Origin: Stutzerimonas xanthomarina
GTDB taxonomy: Bacteria > Pseudomonadota > Gammaproteobacteria > Pseudomonadales > Pseudomonadaceae
NCBI RefSeq assembly: GCF_003935375.1
Contig: NZ_RHQM01000015.1
Span: forward strand, 62,001 to 126,000
Reading direction: 5' to 3'
DNA length: 64,000 bases
In this document: positions 1 through 64,000 of the stretch, one piece after another
Layout: every line of letters starts with the position of its first letter
Numbering within the stretch: the stretch's first letter is position 1
Notes under the pieces: generated by a model
Seen by the model: the letters and a program-made list of their open reading frames with translations, nothing else
What the model was told of the DNA's origin: nothing
Database searches by the model: none
Position numbers and translations under genes: made by a program

Positions 1-115
1 CCCGGTCCGCCTGACCGGATAGGCCGTAGCTATGGCCGAACACGACCATCGAGGCGGCAAAGAAGCGCAGGAAATCGAAGTTGTTGTCTCTTGGCGCGGT
101 GGTTGGCGCGTGCAT
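1..115 (-). CDS. Acyltransferase-3 family protein, N-terminal fragment
   Basis: Only the first 38 codons lie in the window; the gene continues past position 1. The start is ATG at 115, preceded by a strong AAGGAGG ribosome site. The peptide has the typical opening of membrane acyltransferase-3 (OafA/NodX-like) proteins, NFDFLRFFAASMVVFGHS. Arg17 and His28 form the R-x10-H pair tied to catalysis in this family. By family knowledge it would O-acetylate or otherwise acylate a glycan at the inner membrane. It is the last gene of the EPS operon visible here, 21 bases after the preceding glycosyltransferase. Function is inferred from the N-terminus alone. Confidence 0.75.
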   Translation of the reverse strand, partial: MHAPTTAPRDNNFDFLRFFAASMVVFGHSYGLSGQADR

Positions 116-136
116 CGGCTCCTCCTTGGAATGGGT

Positions 137-1210
137 TCAGCGCAACGGAAAGGTCTGATGCATCCCCAGCGAACGGTTCTCGCCGTCACGGATGGCCTGC
201 TCGATCAGTTGCAGCCGTTCCGGAACCTGCTGTCGCCGGGCCACGTGCCGCAGCAGGCCGAGGAAGATGCTTCGGTTCAACCGATAGAGCCAGGGTGAGG
301 CGGCCCAGACGTAGGTGTCGAACCAGGCCTGGTTGCGGGCGGTGTAGTAGGCGCGGAAATCGGAATCACCGAGCAGGAAGGCTTCGTAGATGTTGCGGGT
401 GTGCGCCTTGATGTTCCAGGACAGCTCAAGCTCGTCGATCAGCGCATCGGTCACCAGACGCAGACGGCCACCTTTGGCGGTAATGCGACGGGTGTACTCG
501 GTGTCGTCGGCGTAGAGCACCAGCTCGCGCAAGGGCACCCCGATCGCCTGGTACAGGCTGCGATGGGCGAGCATGCCGCCATAGGGGGCGAACGGCAGGT
601 CGATGGCCCGCGGCGGCGTGCCTTTTGGCCGGCCCCAGGGCAGGCGGCGCCAGACCTTGTACGGCAGCTGCGCGACGTGAAAGCCGAAGTAGCTGGAACG
701 TGGCTGGATGGCGAAACGGCTCGGTACGCCGCGGGCGATGTCTTCCTGCTGACTGGGGCGAAAGCCCAGCACGGCGGTACGATGCAGCCCTACCTCGTCC
801 GCCATTCGCGCCAGTTCTTCATGCAGCAGCCGCACCGCGGCCGCGGTGGGGCCGTTGTCGTCATCCATCATCCAGATGTACTGCGCGCCTTCGGCCAGCG
901 CCGCTTCCAGCCCCACGGCATAGCCGTTGGCCGAGCCGGTGTTCTGCGCCAGTGGGATGATGCGCACCTGCCCTGGCCAGCGGCTGGTGAGCTGTTCGAG
1001 TGGTGCGGTCGAGGCATTGCTGACCACCAGTACGCGGGTGATCTGTTCGAAGGCGAAGGCCTGCTCGATCAGTCGGCGCAGGTAAACCAGGCGGTCGCCG
1101 TAGGTCACCGTGACGATGGTGGTTTGCCGTCGCACCGGCATCTCGCCGGCGCTGGCGGCGGCTGCCTGTGCACTCTGCTTGCAGGGTTCGACGCGCGCGG
1201 TGTTCTGCAC
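137..1210 (-). CDS. Family 2 glycosyltransferase (galactofuranosyltransferase-like)
   Basis: Predicted 357-residue cytoplasmic GT-A glycosyltransferase of EPS repeat-unit assembly. The N-terminal fold motif TIVTVTYGDR is at about residues 31-40. A DDDN motif within IWMMDDDNGP gives the metal/nucleotide-sugar binding DxD. This run of Asp and the overall layout resemble GlfT/rhamnosyl-type GT2 enzymes, but the sugar donor cannot be read from sequence. The start is GTG at 1210 with GAGGAGAT just upstream. It follows the small ORF ending at 1222 by 11 bases, so it is translationally close to its neighbours. Confidence 0.85.
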   Translation of the reverse strand: MQNTARVEPCKQSAQAAAASAGEMPVRRQTTIVTVTYGDRLVYLRRLIEQAFAFEQITRVLVVSNASTAPLEQLTSRWPGQVRIIPLAQNTGSANGYAVGLEAALAEGAQYIWMMDDDNGPTAAAVRLLHEELARMADEVGLHRTAVLGFRPSQQEDIARGVPSRFAIQPRSSYFGFHVAQLPYKVWRRLPWGRPKGTPPRAIDLPFAPYGGMLAHRSLYQAIGVPLRELVLYADDTEYTRRITAKGGRLRLVTDALIDELELSWNIKAHTRNIYEAFLLGDSDFRAYYTARNQAWFDTYVWAASPWLYRLNRSIFLGLLRHVARRQQVPERLQLIEQAIRDGENRSLGMHQTFPLR

Positions 1211-1221
1211 GGAATATCTCC

Positions 1222-1434
1222 TCAGCTCTGTTCAGGCGTGGCCAACGACAGGCAGTCGGCCTGCTGCACGTCGGCTGTCGTGCCTTCTTCGTTGGGGCTG
1301 AAGAAGGCGTGGAAGATGCGGATGAATCCATTGCCCGACGGTCCGTCAGGCGCGCCGGGTGCGGGAATGAGTTCGGTGTAGGAATAGCCATCGGCCAGAA
1401 TCAGCGACGTTCTGGATGTTTCTTCTGTGCTCAT
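1222..1434 (-). CDS. Small hypothetical protein in EPS operon (70 aa)
   Basis: A 70-residue ORF with ATG at 1434 and an AGGAG site 8 bases upstream, lying between a secreted small protein and a GT2 with gaps of 40 and 11 bases. No signal peptide, membrane segment or recognisable domain is visible. The middle is rich in Pro, Gly and Ala, followed by an aromatic stretch (FIRIFHAFF). I do not recognise a family. Retention in a tightly packed operon with a good ribosome site argues that it is translated. It could be a peptide linked to the adjacent secreted protein. Confidence 0.5.
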   Translation of the reverse strand: MSTEETSRTSLILADGYSYTELIPAPGAPDGPSGNGFIRIFHAFFSPNEEGTTADVQQADCLSLATPEQS

Positions 1435-1474
1435 GCCTGTGCTCCTGCATAACCCGGTGCGGTAACGGCCCGGA

Positions 1475-1804
1475 TCAGAATGAATAGCGCCTGCTGTCTG
1501 CCGGCGGACTCCAGAACGAACCGGACGCCGGTTCCGCGAATCGATACGGTTGAGGACCGGATGGGCTTTCCTGCTGCCCGCCGCCATTGGAGCCACAGCG
1601 TGGCGTGGCGTCGATTGACGAGTCGCTGTAGGCGATGACGCTCGCACTGCCGGCGCTGCTGCAGGCCGGCAACTGGCCGGACGGGTTGGTCGGTTCGGTG
1701 ATCAGCGTGTCGGCGTTCACCGCAGCGCTGGCTGGCTCGACCACTACAACGAGAGCGAACCCGAGCGCTCGGGTCACTCTCATCCACTTTTTTACTGTGT
1801 TCAT
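1475..1804 (-). CDS. Small exported hypothetical protein in EPS operon (109 aa)
   Basis: ATG at 1804 with AAGG immediately upstream. The N-terminus is a convincing Sec signal: basic MNTVKKWMR, a hydrophobic stretch to about residue 24, then an Ala-Ser-Ala-Ala cleavage-type sequence. The mature part of about 80 residues is low complexity (Ser, Pro, Gly), with two Cys residues that could form a disulfide and an aromatic, Arg-containing C-terminus. No family is recognised. It sits between a GT4 gene and a 70-residue ORF in the EPS operon, so a periplasmic or matrix role is possible, but this is inference. Confidence 0.6.
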   Translation of the reverse strand: MNTVKKWMRVTRALGFALVVVVEPASAAVNADTLITEPTNPSGQLPACSSAGSASVIAYSDSSIDATPRCGSNGGGQQESPSGPQPYRFAEPASGSFWSPPADSRRYSF

Positions 1805-1846
1805 CCTTGAAACCTCGTAAGTGAATGGGGTTGATGGGTAAACGCA

Positions 1847-3055
1847 TCAGGCGTGCTTGATCGGCGCCACGGCTGCCGGGTAGAGCGGCGTGCTGGGGGC
1901 CGGCAAGGGCGCCGAGCTTTGCTGATGGTCGAAGGCCCTGGCTTCGCGAAGGCGCGCGTCGACGAAGGCGCGGATTTCCTGCTGGAAGCGTTCGCTGGAG
2001 AAGCGCTCGGCATTGCGTCGGCAGTTTTCCGGTGTGATGCGCGAGCACTGGGCCTCGAACTCGCCGATGGCGGCGATGAGCGAGGTGGTGGTCTGCTCCG
2101 GGTAGAACACGCCCGTGGGTTCGGCATGTTCGAGCCCGCGCACGGTTTCCAGTACGCCGCCGCGCCCGTAGGCGACCACCGGCGTGCCACAGGCCTGGGC
2201 CTCGATGGGCGCGATGCCGAAATCTTCTTCGGCGGCAAAGACGAACGCCTTGGCGCGCTGCATGTGTTGCAGCAGCACCTCGAAACTCTGGTAGCCGAGC
2301 AGGGTGACATTGGGCCCGGCCGCTTCACGGGCCTTTTCCATTTCCGGGCCGGTGCCGATGACGATCAGGCGCTTGTCCGGCATAGCCGCGAACGCCTCGA
2401 TGATCATCGGCATCTTCTTGTAGGGCACCATCCGCGAAGCGGTGAGATAGAAGTCTTCCTTGGCCTCGTGCAGGGTGAACTGGCGGGTGTCGACCGGCGG
2501 GTAGATCACCGTGGATTGGCGCCGGTAGCTCTTGTTGATGCGCCGGCCGATGAAGTGCGAATTGGCGATGAACTCGTCGACGCCGCTGGCGGTGCGCTGG
2601 TCCCACATGCGCATGTAGTGCAGCAGCATGCGCGCCAGCTTGGCCTTGATGCCGCGCTCCAGGCTGGCTTCGTGCAGGTACTGGTGCTGCAGGTCCCAGG
2701 CGTAGCGGATGGGCGAATGCACGTAGCTGATGTGCAGCTGGTTGGGCCCGGTCAGCACGCCCTTGGCCACTGCGTGGCTGCTGGAAATGATCAGGTCATA
2801 CGAGGACATGTCGAGCTGCTCGATGGCCAGCGGCATCAGCGGCAGGTACTTTTGGTAATGGGTGCGCGCCTTCGGCAGTTGCTGGATGAAGGTGGTGGTG
2901 GCGCGCTTGCCGCCGAGGTGGGCACGGTCGGCGTCGGAGAGAAAATCGATGACGGCGAACAGATCGGCGTCCGGCCAGACGGCGCACAGCCCGGCGAGCA
3001 CGCGCTCGGCGCCGGCATACGTCACCAGCCAGTCGTGAACGATGGCAACTTTCAT
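1847..3055 (-). CDS. Family 4 glycosyltransferase (WbaZ/mannosyltransferase-like)
   Basis: A 402-residue retaining GT-B glycosyltransferase. The N-terminal domain begins MKVAIVHDWLVTYAGAERVL, the GT4 pattern whose Gly-Ala-Glu loop contacts acceptor and donor. The C-terminal domain has FVFAAEEDFGIAPIEAQACGTPVVAY, the E-x7-E donor-binding signature. The layout resembles WbaZ-type mannosyltransferases, but the donor is uncertain. ATG at 3055 is preceded by AAGGATG. It adds one sugar to the undecaprenyl-linked repeat unit on the cytoplasmic face. The gap to the upstream acyltransferase gene is 48 bases. Confidence 0.9.
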   Translation of the reverse strand: MKVAIVHDWLVTYAGAERVLAGLCAVWPDADLFAVIDFLSDADRAHLGGKRATTTFIQQLPKARTHYQKYLPLMPLAIEQLDMSSYDLIISSSHAVAKGVLTGPNQLHISYVHSPIRYAWDLQHQYLHEASLERGIKAKLARMLLHYMRMWDQRTASGVDEFIANSHFIGRRINKSYRRQSTVIYPPVDTRQFTLHEAKEDFYLTASRMVPYKKMPMIIEAFAAMPDKRLIVIGTGPEMEKAREAAGPNVTLLGYQSFEVLLQHMQRAKAFVFAAEEDFGIAPIEAQACGTPVVAYGRGGVLETVRGLEHAEPTGVFYPEQTTTSLIAAIGEFEAQCSRITPENCRRNAERFSSERFQQEIRAFVDARLREARAFDHQQSSAPLPAPSTPLYPAAVAPIKHA

Positions 3056-3103
3056 GGCATGACATCCTTGATCGAGAAAGAGTGAGCAGCGAGGCGGTGA
3101 GCC

Positions 3104-4138
3104 TCAGCGGCTGTGCAGGCGTGCCAGTGGCATCAGGTCGTGTTGTCTGGTCAGGCGCCTGCCGGCGTGAGCCAGCGGCAGATCCAGAAACTGACGGCAG
3201 AGCTGGGCGCTGCCGAGGGCCAGCAGCAGGCCGAACACAGCGCCAGCCAGGCTGGCGGTCGGGCCGGTCAGGCCGAGCGCCTGGGGCAGCAGTTCGCTCA
3301 GGCGCTGCATCGCTGGCAGCAACAGATAGAGCGAGTAGCTGAGGCTTCCAAGCCAGACGAGCGGCGGTGCCCGTAGCGGTAGTCGGCTGGTGACCAGCAG
3401 GAAGGTCACGATGGCCAGGGCATAGGTGAGCAGGTCCCGGGGCCAGGCGGTTGCGTCCGCAGACCAGCCGGCGAGGAAGATGATCGGCAGCACCAGCAGG
3501 TAGATTCGCAGCGTGTAGCGCGCATATTCGCGGGCTCGTCTGCGGGCGTAGCTGCTGCTTTCATGCTTGGCCTCGTACCTGAGTGACGCGAAAAACATCA
3601 GTGATAGCGCCAGCGGCAGCGTGACCGGTAGCTCTGTGCCCAGCAGCTGCCGCGCCAGGGCGAGCAGCAGCGCCACCGCCAGCAGCACGAGCGCGCAGCT
3701 GGTCCGCAGACTGACGCTGTGCAACAGGCCGAGCACCTGCAGCAGCAGGCACAATCCGTAGAACAGCAGGATTGGCAGCAGCGCTCCGTAAGCGCCGATG
3801 ACCTCGAACGCCATGGCGCCGCCTGGCGCGGCCACACCCGGCAGCCAGGCCGGTGCCGTCGGCAACAGAATGGCGGTCAGCAGCACCGCCAGCAGGTAGA
3901 CCGGCAGCAGGCGCAGCAGGCGGCGGACGACGAAGCCTCGCCCGCCGTCGACGCTGGTATGCAGGCTGGCCGGCACGATGAAACCGCAGCACAGCAGGAA
4001 CCAGAGCACCGCCAGCAGTCCGGGGTCCAGGGCGTGCTGCAGTGCCCAGCCGTCTGACAGTGGCAACAGCAGGGTCTGGAAAATCAGGAGTAGGGCTGCG
4101 CTGCCGCGTAGCGCGTCGATATGCGCCAACCGTTCCAT
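3104..4138 (-). CDS. Acyltransferase-3 family membrane protein lacking the catalytic His
   Basis: A 344-residue polytopic membrane protein with about ten hydrophobic segments. It opens ERLAHIDALRGSAALLLIFQT, the family start with conserved Asp-x-x-Arg-Gly, and has the second-helix pattern ending CCGFIVPASL. In canonical members an Arg is followed ten residues later by His. Here Arg11 is followed by Gln21 and Thr22, so the His is absent. This contrasts with the intact motif in the acyltransferase at the left edge of the window. The protein may have lost acyl transfer, use another residue, or serve structurally. It lies in the EPS operon between two GT4 genes. Confidence 0.8.
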   Translation of the reverse strand: MERLAHIDALRGSAALLLIFQTLLLPLSDGWALQHALDPGLLAVLWFLLCCGFIVPASLHTSVDGGRGFVVRRLLRLLPVYLLAVLLTAILLPTAPAWLPGVAAPGGAMAFEVIGAYGALLPILLFYGLCLLLQVLGLLHSVSLRTSCALVLLAVALLLALARQLLGTELPVTLPLALSLMFFASLRYEAKHESSSYARRRAREYARYTLRIYLLVLPIIFLAGWSADATAWPRDLLTYALAIVTFLLVTSRLPLRAPPLVWLGSLSYSLYLLLPAMQRLSELLPQALGLTGPTASLAGAVFGLLLALGSAQLCRQFLDLPLAHAGRRLTRQHDLMPLARLHSR

Positions 4139-4192
4139 GGTCTGCCTCGCTTGGTTGATGGAGTTGAGTGTCGGGACTGCATTCGTCGGGCA

Positions 4193-5299
4193 TCAGGGAC
4201 GGTCCGATGACCAGGCGATAAAGGACGGCGGGCTGGGTTTGCCCATTAGTGCCTTGTCGATCAGCTGCGACACGGTCTGCGCCGAGCGCTTCCAGGAGTA
4301 GCGCTCGACGTTGGCCAGGCCGAGGGTGCGCAGGTCGTCGCGCAGTCGCGCGTCCTGCAGCACGTGGCGCATGCAGCGGGCAATGTCCTCGATGTTCAGG
4401 GGCTCGAAATAGAGCACGCTCTCGCCGAGCACTTCCGGTATCGATGCGGCCCGCGCGGCGATCACCGGACACCCGCAGGCCTGGGCCTCCAGCGGCGGAA
4501 TGCCGAAGCCTTCGTAGAGCGAAGGGAACACGAAGGCGGTGGCGCCCTGGTATTCGCGCACCAGCTGATCGTCGTTCAGCCGGCCGAGAATGCGTACGCG
4601 TGGATTGCCATCGATGCTGGAGGTGGAGCCGGAGAAGACCGAGTGCGAGTCGCCGACGATGTGCAGTTCCACGTCATCGAAGCCTTCCAGGCTGAGGAAG
4701 GCCGCGACCATCCGCGCGAAGTTCTTGTGCGCGTTCGGGGAAGACACCGCCAGCACGTATGGCCTGGCATTGCCGCTGCGGTCCGCACCACTCGGCGGAT
4801 GGAACTTGGCCGCCACCGCATTGGGGACGACGCAGATCTTCTCGCTCGGGTAGCCGTAGTAGCGGGCGATTTCCTTGCGTGAGAAGTCGCTGACGGTGAT
4901 CAGTGCCTTGATGCGCTTGAGCAGCAGCGGCGTGATGCCCTTGTAGACGCTGCGGAAGGTGCGCGAATAGCTTTCCGGATGGCGCACATAGGTGATGTCG
5001 TGATGGGTGGCGATCTGGTTGCGGTAGATCAGCGGTGCCGTGTTGCACAGTGATACCAGCGGCGGATAGCCATGGCGCGCCAGCCAGAGAGGCAGGTCCA
5101 GCTGTTCCCACAGATGCCCGTGGTTGCGGCCGATGCGCCGCACCTGCAGGCGCTCGGCGCTGGCGTGCATGCGGATATCGTCCGGTGCGACGAATGTCAG
5201 GTCCTTGCGCATGGCGGCAAGTTCCAGGCAGACCTGTTCGGCAAAACGTTGCACACCGCGGGTTTCCTGAGTCAGGAAACGGGCGTTGATGGCGATCAT
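4193..5299 (-). CDS. Family 4 glycosyltransferase
   Basis: A 368-residue GT-B glycosyltransferase. It starts MIAINARFLTQETRGVQRFAEQV, with the Arg-Gly-Val-Gln-Arg loop typical of WbpY/MtfB-like mannosyl- or rhamnosyltransferases. The C-terminal donor site reads FVFPSLYEGFGIPPLEAQACGCPVIA, carrying the E-x7-E pair. ATG at 5299 follows a strong AAGGAGAG site. A 159-base spacer separates it from the GH39 gene upstream, the largest gap between protein genes in this operon, with no other gene seen in it. It is one of three GT4 enzymes assembling the repeat unit; donor and linkage are not predictable. Confidence 0.9.
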   Translation of the reverse strand: MIAINARFLTQETRGVQRFAEQVCLELAAMRKDLTFVAPDDIRMHASAERLQVRRIGRNHGHLWEQLDLPLWLARHGYPPLVSLCNTAPLIYRNQIATHHDITYVRHPESYSRTFRSVYKGITPLLLKRIKALITVSDFSRKEIARYYGYPSEKICVVPNAVAAKFHPPSGADRSGNARPYVLAVSSPNAHKNFARMVAAFLSLEGFDDVELHIVGDSHSVFSGSTSSIDGNPRVRILGRLNDDQLVREYQGATAFVFPSLYEGFGIPPLEAQACGCPVIAARAASIPEVLGESVLYFEPLNIEDIARCMRHVLQDARLRDDLRTLGLANVERYSWKRSAQTVSQLIDKALMGKPSPPSFIAWSSDRP

Positions 5300-5458
5300 G
5301 TAGGGCTCTCCTTGCGGGGAAGGTGTGCGCTGCCAGGTGGCGGCTGGCGAAGCGATGCGTCGTGCTTGGCGGTCAATGTGGGTTGGCCCGCGCGTGCTGG
5401 TCCGGTTGCGTTTCGCCTGGGTGGCCGGTCGTGCGGTCAGTGCATGTTGCGACAGGGG

Positions 5459-6772
5459 TCAACCGTCGTTCTGCACCGCGCGCAGGCTGATGATTTTCGG
5501 GAATCCATCGAGCTCCACCTCGGTGCTGCAGGCCTGGCCTTTGCCCGGACACTTCCACTCGGTACTGGTGACCACACGGCCGTGCTGGGGCTGGGCGGTA
5601 TCGATCAGCGCCACCTGACCCGCCTGGCCTTCGGCGCTCTGCAGCTCCACGGTTCGCGGCTTGCCGGTGCTCCAGGCCACCATCAGTTCATCGTCTCCGC
5701 GGGCGAATCGCAGCATCACCACGTCACCCGGAGTTTTCTCTTCGCGGCTGAGGAAGCTGTACTGGCTGACGATCGGGCTGATGGAGGCGAGCACCGAATA
5801 GGCCGGCTTGAGGGTGAAGTCCTGTCGTACCAGGCCGAAGTTGTGTTCGCGTTCGGTCTTGTCGGTGCCATCGTTGCGGAAGTCGTACCACCACATGCCC
5901 TTGATGCTCGGCAGTGTCTTGGCCAGAAAGAAGGCGCGGGCGAGGTAGGCCCCCTGCAGGCTTTCATCGATGCCGCATGCGCCCTGGTGGGCAGGCCAGG
6001 CCATTTCCGTCAGGTAGAGCGGTACCGGGCGTCCGGCGGCGCGGGTCAGGTCCTTGTCGACCTCGCTCATCCATTCGATCCAGGCCTCTGGGGTGTTGCG
6101 CCGCCAGCCGCGGCAGTGCACGTAGGGGTGCAACGACAGGCCGTCGACCGATTGCATCAGGCCGTTCTCCAGCAGGCGCAGGGCGAAACCGGAGTCGATG
6201 CCCTGGCTGGTCACGGCGCCGGCGAGCACCTTGGCGTTGGGCGCGCGCTGCCGGATGATCCCGGACGCATCGGCGATCAGCCGCGCGTAATCCTGGGTGA
6301 ATTCCGGGTCGCGCGGGTCCTCGACGTCCCATTCGTTCCATATCTCGTAATACGCCACCTTGCCTTTCAGCTCTTCGGTGATGAACTCGACATAGCGATT
6401 GAATGCCGCCCTGACCGGCTCGCTGCGGGGTTTCTCGCCGCCGCCGTAGTGCGAATTGCCGTAGCCGAGGATGAACTGGGTGCTCAGCCCGTGCTTGGCG
6501 GTGGTCTTCAGGTAACGTTGCCAGGAGGGTTCGATCTTCAGTTGCCCGGGCCGACGCTCGACATAGGCCCAGTGGGCGTCGGTGCGTACGGAGGTGATGC
6601 CGGCGTCGCGCATCATGGCGTAGGCGCGGCCGCTGGGGTCGCCCTTGTGCAGTTCGTGGGCACAGACGCCGACCACGAAAGGCTCCTCGGTGGTCTGGGC
6701 CGGGGCAAGCGGAGCAAGGCCAAGCAAGCCGCCCAGCAGCAGGGCGTTGAGCGGGGTAGAGCGCTTCGTCAT
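5459..6772 (-). CDS. PslG-like glycoside hydrolase, GH39 family
   Basis: A protein of about 437 residues with an N-terminal signal peptide or anchor (LNALLLGGLLGLAPLAPAQ) followed by a TIM-barrel hydrolase. The acid/base sits in IWNEWD (Glu about 147) and the likely nucleophile in YLTEMAWP (Glu about 256). This is the arrangement of P. aeruginosa PslG, of nearly the same length, an endo-hydrolase encoded inside the Psl operon. It would act in the periplasm on this cluster's own polymer, trimming misassembled chains or releasing product. ATG at 6772 is preferred over 6781 because it has GGATGATCCAC upstream. The rest of the cluster is not Psl-like in order, so a different substrate is likely. 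Confidence 0.85.
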   Translation of the reverse strand: MTKRSTPLNALLLGGLLGLAPLAPAQTTEEPFVVGVCAHELHKGDPSGRAYAMMRDAGITSVRTDAHWAYVERRPGQLKIEPSWQRYLKTTAKHGLSTQFILGYGNSHYGGGEKPRSEPVRAAFNRYVEFITEELKGKVAYYEIWNEWDVEDPRDPEFTQDYARLIADASGIIRQRAPNAKVLAGAVTSQGIDSGFALRLLENGLMQSVDGLSLHPYVHCRGWRRNTPEAWIEWMSEVDKDLTRAAGRPVPLYLTEMAWPAHQGACGIDESLQGAYLARAFFLAKTLPSIKGMWWYDFRNDGTDKTEREHNFGLVRQDFTLKPAYSVLASISPIVSQYSFLSREEKTPGDVVMLRFARGDDELMVAWSTGKPRTVELQSAEGQAGQVALIDTAQPQHGRVVTSTEWKCPGKGQACSTEVELDGFPKIISLRAVQNDG

Positions 6773-6796
6773 GTGGATCATCCGTGAAGGTAGGTC

Positions 6797-8095
6797 TCAG
6801 GTCAGGTGCTGCAACTCGGGCAGCCGTTGCGCCGCCAGGTTGTTGCTCGGGGCGCGGGCCGGGGTCAGCACGTGGGAGATCGCCAGGCCCAGGAACAGCG
6901 TGGCGATGGACACCTCCAGTACATCCGTGGCCCAGGCCACCAGGCAGATGCAGAAAACGATCGGCAGCAACGCGCTGCGCAGTCGCAGGCCCCGTTCATG
7001 CAGGCGCAGCATGAGCGGAAAGGTCAGCAGGTAGAGGAGCACACCGAACACGCCGAGCATGCCCCACAGGTACAGCGCGGTATTGTCGGCGACGCTCAGC
7101 AGCTCGAGGCCCGGTACGGGATAGACCTGTCCTGCGCTGCCCACCGCACCGAATCCCGCGCCCCACCAGCCCCATCCCTCGCGGGTGATGACCCCGATGA
7201 AGTTCGGCCAGCTGTTGATCAGACGGTCGGCGAATGAGGCCAGCAGCGAGCCGTTGTTCGCGGCGTTGGGGTCCAGGCTGAGCACCAGGCTAAACATCGG
7301 CAGCATCAGGCCGACCAGCACCGCGACGAGAAACGCCGTGGCGCTGGCGAAGCGGTAGGCCGTGACCAGCAGCATCAGCAACGTCAGCAGGTAGGCCGCC
7401 GCAGTGGATTTGTTGGTAGTCAGCACGATACCGATCAGTGCGGCGACATAGAGCGCCAGGCGTAGCAAGCGCGGGCGGATGAAGGCGGCAATGAACAGGC
7501 TGTACACCGCAATCATCACCGACAGCGCGGTGGACATGCGGGCGAAGCCGCCGATGCGGTCGATGTCGTCGAACGCCCACGAGCGGTTGGCGCTTAGTTC
7601 CACCTCGCCGACCATGTAGCTGTAGCCCTTCCACGGCACGCTGGTGAGCATGTCCAGCGCGATGCCGACGAAGCAGGCGATCAGGCAGAAGCCGATGATT
7701 CGGCGCAGCAGCCCGAGCCGCAACTCCACATGGCGGCCGCAGATCAGACCGAACAACAGCGGAATGTAGATGAACAGGCTGAAACCGATGTTGGCCAGCT
7801 CCGCGCCATGCATCAGTGCCAGCTGGGCGGAAGTGACAAGCCCCAGCAGCACCAGCCAGAACGCCGGCCAGCCGCGGTAGCGCAGCAGCTCCAGGCCCAG
7901 CGCGATCAGGCAGGCAATCTTGGGCAGGTACAGCAGCCAGGAAATCCCGGCCATGTCGAAGTAGTAGCGCAGTGCGCCGGAAAAGGTTTCAGTCAGCAGC
8001 AGCGAGGCGACGACCAGCGTCAACAATGTCGGCTTGTCGAAGGCCAACGGATTCGATTCGCGTCGCCGCGGGGTAATCAGCAGGCTCTGGTTCAT
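6797..8095 (-). CDS. O-antigen polymerase/ligase-like membrane protein (Wzy candidate)
   Basis: A 432-residue integral membrane protein with about eleven hydrophobic helices and a large periplasmic loop in the C-terminal half (around WGWWGAGFGAVGSAGQ), the usual topology of Wzy/WaaL proteins. It is the only polymerase candidate in the cluster and fits alongside Wzx and Wzc. It would join lipid-linked repeat units in the periplasm. ATG at 8095 (MNQSLLITPRRR) is the first Met before the first helix; the ribosome site is weak. The first 107 bases overlap the end of the upstream GT4 gene in another frame, which suggests translational coupling or a lost stop codon upstream. Confidence 0.8.
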   Translation of the reverse strand: MNQSLLITPRRRESNPLAFDKPTLLTLVVASLLLTETFSGALRYYFDMAGISWLLYLPKIACLIALGLELLRYRGWPAFWLVLLGLVTSAQLALMHGAELANIGFSLFIYIPLLFGLICGRHVELRLGLLRRIIGFCLIACFVGIALDMLTSVPWKGYSYMVGEVELSANRSWAFDDIDRIGGFARMSTALSVMIAVYSLFIAAFIRPRLLRLALYVAALIGIVLTTNKSTAAAYLLTLLMLLVTAYRFASATAFLVAVLVGLMLPMFSLVLSLDPNAANNGSLLASFADRLINSWPNFIGVITREGWGWWGAGFGAVGSAGQVYPVPGLELLSVADNTALYLWGMLGVFGVLLYLLTFPLMLRLHERGLRLRSALLPIVFCICLVAWATDVLEVSIATLFLGLAISHVLTPARAPSNNLAAQRLPELQHLT

Positions 8096-9299
8096 GGTGG
8101 ATTCTCGTTCCCTGAAGTGTTTCGCGCAGGATGGTCTGGTACTGATCCAGCATGCGTTCCATATCCAGCAGCGGCAGCACGCTGGCCCGTGCCTGGCTGG
8201 CGAGCCGTTGCCGCAGTGCGCCGTCGATGTAGAGCCAGAGCATGGCGATGCCGAGTGAGTCGGGATCATCGGGCGAGCAGAGCAGGCCGTTGCATTCGTC
8301 GCGGATGATCTCCGGCAGCCCGCCCATGTTGCTGGCGATCACCGGCAGGTTGTTGGCGCAGCCTTCGACGGCCACCAGGCCGAACGGCTCGCCCCACAGC
8401 GACGGCACCACCAGCACGTCGATGCTCTGCATGAACTCGTCGCTGTCGCAGTAGCCGCGAAAGCTGACCTTTTTCGGATCGGCCATGGCCTTCAGCTTGG
8501 CTTCGTAGTCCAGCTTGCCGCGCCCGGCGATATCCAGCCGCGCATTGATGTCCAGCCGCTGGAACTGCTCGATCAGCCAGCCGACGCCCTTGTTCTCCGA
8601 CAGCGTGCCGATATAGCCGAAGCGCAGTGGATGGTTACTGCGCTGCCTGGGCTTGCTGCCCTGACCGGGGTTGGCCGGCGTGCAGTTGTGCACCACATGC
8701 TGGCGCGCGCCACTGAAATAGCCCTGTGCGGTGATGCGCTTGAGCACGAAGCGGCTGACGCCGATCGCCGTGGCCACTTGCGCTGAGGCGCCGGCGTGGC
8801 GGAGACGGAACACCGAACACATACCGCACTGGCGCTGGCAGCTCTTGCCGTGGTTGAACATGGTGTCCTTCGGGCAGAGCAGGTAGAGGTCATGCAGCAC
8901 CTGGACGATGGGCAGGCCGGCCGCGCTGATTTCGTCCCAGGCGGAAATCGACCAGCCGGTGAGGTTGTTGCAGACCACGATGTCCGGCCGTTCCCGCGCG
9001 ATCACGTCACGCACATGGCAGCGCATGTCGGCGTTGTAGCGGTCGCGGTAGTGCCAGCCGAGCCGCGCGAGGCGACTGGGGCGCTGCTGGGTGTAGTGCC
9101 AGTAGCTGTTCGCCAGATTGGCGCGGTAGACCCGCACCCCGTCCTGAACCTGCATGTCCAGCCCGGCATCCGGGCCGGTCGCCAGCACCGCTACCTCGCA
9201 TCCGCGCCGCCGCAGCCCTTCGGCCAGGTGCCGGAGGATGACTTCCGCGCCGCCGCCGACGTGCGGGGTATAGAACGCATTGAGGAATAGGATCTTCAT
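7989..9299 (-). CDS. Family 4 glycosyltransferase with C-terminal extension
   Basis: A 436-residue GT-B enzyme starting MKILFLNAFYTPHVGGGAEVILRHLAEGL, a textbook GT4 N-terminus. The donor site is VVPSLWGEPFGLVAVEGCANNLPVIAS. A Cys-rich insert, LLCPKDTMFNHGKSCQRQCGMC, occurs near the middle and is seen in some GT4 branches. The GT domain ends near the ILRETL segment. The last 40 or so residues run into the next gene in a different frame and look non-homologous. Earlier ATGs exist, but 9299 matches the family start. It belongs to the EPS operon downstream of rfaH, with a 44-base gap. Confidence 0.88.
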   Translation of the reverse strand: MKILFLNAFYTPHVGGGAEVILRHLAEGLRRRGCEVAVLATGPDAGLDMQVQDGVRVYRANLANSYWHYTQQRPSRLARLGWHYRDRYNADMRCHVRDVIARERPDIVVCNNLTGWSISAWDEISAAGLPIVQVLHDLYLLCPKDTMFNHGKSCQRQCGMCSVFRLRHAGASAQVATAIGVSRFVLKRITAQGYFSGARQHVVHNCTPANPGQGSKPRQRSNHPLRFGYIGTLSENKGVGWLIEQFQRLDINARLDIAGRGKLDYEAKLKAMADPKKVSFRGYCDSDEFMQSIDVLVVPSLWGEPFGLVAVEGCANNLPVIASNMGGLPEIIRDECNGLLCSPDDPDSLGIAMLWLYIDGALRQRLASQARASVLPLLDMERMLDQYQTILRETLQGTRIHHEPEPADYPAATRIESVGLRQADIVDAGRRLAAAD

Positions 9300-9343
9300 C
9301 GCTTGGCTCGCTGATTGAACCTGACAGGCTGCTCGCACCTGGG

Positions 9344-9853
9344 TCAGGGGTGGCACTGGAGATAGCGGGTGGGCACCCGGACCTTCTGTTCACGCTGCAA
9401 CAGGTTGAGCAGGATGACCGAGCGCTCCTCGCCGTCGCTGCTGACGAAGATCGCTTCGATGTCGCTGAAGCTGCCCCCGCTGACCTGGACCCGCTCGCCA
9501 GGTGAGAACGGCGCCGCCGCCATGGTCTGCGGCTGGGCGAGGCGCTGTCGCAACTGTTCGATCAGCTCGTCGCGTACCGGCGTCGGCTGGCCGCCGAAGC
9601 TAACTACGCGGCTGACGCCCCGAGTGGAGCGAATCGGGTACCAGTTGTCGTGAATGCAATCCAGGCGGATGAACAGGTAGCCGGGGAATAGCGCCTCGCC
9701 GGTCTTGGTCCCCTGTGAGCCGCGCAAGGGCGCAGGCGCCTTGAGCGGGCGGTAGCACTCGAAGTGCTGGCGCAACAGGTGCTCCTCGGCGCGGGCCTCC
9801 TGGCGAGGCTTGGTCTGGATCAGGTACCAGCGTGCGGTATTGCTCGATGTCAT
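9344..9853 (-). CDS. rfaH: RfaH-type transcription antiterminator (NusG family)
   Basis: A 169-residue NusG paralogue. The N-terminal NGN domain starts at RWYLIQTKPRQEARAEEHL and includes LFPGYLFIRLD. The C-terminal KOW segment starts near PFSPGERVQVSGGSFSDIEAIF. Proteins of this type ride on RNA polymerase after recruitment at an ops element and suppress termination across long surface-polysaccharide operons. Location inside the operon is typical of specialised paralogues such as LoaP or UpxY. ATG at 9853 has AAGGAC 5-7 bases upstream. An ops-core sequence lies in the leader at 17627-17635, which strongly suggests control of this same operon, including its own expression. Confidence 0.9.
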   Translation of the reverse strand: MTSSNTARWYLIQTKPRQEARAEEHLLRQHFECYRPLKAPAPLRGSQGTKTGEALFPGYLFIRLDCIHDNWYPIRSTRGVSRVVSFGGQPTPVRDELIEQLRQRLAQPQTMAAAPFSPGERVQVSGGSFSDIEAIFVSSDGEERSVILLNLLQREQKVRVPTRYLQCHP

Positions 9854-9906
9854 GGGATGTCCTTCCCTGATTGGCCTGCCCCAATCCGATGGCAGGCGAA
9901 ATGTCT

Positions 9907-10650
9907 TCACGCCAGCGTCAGCGTTGCCCTTTTTTCCTGTCCCTCGACCACGCTGAAGCGCTGCAGCAGTTCCTTGACCTCTTCGCGGCTGTTGAACATC
10001 AGCACGTCGATGATCGACAGCGACGGAACGAACGCATGCTTGAGCTGCGGGTAGCCCACCTCATCCATGCGCAGGAAGCGCAGCAGCAGGCCGTCGGCGC
10101 GGAAGCGGGCCAGGCAGTACAACTCCATGCCGCCGATGGGATTGAGGTAGAGCTCGCCATCCATGCGATGGGTGATCTGGATGACGCGGTCCTGCATGTC
10201 CATCTTCGCCGGCAAGCCGAGGCTGGAGCCGCGATAGATCGGCGTGCGGATGCCCAGGTAGGCGCAGAGGCAGCGCAGGGAGTTTTCGGTGAACAGCGCC
10301 AGATTGCGTTCCGGGCACTGCAGGATGCCGCGAATCAGCGGCAGCACCGCGTCGCGCTGGGGTGCCTTGGCGTAGCAGCGCTCGAGGGTCAGCATCAGGG
10401 CCGCGGCTTCCTTGTCGAAGTCGTCGCAGAGCCAGCGCTCGTTGATGCGCTCGGTCTGATGGCCCTTCTTCAGCGGAAAGCTGATCAGCTTGGGCTGGCC
10501 GTTGACGAGGATCCGGTTGCGGTTCATCCATGAGCCCCTGACGAATTGCAGGTCGTCGCCCAGCACGAACACATCGCTGAGCGCGATCAACTGAAAGTAG
10601 CCCAGGTACGGAAATAGGTAGGGCTGCATCATCGAGACGGTTCTGAGCAT
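9907..10650 (-). CDS. WbqC-family protein
   Basis: A 247-residue protein starting MLRTVSMMQPYLFPYLGYFQLI, the hallmark N-terminus of the WbqC family (Pfam WbqC). It continues with the conserved blocks DVFVLGDDLQFVRGSWMNRN and ISFPLKKG. Members are common in O-antigen and capsule clusters that make amino-dideoxy sugars and have been suggested to attach acyl or aminoacyl groups; the chemistry is not settled. ATG at 10650 follows an ideal AAGGAGG. It lies 22 bases after wzc and before rfaH. Together with the VioA-like aminotransferase it supports a modified amino sugar in the polymer. Confidence 0.88.
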   Translation of the reverse strand: MLRTVSMMQPYLFPYLGYFQLIALSDVFVLGDDLQFVRGSWMNRNRILVNGQPKLISFPLKKGHQTERINERWLCDDFDKEAAALMLTLERCYAKAPQRDAVLPLIRGILQCPERNLALFTENSLRCLCAYLGIRTPIYRGSSLGLPAKMDMQDRVIQITHRMDGELYLNPIGGMELYCLARFRADGLLLRFLRMDEVGYPQLKHAFVPSLSIIDVLMFNSREEVKELLQRFSVVEGQEKRATLTLA

Positions 10651-10672
10651 GGTGCACCTCCTTGTCTGGCGA

Positions 10673-12883
10673 TCAGGCTTGCTGGGTGTAGGTGTAATAG
10701 CCGTAGGCGCCGCTGTCGTACGGCGAGGTCGAGGCCTTGCGCTTCACGGCATTGAGGATCACGCCCTTGAGCAGCACGCCGTTCTGCGCCAGCCGCCGCT
10801 TGGAGGCGTCGATCTGCGAGCTGGTGCTGAGGCCGAAGCGGGCCACCAGCAGGTTGGTCCCCGACTGCTGGGCGACCAATACCGCATCGGTGACGGCCAG
10901 CACCGGCGGCGTGTCGATGATGATGAAGTCGTAGAGCTTTTCCGCTTCGCGCAGCAGGCGGGAGAAGTTGTCGTGCATCAGCAGCTCGGACGGATTCGGC
11001 GCGGAGAACCCGGCGGAGATGAAGTGCAGGTTCTTCTGCTCGGTGCGGTTGCTGATCTCGGCCAGGCTCAGGCCGCTGGCCAGCGCATCCGACAGCCCGT
11101 GACGCGGCGCCATGCCAAACAGCGTGTGCAGGTAGCCGCGGCGCATGTCGGCATCGATCAGCAGCACGCGCTGGCCGGTCTGCGCGATGACCGCGGCGAG
11201 GTTGCTGGAGACGAACGACTTGCCCACCGACGGCGTCGGGCTGGTGATCATCAGCACCTTGTTGCGCGCCTCGAGCATGGCGAACTTGAGGCTGGTACGC
11301 AGGCTGCGCAGCGATTCAACGGCCAGATCGGTCGGTTCGGTGAGGCTGAGCAATCGGGTCTTGCCGTCGCGGCTCTTGCGGCTGCGATTGAGCTGATCCT
11401 GAGAGGCGCTGTAGGGCAGGCCGGCATAGACCGGTACGCCAAGCTTCTCGATCACGTCCGGGCTTTCCACACCGCGGTAGAAGGCCTGGCGCAGCAGGAT
11501 GACTGCCGCCGAGACGAGCAGGCCGACGAAGATCGCGATGGCCACCACCAGCGGTTTGACCGGTTTCGACGGCTTCTCGATCATCGAGTAGGCGTTGTCG
11601 ATGATGCGCACGTTGCCGATGGTGCCGGCGCGCAGGATGTCCTGCTCCTGCGCCTGGTTCATCAGCAGCGTGTAGGTCTGGGTGGTGACTTCCATGTCAC
11701 GCTGGAGGCGCAGCAACTCCTGCTGCGTCATGGGAAGGGCGTCGACCTTCTTCAGTAGCTGCGCTTTCTGAGCCTGCAGTTCGTTCATCTGCGTGATCAG
11801 GGTGCGATAGGTCGGGTGCTCGCGGGTGTAGAGACGGTCGTATTCGACGCGCTTGAGCGACAGTTCAGAGATCTGCGTTTCCAGGGCGACGATTTGGTCG
11901 AGCACGCCCTTGGTTTCGATGCTGATATCCACCGACTTGGAGCTGGTCTGGTAGGCATTCAGCGCCGCCTCGGCCTTTTCCAGTTCCTTGCGCACCTGCG
12001 GCAGCTGCGAGCGCAAAAAGTCCAGACGCTGGGCTGCTTCCGCCGAGCTTCGCTGGATGTTCTGGCTGACGTACAGCCGACTGATCTCGTCCAGCACCTG
12101 ATTGGCCAGTTGCGGGTCCGGGTCTTCCAGTGACATGTAGATGATCCCCGAATCCTTGCCGGCCTCACCGACCTTCAGGCGATTCTGGTAGTCCAGCGCG
12201 GTGGTCTGCGGACGGTTGCGGACCAGCGCGAACTCGGTGCCCGGACGCGCGTCCAGCTGGGCGATCTGCACCTTGAAACCCTGGTTCTCCACCGCCTGAT
12301 TGACCTGGCCACGCAGGATCGGCTCGTGCTCGTCGTCATGCAGGGTGTAGGCCCCGGCGGTGCCGGCGACCAGTGTCAGCTCCACGCCCAGATAGGCTTC
12401 GGGCACATCGAGCTGGAACACTTCGAGCTTTTCCCCGCCCCAGGCGTAGCTGCTCAGGCCGAACAGCGGGGCGGCCAGCGCGCCATCGGTCGCCGGGTCG
12501 TGCCGGCGCGCCATGAAGGCGCCGAACACCGGGAAATGACGGGGCTGGGCGACGATGTAGAGCTTGAGCTCCTCGACAGCCTTGCCGAGCACCGCGCGGG
12601 ATTTCAGCAGGGAGATCTCGGTAACCGCCTGGGACACCGAATCCGGCCGGGCCGATACTTCCGGTACGCCGGTGATGGCGGCTTTTTTCGGTTCGATCTG
12701 GATCATCGCCGTCGCCTGGTAGATCGGCGTGGCGATCAGGGCGTAGAGCACGCCCAGCGCAGCGAAGAAGCCGGTGATGGTGATGATCAGCGCCTTGTGG
12801 TCATAGGCGGTGCGCATTATCCCGGCAAGGTCGATGCGGTTGTCCGCGTCATATTCCAGCGAAGAGCGGGTCAAGGCAGTCAT
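10673..12883 (-). CDS. wzc: Wzc-type polysaccharide co-polymerase / tyrosine autokinase
   Basis: A 736-residue inner-membrane protein. It has a first transmembrane segment at about residues 33-52, a periplasmic Wzz domain with coiled coils to about residue 425, and a second membrane segment. A cytoplasmic BY-kinase domain follows: Walker A in SPTPSVGKS (Lys555), Walker A' in LLIDAD (Asp577/579) and Walker B in IIIDTPP (Asp657). The C-terminus has a cluster of five Tyr (722, 727, 729, 730, 732) for autophosphorylation. It sets chain length and couples polymerisation to export; the partner Wza and phosphatase Wzb are not in the window. ATG at 12883 has AGGAAGGA upstream. Confidence 0.93.
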   Translation of the reverse strand: MTALTRSSLEYDADNRIDLAGIMRTAYDHKALIITITGFFAALGVLYALIATPIYQATAMIQIEPKKAAITGVPEVSARPDSVSQAVTEISLLKSRAVLGKAVEELKLYIVAQPRHFPVFGAFMARRHDPATDGALAAPLFGLSSYAWGGEKLEVFQLDVPEAYLGVELTLVAGTAGAYTLHDDEHEPILRGQVNQAVENQGFKVQIAQLDARPGTEFALVRNRPQTTALDYQNRLKVGEAGKDSGIIYMSLEDPDPQLANQVLDEISRLYVSQNIQRSSAEAAQRLDFLRSQLPQVRKELEKAEAALNAYQTSSKSVDISIETKGVLDQIVALETQISELSLKRVEYDRLYTREHPTYRTLITQMNELQAQKAQLLKKVDALPMTQQELLRLQRDMEVTTQTYTLLMNQAQEQDILRAGTIGNVRIIDNAYSMIEKPSKPVKPLVVAIAIFVGLLVSAAVILLRQAFYRGVESPDVIEKLGVPVYAGLPYSASQDQLNRSRKSRDGKTRLLSLTEPTDLAVESLRSLRTSLKFAMLEARNKVLMITSPTPSVGKSFVSSNLAAVIAQTGQRVLLIDADMRRGYLHTLFGMAPRHGLSDALASGLSLAEISNRTEQKNLHFISAGFSAPNPSELLMHDNFSRLLREAEKLYDFIIIDTPPVLAVTDAVLVAQQSGTNLLVARFGLSTSSQIDASKRRLAQNGVLLKGVILNAVKRKASTSPYDSGAYGYYTYTQQA

Positions 12884-12931
12884 TGGGAATCCTTCCTCAT
12901 GGTGCTATGTGCAAAGAAGCGGGGTAGGCGG

Positions 12932-13864
12932 TCAGCTCCTGGCCAGCCGTGGGCTCAACCGACGCAGCAGGTTGAGGCTGATGTTCTGGGCGATGGTCGA
13001 GAGCGCCTGGATCTTGCTGAACGGCGAGATCAGCGAGAGGCACTCGCCGAACACCTGGATCAGGAAGTACTCGTAGAGCGCGTTGTTGCCGATGCGGCTG
13101 TAGTAGCGCGCCAGCGAGTAGTGGGCGTGCATGGCCATCTGGATGCGTTGCCGGCTCGGCTGCATGGAGAAGATGCCGCCCTCGTGCACGCGGTAGGCGG
13201 CCGGGCTGATGGTTTCCAGGAACTTGCCTTTGCCGTAGGCGCCGAGCAGCGACCACCAGCAGATATCCAGCACTTTTACGCCTAGCAGTTCCGGCGGCAG
13301 CTCCTGCACCAGATTGCGAAAGCACACGGTGAGCGTCGAGAGCGGGCGACCCTGCATCAGCTCCTGCGCGGTGGCGTCCTTGCGCAGCTTTCCGGTCAGT
13401 TGCGGGCTCTGGATGATGCCCTTGCTGTTGAACATGAAGGCATCGTGATAGGTGATCACGTAGTCACGATGCTGCTCGAGGAAGTCCACCTGCTGCTGCA
13501 GTTTGGTCGGGTCGGTCCAGTAGTCGTCGCCTTCGCAGTAGGCGATGTACTTGCCCCCGGCGCGGGCGAACAGGCGCGTGCTGAACGGCTCGCCGAGGCT
13601 GAACTGGTTCTGCGTCTGATAGATCGGCTTGATGATGCGGGGGTAGCGCGCCGCGTAGTCGGCGATGATCGCGGCGGTGGTGTCGGTCGAGGCGTCGTCG
13701 TGGACGATCACCTCGAAAGGGAAATCCGTTTCCTGCTGGAGGAAGCTCTCCAGCGCCTTCCTGATAAAGGATGCGTGGTTGTAGGCCAGGCAGACGACGC
13801 TCAGCAGCGGCTCGGTCTTGCCGCCCCAGCGTTCAATCAAGGCTTGCTCGCTCTTCAATTCCAT
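12932..13864 (-). CDS. Family 2 glycosyltransferase
   Basis: A 310-residue GT-A enzyme with the core LLSVVCLAYNHASFIRKALESFL, a VHDDAST motif and a later YCEGDDYW carrying the catalytic-type Asp-Asp. The last third is basic and hydrophobic and probably associates with the membrane. ATG at 13864 lies inside the 3' end of the flippase gene (32-base overlap), so translation is probably coupled. It would transfer one sugar of the repeat unit on the cytoplasmic face; the donor is unknown. Confidence 0.88.
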   Translation of the reverse strand: MELKSEQALIERWGGKTEPLLSVVCLAYNHASFIRKALESFLQQETDFPFEVIVHDDASTDTTAAIIADYAARYPRIIKPIYQTQNQFSLGEPFSTRLFARAGGKYIAYCEGDDYWTDPTKLQQQVDFLEQHRDYVITYHDAFMFNSKGIIQSPQLTGKLRKDATAQELMQGRPLSTLTVCFRNLVQELPPELLGVKVLDICWWSLLGAYGKGKFLETISPAAYRVHEGGIFSMQPSRQRIQMAMHAHYSLARYYSRIGNNALYEYFLIQVFGECLSLISPFSKIQALSTIAQNISLNLLRRLSPRLARS

Positions 13865-15395
13865 TTTTGGACGCTCGTTTGGTGATGAGTAGGTGAAGCT
13901 TGAGTCGCAGTGATTTCGAGGTGGCCGCGACCAGCGCCAGGCAAATGAATCCGCTTACGGCCAGCGCCATCAGCATGTCGAAGCGGTTGTCGCTGGCGAT
14001 CAGCAGGAACAGCGGCTCGCCCAGCGCCACGCCGATCAGGGTCGCGGCGGTGATTCGCAAGATGTCACGCGTCCAGATGCCCTGCAGGCCGGGCGAGAAA
14101 CGCCGATGCACCACCGGAGGCCAGATCACGAAGGTCGCCAGGCGCAGGAAGAACCAGGCAAGCGCCGCGCCATAGGCGCCGTGGGTGAGCGCTGCGTAGA
14201 TCACGATCGGCACGCTGATGGCGGTGGAGACCACGCTATACCAGATATGCAGGCGCAGCCGGCCATAGGCGTACTGCAGGTAGAACTGAAAGGCACCGAC
14301 CGCCATCAGCGCGCTGCCCGGCACGTACCAGAACAGCATGCGCTCGCTCCACTGCGCCGCGCCCGCGTCGCCGGTCCAGGCGAGGATCAGGGCATGCCCG
14401 TGCCAGGCGATCACCGCGGCCATCGGAAACAGCACGCTGCAGACGAAGCGGGTGGCGTTCAGGTACAGCCGCTCCATTTCGGCGATCCGGCCCTCGGCCA
14501 CGAGCATGGTCATGCGCGGCAACAGCGTCTGCACCAGGGGGTTGGTCAGGGTCATGATGCCGGTGGTGATCAGCGCCACCAGCGAGAAGTAGCCGTACTC
14601 CTTGAGCAGCAGCACCTTAGAAAGCAGCACCTTGTCCAGCTGGGTCAGCACGATCCACAGCAGCGAGGTGAAGAACATGCCGCCGGCGAAGGGCAGCACC
14701 GGCCGCACCACGCGCCAGTCGATGCCACTGAGCAGCCTCGGGCTGGACAGCTGTATGTAGGCCTTGCTGGCGAAGGCAAGCGTTTCCACCAGCGCCACGG
14801 CGGTTTGAAACAGGAAGAAGTCCAGCGGTTCCTGCGAGACATAGGCGACCAGAAACAGGCCGCCGAGGTAGCGCAAGGTGGCGATCAGGGTGTTTGTTGC
14901 GTTCAGCCAGCCGTGCAGTTCGACGCCCTGCAGCCCGCTCTTGTACAGGGTCGCGTAGAGCCTCAGCGCGACCATCAGGCCCATGAGGCTGATGCACTGC
15001 ATGATGGTGCCGGTGCTCAGTTCCCGCGCCTGCAGCCAGGCCCCGGCGATCCAGCCGCTGCCCAGGTAGATCGCCACGCAGGTCGCCAGGGCGATCGGCA
15101 GCAGCAGCAGCTCGAACGAACGCAGCAGCCGCCCTGCAGGACCAGCCGCGGTGCTGAGATCGCCCTGGCCGCGGTAGTGTGCCACCTGCCGCACCAGTGC
15201 CGGCGACATCCCGGCATCGAGCAGCTGCAGCCAGGCCTGAAGTACCGCGAAGAAGCCAATCAGCCCGTAGGCTTCGGCGCCCAGATGCTTCAGATAGAAC
15301 GGCAGGATCAGAATGCCGATCAGCAGGGCGTAGGCCTGGCCGAGGTAGTTCAGGCTGGTGTTGCGGATCACCGATAACCGCTTGGGATCTGACAT
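13833..15395 (-). CDS. wzx: Wzx-type oligosaccharide flippase
   Basis: A 520-residue polytopic protein with about 14 predicted helices. It starts RNTSLNYLGQAYALLIGILILPFYLKHLGAEAYGLIGFFA, typical of the polysaccharide-transport branch of the MOP superfamily. Its role is to translocate the lipid-linked repeat unit to the periplasm for Wzy. ATG at 15395 comes 3 bases after the aminotransferase stop, with GGAGG about 12 bases upstream, and its end overlaps the following GT2. The length is somewhat above the usual 420-500 residues because of a basic C-terminal tail. Confidence 0.88.
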   Translation of the reverse strand: MSDPKRLSVIRNTSLNYLGQAYALLIGILILPFYLKHLGAEAYGLIGFFAVLQAWLQLLDAGMSPALVRQVAHYRGQGDLSTAAGPAGRLLRSFELLLLPIALATCVAIYLGSGWIAGAWLQARELSTGTIMQCISLMGLMVALRLYATLYKSGLQGVELHGWLNATNTLIATLRYLGGLFLVAYVSQEPLDFFLFQTAVALVETLAFASKAYIQLSSPRLLSGIDWRVVRPVLPFAGGMFFTSLLWIVLTQLDKVLLSKVLLLKEYGYFSLVALITTGIMTLTNPLVQTLLPRMTMLVAEGRIAEMERLYLNATRFVCSVLFPMAAVIAWHGHALILAWTGDAGAAQWSERMLFWYVPGSALMAVGAFQFYLQYAYGRLRLHIWYSVVSTAISVPIVIYAALTHGAYGAALAWFFLRLATFVIWPPVVHRRFSPGLQGIWTRDILRITAATLIGVALGEPLFLLIASDNRFDMLMALAVSGFICLALVAATSKSLRLKLHLLITKRASKNGIEERASLD

Positions 15396-15398
15396 GAG

Positions 15399-16601
15399 TT
15401 ACTGCTGGCCTCCAGTGGTCAGGGGCATGCGCGGGTAATCCGAACCTGGCAGGCGCTCCACGCCGCAGAACAGCCCGAACGCATCGGCAAAGGGCTGGAA
15501 CAGGGTCCGGTTCGACTGTTCGCTGTGGATCGCTTCCTGGATCAGCGTCTGCATGACCTTTTCCTGCACCTTGCGCGGCAGCCCGGGGTAGATCGGCAGG
15601 CACAGCACCTTGCGGCTCAGGGCCCGCGAGCGTGGCTGCGGCACTTGCGGCTGCAGATGATCGAGCGTGTCCAGCGACGGGTAGAAGTAGCGGCGGGGGT
15701 TGATGCCGTTCTCGTTCAGTTGCGAGCGGCAGCGCAGGAGCTGGCTTTCGTCGGCGAGGGCAACGGGAAAGTAGCTGTAGTTGCACTGGGATTCCGGCTG
15801 CGCCCGTTGCAGATCGAAGTGTTCGCCAAGGCGGCGCTCGTAGCGATGGCCGATCTCTGCCCGGCACTCGAATATCAGCTCGATATCGTCGAGCACGCAC
15901 ATGCCCATCGCGGCGGAGAACTCGTTGAGCTTGGCGTTGATGCCGATGCCTTCGATCTGGTCGGTATCGACGATGCCGAAGTTGCAGAGCAGGCGTATGC
16001 GTTCGGCCAGGGCGTCATCGTTGGTGACGATGGCGCCGCCCTCGATGGTGTGGAACAGCTTGGTTGCATGGAAACTCAGCGTGCTGATATCGCCCCAGTC
16101 GTAGACCGAGCGACCCTTGTGACGAACGCCAAACGCATGGGCGCCGTCGTAGATGACTTTCAGGTTGTTCTTGCGCGCGATCTGCTCGATGCGTTCCACA
16201 TCGCAGGGGTTGCCGAACACATGCGTGGCGACGATGGCGGAGGTGTCGGGCTGGATATTTCGCTCGATCTGCTCCGGGTCCAGATTCCAGGTTGCGGGGT
16301 CGATGTCGACGAAGAGCGGCTTGATGCCTTCCCACTGCAGCGAGCTGGTGGTGGCAACGAAGCTGAAGGGCGTGGTGATGGCGCTGCCCGTCAGCCCCAG
16401 CGCACGATACGCGACCTGCAGTGCGATGGTGCCATTGTTGGTGAGGATGATGTTCCTCACCCCGAGGTAGTCCTTGAGTCGTTGCTCCAGTGCGGTTACC
16501 AATGGTCCGTTGTTGGTGAGCCAGCCGGTGTTGTAGATCCTGTCTATGTAAGCCTTGAACTTGTTCTTGCTGCCCAGGTATGACTTGGTCACGTTGATCA
16601 T
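15399..16601 (-). CDS. VioA/DegT-family PLP-dependent sugar aminotransferase
   Basis: A 400-residue DegT/DnrJ/EryC1/StrS aminotransferase. Features are the N-terminus MINVTKSYLGS with WLTNNGPLV, the PLP-phosphate contacts near NNGTIAL, a TTPFSFVATTSS block, the Asp of VIYDGAHAFG, and the Schiff-base Lys in LSFHATKLFHT. Overall it most resembles VioA-type enzymes that turn dTDP-4-keto-6-deoxyglucose into dTDP-4-amino-4,6-dideoxyglucose (viosamine). ATG at 16601 follows AAGGAAATCACC. Paired with WbqC it implies an amino-dideoxy sugar. The dTDP-glucose genes rmlA and rmlB are not in the window. Confidence 0.88.
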   Translation of the reverse strand: MINVTKSYLGSKNKFKAYIDRIYNTGWLTNNGPLVTALEQRLKDYLGVRNIILTNNGTIALQVAYRALGLTGSAITTPFSFVATTSSLQWEGIKPLFVDIDPATWNLDPEQIERNIQPDTSAIVATHVFGNPCDVERIEQIARKNNLKVIYDGAHAFGVRHKGRSVYDWGDISTLSFHATKLFHTIEGGAIVTNDDALAERIRLLCNFGIVDTDQIEGIGINAKLNEFSAAMGMCVLDDIELIFECRAEIGHRYERRLGEHFDLQRAQPESQCNYSYFPVALADESQLLRCRSQLNENGINPRRYFYPSLDTLDHLQPQVPQPRSRALSRKVLCLPIYPGLPRKVQEKVMQTLIQEAIHSEQSNRTLFQPFADAFGLFCGVERLPGSDYPRMPLTTGGQQ

Positions 16602-16628
16602 GGTGATTTCCTTATCGAAGCTCAGCCG

Positions 16629-16649
16629 CCCCCGAATGGCATTCGGGGG
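16629..16649 (-). other. Perfect hairpin between first two EPS genes
   Basis: Two 9-base arms, CCCCCGAAT and ATTCGGGGG, flank a 3-base loop. There is no T-run on either side, so it is not a standard intrinsic terminator. In an RfaH-dependent operon it may be a pause, an RNA-processing site or a 3'-end stabiliser separating the dioxygenase gene from the rest. Confidence 0.6.
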
Positions 16650-16676
16650 TTATCGCTGGGTGCTACAGATGCGCGC

Positions 16677-17450
16677 TCAGACAGGTTGATGCGCGCCGAT
16701 CGCGCTAGCCCGCCGTGCCCTGCGTTGGTTGTGTCTGAGGATCATTCGGGTCATCAGGCTGCCGGCGTGAGGATCGCCGTAGTGGAAGATCGCGGTAGCG
16801 CGCAGCTGCGCCGGATCGCAGGGTTCGTTGGCATGCAGGGATCGGTAGCCCCAGAACAGGTAGAGATTGCCGGGTACCAGCTGCAGGCGCTGAGGCTTGA
16901 GCAGTCCGAGGCCTATCGCGCGGCTAATCAGCTTGCGACTCAACTTGTTCTGCAGCAGTGCCTTCTCCAGAACGTTGACCAGCACGTACTTGCGAAGCTT
17001 GCGCAGGTTGGGAAACACCAGCAGATCGCCGCGCTGGTCGCCTTCCTGCGGGATTTCCACAGGTAGCAATGCCGTTACCAGAGAAGCGTCGTAGTGGAAG
17101 CAGTTCGACTCCTTGCGGCCTGTCTGCCCCTGCACGCATCGCATCACCAGGTAGATGCGCTTGCTTGGCGCCTCTTCGCCGGCGCCAAGCTGGTACACGT
17201 CCTCCAACAGTGACTGGAATTCCGGTGCGCTGCTCAATGTGGCAAGCAGCGAGCCCGCAACCTGTTCACCGTCGTGATGAGCGAAATATTCCCCGTGATG
17301 CTGTCGAGCCTGCTCGTAAACTTGCTCGCGCAGTTGAGTTAGTTGCAGATTGTTCAAGTAGCCGGGTATGCAGGCGTAGCCATTCTGATTGATATCCCGC
17401 GCAATCGATGCCTTGTCCTGATCTTCCGTTCCATAAAAGATTGTTGACAC
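16677..17450 (-). CDS. Putative Fe(II)/2-oxoglutarate dioxygenase (phytanoyl-CoA dioxygenase-like)
   Basis: A 257-residue protein and the first gene of the EPS operon. The start has the look of the phytanoyl-CoA dioxygenase superfamily (INQNGYACIPGYLNNLQLTQLRE). A facial triad can be proposed: His119 and Asp121 in CFHYDAS, then His206 in YRSLHANEP. Arg217 in LRATAIFHY is placed to bind 2-oxoglutarate. Such enzymes hydroxylate small molecules, lipids or sugars. The substrate is unknown; an acyl chain or sugar of this polymer is plausible from context. Start GTG at 17450 with GGGAGAA upstream. The C-terminus is strongly basic. Confidence 0.7.
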   Translation of the reverse strand: MSTIFYGTEDQDKASIARDINQNGYACIPGYLNNLQLTQLREQVYEQARQHHGEYFAHHDGEQVAGSLLATLSSAPEFQSLLEDVYQLGAGEEAPSKRIYLVMRCVQGQTGRKESNCFHYDASLVTALLPVEIPQEGDQRGDLLVFPNLRKLRKYVLVNVLEKALLQNKLSRKLISRAIGLGLLKPQRLQLVPGNLYLFWGYRSLHANEPCDPAQLRATAIFHYGDPHAGSLMTRMILRHNQRRARRASAIGAHQPV

Positions 17451-17546
17451 GGTAGTTCTCCCTGCACAAAGGCGAGGCGAAACGATTTGGTCGAGCCGCA
17501 GCTACTGCGCGCCGCTGCTGGTCGGCGTTCTGAGTGGAAATAAAGA

Positions 17547-17559
17547 ATTACGGCGTAAT
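17547..17559. promoter_or_regulatory. 13-base palindrome in EPS operon leader
   Basis: The arms ATTACG and CGTAAT around one central base form a palindrome about 100 bases before the GTG start of the first EPS gene. It could be a protein operator or part of leader RNA structure. No known regulator is assigned. Confidence 0.4.
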
Positions 17560-17626
17560 GCCTGGGTAGTAGGTTTTACCTGTGGCAAAAGTTAATACCG
17601 ATCTAGAATATTTTTTATTAGACAAA

Positions 17627-17635
17627 GCTACCGCC
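17627..17635 (-). promoter_or_regulatory. ops element core (RfaH recruitment site)
   Basis: The minus strand reads GGCGGTAGC followed by TTTGTC. This is an exact match to the conserved core of the ops/JUMPstart element that pauses RNA polymerase and recruits RfaH. It lies 177 bases upstream of the first gene of an EPS operon that itself encodes an RfaH homologue, correct in orientation and distance. A near match (TGCGGTAGC) occurs at 17735-17743. Confidence 0.7.
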
Positions 17636-18275
17636 ATCGACTTGTTTATATGTCGAGTTGAATAACTTATACGTAATTTCCCGTCATCTGCGATCGGCTA
17701 GCGTCCGCGTGCGGCTTTGAAAGAATCGGGCATGGCTACCGCACTCCGGGCACTCTGCGAGCCCCGATTCTCTCAATGCTTGTGGCAAACGAGCCCGCAT
17801 CGCTTTATTAAGAGCGATACTAATCAGGCAGGGGGTTTAACTCTTGCGCCGCAAAACTTGACCTGTCCAGTTGGTCTTAAACTGCTCTGCAACGTATTGC
17901 TCCCTGTTGCGACTAGATATCCGTCATAACGTGAACCAAGTCAAGCTAGGGAGCCAAAAAAAAGTTGCGGATGGAGGTCGCGAGGTGTTTAGGAGAGCCA
18001 ACTTATTGAGTTGAAAAGAATTTTGTTTTTGACGCAGGCTGGCCTAGGGCTATAATCAATGGTTATAGCGAATGCGGTAATTAGCTCTAAACTGAATAAA
18101 CCATCTGCTCCTTTGCTGGCCATAAATGACGTATGCATAAACAAAGGGAAAATTATTCCGACTATGCTGAGCAACTATTCCGATAAAGAGTTAATTCTAC
18201 GGACCTGTTGTTAGAAGACGCGGCTTACTGGTCGAAGAGGGCGTTGGTCTGTCCGTGACAAAAAAGACGCGCAAA

Positions 18276-18308
18276 CGAAAAAGGCCACTCGTCTGAGTGG
18301 CCTTTTCG
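18276..18308 (-). terminator. Rho-independent terminator of the downstream initiator tRNA gene
   Basis: Stem arms GGCCACTC and GAGTGGCC, extended by A/T pairs, with a 4-base loop. On the minus strand it is followed by a TTTTT run. It lies just 3' of the tRNA ending at 18314 and is nearly identical to the hairpin at 18524-18557. Confidence 0.85.
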
Positions 18309-18313
18309 TGATT

Positions 18314-18390
<77 letters not shown>

Positions 18391-18523
18391 TCTGTGGGGC
18401 GCATTCTACAGCCCGATTACTCGATGTCAATCAAAAGGAAGGAAAAAAGCGTATTTCATTCAAAAGGTTAGCGATTCATGCGAGGTCTGGTGCCAACACC
18501 AGCGCCTCAGAGTTTTGCGCGCA

Positions 18524-18557
18524 CAAAAAAAGGCCACTCATCTGAGTGGCCTTTTAA
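18524..18557 (-). terminator. Rho-independent terminator of the upstream initiator tRNA gene
   Basis: Same hairpin as at 18276 (GGCCACTC/GAGTGGCC, loop ATCT) followed on the minus strand by a run of seven T. It separates the two tRNA copies into independent units. Confidence 0.88.
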
Positions 18558-18559
18558 AT

Positions 18560-18636
<77 letters not shown>

Positions 18637-18701
18637 ACGCGCATTCTACAGCTTTAAACGCGGCTGTCACGGGTTTATTTGAAATCAGATGGAAATACCG
18701 G

Positions 18702-18884
18702 TCAGGCGTGCCATGAGGGCAGGGTGCCGGGAGCTGCTGGCTGGTGTGGCAAACACTGTTTGATTGCCGGGCGAGCCTGCGGCAGGTGATGGCGACGAGC
18801 GATTCTCATCATGCCCCAGAGCATGGAGAGCGCTACCGACAGCCAACCCAGGATCATCATCAGGAGTATCAGCGCAGGTTCCAT
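18702..18884 (-). CDS. Small membrane protein (60 aa), hypothetical
   Basis: ATG at 18884 with GAGGAAG 7 bases upstream. The product starts MEPALILLMMILGWLSVALSMLWGMMRIARRHH. It has one strong transmembrane helix, with positive residues immediately after it giving a cytoplasmic C-terminus, then a Pro-rich tail. No family is recognised. It is divergent from the small secreted-protein gene at 19036. Confidence 0.55.
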   Translation of the reverse strand: MEPALILLMMILGWLSVALSMLWGMMRIARRHHLPQARPAIKQCLPHQPAAPGTLPSWHA

Positions 18885-19035
18885 CTGGAGCTTCCTCTTT
18901 GAATCCAATATTCGTCCTTGTGGTTGTGACCCCGCTCGCTGAAAGCGGTTCCGGCATGCCATCGGTCGCTCGCCGGCGCACTCCTTGGAATCGCCGCTGC
19001 CCAAGTATGAAGTGGATGATGCGGAGGTGTCGGAC

Positions 19036-19356
19036 ATGCGTATTCAGCTTGGTGTGCTGGTTGCAGCGCTTGCTTCAACAGTCAGCGCGCAGGATCTGGA
19101 GCGACCGTTCGCTGATATCCCGTTGGCTCAGAACACGGGCGCGGCGGATCGCGGCGCCGCCGGCAATGGCTCGATGGGCATTGGCGGCGGTATCGACTAT
19201 CTGGAGGATGACCAGAGTCAGTCTGAGGCAGGTGACGCATCCTCCAAGAAGCCAGCGGCGGAGCAGTACGACGACACGGCCGAACCCGGCCATGGTGGCA
19301 ATGAGACCGACATGGAGCACCGTCGCCGTCCCAGATTGGAAAGACGCAGTGATTAA
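19036..19356 (+). CDS. Small exported hypothetical protein (106 aa)
   Basis: ATG at 19036 with GGAGG 8 bases upstream. The N-terminus MRIQLGVLVAALASTVSAQ is a clear signal peptide with cleavage after Ser-Ala. The mature protein is hydrophilic, Gly-rich in the middle (GAAGNGSMGIGGGIDYL) and acidic then basic near the end (HRRRPRLERRSD). No family is recognised. It is followed 28 bases later by another small exported protein, suggesting a two-gene unit. Confidence 0.6.
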   Translation: MRIQLGVLVAALASTVSAQDLERPFADIPLAQNTGAADRGAAGNGSMGIGGGIDYLEDDQSQSEAGDASSKKPAAEQYDDTAEPGHGGNETDMEHRRRPRLERRSD

Positions 19357-19384
19357 CGCAGTCGTTCATCAATAGGAGGTAGCC

Positions 19385-19684
19385 ATGAATCGGGCACTCA
19401 CAGTGGTAACAGCATTGCTTCTGGCGGCTTCTGCCGGGGCGTATGCCGGTTCGGCGGAGAACGCCGATGACACTCGTCGTCCGGGAGCTGCAAACGAAAG
19501 CTCAGTTGAATCGAGCGAGCGTTCCGACCAGCACAGGGAAAAGTCGGAAGGCCATGACAGTCGGGACCACAAGGCGCAGCAGGGCAGTGACCTGGGTACC
19601 ATGGGAACGGGTAATACCGGAACCACAGGCGGCATGGGTGCTACCACGGGAACCGACACCATTGGCGGGACCATCGAAGAATAG
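19385..19684 (+). CDS. Small exported Gly/Thr-rich hypothetical protein (99 aa)
   Basis: ATG at 19385 after an ideal AGGAGG. The signal peptide [22 protein letters not shown] is followed by a very polar region rich in Ser, Glu, Asp and His, then a low-complexity tail of Gly, Thr and Met repeats ([19 protein letters not shown]). This is disordered and likely periplasmic. The function is unknown; the composition recalls stress- or envelope-related small proteins, but I cannot assign a family. Confidence 0.6.
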
Positions 19685-19764
19685 CCCGCCACCGGCCACG
19701 CAACATTCATAAAGCGGTCGGGCATCCGTACAATGCCCAACCTTTCAACATCTATTGGCCTGGT

Positions 19765-20739
19765 ATGCAGATCGCTTTGGCGCCCATGGAGGGGCTGGTC
19801 GACGAAATCCTTCGCGACGTTCTGACTCGGATGGGTGGGGTCGACTGGTGCGTCACCGAGTTCATCCGAGTCTCTGATCGTCTGCTGCCGCAAAGCAGCT
19901 TTCGCAAACTTGCACCCGAATTGCAGACTGGCGCCATTACTCGCGCCGGAACCCCTGTGCGCGTTCAATTACTGGGCTCCGATCCTGCCTGTCTGGCTGA
20001 TAACGCTGCCTATGCCTGCTCACTGGGTGCGCCTGCTATCGATCTGAATTTCGGCTGCCCGGCCAAGACGGTAAACAAATCGCGCGGTGGGGCCATCCTG
20101 CTCAGGGAGCCTGATTTGCTGCACGCCATCCTCTGTGAGGTACGGCGAACTGTGCCGGCGCACATCCCGGTCACCGCCAAGATGCGCCTGGGTTTCGACA
20201 GCCCGGACGGTGCACTCGATTGCGCTCGGGCGCTGGTGGACGGCGGGGCAGGTCAGTTGGTGGTGCATGCGCGAACGAAGGTCGAAGGCTACAAGCCGCC
20301 AGCGCATTGGGAATGGGTGGCTCGCGTGCAGGAAGTCGTCGTGGTGCCGGTATACGCCAACGGCGATATCTGGTCGCTGGAAGACTGGCGTCGCTGTCGA
20401 GAAGTCAGCGGGACGGAAAACATCATGCTGGGTCGCGGGCTTGTTTCGCGGCCAGACCTGGCACGGCAGATCGCCGCCGCCGAACAGGGGCAAAGCATCG
20501 CCGAGATGAGCTGGGCAGAGTTCCAGCCCACATTGGTGGACTTCTGGCAGCAGGCGCGGGGCAAGATCGCACCACGCTATGCGCCCGGCAGACTGAAGCA
20601 GTGGCTGGCTTTGCTTACGCGCAACTACCCCGAGGCGGTGGCGCTTTTCGCTGCGCTGCGTCGGGAAAACGACTGCGCGCGGATAGACACGATGCTCGGT
20701 GTCAATACCATGGGTATTCCGGTGGCGGCGCTGGGTTAG
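19765..20739 (+). CDS. dusC: tRNA-dihydrouridine(16) synthase DusC
   Basis: A 324-residue flavoprotein reducing a specific uridine (U16 for DusC) of the tRNA D-loop. The N-terminus [13 protein letters not shown] is the FMN-binding start of the Dus TIM barrel. The proton-donating Cys98 is in [17 protein letters not shown], and the phosphate-binding segment is near [10 protein letters not shown]...[10 protein letters not shown]. Start with Met at 19765 and length match the DusC subgroup. It is convergent with the SDR gene, 5 bases apart. The ribosome site is poor. Confidence 0.92.
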
Positions 20740-20744
20740 ACCGA

Positions 20745-21491
20745 TCAGCGTCCGCCGCTGACGTCCAGTAACGCGCCGGTGGTATAGCTGGCGCGCTCAC
20801 TGGCGAGCCAGAGTATGGCTTCGGCAACTTCCTCGGCTTGCCCGCCGCGCCCCATGGGCACGCTTGCCTTGACCCGCTCGATGCGATCCGGCTCGCCACC
20901 GCTGGCGTGAATCTCGGTATGGATCACACCGGGTCGTACCGCATTCACCCGAATGCCTTCGCCGGCCACTTCCCGGGCCAGCCCGACCGTCATGCTGTCG
21001 ATAGCGCCCTTGGCCGCGGCATAGTCGATGTACTCCCCAGGCGCACCAAGCTGCGCGGCGATCGAGGACAGATTGATGATCGAACCTCCCTGGCCGCCAC
21101 GCTGAGTGGACATGCGCTTGATCGCCTCGCGTGCGCATAGAAAGCTGCCGATGACATTGGCACCGAGCACGCGCGTCCAGCGGGCGGCGTCCATCTGCTC
21201 CAGGCGCATCTGCTGTTCGAGCATGCCGGCGTTGTTGACCAGCACATCGAGGCGGCCGAACTCGCGATCAATCATCTCGAACATCTGCACCACCTGACCC
21301 TCGTCAGCGACATCAGCCTTGACCGTGATTGCCGATACGCCCGCAGCGTGGACCTGTTCGAGCACCTGTTTCACCGCGTCTTCGCGTTGGTGATAGTTGA
21401 GGCACAGTGCGTAGCCCTGGTGGGCCGCCAGCCGGGCAGTGGCGGCGCCGATACCACGACTGGCACCTGTGATCAGCATGACTCTGGACAT
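20745..21491 (-). CDS. Short-chain dehydrogenase/reductase (SDR), FabG-like
   Basis: A 248-residue classical SDR. The cofactor motif TGASRGIG is near the N-terminus, followed by NNAG, a catalytic Ser in INLSSIAAQLG and Tyr/Lys in YIDYAAAKGAID. The C-terminal LDVSGGR is typical of FabG-like oxidoreductases. A basic residue after the Gly motif and NYHQRE suggest NADPH preference. ATG at 21491 with AGAGGT upstream. The substrate is unknown. Divergently placed from hsp20, so its promoter region adjoins the heat-shock promoter. Confidence 0.88.
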   Translation of the reverse strand: MSRVMLITGASRGIGAATARLAAHQGYALCLNYHQREDAVKQVLEQVHAAGVSAITVKADVADEGQVVQMFEMIDREFGRLDVLVNNAGMLEQQMRLEQMDAARWTRVLGANVIGSFLCAREAIKRMSTQRGGQGGSIINLSSIAAQLGAPGEYIDYAAAKGAIDSMTVGLAREVAGEGIRVNAVRPGVIHTEIHASGGEPDRIERVKASVPMGRGGQAEEVAEAILWLASERASYTTGALLDVSGGR

Positions 21492-21527
21492 GGTGTTACC
21501 TCTCGTCAGCAGGCTCATTTTCTGTGC

Positions 21528-21556
21528 CTTGAAATCTGCAGAACGGTTCCTATCTA
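21528..21556 (+). promoter_or_regulatory. Sigma-32 (RpoH) heat-shock promoter
   Basis: CTTGAAA at 21528-21534 and CCTATCT at 21549-21555 with a 14-base spacer. This is very close to the RpoH consensus (CTTGAAA, 11-16 bases, CCCATNT). It lies directly upstream of the hsp20 gene. Confidence 0.8.
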
Positions 21557-21562
21557 GAGATC

Positions 21563-21621
21563 AGCGGGATGCCGAAGGCGGGTCCCGCCTGTTTCAACTC
21601 GCTGATTTCAGGAGGTTTATC
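21563..21621 (+). promoter_or_regulatory. ROSE-like RNA thermometer in hsp20 5' UTR
   Basis: Two hairpins can be drawn. GCGGGA/TCCCGC spans about 21565-21588. The second pairs CTC-G-CTG (21598-21604) with CAGGAG (21609-21614), with the G at 21601 bulged. The second sequesters the ribosome site AGGAGG and contains the ROSE signature UYGCU (UCGCU here) opposite AGGA. Heat would melt it and allow translation. Confidence 0.7.
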
Positions 21622-22068
21622 ATGAGTTCGTTCCCCATGGCCCCTCTGTTCCGGCAATCCGTGGGCTTTGATCGTTTCAATGACCTGTTCGAGTCCGCGC
21701 TGCGCAACGACACCGGCAGCTCGTATCCACCCTATAACATCGAGAAACACGGTGACGATCAGTATCGAATCGTGGTCGCGGCCGCCGGCTTCGAGGAGTC
21801 CGACCTCGATCTGCAGGTCGAGCGCAGCGTGCTGACCATCAGTGGCGGGCGGCGCGAAAGCGAGGCCGAGAATGTCACCTATCTGCATCAGGGAATCGCT
21901 CAGCGGGCGTTCAAGTTGTCGTTCCGGCTAGCCGACCACATCGAGGTGCAGGGCGCTGCGCTGAACAGTGGCCTGCTCAACATCGACCTGGTGCGCGTGG
22001 TGCCGGAAGAGGCCAAGCCCAAGCGCATCCCGATCAATGCCGATCAGCGACCCGCGCTGGAGGGTTGA
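21622..22068 (+). CDS. ibpA: Small heat-shock protein Hsp20 (IbpA-type)
   Basis: A 148-residue ATP-independent holdase that binds unfolding proteins in the cytoplasm. The alpha-crystallin domain runs from about residue 38 (YPPYNIEKHGDDQYRIVVAAAGF) to about 130, with FKLSFRLADHIEVQGAALNSGLLNIDL near its end, and a C-terminal Arg-Ile-Pro-Ile matching the I-x-I anchoring motif. ATG at 21622 follows AGGAGG. Regulation is double: a sigma-32 promoter and a ROSE-like thermometer. The transcript ends at the hairpin at 22083-22108. Confidence 0.93.
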   Translation: MSSFPMAPLFRQSVGFDRFNDLFESALRNDTGSSYPPYNIEKHGDDQYRIVVAAAGFEESDLDLQVERSVLTISGGRRESEAENVTYLHQGIAQRAFKLSFRLADHIEVQGAALNSGLLNIDLVRVVPEEAKPKRIPINADQRPALEG

Positions 22069-22082
22069 TCTGCAACGAAGAG

Positions 22083-22108
22083 AAGGGCGCCATAAGGCGC
22101 CCTTTTTT
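22083..22108 (+). terminator. Rho-independent terminator after hsp20
   Basis: GGGCGCC and GGCGCCC arms around an ATAA loop, then six T. It sits 15 bases after the hsp20 stop, and the convergent LysR gene ends just beyond it. Confidence 0.9.
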
Positions 22109-22125
22109 GTAGTTGTCTCGTCTGG

Positions 22126-23001
22126 TCAGTCACCGCGTTCAGCATCCAGCAGCGCCATGAAGGCTCTGGCCGCATTGGACAGGGTGCGTTCCCTGTGCAG
22201 GATGTAGCCAAGTTGCCGGGTCAGCTGAATGCCCGGCAGAGGCAGGCTGACTACCTGTTCGTCGAGCATGCTGCGCGGTAGCACGCTCCAGGCAATCCCG
22301 ATGGAGACCATCATCTTGATGGTCTCCATATAGTTGGTGCTCATGGTGATATTGGGCGTCAGGCCCTCACGCTCGAACAGTCGCTGGGCGATGTGATGAG
22401 TGAAGGTGTTGCCGCCGGGAAAAACGGCAGGATGGCCGGCGACATCGGCAAGGCGAATATCCGCCTTGCCCGCCAGCGGGTGCTCGGGCGCGACGACGAA
22501 ATCCAGCGGGTCGTCCCATACCTTCATTGCCCGGACCGGCTCGGCAGTCTGCGGCGCCAGGGTGATGACCGCCAGTTCGGCGCGGCCATGCAGCACTTCG
22601 TCGTAGGCGACTTCCGAATCGAGAAAACGGATATCCAGGCTGACCTGAGGATAAGCGCGGGTGAACGCGCGCAGCAATGGCGGCAGGCGGTGCAGGCCGA
22701 TGTGATGGCTGGTCGCCAGGCTCAGACGCCCGCCTATGTCGCCGTTGAGGTTGGTCAAGGCGCGGCGGGTGTCGTCCAGTACATTCAAAATCTGATAAGC
22801 CCGCGGCAGCAGGGCTCTTCCTGCCTCGGTCAGGCCTATCTCGCGGCCGAGCCGGTCGAACAGGCGTACGTCCAGCTGCGACTCCAATGCGGCGATGCGT
22901 TTGCTGACTGCAGGCTGGGTCAGATGCAGGCGCTCCGCAGCCAACGAAAAACTGCCCGTTTCCGCGATGGCGATAAAGGCATTGAGGTTGGCCAGGTCCA
23001 T
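22126..23001 (-). CDS. LysR-type transcriptional regulator adjacent to leuC
   Basis: A 291-residue LTTR. The helix-turn-helix comes within the first 60 residues (LNAFIAIAETGSFSLAAERLHLTQPAVSKRIAALE), followed by a co-inducer domain to about residue 290. It is divergent from leuC, and a perfect inverted repeat with the LysR T-N11-A pattern lies between them, so it probably controls leuCDB, perhaps in response to a leucine-pathway intermediate. ATG at 23001. The same neighbourhood occurs in other pseudomonads as I recall. Confidence 0.88.
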   Translation of the reverse strand: MDLANLNAFIAIAETGSFSLAAERLHLTQPAVSKRIAALESQLDVRLFDRLGREIGLTEAGRALLPRAYQILNVLDDTRRALTNLNGDIGGRLSLATSHHIGLHRLPPLLRAFTRAYPQVSLDIRFLDSEVAYDEVLHGRAELAVITLAPQTAEPVRAMKVWDDPLDFVVAPEHPLAGKADIRLADVAGHPAVFPGGNTFTHHIAQRLFEREGLTPNITMSTNYMETIKMMVSIGIAWSVLPRSMLDEQVVSLPLPGIQLTRQLGYILHRERTLSNAARAFMALLDAERGD

Positions 23002-23026
23002 GAACGATCTCTATCCGGTGGTAATG

Positions 23027-23047
23027 AGCATTCCTGAGGGGAATGCT
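23027..23047. promoter_or_regulatory. LysR operator between lysR and leuC
   Basis: Arms AGCATTCC and GGAATGCT with a 5-base spacer form a perfect inverted repeat containing T-N11-A. Its centre is about 65 bases upstream of the inferred leuC transcription start, the classic LTTR recognition-site position. Confidence 0.7.
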
Positions 23048-23066
23048 TGGGATGAAAAATATGAAT

Positions 23067-23095
23067 TTGAGTAATTGAATGCAAGTCCCTAGCAT
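23067..23095 (+). promoter_or_regulatory. Sigma-70 promoter of leuCDB
   Basis: TTGAGT at 23067-23072 and TAGCAT at 23090-23095 with a 17-base spacer. Expected start near 23102, about 50 bases before leuC. The -10 is weak, consistent with activation by the divergent LysR protein. Confidence 0.55.
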
Positions 23096-23154
23096 CGTCC
23101 CCATAAGCGCAAGGGCTATTCGCCCCGCATAGAAAGCAGATGAGGAAAAGTCCG

Positions 23155-24582
23155 ATGGCCGGCAAGACGCTCTACGACAAGCTCTGGGAAATGCACGAGG
23201 TGAAACGTCGCGACGATGGTTCGTCGCTGATCTACATCGACCGCCACATCCTGCATGAAGTGACTTCGCCACAAGCGTTCGAAGGTCTGCGTCTGGCCAA
23301 CCGCAAGCCATGGCGCATCGACGCCAATATCGCCACGCCGGACCACAACGTGCCGACCACCAAGGGCGAGCGTCAGGGCGGCCTGGAAGCCATCGCTGAC
23401 GAGGTCTCGCGCATCCAGGTACAGACGCTGGACGAGAACTGCGATGACTTCGGCATCCTCGAATTCAAGATGAACGATGTGCGTCAGGGCATCGTTCACG
23501 TCATCGGCCCGGAGCAGGGCGCGACATTGCCCGGCATGACCGTGGTGTGCGGTGACTCGCATACCTCCACCCACGGCGCCTTCGGCGCGCTGGCCCACGG
23601 CATCGGCACCTCCGAGGTCGAGCATGTGCTCGCCACCCAGTGCCTGGTCGCCAAGAAGATGAAGAACATGCAGGTGCGCGTCGAGGGCAAACTGCCGTTC
23701 GGCGTCACCGCCAAGGACATCGTGCTGGCCGTGATCGGCAAGATCGGTACCGCCGGCGGCAATGGCCATGCCCTGGAATTCGCCGGCAGCGCGATTCGCG
23801 ATCTGTCCATGGAAGGGCGCATGACCATCTGCAACATGTCCATCGAGGCCGGTGCCCGCGTAGGCATGGTGGCGGTGGATGAAAAGACCATCGCCTACGT
23901 CGAAGGGCGTCCGTTCGCGCCGAAGGGCGACGACTGGGACAAGGCGGTCGAGCTGTGGAAAGGCCTGGTCTCTGATGACGACGCGGTGTTCGACACCGTC
24001 GTCGAACTCAAGGCCGAGGACATCAAGCCGCAGGTCAGCTGGGGCACTTCGCCGGAAATGGTGCTGGCTGTCGATCAGAGCGTGCCGGACCCCGCCGCCG
24101 AAGCCGACCCGGTCAAGCGCGATTCCATCGTTCGTGCGCTGAAGTACATGGGCCTGGCGGCCAACCAGCCGATCACCGATATCAAGCTGGACCGCGTATT
24201 CATTGGTTCCTGCACCAACTCGCGGATCGAGGATCTGCGTGCCGCAGCTGAGGTCGCCAAGGGCCGCAAGGTGGCCGCGAACGTCAAGCAGGCGATGGTT
24301 GTGCCGGGCTCCGGCCTGGTGAAGCAGCAGGCCGAGGCTGAAGGGTTGGACAAGATCTTCGTCGAGGCTGGCTTCGAGTGGCGCGAGCCGGGTTGCTCCA
24401 TGTGCCTGGCGATGAACCCCGACAAGCTGGGCAGCGGCGAGCATTGCGCCTCGACTTCCAATCGCAACTTCGAGGGGCGTCAGGGCGCTGGTGGACGCAC
24501 ACACTTGGTCAGCCCGGCCATGGCGGCCGCTGCGGCGGTAACCGGCCATTTCATCGATGTACGCGAACTGGTCCAGGCCTGA
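23155..24582 (+). CDS. leuC: 3-isopropylmalate dehydratase large subunit LeuC
   Basis: A 475-residue aconitase-family subunit that, with LeuD, isomerises 2- to 3-isopropylmalate in leucine synthesis. Iron-sulfur cluster ligands are visible in [11 protein letters not shown] and in [10 protein letters not shown]. The substrate-side motif [23 protein letters not shown] is intact. ATG at 23155 ([12 protein letters not shown]) follows GAGGAAAAG. It is the first gene of leuCDB and 11 bases from leuD. Confidence 0.97.
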
Positions 24583-24593
24583 GGAGATAACGG

Positions 24594-25241
24594 ATGAAAG
24601 CCTTTACCCAACACACCGGCCTGGTCTGTCCGCTGGATCGTGCCAACGTCGATACCGATCAGATCATCCCGAAGCAGTTTCTCAAGTCCATCAAGCGCAC
24701 CGGCTTTGGCCCTAATCTGTTCGATGAGTGGCGCTACCTGGACGTCGGCCAGCCGAATCAGGATTGCTCGCAGCGTCCGGTGAACAAGGACTTCGTGCTG
24801 AACTTCCCGCGCTACCAGGGCGCCAGCGTGCTGCTGGCGCGTGAGAACTTCGGCTGCGGCTCCTCCCGCGAGCACGCGCCGTGGGCCCTGGAGGAGTACG
24901 GTTTCCGTACGATCATCGCGCCGAGCTTTGCCGACATTTTCTACAACAACAGCTTCAAGAACGGCCTGCTGCCGATCGTGCTGAAGGAAGAGGAAGTCGA
25001 TGAGCTGTTCGCACAGGCCGAAGCCAACGAAGGCTACCAGCTGACCGTGGACCTCGCTGCGCAGGTCGTGACACGCCCGGACGGCAAGCAGTACGACTTT
25101 GAAGTCGATGCCTTCCGCAAGCACTGCCTGCTCAACGGCCTCGACGATATCGGCCTGACGCTGCAAGACGCGGACGCGATCAAGGCGTTCGAGACCCGTC
25201 ACCAGCAGAGCCAGCCATGGCTGTTCGGCGCCATCAAGTGA
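24594..25241 (+). CDS. leuD: 3-isopropylmalate dehydratase small subunit LeuD
   Basis: A 215-residue swivel-domain partner of LeuC. The start [31 protein letters not shown] and the [15 protein letters not shown] loop are diagnostic. ATG at 24594 with GAGGAG upstream. It is co-transcribed with leuC. The 96 bases to leuB contain two hairpins built on GGTGGATG-type repeats, so expression of leuB may be tuned separately. Confidence 0.97.
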
Positions 25242-25337
25242 GATAAGGGCAAGGTGGATGAGGCGTCATCCATCCACTTGCAGGGTTTCGGTGGATGAAC
25301 ACAACGGCGTCCACCCAAGTGAAAATCGAGGAATGTG

Positions 25338-26420
25338 ATGAGTAAACAGATTCTGGTTCTGCCCGGTGATGGTATCGGCCCGGAGATCATGGCCGAGGCG
25401 GTCAAGGCTCTGCAGCTGGCCAATGACAAGTTCCAGCTGGACTTCGAGCTGAGCTATGACGAGTTGGGTGGCGCAGCGGTCGACAAATATGGCGTGCCGC
25501 TGGCCGACGAAACCCTTGCGCGTGCACGTGCTGCCGATGCCATTCTGCTTGGCGCGGTGGGAGGCCCGAAGTGGGACAAGATCGATCCAGCCATTCGTCC
25601 CGAGCGCGGTCTGCTGAAGATTCGCTCCGAGCTGGGGCTGTTCGGTAACCTGCGTCCGGCACTGCTCTACCCGCAACTGGCCGATGCGTCGTCGCTGAAG
25701 CCTGAGATCGTGGCTGGTCTGGATATCCTCATCGTTCGCGAGTTGACCGGCGGCATTTATTTCGGCAAGCCGCGCGAAAGCAAGGTGCTGGAGAACGGTG
25801 AGCGCATGGCGTACGACACGCTGCCGTACAGTGAAAGCGAAATCCGTCGCATCGCCAAGGTCGGCTTCGACATGGCGATGGTGCGCAACAAGAAGCTCTG
25901 TTCGGTGGACAAGGCCAACGTGCTGGCGTCCAGCCAGCTGTGGCGTGCTGTGGTCGAGGAAGTGGCCAAGGACTATCCCGAGATCGAGCTGAGCCACATG
26001 TACGTCGACAATGCGGCAATGCAGCTGGTGCGTGCACCGAAGCAGTTCGACGTGATCGTCACCGACAACATGTTTGGCGACATCCTCTCCGACGAGGCAT
26101 CGATGCTGACCGGTTCCATCGGCATGCTGCCGTCCGCCTCGCTGGATGCGGGCAACAAGGGCATGTACGAGCCGTGCCACGGTTCAGCGCCGGATATCGC
26201 TGGCCAGGGCATCGCCAATCCGTTGGCGACCATCCTGTCCGTTTCGATGATGCTGCGTTACAGCTTCAATCAGGTAGCGGCAGCCGATGCCATCGAGCAG
26301 GCGGTGAGTGATGTGCTCGATCAGGGCCTGCGTACCGGTGATATCTGGTCGGAAGGTTGTACCAAGGTCGGTACTCAGGCGATGGGCGATGCAGTAGTCG
26401 CGGCCCTCGCGAAGTTGTAA
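25338..26420 (+). CDS. leuB: 3-isopropylmalate dehydrogenase LeuB
   Basis: A 360-residue homodimeric NAD-dependent decarboxylating dehydrogenase, third step of the leucine branch. Key pieces: [16 protein letters not shown] at the start, the Arg-bearing substrate loop [42 protein letters not shown] for metal and substrate, and [16 protein letters not shown] for NAD. ATG at 25338 is chosen over the adjacent GTG at 25335 because GAGGAA is then correctly spaced. A terminator follows at 26426. Confidence 0.97.
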
Positions 26421-26425
26421 TCTTC

Positions 26426-26457
26426 TGGCCCGCCTTAATCTGCGCGGGCCACTTTTT
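26426..26457 (+). terminator. Rho-independent terminator after leuB
   Basis: GGCCCGC and GCGGGCC arms followed by A-C-TTTTT, 6 bases after the leuB stop and upstream of asd. Confidence 0.8.
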
Positions 26458-26474
26458 CTATAGGTGTAGTTGCG

Positions 26475-27587
26475 ATGAAACGTGTAGGTCTGATCGGTTG
26501 GCGCGGTATGGTCGGTTCCGTGCTCATGCAGCGGATGCTGGAAGAGCGGGATTTCGACCTGATCGAGCCCGTGTTCTTCACCACTTCCAATGTCGGCGGC
26601 CAGGGCCCCGATATTGGCAAGGAAACCGCTGCGCTGAAGGACGCCTACAGCATCGACGAGCTGAAAGGCCTCGATGTGATCCTGACCTGTCAGGGCGGCG
26701 ACTACACCAATGAAGTCTTCCCTAAGCTGCGTGAAGCGGGCTGGCAGGGCTACTGGATCGACGCGGCGTCCTCGCTGCGTATGCAGGACGATGCGGTGAT
26801 CGTGCTCGATCCGGTGAACCGTCGCGTGATCGACCAGCAACTGGATGCCGGCACCAAGAACTACATCGGCGGCAACTGCACCGTCAGCCTGGCGCTGATG
26901 GGCCTTGGCGGTCTGTTCGAAGCCGGTCTGGTCGAGTGGATGAGCGCGATGACCTATCAGGCAGCCTCCGGCGCTGGCGCGCAGAACATGCGCGAACTGA
27001 TCAAGCAGATGGGTGCAATCAATGCGGCCGTGGCCGATGATCTGGCCAATCCCGCCAGCGCGATCCTGGATATCGACCGTAAGGTGGCTGAAACCCAGCG
27101 TAGCGAAGCATTCCCGGTCGACAATTTCGGCGTGCCGCTGGCCGGCAGCCTGATTCCTTACATCGACAAGGAGTTGCCGAATGGGCAGAGCCGCGAAGAG
27201 TGGAAGGCGCAGGCTGAGACCAACAAGATCCTTGGTCGATTCAAGAGTCCGATCCCGGTTGACGGCATCTGCGTGCGCGTGGGTGCCATGCGTTGCCACA
27301 GCCAGGCGCTGACCATCAAGCTGAACAAGGATGTGCCGATCTCCGATATCGAAGGGCTGATCAGCCAGCACAATCCCTGGGTCAAGCTGGTGCCGAATCA
27401 TCGTGATGCCAGCATGCAGGAGCTGAGTCCGGCCGCAGTCACCGGAACGCTAAGCGTGCCGGTCGGCCGTCTGCGCAAGCTCAACATGGGCTCGCACTAC
27501 CTGGGCGCGTTCACCGTGGGCGACCAGCTGCTGTGGGGCGCCGCGGAGCCGCTGCGGCGCATGTTGCGTATCCTGCTGGAGCGTTGA
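26475..27587 (+). CDS. asd: Aspartate-semialdehyde dehydrogenase Asd
   Basis: A 370-residue enzyme reducing aspartyl phosphate to the semialdehyde, the branch point to lysine, diaminopimelate, methionine and threonine. The NADP-binding start [21 protein letters not shown] and the catalytic Cys135 in [15 protein letters not shown] are present. The Arg and His of [16 protein letters not shown] complete the active site. It is the long gammaproteobacterial form. ATG at 26475. A clear terminator follows, separating it from its paralogue. Confidence 0.97.
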
Positions 27588-27609
27588 TGCGCTCTCGATG
27601 AAGTGCCAG

Positions 27610-27638
27610 ACGCCGCGACTTGTTCGCGGCGTTTTCGT
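27610..27638 (+). terminator. Rho-independent terminator after asd
   Basis: CGCCGCG and CGCGGCG arms with a 7-base loop and TTTTCGTTT, 23 bases after the asd stop. Confidence 0.82.
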
Positions 27639-27722
27639 TTATGCGATGTGCCGCTCGGCGGCATTGGTTGCAGTGGTCTGCCATTTCGCTACAGTGCCGA
27701 TCCTTAGTGCGTGGAGGTGACG

Positions 27723-28733
27723 ATGCCCACAGGTGTCGGTGTTGCGGTCGTAGGTGCGGTCAGCCTGGTAGGCGAAGCACTGGTCGAGGTGCTCGAGGAG
27801 CGGACGTTTCCGGTTGCCGAGCTGTATCTGTTGGGTGATAGCGAGGATGTCGGGCACACGGTGCCATTCAAGGGCCGGAATCTGCGTGTAGGCGAGGCGG
27901 ATCGCTTCGACTTCAATCGGGCGCAGCTGGTGTTTCTGGTCGGTGCTTCGGAATTGGTGAGCGAGTGTCACGTCAAGGCAGTAGCGGCAGGCTGCCGAAT
28001 CGTCGATCTGTCAGGCTCGATTCCCGTCAAGCAGCAGCTTTGCGTGGTGCCAGAGGTTAACGGCGGGCTGCTCGATTCGTTGCCCGATCAGCGCGCCATT
28101 GCCAGTCCACTGCCTGAAGCGGTCGCTCTGGCCATCGCATTGAAGCCGATCCAGCAACAGCTGGATTTGCATCGCGTGACTGTTACGGCCTGTTTGCCGG
28201 TATCAAGTCGTGGTGCGGCGGGCGTGAAGGAGCTTGCCCGGCAGACATCCGAATTGCTCAATGCGCGCCCTTTGGAGCCCCGAATATTCGGCCGGCAGAT
28301 GGCTTTCAATATGCTCGCACAAGCCGAGGCGGTCGACGCGCAAGGATATGGAGCGCAGGAACGGCGTCTGGTTGAAGAGCTTCGTCAGCTCCTGGATATG
28401 CCTGAACTCGCCGTCTCTGTTACGTTCGTTCAAGCTCCGGTGTTCTTCGGAGAGAGCCTCATCGTCTCGTTGCAGGGTCGCGTCGAGGCCGATATGCCAG
28501 CGCTGTCTGCGGCTCTCGACGCGGCGCCAGGGGTTGAGCTGGTGGAGTCGGATGACTATCCGACAGCGGTTGGTGACGCAGTCGGGCAGGAGGCGATCTA
28601 TGTTGGAAGACTTCGTCGAGGCATCTGCGATCCACGGGAAGTCAATTTGTGGATTGTGTCTGATAACGTGCGAAAAGGCGCGGCACTAAACGCTGTGCAG
28701 TCTGGTGAGTTGTTGATAAAAGACTATCTGTAA
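27723..28733 (+). CDS. Asd paralogue lacking the catalytic Cys (USG-1-like protein)
   Basis: A 336-residue protein with the Asd fold. The nucleotide-binding start is VGVAVVGAVSLVGEALVEVLEER, with LVFLVGASELV and the dimerisation-type region GIPVSSRG-like CLPVSSRGAAGVKELA. Where true Asd has Asn-Cys-Thr this protein has SPLPEAVAL, and the active-site Arg/His segment is replaced by VQAPVFFGESL. It therefore cannot use the thioester mechanism. It corresponds to USG-1-type proteins next to asd/fimV in pseudomonads; no function is established. ATG at 27723 with GGAGGTG upstream. Confidence 0.85.
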   Translation: MPTGVGVAVVGAVSLVGEALVEVLEERTFPVAELYLLGDSEDVGHTVPFKGRNLRVGEADRFDFNRAQLVFLVGASELVSECHVKAVAAGCRIVDLSGSIPVKQQLCVVPEVNGGLLDSLPDQRAIASPLPEAVALAIALKPIQQQLDLHRVTVTACLPVSSRGAAGVKELARQTSELLNARPLEPRIFGRQMAFNMLAQAEAVDAQGYGAQERRLVEELRQLLDMPELAVSVTFVQAPVFFGESLIVSLQGRVEADMPALSAALDAAPGVELVESDDYPTAVGDAVGQEAIYVGRLRRGICDPREVNLWIVSDNVRKGAALNAVQSGELLIKDYL

Positions 28734-28877
28734 AAGATACTTACTGGTAATTCAAAGAATATTTCTAGCCGATGCGCTGAACGGCTTATCGCTGATGGGG
28801 AGCCACCGCCAGGTGGCGCGGGCAGTGACATAAGACCCTCTCGTAGTTCGAGAAAAAGATAAACAAGGGATTAAATA

Positions 28878-31628
28878 ATGGTTCGGGTTCGCAATCTGGT
28901 GCTGGCAATCGCGGCTGCTACCGCGCTGACTACAGAAATGGCCCACGCGCTTGGGTTGGGAGAGGTCACGCTTCAGTCGTCATTGAATCAACCGCTGATC
29001 GCGGAAATCGAGCTGCTGGATGCAAACAGCCTGGCGCCCGGGGAGGTGATCCCGGTATTGGCCTCGCTCGAAGAATTCAATCGCGCCGGTATTGATCGCC
29101 AGTACTTTCTGACGGACCTGAAATTCACTCCAGTACTGCGTCCGAACGGAAAGAGCGTCATTCAGGTTTCGTCCAGCAAGCCGGTACGCGAACCCTATCT
29201 CAATTTTCTCGTTGAGGTGCTCTGGCCCAGTGGGCGCCTGCTCCGTGAGTACACCCTGCTGCTCGATCCGCCACTCTATTCACCGGAAACGGCAGCGGCC
29301 GCAGCACCGCAGTTGCCCATTTCCGCTCCGTCCCGAACAGTAGAGCCAGTACGCTCTGCGCCAGCTCGTCCGTCTACAACGCGCTCGACCCCAGTTCAGC
29401 CGGTAAGCGCCCCGCAGAGCGGTGGTAGCGAATACAAGACTTCCGCGCGCGATACTCTCTGGGAGATCGCGGAGCTTAATCGTCGCAATGGAACGGTTCA
29501 TCAGGCGATGCTGGCTATTCAGGATCTCAATCCTGATGCTTTCATCGGCGGCAATATCAACCGGATGAAGAGCGGACAGGTACTCCGTCTGCCGGATGCC
29601 GAGCAGATATCGACTCGCTCTCAGGCCGAAGCGATCGCTCAGGTCGCGGAGCAGAACGCGGCATGGCGTCAGGGTAGTGGTGGCGCGGTTGCAGGCGCTC
29701 GCCAACTGGACGCGACCCGTCGTACTGAAGCTGGAGCAGCACCGTCGCGTAGCGAGTCTCGTGACAGCCTCCGCCTGGTGGCGGCTGATGCAGGCAAGGA
29801 AACTGCCGGCTCCGACACCGGGTCTGCCGAAGGCGGCCAGGCCTTGCGTGACAAGCTGGCGGTGACCCAGGAGAGTCTGGACTCCAGCCGTCGTGAGAAC
29901 GACGACCTCAAGGATCGTCTGAATGATCTACAGGGGCAGCTGGAAAAGCTGCAACGGCTTATGCAGCTCAAGGATGACCAGCTTGCCAAGCTGCAGGCCC
30001 AGGTCGGTGCCGAAGGCCAGGCCCCGGCGCTGGACGCCAACGCCAGCCAGCCTGCTGCCGCAAAAACAGAGCCCCAGGCAACTGAAGATAGCACGCAAGA
30101 GCCGGCCCGCGATGGCGGTGACACCCAGGCTGGTTCTGCTGTTGATACCCGGCAGGAACCTGCTCCAGTCGTTGCTCCGCCACCGGCCGAGCAGTCTGCG
30201 GCGTCCAAGCCTGCTGCAAAGCCAGCCAGCCCAGCGAAACCGGTCGCACCTGTTGTTGAGCCTGAGCCCAAGAGCCTGATTGACGATCTGCTGTCCAACA
30301 CTTTGCTGCTCGGTGTCGTCGGCGGTAGTGCCCTGTTGCTCTTACTGCTGGGTCTGATGGCTCTTTCGCGCCGCAATGCGATGAAAGAGGCGGAGCTGCA
30401 GGAAAGTCTGATGGCGGATGACACGGTCGACGATCTGCGAGTGGAATCGCCGGCGTACGTCGATTTGGGACAGGAGCATCAACTTGAACCGACTTCCTTC
30501 CATGCCGACGCTCCGGCTGCGTCGGATGAGCTGACTTCCACTACAGGTGATGCATTGGCCGAGGCGGACATCTACATCGCTTACGGCCGCTTCAATCAGG
30601 CTGCAGAACTGCTACAAAACGCCCTTAATGACGAGCCTCAGCGGAGCGATCTGCGGCTGAAGCTGATGGAAGTGTATGCGGAGTTAGGCAATCGCGATGG
30701 CTTCGCCCGTGAAGAAGCTGAGCTACGTGAGATCGGCGGCGCTACCACCGAAGTCGAGCAGCTGAAGTACAAGTATCCCGCCATGGCCGCGGCGATCGGA
30801 GGCTCGGCAGCTGTCGCCGCCACTCATATGGACATGGACAGCCTCGACCTTGATGATCTGCAGCTCGACGAGCCGGCCGCGCCGGCGGCAGGGCAGGATC
30901 TGGACGATGCATTCGACCTCAGCCTGGATGACCTGGACATCGATCTGAACGAGGAGCGTCCGGCTGCACCTGCGGACGACTCTTTGGACTTCGACGACCT
31001 GACGCTGGATGAGCCGGTTACCGAGCGTGAGGCCTCGCCTGCAGCCAGCGATTTCTCCTTCGATCTCGCGGAAAATAAGTCTGCGCAAGAGGCCGAGCAG
31101 GACGATCTTTCCGATTTCTCGTTCGATCTGGACAGCGACAAAGGAACGGAGCAAGCCCCCACAGAGTTTTCGCTCAATCTCGACGAGGAGCCGGTTGAAG
31201 GTCCTGCCGCGTTTGAAAGTGATGATCTCGATTTCGAACTGTCGGAGCCTGTAGCGAATCCGAGCGACGATTTGCCCGAAGGGTTCGATATTTCGCTGGA
31301 TGAGCCCGAGTTTGAGGCGCAACCGGAAACCTTTGCCGACAAGTTGAACGAGGTGGAGGCTGATCTGGATGATCTGTCCAAGGAACTGGAGGAGCCGGCC
31401 ACTGCTCCTGCTGACAACTTGGCTACGACTGACGCCGACGGTGGTGGGGAGGACGACTTCGATTTCTTCTCCGACACCGACGAAACTACCACCAAGCTGG
31501 ATCTCGCCAGAGCCTATATCGACATGGGCGACGCTGAAGGTGCACGCGATATCCTGGATGAAGTGATTTCCGAGGGTAGCGATGTCCAGCAGCAAGAGGC
31601 GCGAGAAATGCTCGCCAAACTAGCCTGA
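28878..31628 (+). CDS. fimV: FimV pilus assembly / polar hub protein
   Basis: A 916-residue inner-membrane protein with a signal peptide (to about residue 25, LTTEMAHALGLGE). A periplasmic FimV N-terminal domain follows, then a LysM peptidoglycan-binding motif near residues 190-240 (YKTSARDTLWEIAELNRR), a coiled coil about 315-380 and one transmembrane helix about 473-497. The cytoplasmic part is highly acidic with repeated LDDLDLD-like segments and ends in the conserved TPR-type FimV C-terminal domain (TTKLDLARAYIDMGDAEGARDILDEVI). It organises type IV pili and polar signalling. Ribosome site AAGGG. Confidence 0.95.
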   Translation: MVRVRNLVLAIAAATALTTEMAHALGLGEVTLQSSLNQPLIAEIELLDANSLAPGEVIPVLASLEEFNRAGIDRQYFLTDLKFTPVLRPNGKSVIQVSSSKPVREPYLNFLVEVLWPSGRLLREYTLLLDPPLYSPETAAAAAPQLPISAPSRTVEPVRSAPARPSTTRSTPVQPVSAPQSGGSEYKTSARDTLWEIAELNRRNGTVHQAMLAIQDLNPDAFIGGNINRMKSGQVLRLPDAEQISTRSQAEAIAQVAEQNAAWRQGSGGAVAGARQLDATRRTEAGAAPSRSESRDSLRLVAADAGKETAGSDTGSAEGGQALRDKLAVTQESLDSSRRENDDLKDRLNDLQGQLEKLQRLMQLKDDQLAKLQAQVGAEGQAPALDANASQPAAAKTEPQATEDSTQEPARDGGDTQAGSAVDTRQEPAPVVAPPPAEQSAASKPAAKPASPAKPVAPVVEPEPKSLIDDLLSNTLLLGVVGGSALLLLLLGLMALSRRNAMKEAELQESLMADDTVDDLRVESPAYVDLGQEHQLEPTSFHADAPAASDELTSTTGDALAEADIYIAYGRFNQAAELLQNALNDEPQRSDLRLKLMEVYAELGNRDGFAREEAELREIGGATTEVEQLKYKYPAMAAAIGGSAAVAATHMDMDSLDLDDLQLDEPAAPAAGQDLDDAFDLSLDDLDIDLNEERPAAPADDSLDFDDLTLDEPVTEREASPAASDFSFDLAENKSAQEAEQDDLSDFSFDLDSDKGTEQAPTEFSLNLDEEPVEGPAAFESDDLDFELSEPVANPSDDLPEGFDISLDEPEFEAQPETFADKLNEVEADLDDLSKELEEPATAPADNLATTDADGGGEDDFDFFSDTDETTTKLDLARAYIDMGDAEGARDILDEVISEGSDVQQQEAREMLAKLA

Positions 31629-31630
31629 TC

Positions 31631-32491
31631 ATGACCCAAGCAGTACCCCAAACGGCAGCCGAAATGGCTGCCGTCGGCGTTTCCAGGATCGCGCTTGGCG
31701 TCGAATACAAGGGATCGCGCTATCGCGGATTTCAGCGTCAGCGCGCCGGTGTGCCATCCATTCAGGAATCACTCGAAACTGCGTTGACCAAAGTGGCGGG
31801 TGGTCACTCCGTCACGCTGAGCTGTGCAGGTCGCACAGACGCGTTGGTCCATGCCAGCGGGCAGGTCGTACACTTCGACACGCCGGTCTCGCGAACCATG
31901 CACGCATGGGTGATGGGCGCGAACATGAACCTCCCATCCGACATCAGCGTCACCTGGGCGAAGGAGATGCCGCGTCATTTCGATGCGCGCTTCAGCGCGA
32001 TGGCTCGTCGTTATCGCTATGTGATCTACAACGATCAGATACGGCCGGCGCACATGGCCGAAGAGGTTACCTGGAACCATCGCCCACTCGATATCGAGCG
32101 TATGCGTGCCGCTGCCACGGCGTTCGTGGGAACACATGATTTCAGTGCCTTCCGGGCCAGGCAGTGTCAGGCCAAGTCGCCGATCAAAACCATTCATCAC
32201 CTGGAGCTGCTGGAGCACGGCCGGCTGATCGTCATAGATGTTCGGGCCAATGCCTTTCTGCATCATATGGTGCGCAACTTCGCTGGCGTTCTGATGACCA
32301 TTGGCGCGGGTGAGCGGCCAGTGGAATGGGCTGCGCAAGTGCTGGAGTCTCGTGTGCGCCGAACGGGCGGAGTGACAGCGCACCCGTACGGGCTCTATCT
32401 CATCGAAGTCGATTATCCCGAAGAGTTCGAGCTGCCGAAGCGATATCTCGGTCCGCACTTCCTGTCGGGTTTGCCGGACGTTCGTCGCTAA
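31631..32491 (+). CDS. truA: tRNA pseudouridine(38-40) synthase TruA
   Basis: A 286-residue enzyme isomerising uridines 38-40 of the tRNA anticodon stem. The catalytic Asp lies in CAGRTDALVHASGQVVHF, where Leu replaces the Gly common at the position after Ala. The second conserved block is RHFDARFSAMARRYRYVIYN, and the C-terminal part has FLHHMVRNFAGVLM. ATG at 31631 is 2 bases after the fimV stop, so it is transcriptionally and probably translationally coupled. The first 18 residues are an extra N-terminal tail. Confidence 0.95.
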   Translation: MTQAVPQTAAEMAAVGVSRIALGVEYKGSRYRGFQRQRAGVPSIQESLETALTKVAGGHSVTLSCAGRTDALVHASGQVVHFDTPVSRTMHAWVMGANMNLPSDISVTWAKEMPRHFDARFSAMARRYRYVIYNDQIRPAHMAEEVTWNHRPLDIERMRAAATAFVGTHDFSAFRARQCQAKSPIKTIHHLELLEHGRLIVIDVRANAFLHHMVRNFAGVLMTIGAGERPVEWAAQVLESRVRRTGGVTAHPYGLYLIEVDYPEEFELPKRYLGPHFLSGLPDVRR

Positions 32492-32580
32492 TGAATTAGG
32501 CAGGAGCCGTTTTGCCTATTCGCTTGCAGGTGGCAGGTCTTTTGTTACCATCCGGTTTCCTTTTTGGCAGGTAGCATCCG

Positions 32581-33204
32581 TTGTCAGTCGTTCGCAGCAA
32601 AATATGCGGGATCACTCGCGTCGACGACGCCTTGACAGCAGCCAAGGCGGGCGCCGATGCCATCGGCCTGGTTTTCTATGCCAAGAGTCCGCGTGCCGTC
32701 GATGTGCGGCAGGCACGTGAGATCGTCGCGGCATTGCCACCGTTTGTCACGACGGTAGGCCTGTTCGTCAACGCCAGCCGCTGCGAGATCAACGAGATAC
32801 TCGACGCCGTTCCGTTGGACATGCTGCAGTTTCACGGCGATGAAGCACCGGCGCAGTGCGAGGGGTTTCATCGGCCTTGGTTCAAGGCGCTACGGGTAGG
32901 GAACGGCGAGGATATCGAGGCTGAGGTCGCGCGTTATGCAAATGCCAGCGGCATCCTTCTGGATACTTTCGTGGCAGGGGTGCCGGGTGGGACGGGCGAA
33001 CGCTTCGATTGGTCGCTGATCCCGGCGGCGCTGGCCAAGCCGCTGATTCTGGCAGGTGGACTGACCGCCGAGAACGTTCAGCAAGCCATTGCCCAGGTTC
33101 GTCCGTACGCAGTGGATGTCAGCGGCGGGGTGGAGGCGAGCAAGGGCGTCAAGGATGCTTCCAAGGTGATGGCCTTTGTCGGTCGGGTTCGATCGGCTAT
33201 GTGA
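32581..33204 (+). CDS. trpF: Phosphoribosylanthranilate isomerase TrpF
   Basis: A 207-residue TIM-barrel enzyme of tryptophan synthesis. The catalytic Cys is in [12 protein letters not shown] and the general acid Asp in [22 protein letters not shown]. The phosphate site is in [13 protein letters not shown] and [15 protein letters not shown]. The start appears to be TTG at 32581 with AGGT about 10 bases upstream; no ATG fits the conserved N-terminus. Separated from truA by 89 bases and from accD by about 200. Confidence 0.95.
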
Positions 33205-33407
33205 CGCCTGGGCAGCGTTTGCCGTCCAGTAACGAGTCGCTGGTGAGACCAGTAGCGTGATTCCTTGCCTGAAGGAGTCGGAGTTTCGCGGCTGCGCCGA
33301 TAGGCGCATCGCTCACGCGACCAAGAGCGCCTGATACGCGTGGTCGCAACAATGAATCTGCCTGCAGCGCGAGTGCGCTCGGGACTGAAGCTTTGGAGAA
33401 CAAGAGC

Positions 33408-34301
33408 ATGAGCAACTGGCTGGTAGACAAACTGATCCCTTCGATCATGCGGTCGGAGACGCAAAAGAGCTCGGTCCCCGAAGGCCTTTGGCACAAGTGC
33501 CCCTCTTGCGAGGCGGTTCTATACCGCCCTGAGCTGGAAAAGACGCTCGATGTTTGCCCCAAGTGCCAGCATCACATGCGCATCGATGCCCGTAGCCGGC
33601 TCGATATCTTCCTCGATGCCGAGGGCCGCGAAGAGATCGCTGCCGAGCTGGAGCCGGTCGACCGCCTGAAGTTCCGTGATAGCAAGAAGTACAAGGATCG
33701 CCTCTCTGCAGCACAGAAGCAGACCGGCGAGAAAGATGCGCTGATCGCAATGAGCGGAAAGGTCGTCAACATCCCGGTCGTGGCTTGTGCATTCGAATTC
33801 TCGTTCATGGGTGGCTCCATGGGAGCAATCGTTGGCGAACGTTTCGTGCGGGCCGCCAATGTTGCTCTTGAAAAGCGTTGCCCGCTGGTGTGCTTCTCCG
33901 CGTCAGGCGGTGCCCGGATGCAGGAAGCTCTGATCTCCCTGATGCAGATGGCAAAGACTTCCGCCGTGCTGGCCCGCATGCGTGAAGAGGGCCTGCCGTT
34001 TATCTCCGTACTGACCGATCCGGTTTACGGTGGTGTGTCTGCGAGTCTGGCGATGCTTGGTGATGTGATCGTCGCCGAGCCCAAGGCATTGATCGGCTTC
34101 GCCGGCCCGCGAGTGATTGAGCAGACCGTACGAGAAAAACTGCCGGAAGGCTTCCAGCGCAGCGAGTTCCTGCTGGACCATGGTGCTATCGATCTGATCA
34201 TTCATCGCTCCGAACTGCGTACTCGCTTGTCGCGCTTGCTGGCCCAGATGCAGAAATTGCCAAGCCCGGTGGAACCCGCCCAGGTAACGGCTACTGCATG
34301 A
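33408..34301 (+). CDS. accD: Acetyl-CoA carboxylase carboxyltransferase beta subunit AccD
   Basis: A 297-residue subunit that pairs with AccA to make malonyl-CoA for fatty-acid synthesis. An N-terminal zinc ribbon is visible (CPSC, then CPKC 18 residues on). The crotonase-fold core includes [13 protein letters not shown] and [18 protein letters not shown], giving the oxyanion-hole glycines. ATG at 33408 ([17 protein letters not shown]) follows GGAG. It overlaps folC by 4 bases (ATGA), indicating coupled translation. Confidence 0.97.
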
Positions 34302-35584
34302 CCGGTCGGAGTCTGGCCGACTGGCTCGCCTATCTCGAGCAGCTGCATCCCACTGCCATAGACATGGGCCTGGACAGGGTCCGAGCGGTGGTGGGGCGGC
34401 TTGGCCTGACACGGCCGGCTCCGCTGGTGATTACCGTCACGGGTACGAATGGCAAAGGCTCTACCTGCGCGTTTATCGCTGCTCTGTTGAGCAGTCAGGG
34501 GTACAAGGTCGGTAGCTACAGCTCGCCCCATCTTCTGCGTTACAACGAGCGCGTTCAGTTCGACGGGCACCAGGCCAGCGATGACCAGCTTTGCCAGGCC
34601 TTTTCCGCGGTGGAGGCGGCGCGAGGCGAGGTTTCGCTGACCTATTTCGAAATGGGCACACTTGCAGCCTTCTGGCTGTTCGAGCAGAGCGGGCTCGACG
34701 CCGTGGTACTGGAAGTCGGTCTTGGTGGCCGTCTCGATGCCGTCAACGTCATTGACGCGGATCTGGCGGTGATCACCAATATCGGACTCGATCATTCTGA
34801 TTGGCTGGGTGATACCCGCGACAGCGTTGCGTATGAAAAAGCCGGGATCATGCGCGACGGAGTTCCCGCGCTTTGTGGCGATCTGGATGTTCCGGGGCCA
34901 TTGCTTGAGCACGCAGAGTCCCTGAAATCACCGCTGTTTCTGCGCGGAAGAGATTTCGACCTGGCGCTTGATCCCCACTCCTGGCATTGGCGGGGCGTCG
35001 GGCCTGGCGGCGAGCCGTTGGAGCTGCAGGACCTGCCGCTGCTGTCATTGCCGATGGAGAATGCTGCACTTGCCCTGCAAGCCTATGCCACGCTTGCCTT
35101 GCCATGGGAGCCGGCGGCGTTGTCCGCGGCGCTTCAGCGGACACGCGTTGTAGGGCGCCTCGATAGTCGGCAGATTAGCTGGCGCGGCCGCGAGATCGCG
35201 CTGTTGCTGGACGTTGGACATAATCCTCATGCTGCAAGCTACCTCGCGCGACGCCTTGAGCAGCGGCCAGTAGATGGTCGTCGCTTGGCTGTTTTTGGTC
35301 TGCTGGCGGATAAGGATCTCAACGGTGTGCTCGAAGCGATGTCCTCGTGCATCGCTGATTGGGCCGTCGCTCCACTGCCTACGCCGCGAACGCAATCAGC
35401 TACACAATTGGCTGCAGCGCTGCTTGAGCGGGGCGCGTCGGTCAGCCAGTATGCGAGCTTCGAGCAGGCGCTCGATGCTCAATGCGCGAAGGCCGAAGCC
35501 GATGATGAAGTAGTGGTTTTCGGATCGTTCTACTGCGTGGCGGCGGCGCTTGACTGGCTGGAACAACGGGCGGGGGAGAGTTGA
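34298..35584 (+). CDS. folC: Bifunctional folylpolyglutamate/dihydrofolate synthase FolC
   Basis: A 428-residue Mur-ligase-family enzyme adding glutamate to folates and dihydropteroate. The P-loop [18 protein letters not shown], the metal/substrate His region [13 protein letters not shown], and [15 protein letters not shown] with [12 protein letters not shown] are all present; the C-terminal domain has [21 protein letters not shown] at 34298 overlaps accD. It is followed without gap by the SPOR protein gene, the usual Pseudomonas arrangement. Confidence 0.96.
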
Positions 35585-36205
35585 ATGGCGATGCTGGATA
35601 AGGGATTGCTGCAGCGTATGGTTGGCGCTCTGGTGTTGATTGCGCTGGCGGTCATATTCGTGCCGATGCTGTTCAATCGTGAGGACGATCTGCGCCACGT
35701 CACCGTCGATGCGCCCACCATCCCTGCTGCACCGGCACCGGCTGAAATCGAGATGCAAGAGGTCGAAGTGCCGGAGCCGGCGTCGGAGCCTGAAGGTTTC
35801 GAGATCATCGAGGAAGGTGCCGAAGCAGAAGCGGCATCACCCGTCGGTGAGCAGGCTTCGGAGCCGATCGTGCCGGTCGCTCCGAGCGAGCCTGCGCCAG
35901 TTGCGCAGCCGCCAGTGGAACAACCGCAGGCGGCGAAAGTCGAGCCACGGCTCGATAACGACAACCTGCCGGTCAGCTGGTCGATCCAACTCGCCAGCCT
36001 GTCCAATCGCGCCAGCGCCGAAAGCCTGCAGCAGACCTTGCGTTCGCAGGGCTACAACGCCTACATCCGCACTGCGGATGGTATGAATCGCGTCTTCGTC
36101 GGACCGCTGGTGGAGCGCAGCGAAGCGAATCGGCTTCGCGATGTGTTGCAGCGCCAGCAGAAACTCGATGGCTTCGTCGTTCGTTTCAAGCCGGAAGGAA
36201 GCTGA
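35585..36205 (+). CDS. dedD: SPOR-domain cell-division protein (DedD-like)
   Basis: A 206-residue single-pass protein: one transmembrane helix at residues 12-30 (VGALVLIALAVIFVPMLF), an acidic, Pro-rich periplasmic linker of about 100 residues, and a C-terminal SPOR domain (SWSIQLASLSNRASAESLQQTLRSQ...YIRTADGMNRVFVGPL) that binds denuded peptidoglycan at the septum. ATG at 35585 directly abuts the folC stop. Position in accD-folC-dedD-cvpA-purF supports the assignment. Confidence 0.92.
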   Translation: MAMLDKGLLQRMVGALVLIALAVIFVPMLFNREDDLRHVTVDAPTIPAAPAPAEIEMQEVEVPEPASEPEGFEIIEEGAEAEAASPVGEQASEPIVPVAPSEPAPVAQPPVEQPQAAKVEPRLDNDNLPVSWSIQLASLSNRASAESLQQTLRSQGYNAYIRTADGMNRVFVGPLVERSEANRLRDVLQRQQKLDGFVVRFKPEGS

Positions 36206-36336
36206 ATCGTTGAAGCGCTGGCCGGGGTACTGACGACAGGCCCCGGGTGCGGAGTTGCCGTCGGGTAGTCAGCGCGTATTCCTGGCGCTCCTGCTCTGCT
36301 AAAATGCGCCGCCTTTTCCCCATTGCAGAAGACATC

Positions 36337-36849
36337 GTGGCATTCACCTGGGTCGATTGGGCCATCATCGCCGTCATTGCAGTATCGAGCCTGATCAGCT
36401 TGAAGCGTGGTTTCGTGAAGGAAGCGCTTTCGCTGGTTACCTGGATCGTTGCCGGTGTGGTCGCATGGATGTTCGGTGGTGCGTTGTCCCACCATCTCGC
36501 GGAATACATCAGCACGCCGTCGGCGCAAGTCATCGCAGCCTGCGCGTTGCTGTTCGTGGCTACCTTGCTGGTAGGAGCACTGGTTAATTTTCTGATTGGC
36601 GAGCTGATCAGAGTGACGGGGTTGTCCGGCACCGATCGCTTTCTCGGCATGGTGTTTGGTGCGGCACGGGGTGGTCTATTGGTGGTGGTGCTTGCAGGGT
36701 TGCTGAGCCTGGCTCCGGTCGAGCAGGACCTCTGGTGGCGCGAGTCGACGTTGTTGCCGCACTTTCTCCTGATCGCCGACTGGTCGAAGAACCTCATTCT
36801 AGGGTTCAGCGGCCAGTGGTTCGCCGGATCACTCAACCCGCCCGGTTGA
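36337..36849 (+). CDS. cvpA: CvpA family membrane protein
   Basis: A 170-residue inner-membrane protein with four hydrophobic helices. The family start is TWVDWAIIAVIAVSSLISLKRGFVKEALSLVTW, followed by GLSGTDRFLGMVFGAARGGLLV. CvpA is linked to colicin V production and envelope or bile stress, and is usually encoded upstream of purF. Start GTG at 36337 is chosen because the family begins at this point; AGAAGA is upstream. An in-frame upstream extension lacks similarity. Confidence 0.92.
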   Translation: MAFTWVDWAIIAVIAVSSLISLKRGFVKEALSLVTWIVAGVVAWMFGGALSHHLAEYISTPSAQVIAACALLFVATLLVGALVNFLIGELIRVTGLSGTDRFLGMVFGAARGGLLVVVLAGLLSLAPVEQDLWWRESTLLPHFLLIADWSKNLILGFSGQWFAGSLNPPG

Positions 36850-36920
36850 GTCCCTTTTTCTACGGATGCTCGGCGTGCCGTCGTATCCGGTCTGCCTGTA
36901 ATAACTGAGAGGTTCCTTGC

Positions 36921-38426
36921 ATGTGTGGCATTGTCGGCATCGTCGGTAAGTCGAACGTCAATCAGGCGCTGTATGACGCGCTTACCGTACTGCAGCACCG
37001 CGGCCAGGATGCAGCCGGTATCGTCACGAGCCATGACGGCCGGCTGTTTCTGCGCAAGGATAACGGCCTGGTTCGCGACGTCTTTCAGCAGCGCCATATG
37101 CAGCGCCTGGTCGGCAACATGGGGATCGGCCACATCCGTTACCCCACCGCGGGGAGCTCCAGTTCCGCCGAGGCACAGCCGTTCTACGTCAACTCGCCTT
37201 ACGGCATTACCCTGGCGCACAACGGCAACCTGACCAATGTCGATCAGCTGACCAAGGAGATCTACGAGTCGGATCTGCGCCATGTGAATACCAGCTCCGA
37301 CTCGGAAGTGCTGCTCAACGTGTTCGCCCACGAACTTGCCGTGCGCGGCAAGCTGCAGCCGACCGAGGAGGACGTCTTCGCCGCGGTGAGCAAGGTTCAC
37401 GAGCGCTGCCGCGGTGGCTACGCGGTAGTGGCGATGGTCACCGGTTACGGCATCGTCGGCTTCCGCGACCCCAATGCGATTCGCCCGATCGTGTTCGGCC
37501 AGCGCCATACCGACGAAGGCGTCGAGTACATGATCGCCTCCGAAAGCGTATCGCTCGACGTGCTCGGCTTTACCCTGATTCGCGACCTGGCGCCGGGCGA
37601 AGCAGTTTACATCACGGCTGACGGCAAGCTCTTCACTCGCCAGTGCGCGGATGCGCCGAAACTTGCACCCTGCATCTTCGAGTACGTTTACCTGGCGCGT
37701 TCCGATTCCCTGATGGATGGTGTCTCGGTTTACAAGGCCCGGCTGCGCATGGGTGAGAAGCTGGCGGACAAGATCCTGCGCGAGCGTCCAGAGCACGATA
37801 TCGACGTGGTCATCCCGATTCCCGACACCAGCCGTACCGCTGCGCTGGAGCTGGCCAATCGCCTCGGTGTGAAGTTCCGCGAAGGCTTCGTCAAGAACCG
37901 CTACATCGGTCGTACTTTCATCATGCCCGGCCAGGCCGCGCGGAAGAAATCGGTACGGCAGAAGCTCAATGCCATCGATCTCGAGTTCCGCGGCAAGAAC
38001 GTGATGCTGGTGGATGACTCCATCGTGCGCGGCACCACCTGCAAGCAGATCATTCAGATGGCGCGCGAGGCAGGGGCGAAGAACGTCTACTTCTGTTCCG
38101 CTGCGCCGGCAGTGCGTTATCCGAATGTGTACGGCATCGACATGCCCAGTGCCCACGAGCTGATCGCGCACAACCGCACCACCGAAGAGGTCGCCGAGCT
38201 GATCGGTGCCGATTGGCTGATCTACCAGGATCTGGAAGACCTCGTCGACGCCGTTGGTGGCGGCAAAGTCAAGATCGACAACTTTGACTGTGCAGTTTTC
38301 GACGGCAATTACATCACCGGTGATATCGACGAAGCCTATCTGCACAAGATCGAGCAGGCGCGCAATGATCTGAGCAAGGTTAAGACGAACGCGGTCAGCG
38401 CCATCATCGATCTCTACAACAACTGA
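36921..38426 (+). CDS. purF: Amidophosphoribosyltransferase PurF
   Basis: A 501-residue enzyme for the first committed step of purine synthesis. The N-terminal glutaminase begins MCGIVGIVG, so Cys2 becomes the nucleophile without propeptide. Glutaminase residues HRGQDAAG and HNGNLTN are present. The PRTase domain has the PRPP loop [19 protein letters not shown] at 36921 with GAGAGG upstream. Followed by metZ 48 bases on. Confidence 0.97.
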
Positions 38427-38474
38427 TTCATGCCGGCGTGGCAGCCTCGGCTGCCCGCGGCCGAGGTAAGAGCT

Positions 38475-39686
38475 ATGACGACTGAATGGGATGCCGGGCG
38501 GCTGGACAGCGATCTTCGAGGCGTCGGGCTCGATACGCTTGCGGTACGCGCCGGACAACGGCGCACACCGGAAGCCGAACACGGTGAGCCGCTGTTCTTC
38601 ACTTCCAGTTACGTGTTTCGCAGTGCCGCCGATGCTGCCGCGCGCTTCGCCGGTGACGTGCCGGGCAATGTCTATTCGCGTTACACCAATCCCACCGTCC
38701 GTGCGTTCGAAGAGCGTATGGCGGCGCTCGAGGGCGCAGAGCAGGCGGTCGCCACGGCATCCGGCATGGCGGCCATCCTCGCCACCGTGATGAGCCTGTG
38801 CTCGGCAGGCGATCACGTGCTGGTCTCGCGCAGCGTATTCGGCGCCACCGTTTCCTTGTTCGAGAAGTACTTCAAGCGTTTCGGTGTGCAGGTCGACTAT
38901 GTGCCGCTCACCGATTTTGCCGCCTGGGAGTCCGCGTTCAAGGAGAACACCAAGCTGGTGTTCGTCGAATCGCCATCCAATCCCTTGGCAGAGTTGGTGG
39001 ACATCGCCGCGCTGGCGCAGCTTTGCCACGCCAAGGGCGCGATGTTGGCCGTCGACAACTGCTTCTGCACACCGGTATTGCAGCAGCCGCTGGCACTGGG
39101 TGCCGATATCGTCATTCATTCCGCGACCAAGTACATCGATGGCCAGGGCCGTTGCCTGGGCGGTGTGATTGCAGGTCGCAGCGAGCAGATGAAGGAACTG
39201 GTCGGATTTCTGCGTACCGCCGGCCCGACGCTCAGTCCGTTCAATGCCTGGGTCTTCCTAAAGGGGCTGGAAACGTTGCGGCTGCGCATGCAGGCGCACT
39301 GTGCCAGCGCTCAGGAGCTTGCCGAATGGCTCGAGCAGCAGCCCGGTATCCAGCGCGTCTACTATGCGGGTTTGTCCAGCCATCCACAGCACGAGCTGGC
39401 CAAGCGTCAGCAGAAGGGGTTCGGTGCGGTGGTGAGCTTCGAGGTTGCTGGAGGCAAGGAGGCCGCGTGGCGCTTCATCGATGCGACTCGACTGATCTCG
39501 ATTACGGCCAATTTGGGCGATAGCAAGACCACCATTACCCATCCTGGCTCGACCACTCATGGTCGGCTGTCCGCCGAGGATCGCGCGACCGCAGGCATTT
39601 CGGACAGTCTGATTCGGGTAGCGGTGGGGCTGGAAGATGTCGCTGACCTCAAGGCCGATCTGGCTCGCGGTCTCGCAGCGCTCTAG
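38475..39686 (+). CDS. metZ: O-succinylhomoserine sulfhydrylase MetZ
   Basis: A 403-residue Cys/Met-metabolism PLP enzyme that makes homocysteine directly from O-succinylhomoserine and sulfide. The cofactor-binding Lys is in HSATKYIDGQGRCLGG. Other signatures are TSSYVFRSAADAAARFAG, YSRYTNPTVRAFEERMAALEGAE and the Asp of LAVDNCFCTPVLQQP. ATG at 38475 with GAGGTAAG upstream. purF-metZ next to xcpQ is the Pseudomonas layout. A terminator follows. Confidence 0.96.
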   Translation: MTTEWDAGRLDSDLRGVGLDTLAVRAGQRRTPEAEHGEPLFFTSSYVFRSAADAAARFAGDVPGNVYSRYTNPTVRAFEERMAALEGAEQAVATASGMAAILATVMSLCSAGDHVLVSRSVFGATVSLFEKYFKRFGVQVDYVPLTDFAAWESAFKENTKLVFVESPSNPLAELVDIAALAQLCHAKGAMLAVDNCFCTPVLQQPLALGADIVIHSATKYIDGQGRCLGGVIAGRSEQMKELVGFLRTAGPTLSPFNAWVFLKGLETLRLRMQAHCASAQELAEWLEQQPGIQRVYYAGLSSHPQHELAKRQQKGFGAVVSFEVAGGKEAAWRFIDATRLISITANLGDSKTTITHPGSTTHGRLSAEDRATAGISDSLIRVAVGLEDVADLKADLARGLAAL

Positions 39687-39729
39687 ATCAACTCATCAGG
39701 ATGCCGTGCCCGGCCTGCGCAAGCAGGTC

Positions 39730-39755
39730 GGGCACGAACGCTTGTGCCCTTTTTT
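39730..39755 (+). terminator. Rho-independent terminator after metZ
   Basis: GGGCAC and GTGCCC arms with an 8-base loop and six T. The first arm also ends a competing, longer hairpin (39702-39735, GTGCCCG with CGGGCAC), so two structures are mutually exclusive. Confidence 0.75.
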
Positions 39756-41692
39756 CACTGACGCAAATCGATAGCCGGTGCGGGCTCGCCCCGTCCGTCG
39801 AACAGCTGCGCGGGATTCGCCGGCAGGATGCTCGGGCTGGCCGAATCCGTTTCGATGACGCGAATATCGCTGTATTTCTTCCCGGAAAGAGCCGCCAGGC
39901 CGGCACGGTCGCGAATGACCGTAGGTCGCAGAAACACCATCAGGTTGCGTTTGACGTGGGTTTCCTGAGTCGAGCGGAATAGGGCACCCAGAAACGGAAT
40001 GTCTCCGAGTAGCGGCACCTTGGCGTTGGTGCGGGTGACGTCGTCCTGAATCAGGCCGCCAAGCACGATGACCTGTCCATCTTCGGCAAGGATGGTGCTT
40101 TTGATGGCGCGCTTGTTGGTCACCAGGTCCACCGCCTGGGCCGTCAGGCTGGCGCTGGGCGCGATCGAGGAGATCTCCTGCTCGATCTGCAGGCGTAGCG
40201 TGGCGCCTTCGTTGATGTGCGGAGTCACCTTGAGGGTCACCCCGATGTCCTGGCGCTCGATGGTGGTGAAGGGGTTGTTCGCGCCCGCCGCATCGGTGGT
40301 GTAGGAGCCCGTCTGGAACGGGACGTTCTGGCCGACAAGAATCTCGGCTTCCTGGTTATCCAGCGTCAGCAGGCTCGGCGTCGACAGCAGATTGCTCTTG
40401 CTGTTGGACGACAGTGCGGTAATCAGCGCGCCGAAACTGCGAGTTCCAACGCCGATGATCGCGCCGTCGGGCAGGTTCTCCGGGATCTCGTTCTCGTTGA
40501 TGGCATTGAGCACGCTGCCGACCGAAATACCGGTGTTGCCAAAGCTGACGCCACCGGCTCCACCAGTGCCTCCGCGCGCGTCGACCGCCCATTGCACGCC
40601 GAGGGCGTCAGTGATGTCGCCGGAAACCTCGACGATAGCCGCTTCGACCATGACCTGCGCACGGGGAACATCCAGCTGGCGAACGATGCTTTCCAGAGTG
40701 CCGATCAGCTCTGGATCAGCGAGAAGGACCAGCGCGTTCAGGCTTTCGTCGGCGCGGATCAGGATGTTCTGCGGCCGGGCAGAGGTGGCGGATTCGCCGC
40801 TTTCGGGGTTTTTCAGACCTTCGGAAATATCACCCAGGGTCTCGGCCAGGGATTTCGCATCGTTGTGGCGCAAACGGATAACGCGCGTGTTGGCCGAACG
40901 CGTGGTTGGCGTGTCGAGCGATTGGGCCAGTGCCGCCAGCTTGCCTCGGGCCTCGCTGGGGCCAATGAAGATCAATCGGTTGGTGCGTGAATCGGCGATG
41001 ATCTGCACGCCGGAGGTGGTTTTCGCATCACCGCGCATCAGCGAGTTGCGCAGCACTTCAGCGATATCCATCGCCCAGCCGTGCTGCAGATTGAGCACGG
41101 CGTAATCGTTGCTCTCAGCACGATCGAGCTGGCGCACCAGGTCCTCAATGCGCGCGATATTGGCGCTGCGATCACTGATGATCAGTGCATTGGCCGACGA
41201 CACCGCAGCAAGATGGCCGAACTGCGGGACAAGCGGGCGGATCAGGGGTATCAGTTCGGCCGCGGAAGTGTGCTGCACCTGGATCACCCGTGTTTCCAAT
41301 TGGTCGCCGCCGGTAGGCCCGCTGCCCGCTTCGGCCTTGGCCTCTGCATTCGGAACTACTCGGGCGACATCGCCCTGGGTCAGCACGCTGAACCCGTGCG
41401 TCGCCATGACCGAGAGGAACAGCTGATACACCTCGCTCAGCGACAGTGTGGCATTGGATACCACGCTGACTTGCCCCTTCACTCGCGGATCGACGATGAA
41501 CGTCTGTCCGCTGAGCTGGCTGATCTGATCGATGAAGGCGCGGATATCCGCGTCCTTGAGATTGATGGTCCAGCCGTCCTGTTGATTGGGGCTTGGCTCG
41601 ATACCGGGTTCGACGGCAAGCAAAGGCAGAGGAGCGGCCAGCAGGCCGGTGGCGAGCAGGGCAAGCAACGGGCGCGAAAAAGGCTTCGGCAT
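39755..41692 (-). CDS. xcpQ: Type II secretion outer-membrane secretin XcpQ/GspD
   Basis: A 645-residue secretin. It has a signal peptide (LLALLATGLLAAPLPLLAVEPG) and N0 domain INLKDADIRAFIDQISQLSGQTFIVDP. N1-N3 repeats such as ALIISDRSANIARIEDLVRQLD follow, and the C-terminal pore domain contains ILVGQNVPFQTGSYTTDAAGANNPFTTIERQDIGVTLKVTPHIN and VIVLGGLIQDDVTRTNAKVPLLGDIPFLGALFRS. It forms the outer-membrane channel of the T2SS. Located 3 bases after xcpP in one operon. Confidence 0.95.
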   Translation of the reverse strand: MPKPFSRPLLALLATGLLAAPLPLLAVEPGIEPSPNQQDGWTINLKDADIRAFIDQISQLSGQTFIVDPRVKGQVSVVSNATLSLSEVYQLFLSVMATHGFSVLTQGDVARVVPNAEAKAEAGSGPTGGDQLETRVIQVQHTSAAELIPLIRPLVPQFGHLAAVSSANALIISDRSANIARIEDLVRQLDRAESNDYAVLNLQHGWAMDIAEVLRNSLMRGDAKTTSGVQIIADSRTNRLIFIGPSEARGKLAALAQSLDTPTTRSANTRVIRLRHNDAKSLAETLGDISEGLKNPESGESATSARPQNILIRADESLNALVLLADPELIGTLESIVRQLDVPRAQVMVEAAIVEVSGDITDALGVQWAVDARGGTGGAGGVSFGNTGISVGSVLNAINENEIPENLPDGAIIGVGTRSFGALITALSSNSKSNLLSTPSLLTLDNQEAEILVGQNVPFQTGSYTTDAAGANNPFTTIERQDIGVTLKVTPHINEGATLRLQIEQEISSIAPSASLTAQAVDLVTNKRAIKSTILAEDGQVIVLGGLIQDDVTRTNAKVPLLGDIPFLGALFRSTQETHVKRNLMVFLRPTVIRDRAGLAALSGKKYSDIRVIETDSASPSILPANPAQLFDGRGEPAPAIDLRQ

Positions 41693-41695
41693 CGG

Positions 41696-42340
41696 TCAAT
41701 TGTCTTCCGTGGGCTGATCGTTGGCGGGGGCGGCATCGGGTTGGTTGACGGCTTCTTCCAGCTGCTGACGCAAGGCGTCCATCTGCTGCTGCATCAGCTG
41801 CGTCTCCTCGTCCGGTGGCTCGGCATAGGGTGGTTGATCCTGATAGGGCGCTTCGGTCATCTCCTCGGGAATGTAGCTAGGCGAGCGTACCTGAGGAAAA
41901 TGCAGCACTTCGACGGCGCCGTTGCGCGCCAGCTCCACGCGATCAGGGTAGACCTGATGCAGACTGACGCCACGGGCTAGCTCTTCGCCCTGCCAGTAGA
42001 GCCGTGGCGGCTGCCCGTCGACTTGAACAATGGCGCTGGAGCGCTGCGGATCCATGTGCACGAAGCTGCCGCGCAGGGTAAAGCCGCTGGCAGCCGCGGT
42101 GGGCGCGTCGGAGTCGGAAGGGGCCGCCGAGCCGAACAGTATTTCCAGCCGCTGCATATCGGGCTGACCCAGATTGCCGGCTTGTTGTTCATAGACGTCG
42201 GTGGGGGTAGGGGCGCGAGACAGGTTCATCCATTGCTCGATCTGCATCGCGAGGTAGAGCGCGAACACGCAGAGCAGCACGGTACTGATGATGAGTGGGA
42301 CGTAGCGGCGGTAGTTGTCCAGTTTTCCCGGCAGTGGCAA
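41696..42340 (-). CDS. xcpP: Type II secretion inner-membrane protein XcpP/GspC
   Basis: A 214-residue GspC protein: short cytoplasmic N-terminus, transmembrane helix about residues 13-32 (YVPLIISTVLLCVFALYLAM), a homology region FTLRGSFVHMDPQRSSAIVQVDGQPPRLYWQGEELARGVSLHQVYPDRVEL that contacts the secretin N0 domain, and a coiled-coil C-terminus (LMQQQMDALRQQLEEAV), as in XcpP, instead of PDZ. In P. aeruginosa the remaining xcp genes diverge from here; in this window tRNA genes occupy that place. Confidence 0.93.
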   Translation of the reverse strand: MPLPGKLDNYRRYVPLIISTVLLCVFALYLAMQIEQWMNLSRAPTPTDVYEQQAGNLGQPDMQRLEILFGSAAPSDSDAPTAAASGFTLRGSFVHMDPQRSSAIVQVDGQPPRLYWQGEELARGVSLHQVYPDRVELARNGAVEVLHFPQVRSPSYIPEEMTEAPYQDQPPYAEPPDEETQLMQQQMDALRQQLEEAVNQPDAAPANDQPTEDN

Positions 42341-42548
42341 GCGAAATACTCCGTGGCGCTTTTGTTGTTCGGTTCCCTAGTACGCGGGTTGCCTCTGTCA
42401 GGCGATACAGCACTTTTAGAACACTTTCGCGGAGGCCGCAGCGAATTTACAGGTGCTCTTGGCGAATCGATGGTGCGGGACCAAGGTTACAAAGTGACGC
42501 GGCAGCTCCTGTTGACCACGGTTCCATAAAAAAAATTCAATGTTATTG

Positions 42549-42577
42549 TTGACTTAGCGTAGGGGGCTGAGTAAATT
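42549..42577 (+). promoter_or_regulatory. Sigma-70 promoter of the tRNA-Val/tRNA-Asp operon
   Basis: TTGACT at 42549-42554 and TAAATT at 42572-42577 with a 17-base spacer. A GC-rich discriminator (GCGCGCC) typical of stringently controlled stable RNA promoters follows. The tRNA begins about 14 bases after the expected start. Confidence 0.75.
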
Positions 42578-42597
42578 GCGCGCCTCGCAAGGCGATC

Positions 42598-42673
42598 GGC
42601 TGATTAGCTCAGCTGGGAGAGCACCTGCATCACACGCAGGGGGTCGGCGGTTCGATCCCGTCATCAGCCACCA
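42598..42673 (+). tRNA. tRNA-Val (CAC)
   Basis: 76-nucleotide cloverleaf starting GGCTGATTAGCTCAGC and ending CCA. The anticodon stem CCTGC/GCAGG encloses ATCACAC, giving anticodon CAC for GTG codons. T-arm GGTTCGATCCC is standard. Confidence 0.9.
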
Positions 42674-42710
42674 ACCTTTGTGAGATTTCGGACGAAAGTC
42701 CGGCCGACGC

Positions 42711-42787
42711 GCAGCGGTAGTTCAGTCGGTTAGAATACCGGCCTGTCACGCCGGGGGTCGCGGGTTCGAGTCCCGTCCGCTGCGCCA
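42711..42787 (+). tRNA. tRNA-Asp (GTC)
   Basis: 77 nucleotides with encoded CCA. The anticodon stem CCGGC/GCCGG encloses CTGTCAC, giving anticodon GTC. Co-transcribed with the tRNA-Val gene 37 bases upstream. Confidence 0.95.
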
Positions 42788-42828
42788 TATCCCTCCGCTC
42801 ACTTCCTTTAGAAGTGATGAGACAAGAG

Positions 42829-42853
42829 AAGCTGCCCAAGGGCAGCTTTTTTT
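42829..42853 (+). terminator. Rho-independent terminator of the tRNA operon
   Basis: AAGCTGCCC and GGGCAGCTT arms with a 2-base loop, then a run of T. Confidence 0.88.
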
Positions 42854-42929
42854 GTGCCTGTCGAATAGCGATGTGATTGGTGAACCCTGCACTATCCAAT
42901 CCCCGTGGGCGACCCGTTTCGGCGGAATC

Positions 42930-43766
42930 CTATGGCCTCTCGCATTTGCCAAACAGCGCGTCGAGCTCCGCTCCAGAGGCTGCGTTGGCAAAACCATCGA
43001 ATCGTCCATGCTCGGCGATGGACCGTGCCGCCTGCAGAAAACCGGCCCATGCCGCTCGGGCCAAGGCGCCGCCGACGCTGATGCGTCTGACGCCTAGGTC
43101 GGCGAGGTCCTGCACGGTCAGGTCACTGTTCCAGCCAATCAGTACATTGACCGGCTTTGGCGAGACTGCCGCGACGACGGCGCTGATCTGCTCGCGGGTT
43201 CTCAGGCCTGGCGCATACAGGCAGTCGGCGCCTGCATCGGCATAGGCTCTCAGGCGTGCAAGGGTATCGTCGAGATCAGGCCGATCGACGAAGAAATTCT
43301 CGGCGCGACCGATCAGCAAGGTTTCGCCTCCGGTAGCGTCGATTGCCTCACGCGCCGCGCACATCCGTTCGGTGGCCTCGGCAAGCTCGCGCAACGGCTC
43401 GCGCGGGTCACCTGTGGAGTCCTCGATGGAAATACCCGCGACGCCGGTTCCGACAGCCATGTGCACGCTTTCGGCCACGCCTTCGGGCGTATCGGCGTAG
43501 CCACTCTCGAAATCGGCGTTCACCGGCAGATGGGTGGCTTGGACCATATAGCGCATATGGGCCAGGACCTCGTCCCGCGGCATCTGTCCGTCGGCGCGGG
43601 CGCACGACCAGGCGTAGCCGGAGCTGGTCGTCGCCAGCGCCTTGAAACCGAGACTTGCGAGGACGCTCGCACTGCCGGCATCCCAGGGGTTGGGCAGGAC
43701 GAAGCAGCCCGACTGGTGCAGCGCACGAAAAGCGGCACGTTTTTGCGACACACTGGGATGGACCAT
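42930..43766 (-). CDS. PEP mutase / isocitrate lyase superfamily protein
   Basis: A 278-residue TIM-barrel protein of the ICL/PEPM superfamily. It starts at MVHPSVSQKRAAFRALH (ATG at 43766 with AGGAGGG upstream) and contains LPNPWDAGSASVLASLGFKALATTSSG. The metal and substrate region NADFESGYADTPEGVAESV is followed by ISIEDSTGD and LIGRAENFF. These resemble carboxyvinyl-carboxyphosphonate phosphorylmutase-like and oxaloacetate decarboxylase-like members. The canonical lyase Cys loop is not evident, so the reaction is uncertain. Divergent from the threonine aldolase gene. Confidence 0.8.
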   Translation of the reverse strand: MVHPSVSQKRAAFRALHQSGCFVLPNPWDAGSASVLASLGFKALATTSSGYAWSCARADGQMPRDEVLAHMRYMVQATHLPVNADFESGYADTPEGVAESVHMAVGTGVAGISIEDSTGDPREPLRELAEATERMCAAREAIDATGGETLLIGRAENFFVDRPDLDDTLARLRAYADAGADCLYAPGLRTREQISAVVAAVSPKPVNVLIGWNSDLTVQDLADLGVRRISVGGALARAAWAGFLQAARSIAEHGRFDGFANAASGAELDALFGKCERP

Positions 43767-44113
43767 GAACCCTCCTGGTTGGTGAGATGGGTGGGGTACG
43801 ACACTTTTCGATTCGCCGCAGTGCGTCGTCAAGACTAGATCGGATAGGGCGTGCCGTGGTTTTCAGAACATGCGCTGCAGGGTGCCACAGCGCTACTGAA
43901 TTTCCCTGTGGGCGACCGTGAAATGTGCCGCCGTGATATCCGCGCTGGGCGCTTCGCTGTGCTAAGACGTTGCGTGGAGGCTGACGAGGGCGGGGCGGCG
44001 CCGGCATCACCCCGTACATGCTCGCCTGACACTCCGTTTGCGCTCGCGTGTCCGGGCTTCTACAACGTAACGTGCAGCCACCAACCGCCCGGCAATGCCA
44101 TAACGAGGATTTG
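43767..44113 (+). other. Non-coding divergent region (PEPM-family gene / ltaE)
   Basis: About 350 bases between two divergent starts. It should hold both promoters, but I see no convincing hexamer pair, riboswitch or terminator. GC content is like that of the flanks. Confidence 0.4.
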
Positions 44114-45160
44114 ATGACGACCGACAAGCAGCAATTTGCCAGCGACAACTATTCCGGCATCTGCCCTGAAGCCTGGGAAGCCATGGCGAGGGCGAACCAA
44201 GGCCACGACAGGGCGTACGGCGACGACCAATGGACAGCCCGCGCGGCTGATCACTTCCGCGCACTGTTCGAGACCGACTGCGAGGTGTTCTTCGCCTTCA
44301 ACGGTACGGCGGCCAATTCCCTGGCGTTGTCGTCCCTTTGCCAGAGCTACCACAGCGTGATCTGCGCTGACATCGCCCACGTCGAGACGGACGAATGCGG
44401 CGCGCCGGAGTTCTTCTCCAACGGCTCCAAGCTGCTGCTCGGCAGGACCGAGCAGGGCAAGCTGACGCCTGCTGCCATTCGCGAGATCGCGCTGAAGCGC
44501 AAGGACATCCATTACCCCAAGCCACGCGTGGTCAGCCTGACCCAGGCCACGGAAGTCGGTACCGTCTACCAGCCCGCCGAGCTGCGTGCCATCAGCGACA
44601 CCTGCAAGGACCTCGGGCTACACCTGCACATGGACGGCGCGCGCTTCGCCAATGCCTGCGCTCACCTTGGCATGTCGCCCGCCGAACTGAGCTGGAAGGC
44701 CGGCGTCGATGTGCTCTGTTTCGGCGGCACCAAGAACGGCATGGCGGTCGGCGAGGCCATCCTGTTCTTCAATCGCGAACTGGCCACCGATTTCGAGTAC
44801 CGCTGCAAGCAGGCTGGCCAGCTTGCCTCCAAGATGCGATTTCTGTCGGCACCGTGGGTCGGGCTTCTGGAAAGCGGCGCCTGGCTGAGATACGCCGAAC
44901 ACGCCAACCGTTGTGCCCAGCTGCTGGCCGAGTTGATTCAACCGTTGCCTGGCGTCGAGTTGATGTTTCCGGTGCAGGCCAATGGCGTCTTCGTCAGCCT
45001 GCCGCCATCGGCACTGGAGGCGCTCAGGAACCGCGGCTGGATGTTCTACACCTTCATCGGCGTCGGCGGTGCGCGCTTCATGTGCTCATGGGACACCAGC
45101 GAAGCGCGGGTACGCCAGCTGGCCGATGACATACGTGCGGCGGTAACCGACGCCCTGTAG
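44114..45160 (+). CDS. ltaE: Low-specificity L-threonine aldolase
   Basis: A 348-residue fold-type I PLP enzyme cleaving threonine or allo-threonine to glycine and acetaldehyde. The start is FASDNYSGICPEAWEAM, with FFAFNGTAANSLALSSL for cofactor phosphate and HLHMDGARFANACAHLG carrying the PLP-ring Asp. The Schiff-base Lys is in VLCFGGTKNGMAVGEA. The branch is the Pseudomonas-type enzyme rather than E. coli LtaE. ATG at 44114 with GAGGAT upstream. Confidence 0.9.
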   Translation: MTTDKQQFASDNYSGICPEAWEAMARANQGHDRAYGDDQWTARAADHFRALFETDCEVFFAFNGTAANSLALSSLCQSYHSVICADIAHVETDECGAPEFFSNGSKLLLGRTEQGKLTPAAIREIALKRKDIHYPKPRVVSLTQATEVGTVYQPAELRAISDTCKDLGLHLHMDGARFANACAHLGMSPAELSWKAGVDVLCFGGTKNGMAVGEAILFFNRELATDFEYRCKQAGQLASKMRFLSAPWVGLLESGAWLRYAEHANRCAQLLAELIQPLPGVELMFPVQANGVFVSLPPSALEALRNRGWMFYTFIGVGGARFMCSWDTSEARVRQLADDIRAAVTDAL

Positions 45161-45172
45161 CTGCCGACGATG

Positions 45173-45209
45173 TGCCCGCTCGGGAGGTGGCCTCGGCAAT
45201 AAGCGGGCA
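45173..45209. terminator. Possible bidirectional hairpin between ltaE and lysR
   Basis: TGCCCGCT and AGCGGGCA arms with a 21-base loop between convergent genes. No T-run, so termination by it alone is doubtful. Confidence 0.3.
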
Positions 45210-45260
45210 GCGGCTACTGAGCGCGGCTCGTCTGGATAAAATTGCAGCGCTCTCGTGAGG

Positions 45261-46169
45261 CTAGATGCTGGCTTGCTCGAGCAAGGCGCGGCGGAACGCC
45301 TGTGCCACAGGCCCGAGTGGCTCATCCAGCCGGTGCGCCAGGTAGGCTTCGGATTGCACCTCGCTGTTTCTGCCAAGGTCGGGAATGGCGACGCGCGCCA
45401 GCCGCCCTGAAGCCAGATCCTCCTCAACCAGCCATGCCGGGAGCCGTCCCCAGCCGAGTCCGGCGCGAATCAGTGCGGCCTTCGCTTCCTGGGTATTCAC
45501 CCGACAGGTGAAGGGCGACAGAACGCCGAATGAGCGGCCCTCGGAGAGTGGCGTGGGATCGGCAAGCACGATCTGCAGATGGCCGGCGAGATCCGGCACG
45601 CCGAGTGGCGCACGGCTGCCGAGTTCGGCCAGCGGATGATCGCTGCGTACGACGGCAATCTGCGCAATCGAGCCAATCGCCTCCAGCGCCAGCCGGGGAT
45701 TGCGAAAATCCTCGCCGACGATGATCGCGAGCGTGCAGCGCCTTTCATCCAGCGCTGCGATGGGGCCGCCCAGGGCCTGTGACTCCAGGCGAAAGCTGGT
45801 GGAAGGAAATTCGACGCTGACCCGGGTAATGGCGAGCGCCACCGATTCGATCGGAAACAGCGTATCCACCACCAGGGTCAGTTCCAGCTCGACACCCGCA
45901 CCCAGCGCCCGCGCCCGAGCACGCATGGCATCGGCGCGCAGCAGGATGTCGCGTGCGTGGGCCAGCAGTGCCTGACCTTCCTGAGTAAGGACGGGGCGGT
46001 AGCCGCTGCGATCGAACAGCTGCAGGCCCAGTTCCGTCTCCAGATTCGCGATGGCATGGCTGATGGCCGATTGCACGCGCAGCAGCCGTGCCGCGCCGGA
46101 TCGAAAGCTGCCGCTGTCGGCCACAGTTACGAACGTACGAATCTGATCCAGTGTCATGCCATCGAGCAT
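45261..46169 (-). CDS. LysR-type transcriptional regulator (divergent from wrbA)
   Basis: A 302-residue LTTR with N-terminal helix-turn-helix (MTLDQIRTFVTVADSGSFRSGAARLLRVQSAISHAIANLE) and a co-inducer domain. ATG at 46169 is preferred because GGAGCAGATC sits correctly before it; earlier Met codons lack such a site. It is divergent from wrbA and an MFS gene, 101 bases apart, and probably controls them. The AT-rich intergenic DNA contains repeated GATCGA. Confidence 0.88.
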   Translation of the reverse strand: MLDGMTLDQIRTFVTVADSGSFRSGAARLLRVQSAISHAIANLETELGLQLFDRSGYRPVLTQEGQALLAHARDILLRADAMRARARALGAGVELELTLVVDTLFPIESVALAITRVSVEFPSTSFRLESQALGGPIAALDERRCTLAIIVGEDFRNPRLALEAIGSIAQIAVVRSDHPLAELGSRAPLGVPDLAGHLQIVLADPTPLSEGRSFGVLSPFTCRVNTQEAKAALIRAGLGWGRLPAWLVEEDLASGRLARVAIPDLGRNSEVQSEAYLAHRLDEPLGPVAQAFRRALLEQASI

Positions 46170-46270
46170 GATCTGCTCCATAGATCGAGTTGATCGAAAT
46201 TTAATCACTCCGCGAGAGCGTTTTTAGTCATTAGCCTGGCTCCAGTCAATGCCATCGGAGGACTGCAGCA

Positions 46271-46897
46271 ATGACGAACGTACTGGTGCTCTATTACTCA
46301 TCCTATGGGCATGTCGAAGCACTTGCCGATGTCGTCGCCGAGGGCGCACGCGAAGCGGGCGCGTTGGCAGACGTCAAACGGGTGCCCGAACTCGTTCCGC
46401 AAGAGGTTGCGCAGAATGCGGGGTACAAGATGGACCAGCCCGCGGATACGGCGACCGTGGCGGAACTGCCGAACTACGACGCGATCGTGATCGGCACGCC
46501 GACGCGTTTCGGCAACATGGCCGCGCAGATGAAGAACTTCCTCGATCGATGTGGCGGGCTATGGGCCGAGGACCGGCTGGTCGGCAAGGTGGGCAGCGTG
46601 TTCACCTCGACCGGCAGCCAGCACGGGGGCCAGGAGAGCACGATTCTGGCGACGCACACCGTACTGCTTCATCTGGGGATGGTTGTGGTCGGGCTGCCGT
46701 ACAGCTTCAAGGGGCAGCTGCGGATGGATGCCATAACCGGTGGCACGCCCTATGGCGCCTCGACACTGGCCGATGACGGCAGCGGCGGTGACCGCCAGCC
46801 GAGCGAAAATGAACTGCAGGGCGCCCGTTACCAGGGCTGGCACGTCGCTCGCGTGGCCGCTGCACTCGCCGCCAATCCGGTCGGGGTGCCTGAATGA
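46271..46897 (+). CDS. wrbA: NAD(P)H:quinone oxidoreductase WrbA
   Basis: A 208-residue flavodoxin-like protein that reduces quinones by two electrons, tetrameric in known members. FMN-phosphate loop [17 protein letters not shown], then [17 protein letters not shown] and [15 protein letters not shown] are the family signatures, and [12 protein letters not shown] completes the FMN site. ATG at 46271 with GGAGG about 11 bases upstream. It overlaps the MFS gene by 4 bases. Confidence 0.95.
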
Positions 46898-48123
46898 ATG
46901 CCGCCCGGCCGCTCCGCGCGAGGCTGGTCGTCTGGGTCGTGCTCGGCTGCGGAGTCGTGGCGGCTCTGCATTTGGGCAAGGCTGCCATTGCCACACCGTT
47001 GCTACAGGCGGACCTTGGGGTCGATCTAGCCGGAGCCGGCTGGCTGACCGGCATATTCGCGGTGCTCGGCTTGCTCGGGGGAGCGGCGGCCGGTGCGGTG
47101 GTGGCGGCAGTCGGAGATCGGCGGGCCCTGCTGTTGGGGCTCGGGGTAACCGCGGTTGCCGGCGTCGCGGGCGCCGCCGCGCCGTCATTCGCGCTGCTGC
47201 TGATTTCCCGGCTGCTGGAAGGACTCGGATTCCTGCTCATCATCGTCGCCGGGCCGGCGATTCTGGAACGCCTGACGACCGGCGCTGCGCGGGACAGCGC
47301 CTTCTCGCTGTGGAGTTGCTTCATGCCGAGCGGGATGGCGCTGGCCATGGTCGCTGGGCCGCTGTTCCAGACATGGCAAGGGTTGTGGTGGACGGGTTCG
47401 GCGGTGGCGGTAATCGCCGCGATGGCGGTGGGCTGCTGCGTACCCGCTGGCGTTTCGTCTGGCATGCCCGGACGGCTACTGGGAAATATTCGGCGCGTGC
47501 TGTTTTCCCGAGCCAGCGTTTTGCTGGCGGTTGGTTTCGCGCTGTACAGCCTGATGTTCTTCGCTCTGTTCAGCTTTCTGCCGGTTCTGCTGATGGAGCG
47601 TATGGATATCTCATATCGGATTGCGGGGCTGTTGAGCGCACTGGCCAGTGTGGTCAATGTCAGCGGCAACCTTGCTGCTGGCTATCTGCTCACGCGCGGC
47701 GCCGGGCGTGGTTCGCTGATCCTGTTAGCCAGCGGCGTCATGGGTGCGTCCGGGATAGGTATATTCCTGGGCTGGTTCGAACCGCAGGCGACCTTCCTGC
47801 TGTGCCTGCTGTTTTCAGCCGTGGGTGGGTTGATCCCGGCCACGCTGCTGGCATCCGCACCGTTGGCTGCGCGGGAGACGTTCCTCGTTCCAATTGCGGT
47901 CGGCCTGATGATGCAGGGCAGCAACCTGGGACAACTGCTGGGCCCGGTGGTGGTCGGCGGCGTGACCGCGGCTTTCGGTTGGAACGCCGCCGGCCCGGTC
48001 GTGTTGCTTGCGGCGCTGGCCGCTGGCGTGACTGCGCTTCTTTTGCCAGCAGCACTGCAGCGCAGCGAGCCGGCGAAGACGGGCAGCCCTGGGCGTTCCA
48101 GAAGCGGCGACGTGCAGTGCTGA
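46894..48123 (+). CDS. Major facilitator superfamily transporter
   Basis: A 409-residue protein with about 12 hydrophobic helices. The loop 2-3 signature is degenerate ([16 protein letters not shown]). The layout [22 protein letters not shown] resembles CynX/NimT-type and drug-efflux MFS permeases. ATG at 46894 overlaps wrbA (ATGA), so the two are translated together; a quinone, aromatic or electrophile efflux role is possible but not shown. Confidence 0.85.
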
Positions 48124-48377
48124 TCCGATATGCGCGGCGAGTCGTCCCTGGATAGCGGGCACCATGGCAGAACAGATGAGGTGATCCAGCGCCCTGAAAA
48201 GGGGCTCGGCTGTGACCGGTGCGTCACATTATGGTGCGCGGTTCCGGGATGGAGGCAGGACTAGAGCTTGGCGGGTGGCCATGTGCCATCCATGGAGCGT
48301 TTCTTGCTGCGCATCGGTTTTCTGCCTTTCCTGCAGACCTCCGGGCGACAGCCTCAGCATTGTCGCGGCTCCGGGTC

Positions 48378-50543
48378 ATGCAGGATCAACACTTCAAGCA
48401 CAGATCAATGACCCAAGAACTCTCTGCCAGAACCAACCGCCGGAGCAGTCTGCTCACCTGTGAGGTGCTGGACCGCTCGCGTGTGCTCGACACGCTGGTC
48501 AACAACCTCGAAGGCATGGCCTACCGCTGCCGCAACGACGCGCCGTGGACGATGATCTTCGTCAGTCAGGGCTCGCAAGGCTTGTGCGGCTACAGTGCTG
48601 CGGATCTGGTCGACGACAACGGCATCTCATGGGACCGGATCACCCATCCGGATGACCGGCTTCGCGTCCGCCGCTGCATCGATAATGCTGTCGCCGGAAT
48701 GGGGCGATTCACCGTGCATTACCGGATCCGCACCGCCGCGGGGAGCCTCAAATGGGTCATCGAGCGCGGCGTCGCGGTGCCCGATGAGCAGGGCGAGATC
48801 GTGGTGGAGGGCTTCATCGAGGACATCACCGCCCAGAAGGCCGTGCTCGAAGCGCTGGAACAGGCCGAACTGCGTTATCGCAGCATCTTCGAGAACGCTT
48901 CGGAGGGCATTTTCCAGTCCACCCGTGATGGCCGCTATCTGGCCGCCAATCCTGCGTTGGCGCGCATTTACGGATACGACAGTGCGTCCGAACTGGTGGC
49001 CGATCTCGCTGACATAGAGCGTCGCCTGTACGTCGAGGGTGGGCGTCGCGAAGTGTTCTGCCAGCTGATGGAGCAACAGGGCGAGGTGCTCAACTTCGAG
49101 TCTGAGGTCTATCGGCGTAACGGCACACGCATCTGGATATCCGAGAACGCGCACGTGGTGCGAGGCGCCAGCGGCGAGTTCATCTGCTACGAAGGCACCG
49201 TGCAGGACATCTCCGAGCGCAAGCATTATCAGCAGCAGCTCGAACGTCAGGCCAACCATGATCTGCTGACCGGCCTGCCCAATCGCATCCTGCTCAACGA
49301 CCGCATCGAGCAGGGCCTGGCCCGTGCGGCTCGCCTGGGCTACTACCTGACGCTGGTATTCATCGACCTGGACAACTTCAAGTTCATCAACGACGGCCTC
49401 GGGCATGTCGCTGGTGACGAGTTGCTCAAGAGTATTGCGGCGCGGCTGGCCGGTAGCCTGCGCAGCTCCGACACCGTGGCGCGGGTCGGTGGGGATGAAT
49501 TCGTGCTGGTGCTCAGCGATCACTACCGCATCAGCACAGTGATCTCGCTATTGGAGCGTGTGCTGAACGAAATCCGCCGGCCGGTCATGCTCGCCGGTCG
49601 CGAGTTTCAGGTCGGCGCCAGCCTGGGTGTGGCGATGTTCCCCGACGACGGCGAGGATGCGCAAAGCTTGCTCAAACACGCCGATATTGCCATGTACGCG
49701 GCGAAGAAGCGTGGGCGCAACAATTTCCAGTTCTTCACCCACGATCTCAACCGGATCGCCGATGAGCGCCTGAATCTCGAAGCCGCCATGCGCGTGGCGC
49801 TGGAGCGCAACGAGTTGTCCGTGCATTACCAGCCGAAGGTCGATGCGACGCGGCGGATTGTCGGTGTCGAGGCGCTGGCGCGTTGGACCCACGCGGAGCT
49901 GGGGGTGATAGGGCCGGATCGCTTCATCCCGGTGGCGGAGGAGAGCGGGCTGATCATGCCGCTGACCCTGGCCATCCTGCGCCGCGCCTTCACCGATGCT
50001 CGGCAGTGGAACGAGGGGCGCGGCACGCCACTGCTGGTTGCGGTGAACCTGTCACCGCTGCTGTTTCTTGGCGACGATGTGGTCGAACGCATCCTCGCGG
50101 TGCTCGACGAAATAGGGCTGCCGCCGACCCAGGTGGAGCTGGAAATCACCGAAACGGTATTCCTCGGAGACGGCACCCGTGCGATTTCCATCCTGGCCGA
50201 GTTCAAGGCGCGGGGCTTTCGCTTGGCGATGGACGATTTCGGTACCGGCTACTCGGCGCTCAGTTATCTGCGGCGTTTTCCGCTGGACATCATCAAGATC
50301 GATCGATCGCTGGTCACCGGACTCGAACAGGAGGAGGAAGTGGCGATGATCGCCCGTGCCGCCATATCGCTGGGCAAGAGCCTGCACAAGACGGTGGTCG
50401 CCGAAGGGGTCGAGAACGCCGCGCAGTTCGACTTCCTGCGTCGCAACGGTTGCGACGAGTTCCAGGGCTACCTGCTCTCACGCCCGCTGCCGGCGGCGCA
50501 GATCACCGCATTGCTTGCGGACGGCGGCGTGATCCGCTTCTAG
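48378..50543 (+). CDS. PAS-GGDEF-EAL cyclic-di-GMP signalling protein
   Basis: About 721 residues from ATG 48378 (48408 is an equally possible start; neither has a strong ribosome site). Two PAS domains (first with YRIRTAAGSLKWVIERGV, second with RYRSIFENASEGIFQSTRDG) are followed by a diguanylate cyclase domain with intact GGDEF in RVGGDEFVLVL and an RSSD inhibitory site five residues before. A phosphodiesterase domain follows with intact EAL (GVEALARW), ELEITETVF and MDDFGTGYSALSYL. No membrane segment is seen, so it is a cytosolic sensor. Both catalytic activities look possible. Confidence 0.92.
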   Translation: MQDQHFKHRSMTQELSARTNRRSSLLTCEVLDRSRVLDTLVNNLEGMAYRCRNDAPWTMIFVSQGSQGLCGYSAADLVDDNGISWDRITHPDDRLRVRRCIDNAVAGMGRFTVHYRIRTAAGSLKWVIERGVAVPDEQGEIVVEGFIEDITAQKAVLEALEQAELRYRSIFENASEGIFQSTRDGRYLAANPALARIYGYDSASELVADLADIERRLYVEGGRREVFCQLMEQQGEVLNFESEVYRRNGTRIWISENAHVVRGASGEFICYEGTVQDISERKHYQQQLERQANHDLLTGLPNRILLNDRIEQGLARAARLGYYLTLVFIDLDNFKFINDGLGHVAGDELLKSIAARLAGSLRSSDTVARVGGDEFVLVLSDHYRISTVISLLERVLNEIRRPVMLAGREFQVGASLGVAMFPDDGEDAQSLLKHADIAMYAAKKRGRNNFQFFTHDLNRIADERLNLEAAMRVALERNELSVHYQPKVDATRRIVGVEALARWTHAELGVIGPDRFIPVAEESGLIMPLTLAILRRAFTDARQWNEGRGTPLLVAVNLSPLLFLGDDVVERILAVLDEIGLPPTQVELEITETVFLGDGTRAISILAEFKARGFRLAMDDFGTGYSALSYLRRFPLDIIKIDRSLVTGLEQEEEVAMIARAAISLGKSLHKTVVAEGVENAAQFDFLRRNGCDEFQGYLLSRPLPAAQITALLADGGVIRF

Positions 50544-50869
50544 CTGTCGCCGGGGATGGCGCCGTTCTGCCAGAGCTGCATCAGTTCCTGTGGCGCTCGG
50601 TCCTCGGCGATCTGCAGGATCAGTTCGGCGTCAGTGTCCTCGCGTCGGTAGTGCAGCTCGACCCGGAAGAAGCGCTGATCGCCGGCACCGACGTTCTTGC
50701 TGGCGACCGGCAGGCAGCGTTCGACCACCGAACAGAGGCCGCGGCGCTGCTCCGCATCGCAGTCGGCGAATTCGATCTGCCGGGGTCGCGCCAGGCTTGG
50801 CGCCGCGACGAAACCGCCCTGGCGCGATACGCGCAACGAGGTTTCCGGTCCCAGTGCTGGCATCTTCAT
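50540..50869 (-). CDS. Emfourin-type inhibitor of the neighbouring M4 protease
   Basis: A 109-residue protein 9 bases downstream of the protealysin-like protease gene, with GAGGAGG overlapping the protease stop. It contains LRVSRQGGFVAAPSLARPRQIEF and FRVELHYRRED, resembling emfourin, the inhibitor encoded with protealysin in Serratia. It would bind the active protease inside the cell. No signal peptide. Its stop codon overlaps the stop of the convergent GGDEF-EAL gene through a shared CTAG. Confidence 0.75.
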   Translation of the reverse strand: MKMPALGPETSLRVSRQGGFVAAPSLARPRQIEFADCDAEQRRGLCSVVERCLPVASKNVGAGDQRFFRVELHYRREDTDAELILQIAEDRAPQELMQLWQNGAIPGDS

Positions 50870-50878
50870 CCTGCCTCC

Positions 50879-51922
50879 TCAGCGCAGTGCTACGCCCACT
50901 GACGTCCAGGCTTCATACAGCGCCTGAACCTGAGGCGACTGGCGACCGAACAGCTGCGCCGCGTGGTTCAACGTCACACCGGCGAAGGTTGCGAAGTCCG
51001 CATCATTGGGCAGTTGTGGATCACAGATGGTGGCGTACCAGATTCGTCCGGCCTGCTCCCAGGCGTAACCACCCAGCGCCATGGCCGCGAGGTAGAAGGC
51101 GCGGTTGGGAATGCCGGAGTTGAGATGCACGCCACCGTTGTCGTCGCGGGTCTCGATGAAGTCGCGCATGTGCGCAGGCTGCGGGTCGCGACCGAGCAGC
51201 GGGTCGTCATAGGCGGTGCCCGGGTTGGCCATGGAACGCAGGGCGACGCCGTTGATCTTGTCGGTGAGCAGTTCGGCGCCGACCAGCCAGTCGGCCTCCG
51301 CCGCAGTCTGGCCGAGCGCGTGCTGTTTGGTCAGTACGCCGAACACGTCCGACACCGATTCGTTGAGCGCTCCGGGCTGGTTGAAATAGACCAGCACGGC
51401 TTCGCTCTCGATCAGGCCGTGGGTCAGTTCGTGGGCGACCACGTCCAGCGAGCGGGTGAAGCGCTGGAACAGCTCACCGTCGCCATCGCCGAACACCATC
51501 TGCTCGCCGTTCCAGAAGGCGTTCTCGTAGCCCTGGCCGTAGTGCACGGTGCCGATCAACGGCATCCCCAGGTCATCAATCGAGTCGCGCTGGAAAACCT
51601 GCCAGAAGAATGTGTAGGTCGCGCCGAGCGCGTCGTAGGATTCGTCCACCGCGGCGTCGCCGGAGGCCGGCTGACCTTCGCGACGTCGCAGGGTGCCCGG
51701 CAGCTGCATCTGCTGCTCGGCGTCATGGATTCGTCGTTGTGGGTGGCCGGGCGTGCGCAGCTCGCCAAGCTCGGCGATGGCTGTGGGTCGTGGCGGGCCG
51801 GGGTTGGGCAGCAGGCTCTGCACGTGGTGCAACGTCTGTTGAGCGCAGCCGCGCTGGTAGGGCGAGCCGCGGTCGATGATGCGGTCGAGAATGTATGGCG
51901 GGATGAAGGTGTGAATCGGCAC
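50879..51922 (-). CDS. Protealysin-like M4 (thermolysin-family) metalloprotease
   Basis: A 347-residue zinc protease. It has the short protealysin-type propeptide (PIHTFIPPYILDRI) rather than a secretory signal. The zinc site is HELTH (His164, Glu165, His168) with Glu188 in GALNESVSDVFG, and the substrate-side GGVHLNSGIPNRAFYLAA is intact. The start is GTG at 51922, because the propeptide motif begins there and GGAG is upstream; the longer ORF upstream is not homologous. Known relatives act in the cytoplasm or on host proteins after release. Paired with its inhibitor gene. Confidence 0.88.
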   Translation of the reverse strand: MPIHTFIPPYILDRIIDRGSPYQRGCAQQTLHHVQSLLPNPGPPRPTAIAELGELRTPGHPQRRIHDAEQQMQLPGTLRRREGQPASGDAAVDESYDALGATYTFFWQVFQRDSIDDLGMPLIGTVHYGQGYENAFWNGEQMVFGDGDGELFQRFTRSLDVVAHELTHGLIESEAVLVYFNQPGALNESVSDVFGVLTKQHALGQTAAEADWLVGAELLTDKINGVALRSMANPGTAYDDPLLGRDPQPAHMRDFIETRDDNGGVHLNSGIPNRAFYLAAMALGGYAWEQAGRIWYATICDPQLPNDADFATFAGVTLNHAAQLFGRQSPQVQALYEAWTSVGVALR

Positions 51923-52122
51923 CGGCGGTACTCCAAGGCTGACGCGGCTACGACCAGCATAGACCGCTGGAGCGCGATGGATCGACCGCCGATCCAGCGG
52001 GCGCGACGAGATGGCGCGGCACGCGCGGCGCACCCTTGGCGCGTTCTGCTGTCACTTGTGCTGGACCCCGTTTTTACCGTCATCGACGACGCGGGCGCTC
52101 ATTTGACGAGGAGTTGTTGCCC

Positions 52123-53562
52123 ATGTTCGGATTGGAAGCACTAGAGCTGGCGCGCGTCCAGTTCGCTTTCACCATCACCTTTCACATCATCTTTCCGGCG
52201 ATCACCATCGGGCTCGCCAGCTTTCTCGCCGTGCTCGAGGGGCTCTGGCTGAAGACCCGGCAGGAGGTCTATCGCGACCTCTATCACTTCTGGCTGAAGA
52301 TATTCGCGGTCAATTTCGGCATGGGTGTGGTGTCGGGAATCGTCATGGCGTACCAGTTCGGCACCAACTGGAGTGCCTACTCCGAGTTCGCCGGCAGCGT
52401 CACCGGGCCGCTGCTGGCCTATGAGGTGCTGACCGCGTTCTTCCTGGAGGCGGGTTTCCTCGGGGTCATGCTGTTCGGCTGGAATCGGGTCGGCGAACGC
52501 CTGCATTTCTTTTCCACGCTCATGGTGGCCGTGGGCACGCTGATCTCGACCTTCTGGATTCTGGCGTCCAACAGCTGGATGCACACGCCGCAGGGGCACG
52601 AGATCATCGACGGCATCGTGGTGCCGGTTGACTGGCTGGCGATCATCTTCAATCCGTCGTTCCCTTATCGACTGGCGCACATGGCGGTCGCCGCGTTCCT
52701 CGCCACGGCGTTCTTCGTCGGCGCGTCGGCGGCCTGGCAGCTGTTGCGCGGCAAGGACAACCCGGCGATCCGCAAGATGCTCTCGATGGCCATGTGGATG
52801 GCCCTCCTGGTGGCACCGGTGCAGGCGGTGATCGGCGATTTTCATGGGCTGAACACCCTCGAGTATCAGCCGGCGAAGATCGCCGCGATGGAAGGGCACT
52901 GGGACAACTCCGAAGGCGGGCCGACGCCGCTGTTGCTGTTCGGCTGGCCGGACATGGAGGCCGAGGAAACGCGTTACAAGATCGAGATCCCCTATCTCGC
53001 CAGCCTGATCCTCAATCACAGCCTGACCGAACCGATTCCGGCGCTGAAGGACTTCCCGCCCGAGGACCGGCCGAACTCGACGATCGTGTTCTGGACGTTC
53101 CGCATCATGGTCGCGCTCGGCCTGCTGATGATCGTCACCGGTATCTGGAGTCTGCTGTTGCGGCGGGGCGACCGGATGTACAGCTCACGCGCGTTCCTGC
53201 GGCTGGTGTTGCTGATGGGCCCTTCCGGGCTGATCGCCATCTTGGCTGGTTGGTACACCACCGAGATCGGGCGTCAGCCCTGGGTGATCTATGGCCTGAT
53301 GCGCACCGCCGATGCCGTATCCAATCATGGCGCCGGCCAGCTGGGGCTCACTCTGGCGATGTTCGTGGTCGTCTACTTCGCCGTGTTCGGGGTGGGCATG
53401 GTGTACGTCCTGCGTCTGGTGCGCAAAGGCCCGGTGATCAGCGAAGGGCGCGAGAAAGGTACCGGTGGACCCGGCGAGGCGCGCACGCCGATGCGACCGA
53501 TCTCTGCGGCGGACGAAGCCCTTCCCGAGGGACAAAGCGATCAACTGGGCGAGAGGAACTGA
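52123..53562 (+). CDS. cioA: Cytochrome bd-type quinol oxidase subunit I (CioA-type)
   Basis: A 479-residue inner-membrane subunit with nine or so helices. The start is LELARVQFAFTITFHIIFPAITIGLASFLAVLEG, with the heme ligand His in FTITFHIIFP-type and PYRLAHMAVAAFLATAFFVGA segments. The quinol-site/heme motif is IAILAGWYTTEIGRQPW. The Q-loop region is short, as in cyanide-insensitive oxidases. It reduces oxygen to water without proton pumping. ATG at 52123 with GACGAGGAG upstream; cioB follows 3 bases later. Confidence 0.92.
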   Translation: MFGLEALELARVQFAFTITFHIIFPAITIGLASFLAVLEGLWLKTRQEVYRDLYHFWLKIFAVNFGMGVVSGIVMAYQFGTNWSAYSEFAGSVTGPLLAYEVLTAFFLEAGFLGVMLFGWNRVGERLHFFSTLMVAVGTLISTFWILASNSWMHTPQGHEIIDGIVVPVDWLAIIFNPSFPYRLAHMAVAAFLATAFFVGASAAWQLLRGKDNPAIRKMLSMAMWMALLVAPVQAVIGDFHGLNTLEYQPAKIAAMEGHWDNSEGGPTPLLLFGWPDMEAEETRYKIEIPYLASLILNHSLTEPIPALKDFPPEDRPNSTIVFWTFRIMVALGLLMIVTGIWSLLLRRGDRMYSSRAFLRLVLLMGPSGLIAILAGWYTTEIGRQPWVIYGLMRTADAVSNHGAGQLGLTLAMFVVVYFAVFGVGMVYVLRLVRKGPVISEGREKGTGGPGEARTPMRPISAADEALPEGQSDQLGERN

Positions 53563-53565
53563 GCC

Positions 53566-54573
53566 ATGGGTATCGATCTTTCACTGATCTGGGCGGTGAT
53601 CATCATCTTCGGCATCATGATGTACGTGGTGATGGACGGTTTCGATCTCGGCGTCGGCATCCTCTTTCCCTTCGTGCAGGACGCCTCGGAGCGCGACGTG
53701 ATGATGAACACCGTCGCGCCGATCTGGGACGGCAACGAGACCTGGCTGGTACTCGGCGGTGCCGGGCTGTTCGCCGCGTTTCCGCTGGCTTATTCGGTGG
53801 TGCTGTCCGCGCTCTATCTGCCGATCATCTTCATGCTGATGGGGCTGATCTTCCGCGGCGTGGCGTTCGAGTTCCGCTTCAAGGTGGTTCGCGAGCGCCA
53901 GCATGTCTGGGACAAGGCCTTTATCGGCGGCTCGCTGGTCGCCACCTTCTTCCAGGGCGTGGTGCTTGGTGCATTCATCAGCGGGTTGCCGGTCGAGGAT
54001 CGGGCCTATGCCGGCGGGGCGCTGGACTGGTTGACGCCGTTCTCGCTGTTCTGCGGACTGGCGCTGATCGTTGCCTATGCGCTGCTCGGCTGTACCTGGC
54101 TGATGATGCGCACCGCCGGTGACCTGCAACGGCGCATGCACGACATCGGCATTCCGCTGGTGTGGGCGGTGCTGGTGGTTACCGGCATCGTCAGCCTGTG
54201 GACGCCGCTGACCCATCCGGATATCGCCGAGCGCTGGTTCAGCATGCCCAACCTGCTGTATTTCATGCCGGTTCCGGTGCTGGTGCTGCTCTGCGCATTC
54301 GGACTGCTGCGCTCGATTCAGCGCTACGCCAACTACACGCCATTCCTGCTGACGCTGGCGCTGATCTTCCTCGGCTATAGCGGTCTGGGCATCAGCCTCT
54401 GGCCAAACATCATTCCTCCGTCGGTGAGCATCTGGGAGGCGGCCGCACCGCCTCAGAGTCAGGGCTTCACCCTGGTCGGAGCACTGCTCATTCTGCCGCT
54501 GATCCTGATGTACACGGCCTGGAGCTACTACGTGTTCCGCGGCAAGGTCAGTGCCGAGGATGGGTATCACTGA
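53566..54573 (+). CDS. cioB: Cytochrome bd-type quinol oxidase subunit II (CioB-type)
   Basis: A 335-residue CydB-family protein with about nine helices. The conserved opening IWAVIIIFGIMMYVVMDGFDLGVGILFPF and NTVAPIWDGNETWLVLGGAGLFAAFPLAY are diagnostic; FRGVAFEFRFK follows. It stabilises the heme-bearing CioA. ATG at 53566. It ends in TGATG shared with the start of the DUF2474 protein. Confidence 0.94.
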   Translation: MGIDLSLIWAVIIIFGIMMYVVMDGFDLGVGILFPFVQDASERDVMMNTVAPIWDGNETWLVLGGAGLFAAFPLAYSVVLSALYLPIIFMLMGLIFRGVAFEFRFKVVRERQHVWDKAFIGGSLVATFFQGVVLGAFISGLPVEDRAYAGGALDWLTPFSLFCGLALIVAYALLGCTWLMMRTAGDLQRRMHDIGIPLVWAVLVVTGIVSLWTPLTHPDIAERWFSMPNLLYFMPVPVLVLLCAFGLLRSIQRYANYTPFLLTLALIFLGYSGLGISLWPNIIPPSVSIWEAAAPPQSQGFTLVGALLILPLILMYTAWSYYVFRGKVSAEDGYH

Positions 54574-54737
54574 TGGCTGATCTGGATAACAAGCCGCCTG
54601 CACAGCCTGAGCAGCGGCCGCTCTGGCAGCGCATGAGCTGGTTGGTGCTGATCTGGAGTGGAAGCGTGCTGGCGCTCGGCATCGTTGCCTGGCTGCTGCG
54701 TCTGGCCATGAATGCGGCGGGCCTGTCTTCACCCTGA
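54573..54737 (+). CDS. DUF2474-family small membrane protein of the bd oxidase
   Basis: A 54-residue protein whose ATG overlaps the cioB stop (TGATG). Polar Pro-rich N-terminus, then WQRMSWLVLIWSGSVLALGIVAWLLRLAM, a single transmembrane helix. DUF2474 proteins follow cioAB genes and are probably small accessory subunits analogous to CydX. A GC-rich hairpin without a T-run occurs just downstream (about 54740-54765). Confidence 0.8.
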   Translation: MADLDNKPPAQPEQRPLWQRMSWLVLIWSGSVLALGIVAWLLRLAMNAAGLSSP

Positions 54738-54912
54738 AGGCGCGCCCCGCTTTGGGGCGTGCCGCTCGCGCATGCCCCGTGATCTGGCCGCGGGCGGGAC
54801 TCGAAGCACGTCACGATTCCTTCATTTGCCGGTTGTAGCCTGCTGGCATGAACCTTGATGCACAGACAGGCATCAGGCCTTGGGCAACCGCAGACAATTG
54901 AGGAATCTAGCG

Positions 54913-54999
54913 ATGGACGACTACCAGGACGAACTACTGGAATGGCATGCCGCTGAGCAGGATCACCCGGACTGTGCTGAGGATGCGGTCGAACTCTGA
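54913..54999 (+). CDS. Possible 28-residue acidic protein
   Basis: ATG at 54913 with TGAGGA about 10 bases upstream; the product MDDYQDELLEWHAAEQDHPD plus eight residues is strongly acidic. No family is certain. The spaced acidic/aromatic pattern looks protein-like rather than random, and it fills an otherwise empty gap between the oxidase operon and the AraC gene. Treat as tentative. Confidence 0.35.
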   Translation: MDDYQDELLEWHAAEQDHPDCAEDAVEL

Positions 55000-55021
55000 G
55001 CGCCGCTCGCATATGCGCCGT

Positions 55022-56059
55022 TTACGCGCCGCGCCGCTGCGCCCGGCGATAGTCTCCCGGCGTCTGCCCGCTCCAGCGCTTGAAGGCACGCTGAAACGCC
55101 TCGGCTGAGGAAAAACCAAGCAGCCAGGCGATCTCGCCGAAAGCGGATTCGGTGTCGCGAATGTAGGCCATGGCCAGGTCGCGGCGGGTGTCGTTGAGGA
55201 TCGCGCGATAGCTGCTGTCTTCTTCGGCCAGCTTGCGGCGCAGTGTCCAGGCCGGCATTTGCAGACGTGCAGCGATCTGTTGCAGGTCCGGCTCCTGACC
55301 CTTGAGCATCGGCCCGAGAATCTGTGCGACCCGCTCGCGCAGACTACGGGTGCGGGTGCGCCGTTCCAGTTCGGCTTCACACAGCTCCAGCAGATGCCGC
55401 CAGGTGCCGGGGCAATGATCCGGGTTGCGCAACGCCAGGCTGCGCTGATCCAGCTGCAGCTGATTCGCTTCGGCGCTGAAGATTACCGGCCGGCCGAACT
55501 GCTCGTCGTAGCGCGAGGCGTAGTCAGGGGCTTCGAACTCGATGTGGATCGCCATCGGCACCAGCGGCTGTCCGCTCAAGCGGCTGAGCTGCGAGATCCA
55601 GCTGGCGAGCACCGTATCGACGACGAAGCGGTTGTAGGCGTTGTAAGGGCTGATGGAATAGAAGCGCAGCCAGGCGCCTGACGCATCTTCATGAAAACTC
55701 GAACTGCCGCGGTAGTTGGATGCATACAGCGCCTCGTAGCGGATTAGCGCCCTTGCCGCTTCGCGCACGGTGGGCGCCTGAGCGGCGGTCAGCCCGGCGA
55801 GGCCGAGGTGCCCGGGCTTGCGTAGGCGGCCCATCTCCAGGCCCAGAGCGGGATCGCCAGCCAGCTGGATGGCCGCATGCCCGAGCCGCATGTAACGGGG
55901 GATCGAGAGGCGGGCATGCGGCTCAGCGAGCCGCTCGCCATCCAGTCCGTAGGCCAGCAAAAGCGGCTGAGGGTCATGGCCGTACAGCTGCAACGCATCG
56001 TTGAGGCTGTGCAGAAAGCCGACCGACAGATCGCCCAGGCGCACCCGTTGCGCATTCAT
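55022..56059 (-). CDS. AraC-family transcriptional regulator
   Basis: A 345-residue regulator of the OruR/ArgR-like subgroup with a large N-terminal effector domain (about residues 1-230) and C-terminal double helix-turn-helix (LQQIAARLQMPAWTLRRKLAEEDSSYRAILNDTRRDLAMAYI, then AFGEIAWLLGFSSAEAFQRAFKRWSGQTPGDYR). ATG at 56059 overlaps the preceding nitrilase-fold gene by ATGA, so they form a coupled pair. The target is unknown; fadH, divergent across the pair, is a candidate. Confidence 0.88.
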   Translation of the reverse strand: MNAQRVRLGDLSVGFLHSLNDALQLYGHDPQPLLLAYGLDGERLAEPHARLSIPRYMRLGHAAIQLAGDPALGLEMGRLRKPGHLGLAGLTAAQAPTVREAARALIRYEALYASNYRGSSSFHEDASGAWLRFYSISPYNAYNRFVVDTVLASWISQLSRLSGQPLVPMAIHIEFEAPDYASRYDEQFGRPVIFSAEANQLQLDQRSLALRNPDHCPGTWRHLLELCEAELERRTRTRSLRERVAQILGPMLKGQEPDLQQIAARLQMPAWTLRRKLAEEDSSYRAILNDTRRDLAMAYIRDTESAFGEIAWLLGFSSAEAFQRAFKRWSGQTPGDYRRAQRRGA

Positions 56060-57069
56060 GGGGTGCTGCCGAGCCATTGATTGCGTACCTGGACCGGGAC
56101 GCCGTGGCCCGGGGGCGCCGGGCGGCGCGGCGAGCCGAGCAGATTCCAAGGCAAGGCAAGGGTATGCACGGCCATGTGCGGTCTTGCGCTGAGCGCGTCG
56201 GAATGTGTACTGCCACAGCTCGCCTGCGGATCTGCCAGCGCGCCGGGTACAGCCAGCAGTTTCGCTTCGGCAGGCGGTTGCTCGAGGTAGGCATCGCAGC
56301 CCAGCAGCACTGCCAGCGAGCCCGCCGGTGTTTCAATCAGCCGTCGACGCTCGGGGATGGGGGCAACGCTGTAGCGGCGTTCGTAACGGCTCAACGCCTG
56401 CTTGTACTGCAGCGTTCCGAGGGGCTTGCCGCGACCGTCAAAGGTCAGGCTTACCTGGCGCAGCGGGCCATCGCCGATCATCAGCTGATCGTTCTCCAGA
56501 TAGGGCTCCGGCAGCACGATCGAGCCAGCCACCAAGGTAATGCCGAACTCTCTGGCGAGGCCGCCGAAGACGTTCTGGTATTCCTCTGCCATCTGTCGGG
56601 CCTTGAGTCGCAACACCGCACCGGTACGCCGATCATCGCCCTGATTATCCGGCAGTGCGCGCAGATAGCTGCCGGGATTGCTGAGCGCCATCCACTGCAT
56701 CGCATCGCGCAGGGTGCGGGCCTGCTGCACTTCCGGCTTTTCGCCCAGGGCGAACAGGCCAGTGCCAACGTGTTCGGGGAGCACCACGACGGTTCGCTCG
56801 CTGAGCATGCCGGCTTCGGCCGCCTGCTTGAGGTAGGTGCGAAACTTGAGTTGCAGCCGCTCGCGGCTCTGATAGTCGGCTGGCTGCAGCCGCGTCTCGA
56901 TGCCCAGCAGGTTGCCTGCGCTTCCGGCCTGCCCGTGGTTTTCGATGGGTAGCGTACGCAGATCGGACAGCAGTGGGCCGCTACGACGGTCTTGCGTCCA
57001 GTCGAGGTAGACGGCAAATGAGGCTGCCCCGAGGACGAGCAACAGCACGATATTGATTGAGGTGCGCAT
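56056..57069 (-). CDS. Membrane-anchored nitrilase-superfamily hydrolase
   Basis: A 337-residue protein with an N-terminal hydrophobic segment (INIVLLLVLGAASFAVYL) followed by a carbon-nitrogen hydrolase fold. The candidate triad is Glu in VVVLPEHVG, Lys in LGTLQYKQ and Cys in AVLLGCDAY, in the right order and spacing. The surrounding sequence diverges strongly from classic nitrilases, and the anchor suggests periplasmic location, as in Lnt-like proteins. The substrate is unknown. ATG at 57069; weak ribosome site. Coupled to the AraC gene. Confidence 0.7.
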   Translation of the reverse strand: MRTSINIVLLLVLGAASFAVYLDWTQDRRSGPLLSDLRTLPIENHGQAGSAGNLLGIETRLQPADYQSRERLQLKFRTYLKQAAEAGMLSERTVVVLPEHVGTGLFALGEKPEVQQARTLRDAMQWMALSNPGSYLRALPDNQGDDRRTGAVLRLKARQMAEEYQNVFGGLAREFGITLVAGSIVLPEPYLENDQLMIGDGPLRQVSLTFDGRGKPLGTLQYKQALSRYERRYSVAPIPERRRLIETPAGSLAVLLGCDAYLEQPPAEAKLLAVPGALADPQASCGSTHSDALSARPHMAVHTLALPWNLLGSPRRPAPPGHGVPVQVRNQWLGSTP

Positions 57070-57172
57070 GTGAGGCAGGGCAGTGAGGGGTTGCGTCAGC
57101 GTAGGTAACGCGGCGCCTGTTGCCAAGCTTTTTGCGCAAAAGGATCAAAAAGTTGTCACTTTGGATCATTGA

Positions 57173-59287
<2,115 letters not shown>

Positions 59288-59318
59288 GCCAACGGCACAT
59301 CCGCAAAGAGGATCACGC

Positions 59319-59741
59319 ATGGAAACTGCAATCGCGCTGCAACCGGGGGCTGCCAATAGCCTGCAGGCCTGGCACCGAATGATCGCTGAGCGAGACCTGA
59401 GCCGGCTGCCGGAGCTGCTGCATCCGCAGGCGGTGTTTCGCTCGCCGATGGCTCACACGCCGTATGAGGGGGCAGCGACGGTGAATCTGATCCTCAACAC
59501 CGTGCTGCAGGTTTTCGAGGACTTCCGCTACCACCGTGAGCTGGCCAGCGCCCAGGGTGCGGATGTAGTCCTCGAGTTCAGCGCCCGGGTGGGTGACCGT
59601 GAGCTCAAGGGCATCGACATGATCCGCTTCGATGACGAAGGGAAGATTGTCGAATTCGAGGTCATGATCCGGCCCATGAGTGGCTTGCAGGCCCTGGGCG
59701 ACGAGATGAAGCGACGTCTCGCTGCCTACCGCGGCAAGTGA
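59319..59741 (+). CDS. SnoaL/NTF2-like small protein
   Basis: A 140-residue cone-fold (NTF2-like) protein. The pattern is an amphipathic N-terminal helix (LQAWHRMIAERDLSRLPELLHPQAVFRSPM), then strands such as VVLEFSARVGDRELKGIDMIRFDDEGKIVEFEVMIRPM, as in SnoaL-like nuclear transport factor 2 family members. ATG at 59319 with AGAGGAT upstream, probably co-transcribed with fadH. No catalytic activity can be assigned. Confidence 0.8.
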   Translation: METAIALQPGAANSLQAWHRMIAERDLSRLPELLHPQAVFRSPMAHTPYEGAATVNLILNTVLQVFEDFRYHRELASAQGADVVLEFSARVGDRELKGIDMIRFDDEGKIVEFEVMIRPMSGLQALGDEMKRRLAAYRGK

Positions 59742-59937
59742 TTTAGCTAAGCTCATCGCAAATCCGCTGGGCGCCTGGTCGAACGGCGTCCGATGCGGCG
59801 ACTCCCTGCCAACCCAGTCACATTGCCTGCGCGAACATTTCCCCTAAACTTGCGGCACCAACGGGACGACGGCATCGGATGACCGCTCGTTCCGCTAATC
59901 GCTGGCTCGCAGTTGCGGGCGATAAAGGAAATCGAGC

Positions 59938-61296
59938 ATGCAGAACAAACCGCAGATGGTCGAAGCCGTCCTGTTCTTCAATGAGGGCTCCATCTGCAAG
60001 GAAATGCTGTATCCCGAGTTCGAAGCGGTGCTGGATGGGGTGGTCGCTCTACCCGAGTTCGCAGACCGCCAGATGCATGCTGTCTACGTAATGATCAATC
60101 CGCGGCTGCAGGTGCGCGCCGCGGTGTTTTTCTGTCTCGACTTCAATGATGACGGCTCTGCCGACGCCGGTTGGAACATTCCCCTGCGTCAGTTGGCCGA
60201 GCGTACCGGGCGTGGTCCGGACATGGGGGCCGGACCGATTCGCCTGGCCTGCCGCAGCCAGTGCCCGGTCTCCTGGCACCAGATGCACATGTGGGATCCC
60301 AAGGTCGGTCCCGAACGCAATGATCTAGTTGTGTTGCGCGAGACCATCAAGCGCAACCAGCTCGGTCTGCTGGTCGAAGAGGAGACGCCTCAGGCCGTAC
60401 CTGCGGAACGTCTGCAGATGGTCGCCGAAGACACCTGGTATGCAGCCGAGGCCGGCAAGGACGCAGCTGCGAAACGTTCCGAAAGCCATGAGCGTGAACA
60501 GCGGCAGAAGGCTGCGCTGCTGATCAAGCAACAGCGCCAACGCATTACCAACCTCGAGCGTCTGCGCGAAGAAGACGCGCTCAAGCTCACGGCTGCCGCG
60601 GAGAAGGAACGCAAGGCACAGCAGGAGGAGATCCGCACGCTGCAGCAGAAATTGCAACAGCAGACCGAGCTGAACGCCAGCCTGCATGCGCAGATGACCG
60701 CCCAGGGCGAGAGTTTCCAGAAAGCGCGTGAGGAAATGAGCAAGCAGCTGCGTACGCTGGAGGTCAGCGGTCGGGTTGAGATCGGCGCCGCCCGGGAGCA
60801 GTTCGAGCATGAAGCCCAGGCCCGTATCGCGGCGGCGATTGCGGAGTACAAGGAGCAGGTGGCGATCCGCGATGTCGAGCTGGCCTACCGCAACGAACTG
60901 GATGCACAGCTGGAAGAGGAAATCCAGCGGCTCAAGACCGAGTGCGAAACGCTGCGCCACAGCGGTGACCGGGTGCTGGAGGAACTGTCTCGACAAGGGG
61001 TCGTGTTCATGGCCTACCACCCGGGTGCCGGGCATCTGACGATCGCTTTGCAGGACCTGTCCCGCTACCGCGCCAATCCTCTGGCTTATGCCGCTGCCAA
61101 GTGCTTTGTCTCCGAGGAGCAGTACCGACAGTGGCTGGAGCATTATCAGAAGCCGGCCTGCGTCGCGGCGCTTTCCAGCGGTGAGCGTTGCGCGATGCCC
61201 CTGGACAAGATCGATGCGCCGAGTCGCTTCGTGATCGGTGAATCCAACTGCTGCGCCCGGCACCGCAAGGAAGACCGGCAGCGCACCGGCAGCTGA
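59938..61296 (+). CDS. Conserved hypothetical coiled-coil protein
   Basis: A 452-residue cytoplasmic protein. The N-terminal 140 residues form a globular domain (MVEAVLFFNEGSICKEMLYPEFEAVLDG... VRAAVFFCLDFNDDGSADAGWNIPLRQLAERTG). A long, heavily charged coiled coil spans about 175-350. A C-terminal domain holds several Cys (KCFVSEEQYRQWLEHYQKPAC, GERCAM, SNCCARHR) that could bind metal. I believe homologues are common in pseudomonads, without known function. ATG at 59938 with AAAGGAAA upstream. Confidence 0.75.
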   Translation: MQNKPQMVEAVLFFNEGSICKEMLYPEFEAVLDGVVALPEFADRQMHAVYVMINPRLQVRAAVFFCLDFNDDGSADAGWNIPLRQLAERTGRGPDMGAGPIRLACRSQCPVSWHQMHMWDPKVGPERNDLVVLRETIKRNQLGLLVEEETPQAVPAERLQMVAEDTWYAAEAGKDAAAKRSESHEREQRQKAALLIKQQRQRITNLERLREEDALKLTAAAEKERKAQQEEIRTLQQKLQQQTELNASLHAQMTAQGESFQKAREEMSKQLRTLEVSGRVEIGAAREQFEHEAQARIAAAIAEYKEQVAIRDVELAYRNELDAQLEEEIQRLKTECETLRHSGDRVLEELSRQGVVFMAYHPGAGHLTIALQDLSRYRANPLAYAAAKCFVSEEQYRQWLEHYQKPACVAALSSGERCAMPLDKIDAPSRFVIGESNCCARHRKEDRQRTGS

Positions 61297-61301
61297 GCGG
61301 T

Positions 61302-62252
61302 TTGTCCTCCGTTCAATCCGATCTCGGCTTCGATGCTCCGCTGATCCTGCAGCCGCTGTCATTGGACTGGCTCGCGCGCAGCGGGGTCGAGGTTGCGGTG
61401 CTGCGGCTCGATCTGCTGGATCCCGAGCTGTCCGGCAACAAGTGGTTCAAATTGGTAAAGCATCTCGATGCCGCGCGTTCTGTCGCTGCGCCGGGGCTGA
61501 TCAGTCTCGGCGGCCCGCACTCCAATCATCTGCATGCGCTGGCTGCAGCCGGCCGCCGACTCGGCCTGCCTACTGTCGGCCTGCTGCGCGGCCATGAGCA
61601 GGTAACGCCAACGGTCGCCGATCTACGTGGCTGGGGCATGCAGCTGCATTGGCTCGGCTACGCAGGGTACAGGGAGCGCAATCTGCCTACCTTCTGGACG
61701 CCATGGCGAGCGCGATATCCAGGTTTCTACTGCATCCCTGAAGGTGGCGGCGGTTTGCCCGGCGCCCTAGGGTGCGCCGGGCTCGTTCCGAGAGTGGAGT
61801 CCGCGCTCGCGTCGCTCGGCTGGAAGGACTACGACGCGCTCTGGCTGGCCGCCGGCACCGGGACGACGCTGGCGGGGCTGGTCATCGGCGAGGCAGGTAG
61901 GCATCGGGTGTTCGGCGCGCTGGCAGGGCCGCCTTCCCACGCCGTCGATGCTGGCGTGGCCAACTTGCTCGCGCAAGCCGGCGTGACGTCCAGCGGCTAT
62001 GAACTGCTGGACGCCAGTCGTGGCGGATTTGGTCGCTTCGACAAGGAGTTGGCGCAGTTCATTCTCGATACCGAGCGCCAGGGTGGCGTGCCGCTCGATC
62101 CGATATACACTGCAAAGACCATGATGGCATTGCGCCTTTATGTCGAGCGCGGTTATTTTCCCGCCGGCACGCGGCTCATATTCGTCCATACCGGTGGACT
62201 GCAAGGGCGCCGTGCTGCTCAGGCCCAGCTGCAGAAGCTGATTGACGGATAG
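61302..62252 (+). CDS. ACC deaminase / D-cysteine desulfhydrase family PLP enzyme
   Basis: A 316-residue fold-type II PLP protein. The cofactor Lys lies in LSGNKWFKL, the substrate-binding segment is SLGGPHSNHLHALAAAGRRLG, and the Gly-rich phosphate loop is AAGTGTTLAGLVIGE. ACC deaminases are about 338 residues; this shorter form fits the D-cysteine desulfhydrase-like branch, so true ACC deaminase activity should not be assumed. The start seems to be TTG at 61302, 5 bases after the upstream stop. In line with the cNMP/rhodanese gene. Confidence 0.82.
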   Translation: MSSVQSDLGFDAPLILQPLSLDWLARSGVEVAVLRLDLLDPELSGNKWFKLVKHLDAARSVAAPGLISLGGPHSNHLHALAAAGRRLGLPTVGLLRGHEQVTPTVADLRGWGMQLHWLGYAGYRERNLPTFWTPWRARYPGFYCIPEGGGGLPGALGCAGLVPRVESALASLGWKDYDALWLAAGTGTTLAGLVIGEAGRHRVFGALAGPPSHAVDAGVANLLAQAGVTSSGYELLDASRGGFGRFDKELAQFILDTERQGGVPLDPIYTAKTMMALRLYVERGYFPAGTRLIFVHTGGLQGRRAAQAQLQKLIDG

Positions 62253-62270
62253 ACGTTTGGATTTTCTCGG

Positions 62271-63374
62271 ATGAACAAACCGCTCCACCCCGATCAGCTG
62301 CGTAATCTGGTCCCGCTCAATGGCTTGTCGCCACGCCAGTTGTGGGAGCTTCGCGTGCGCATAGTGCCCCTCGCGCTTGCGCCTGGGCAGTTGCTCGACC
62401 TTGTTGATGAGCTGAGTTCGAAACGTCATTACCTGATGTCGGGCAGCCTGCTGTTGACCGATCACGACGGGCAGCCAACGCGGCTGGTGGCGGGCACATC
62501 GGCTGCTCTACACAGCCTTGCTGCGGGTCGCCTGCAGGAGGCAAGGGCGCTGGATGACTGCCAGCTGCTGACGGTGGACAGCGCGGAGTTGGAGCGGCTG
62601 CTGTCCTGGCGCCAAGCCCTGCAAGATGTGCTGCTGCAGCTGTCGATGGAGGGCGAGGACGGGGAGTGGCTGGAGCGCCTGCTGGAGAATCCGCTGTTCG
62701 CCCAGGTTCCACCGGCAAATATTCGCAGCATGCTCAGCCGCCTCGTGGAGATCGAAGTATCCGCCGGGCAAACCCTGCTACGTGAAGGGGAAGCCGGAGA
62801 CTGCTGCTATTTCCTCAAGAGCGGCTGCGCGCAGGTCCTGAAGGCCGCCGGCAGCAGCGAGCAACTGTTGGCCGAGCTGGAACCCGGAGCCTGTTTCGGC
62901 GAAGAGGCGCTACTCGAGGAGCGACCGCGTAATGCCAGTGTCGCGATGGTCGAGGACGGTCGGGTGCTCCGCCTGGCGCGGGCGGACTTTCTCGAGCTGC
63001 TCAAGGCACCGGTGGTTGGCGAAGTCGATCTGGATGGCGTGGGTGATCTGCTGGCGTGCGGTGCGCAGTGGCTGGATGTGCGTCTGCTTGATGATTACGA
63101 GCAGGGCCATGCCATGCAGGCGCTGCACATGCCGCTGCACCTGCTGCGTTTGAAAACCCGTCTGCTGGACCCGCAGCGGCCCTACCTTTGCTATTGCGAA
63201 AGCGGCAAGCGCAGCGCCAACGCGGTGTTCCTACTGACGCAGCTCGGCTTCACCGCCTATGCGCTGCGTGGTGGACTCGACGCACTTGGTACCGAGGACC
63301 GCGCTGCACTGCTTTGGGAGTGTGGCACGGGTTACCTGGCGCGCTCCGACGGCCGAATCGACCGCAGCCTATGA
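62271..63374 (+). CDS. Cyclic-nucleotide-binding / rhodanese fusion protein
   Basis: A 367-residue cytosolic protein with a degenerate N-terminal cNMP-binding-like fold (about 20-110) and a better cNMP-binding domain (about 140-250). That second domain has EVSAGQTLLREGEAGDCCYFLKSG and CFGEEALLEERPRNASVAM; the latter is the phosphate-binding cassette, with Arg and Ala present. A C-terminal rhodanese domain follows with the active-site loop CESGKRS (Cys309). It may couple a nucleotide or other ligand to persulfide chemistry. ATG at 62271, 18 bases after the PLP-enzyme gene. Confidence 0.85.
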   Translation: MNKPLHPDQLRNLVPLNGLSPRQLWELRVRIVPLALAPGQLLDLVDELSSKRHYLMSGSLLLTDHDGQPTRLVAGTSAALHSLAAGRLQEARALDDCQLLTVDSAELERLLSWRQALQDVLLQLSMEGEDGEWLERLLENPLFAQVPPANIRSMLSRLVEIEVSAGQTLLREGEAGDCCYFLKSGCAQVLKAAGSSEQLLAELEPGACFGEEALLEERPRNASVAMVEDGRVLRLARADFLELLKAPVVGEVDLDGVGDLLACGAQWLDVRLLDDYEQGHAMQALHMPLHLLRLKTRLLDPQRPYLCYCESGKRSANAVFLLTQLGFTAYALRGGLDALGTEDRAALLWECGTGYLARSDGRIDRSL

Positions 63375-63400
63375 TCCGCACCGCCCCATCCCGACCTTTG

Positions 63401-64000
63401 TCAGACGGCCGCCCTGCGAAGCGCAGTGTGCCGACGAATCTCGCGTCGGGCGCTGCGGGCCAGGCGCACGCTGAGCAACAGAGCTGCGCAGCTCAGGCCG
63501 GCGATCAGGCCTTGCCATAGACCGGCAGGCCCACTGGCGGCGCCGAGGTGGTCGGTCAGGCCGAGCAGATAGCCCAACGGCAAACCGATCCCCCAGTAGG
63601 CGAAGAGGGTGTAGACCATCGTCATGCGGGTGTCCTGATAGCCGCGCAACGCGCCAGCAGCCGTGACCTGAACCACATCGGAGAACTGGAACAGCGCGGC
63701 GTAGAGGAACAGGCTGGCAGCGACGGCGACCACGGCCGGATCCGGGGTATAGATTCGCGCGATCTGCTCGCTGAACAGCAGCATGGCGCTGGCGGAAAAG
63801 CAGGCATATACCAGGGCGGCGCCGATCCCGACGCCGGCGACAAAGCGAGCGTCGCGTGGAGCGTTGCGGCCCAGCTCCTGACCAATACGCACGGTCACCG
63901 CCATACCCAGCGACAGTGGAATCATGAAGATCAGCGACGTGAAGTTCAGTGCGATCTGGTGACCGGCGACGACCGTTGCCCCGAGGGCGCCGATCAGTAG
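63401..64000 (-). CDS. MATE-family multidrug efflux protein, C-terminal part
   Basis: The reading frame is open to the right edge, so only the C-terminal 199 residues are present. They show LGATVVAGHQIALNFTSLIFMIPLSLGMAVTVRIGQELGRN, the hallmark of NorM/MATE transporters, and later helices with AAGALRGYQDTRMTMVYTLFAYWGIGLPLGYLLG. These are Na+ or H+ driven drug exporters. The apparent internal ATG at 63925 is not the start. The gene is convergent with the cNMP/rhodanese gene. Confidence 0.9.
   Translation of the reverse strand, partial: LLIGALGATVVAGHQIALNFTSLIFMIPLSLGMAVTVRIGQELGRNAPRDARFVAGVGIGAALVYACFSASAMLLFSEQIARIYTPDPAVVAVAASLFLYAALFQFSDVVQVTAAGALRGYQDTRMTMVYTLFAYWGIGLPLGYLLGLTDHLGAASGPAGLWQGLIAGLSCAALLLSVRLARSARREIRRHTALRRAAV

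Follow-up and report, generated by a model that had tools for sequence, protein, structure and literature searches.

Does the exopolysaccharide (EPS) operon of this locus promote its own transcription through an antiterminator that it encodes itself? The operon lies at one end of the window, by which we mean the whole analysed stretch of DNA of 64,000 nucleotides. In the initial annotation, an RfaH-type NusG paralogue was recognised as gene 7 of about 17 co-directional genes, and an ops core was noted in the leader ahead of gene 1. The genes are arranged as follows:

16677..17450, minus strand: gene 1, 257 aa, GTG start, without a Pfam match
15399..16601, minus strand: gene 2, DegT-type aminotransferase (PF01041, 299 bits)
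13833..15395, minus strand: gene 3, Wzx-like flippase (PF01943, 48 bits)
12932..13864, minus strand: gene 4, GT2 glycosyltransferase (PF00535)
10673..12883, minus strand: gene 5, Wzc-like tyrosine kinase, 736 aa (WZC_N, GNVR, Wzz)
9907..10650, minus strand: gene 6, WbqC family, 247 aa (PF08889, 212 bits)
9344..9853, minus strand: gene 7, rfaH, 169 aa (TIGR01955, 186.2 bits; PF02357)
137..9356 (start of gene 8 putative), minus strand: genes 8-16, glycosyltransferases, Wzy-like and others, by open reading frames and profile matches
137-1210, minus strand: the GT2 gene of genes 8-16, counted in the operon of about 17 genes
running past the window edge, minus strand: gene 17, acyltransferase, an open reading frame

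The figure of about 17 genes is correct provided that it includes two small putative genes, open frames lying at about 1220-1804; the operon then comprises 13 larger open reading frames down to 1847, the two small frames, the GT2 gene and the acyltransferase gene that crosses the edge. The likely start of rfaH is the ATG at 9853 rather than the GTG at 9910. Two tRNA-Met genes lie upstream of the operon and a MiaB-type gene lies downstream of its last gene. Orthologues of the window RfaH in named Stutzerimonas records show 94-98 % identity, which places the window in the genus Stutzerimonas.

Among 56 genomes of the genus, 47 carry rfaH1, the orthologue of gene 7. A close wbqC orthologue co-occurs with rfaH1 in these 47 genomes and both are missing in the other nine, one of which has a weak wbqC match of 30 %. 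The rfaH match contains one flagged stop in each of two genomes (G011, G049). Two of the 47 rfaH1 loci (L046, L075) are too short upstream, leaving 45 for the analysis of leaders. A search through named genomes contributed 38 Pseudomonas loci, from P. viridiflava, P. graminis, P. syringae and further species; the upstream sequence suffices in 36 and falls short in L126 and L148. The named Stutzerimonas loci, namely L103-L124 and some numbered later, for the most part duplicate the genomes with G numbers; they were excluded from the pair counts and used for the comparison of gene content. Gene 1 is present in 23/24 Stutzerimonas and 32/36 Pseudomonas named loci. The Pseudomonas loci share most of the operon's genes, both before and after rfaH, except for Wzy (1/36) and gene 12 (22/36).

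The minus-strand GGCGGTAGC ahead of the operon was indeed found at 17627-17635, and 176 bases lie between it and the start codon of gene 1, GTG at 17450. The claim of an ops element in the leader held for this core, which is present and conserved, but the description as a single site was incomplete: a second element, TGCGGTAGC, had been overlooked 108 bp further upstream. The leader features are:

17916..17944, minus strand: putative promoter, TTGACT-17 nt-GATATC, with the TTGAC conserved in leaders
17735..17743, minus strand: ops1, TGCGGTAGC followed by CATGCC, a conserved island in the leader alignment
17717..17776, minus strand: 14-bp RNA stem enclosing ops1 (17763-17776 with 17717-17730), found in the window's own clade
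17637..17656, minus strand: hairpin TCGAC/GTCGA, ending 1 nt upstream of ops2
17627..17635, minus strand: ops2, GGCGGTAGC followed by TTTGTC, the element of the initial annotation, conserved in leaders

Taken alone, the 9-mer is weak evidence. GGCGGTAGC occurs three times in the window, where 0.64 occurrences would be expected, and as many came up in 3 of 100 shuffles. The other two copies lie at 9748-9756 (plus strand), antisense within rfaH, and at 45995, within a 315-aa open frame. The leader copy stands above chance because it is conserved across orthologous leaders. This conservation had been set beforehand as a test, and at the place and on the strand of ops2 the exact GGCGGTAGC was found in 42/45 Stutzerimonas loci, with a one-base variant in the other three (L069, L071, L073).

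In the leader alignment (43 loci), two conserved islands stand amid otherwise diverged sequence. Using a pairing pattern that allowed single variants, with the spacing (70-125, or up to 150 for Pseudomonas) and a downstream-base filter set after the first alignment, we found both ops1 and ops2 in all 45 Stutzerimonas rfaH1 loci with enough upstream sequence, 75-121 bp apart, and in 33 of the 36 such Pseudomonas loci, 76-147 bp apart; the three misses (L142, L146, L154) show one exact element each. The pairs lie on the transcribed sense of the operon, and in all 78 loci (45 Stutzerimonas and 33 Pseudomonas) rfaH follows 5-9 kb downstream. Within Stutzerimonas, GCGGTAGC is exact in ops1 of 44/45 and in ops2 of 43/45 loci. 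Both cores are exact in 42/45, and one of the pair is off by one base in L068, L069 and L071. Of the 33 Pseudomonas pairs, 32 have GGCGGTAGC as both cores and GGCGGTAGCGTG, the E. coli sequence, at ops2; L151 differs. After dereplication (35/45 Stutzerimonas and 29/33 Pseudomonas loci, also used for the hairpin tests), the eight bases of the core carry 1.95-2.00 bits on average, versus 0.12-0.41 bits 20-40 nt upstream; the core value is partly built in, as the search pattern fixed most core bases, while the loci themselves were selected by rfaH and not by ops. Related species have inherited the leader from common ancestors, so that the 45 loci are not 45 independent events.

The loop bases G4-G8 are intact in both window elements and carry 1.8-2.0 bits across loci, most of them being fixed by the search pattern. 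Zuber et al. 2018 (PMC5995543) report that G4C, G5A, A7T and G8C abolish RfaH recruitment and that all ops substitutions except G2C reduced the RfaH effect, the worst being G5A, T6A, G8C and T11G. In the same work, a TG at positions 11-12 is described as common to the validated E. coli targets; in E. coli, the TG programmes the ops pause. The corresponding bases in the window are CATG in ops1 and TTTG in ops2, which puts the TG at 12-13 and not at 11-12. The bases downstream of the 9-mer had been singled out for alignment together with the core; in Stutzerimonas the TG mostly stands one base later than in E. coli. A TG at 12-13 was observed in 43/45 Stutzerimonas ops1, 34/45 Stutzerimonas ops2 and 24/33 Pseudomonas ops1 elements, a TG at 11-12 in 0/45, 4/45 and 9/33 of these, respectively, and in 32/33 Pseudomonas ops2 elements. 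Pseudomonas leaders can thus hold two TG registers, one at ops1 and one at ops2, within one leader. Furthermore, position 1 of the window ops1 is T and its position 11 is A, and ops2 reads TTTG where E. coli has GTG. Such differences weaken the claim that ops1 and ops2 act alike.

Hairpins precede many of the elements. A stem of at least 5 pairs located 0-4 nt upstream of ops2 was found in 19/35 Stutzerimonas loci, compared with a mean of 3.7 and a maximum of 11 in 200 shuffles. In Pseudomonas, such a stem occurs at 25/29 ops1 (shuffle maximum 10) and at 29/29 ops2 elements (shuffle maximum 9). At Stutzerimonas ops1 the count was 9/35, with shuffles reaching up to 12, and was no better than chance. 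Folding z-scores of the upstream stretch are modest, with means of -0.24 to -1.43. Covariation of the Pseudomonas stem was reached by 6/500 shuffles at ops1, where the selection of the alignment favours the stem: alignment A2 holds 30 of the 33 pairs, with L151 omitted and L147 and L153 dropped for their differing register. At Pseudomonas ops2, 394/500 shuffles reached the observed value. Alignment A3 holds 32 of the 33 pairs. The 14-bp stem around ops1 of the window has a fold z-score of -3.2, and 0/200 shuffles fold equally well. As a general feature of ops1 this stem was rejected; it is clade-specific, with z below -2 in 4/35 dereplicated loci.

The arrangement resembles the JUMPstart element RF01707, whose Rfam helix closes just upstream of GGGCGGUAGCGUG, in that hairpins stand upstream of most elements here. 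Membership in this family was rejected, as no match was obtained in the window at 16500-18500 or 17600-17800 (gathering score 35). The Stutzerimonas loci L058 and L067 likewise gave no RF01707 match, and ops2 of P. viridiflava and the leader of a second RfaH (RfaH2, see below) scored 19.4 and 23.5 bits against the cut-off of 35.

The unequal make-up of the two elements leads to an alternative in which only ops2 loads RfaH, and ops1 is decayed, serves purely for pausing or belongs to another factor. The window ops1 without G1 and T11 would fit this, as would the chance-level hairpin count upstream of ops1 in Stutzerimonas. On the other hand, ops1 is as conserved as ops2 within Stutzerimonas (exact GCGGTAGC in 44 versus 43 of 45 loci), and it is the full GGCGGTAGC in 32/33 Pseudomonas pairs. 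A decaying element would not be kept in this way, and we regard loading at ops2 alone as rather doubtful.

Gene 7 scored 186.2 bits against TIGR01955, above the cut-off of 144.5, so its earlier assignment as an RfaH-type NusG paralogue was borne out; apart from nusG itself, no other gene with a NusG domain was found in the genome. Neither the UpxY profile NF033644 (75.0 bits, cut-off 100) nor the LoaP profile NF033641 (43.5 bits, cut-off 125) reached its threshold with gene 7. Numbered as in E. coli, the residues of the window RfaH include K10, Q13, R16, H20, R23, Q24, R73, E48, I93, F130 and L142. It thereby has all four of K10, H20, R23 and R73, which contact ops in E. coli RfaH (PMC5995543). 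Across the 47 Stutzerimonas RfaH1 proteins, K10 is found in 44 (R in 3), H20 in 28 (N in 19), and R23 and R73 in all 47; the listed residues other than K10 and H20 are invariant. E48, I93, F130 and L142 are also invariant when the 38 Pseudomonas proteins are included (85 RfaH1 in total). By alignment, the residues that bind ops and those that hold E. coli RfaH autoinhibited, with E48, I93 and F130 among the latter, are kept in the window RfaH.

Structure prediction points in a different direction. AlphaFold2 with 29 sequences gave a C-terminal domain (CTD) with pLDDT mostly below 50, too poor for use. With 86 sequences, namely 85 of 239 listed homologues from two related paralogue groups plus the window protein, a beta, active-like CTD was predicted with block means of 68-79. 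The best solved fold match is the fully ops-recruited E. coli RfaH, 8phk. The prediction thus does not confirm autoinhibition, and it disagrees with the kept interface residues.

This bears on a further alternative, namely that RfaH loads in cis during its own synthesis and without ops, as proposed for resident NusG paralogues with a permanently active CTD, and that the leader elements are only strong pauses. The location of rfaH inside its own operon and the beta CTD prediction favour cis loading. A 2026 preprint (PMC13015549) ties operon residence mainly to beta-predicted, permanently active, ops-independent RfaH, with 7/10 beta-predicted RfaHs being operon-adjacent versus 17/212 metamorphic ones. 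Against it, the leader elements and the ops-contact residues show joint conservation, and E48, I93, F130 and L142 do not vary among 85 RfaH1. The beta prediction, moreover, rests on 86 sequences of two related groups. We therefore consider loading without ops to be unlikely. An operon-resident RfaH whose ops pair and interface residues are both conserved would put the link between residence and ops-independence to a direct test.

The sequence itself shows the two elements and how they are conserved, the residues of RfaH and the order of the genes. From these we infer that the two leader ops elements very probably load the operon's own RfaH and that the resulting antitermination extends over the operon including rfaH, forming a positive loop. 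RNA polymerase would start near 17909 and would reach ops1 after about 165 nt and ops2 after about 275 nt. At either element, the exposed non-template GCGGTAG would load RfaH made from gene 7. Once loaded, RfaH would exclude NusG and blunt Rho-dependent termination over the 18-kb unit, as described for E. coli RfaH. This unit includes rfaH itself, 7.8 kb downstream of ops2; read-through to rfaH should therefore raise the amount of RfaH and further read-through, and the loop would lift completion of the operon once some RfaH is present. The two sites most likely offer a second chance of loading when RfaH is scarce.

The putative promoter lies just ahead of this presumed start. TTGAC occurs within 330 nt upstream of ops1 in 45/45 Stutzerimonas and 33/33 Pseudomonas leaders, and in Stutzerimonas the TTGAC copy with a GATA-like hexamer behind it stands 155-204 nt ahead of ops1. 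The second hexamer of the window, GATATC, is a poor match, and the putative promoter is absent from the output of a consensus promoter scan. The same scan listed no minus-strand promoters in 9000-18400, but as it missed the putative leader promoter too, it may also have passed over an internal one. In this region, which covers genes 1-7, five intrinsic-terminator-like sites were found on both strands versus 6.1 expected. With terminator-like sites at chance level, any gain from RfaH must come from Rho, pausing or translation.

The feedback architecture described in the initial annotation stands as gene order, because rfaH lies inside the operon downstream of the leader ops. It had also been suggested that EPS production could be bistable. 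A scan of 125 settings gave three steady states in none of them for one or two independent loading sites, whereas a cooperative control gave three in 23/125; in 7/125 one-site settings there was no sign change on the grid, and none showed three. Whether RfaH loads at a single site or at either of a pair, loading rises concavely with RfaH, and one steady state results. That the loop is a bistable switch is thus quite improbable, even though every locus found to bear the pair (45 in Stutzerimonas, 33 in Pseudomonas) has rfaH downstream of the two elements. In the model, bistability would need another nonlinearity or noise, and a general caution is that it cannot be read from gene order alone. 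For the positive loop with two loading sites, the tandem ops offers a natural two-site system for measuring RfaH dose against operon completion.

We then asked how far such elements are confined to this operon. In the window's genome, the strict consensus KGCGGTAGCNWTGYC matches only at ops1 and ops2, with one match in the reversed control. Across the genus, two matches to KGCGGTAGCNWTGYC at most 125 bp apart on one strand were found in 24/47 genomes with rfaH1 and in 0/9 without; this consensus is strict, catching both elements in 23/45 known leaders, and was derived from those same sites. In the genome of L075 (G022), a KGCGGTAGCNWTGYC pair lies on another contig. Isolated KGCGGTAGCNWTGYC matches occur about once per genome, with nine in the nine genomes lacking rfaH1; single matches therefore mean little, and the claim of a single target is limited to the window's genome. 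There, GGCGGTAGCNT has 14 sites (36 in the reversed control), and 13 of them are overlapped, on either strand, by a frame that stays open for at least 80 aa, the leader site being the exception. This is weak evidence of coding, as long frames are common in a G+C-rich genome. No other RfaH target was obvious among the 14 sites, and no other leader-type ops site is recognisable by sequence in the window's genome.

Broader patterns were rejected. The tandem pattern, used as a class-wide search, matched 4/369 genomes, of which G286 and G091 look like low-complexity repeats. A 16-base pattern matched 166/298 genomes of the family, mostly other sequences among the matches listed and often with higher numbers in the reversed controls, and was not used for counts. 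In the nine genomes without rfaH1 it gave six matches, which were judged by their letters alone and did not look leader-like. As it would see only 30/45 known leaders, it was replaced by the KGCGGTAGCNWTGYC pair search. That the ops copies are chance 9-mers kept by common descent alone has a negligible probability and is ruled out by conservation across loci: GGCGGTAGC is also present elsewhere in the window and genome, but the sequence 20-40 nt away from the cores has diverged to 0.12-0.41 bits on average while the cores have not, and both copies persist in Stutzerimonas and Pseudomonas.

The RfaH2 paralogue, examined at 14 loci, is 45-57 % identical. Position 48 is Q in 11/14 of these proteins. 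Behind the rfaH2 stop, GGCGGTAGC follows at 90-345 nt in 13/14 loci, and a CAGG-type inverted repeat precedes it in 11/13 as judged by eye. At L102 the core behind rfaH2 is GGCGGGAGC, and the gene next to rfaH2 there presumably encodes a polysaccharide exporter. In Stutzerimonas, one rfaH thus precedes a likely ops and the other follows one, a natural contrast between feed-forward and feedback.

Earlier work has already described RfaH/ops regulation, NusG paralogues that reside in operons, and the EPS273 locus. Among resident paralogues, upxY is the first gene of its operon, whereas rfaH is gene 7 here. With E. coli RfaH/ops (PMC5995543) the present operon shares the protein family, the ops-contact residues and the non-template core GGCGGTAGC in the leader; it differs in that rfaH is gene 7 of the presumed target, the leader carries two elements and the TG in Stutzerimonas mostly stands one base later. 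As in UpxY of Bacteroides, TaA of Myxococcus and the Shewanella CL7 RfaHs in EPS operons (PMC7593976), the antiterminator gene lies inside a surface-polysaccharide or metabolite operon. That 2020 survey describes the recruitment modes of some resident NusG paralogues as unknown, and the conserved ops pair here would likely give such a mode. The EPS273 locus of P. stutzeri 273 (PMC5532660) has a matching run of DegT aminotransferase, Wzx, GT2, 736-aa kinase, 247-aa WbqC and RfaH (EPS273-M), a likeness that rests on gene order and lengths and not on sequence. EPS273-M was proposed there as a direct activator of its own locus; the words ops and leader are absent from the main text of that paper, and its passages covered here contain no tandem sites or feedback. 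Tandem ops elements have been placed on an artificial template (PMC2871177), and in the covered parts of the open-licence literature on RfaH/ops, JUMPstart and EPS273 no natural leader with tandem ops was found described. Tandem ops elements conserved ahead of a resident RfaH look new. It is conceivable, with chances we put slightly short of even, that this is a private RfaH, a sequence-specific, ops-programmed antiterminator dedicated to its own single operon and loaded at a duplicated hairpin-ops module whose tandem arrangement Stutzerimonas and Pseudomonas have both preserved. Such a protein would stand midway between cis-only NusG paralogues and the enterobacterial RfaH, which acts in trans, and the second site would tune the ignition threshold of an operon that amplifies itself. 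As far as family and core can tell, the locus is an RfaH/ops system, and an unusual one in being operon-resident, with tandem ops and no other recognisable target in the window's genome.

The ops1 element in the leader of the EPS operon is enclosed by a 14-bp RNA stem that is restricted to the clade of the window; in one relative (L054), a paired change from A-U to U-A, judged by eye, was observed in this stem. The operon is flanked upstream by two tRNA genes and at its far end by a MiaB-type tRNA modification gene. In two relatives, a match to the ROSE_3 thermosensor RNA scoring above the Rfam cut-off lies close to the tRNA-Met pair.

17717-17776, minus strand: RNA stem around ops1
18314-18390, minus strand: tRNA-Met (CAT) gene
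18560-18636, minus strand: tRNA-Met (CAT) gene
L058 5170-5235, minus strand: ROSE_3 RNA
L067 5143-5208, minus strand: ROSE_3 RNA

In RfaH1, the RfaH encoded by gene 7 of the operon, the ops-contact residue H20 (E. coli numbering) is replaced by N in 19 of 47 Stutzerimonas proteins, yet the ops cores there are largely the same. A second paralogue, RfaH2, was examined in 14 Stutzerimonas genomes (L089-L102). GGCGGTAGC was found 90-345 nt past its stop codon in 13 of these loci, and 11 of the 14 proteins carry Q48.

Pseudomonas leaders carry a promoter-like TTGACA-GATATATA upstream of ops1. About 80 nt further upstream, a second box, TTGAC-AATCAA, is present in most Pseudomonas loci among those listed; in L133, for example, the two boxes precede ops1 by about 213 and 293 nt. 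TTGAC-AATCAA is possibly an activator site.

In the leaders of the Stutzerimonas and Pseudomonas loci L043-L088 and L125-L166, two registers of the TG, counted along the ops element, occur within one leader. In Pseudomonas, the TG of ops1 is mostly at 12-13 (24/33 leaders), and that of ops2 is at 11-12, the E. coli register, in 32 of 33.
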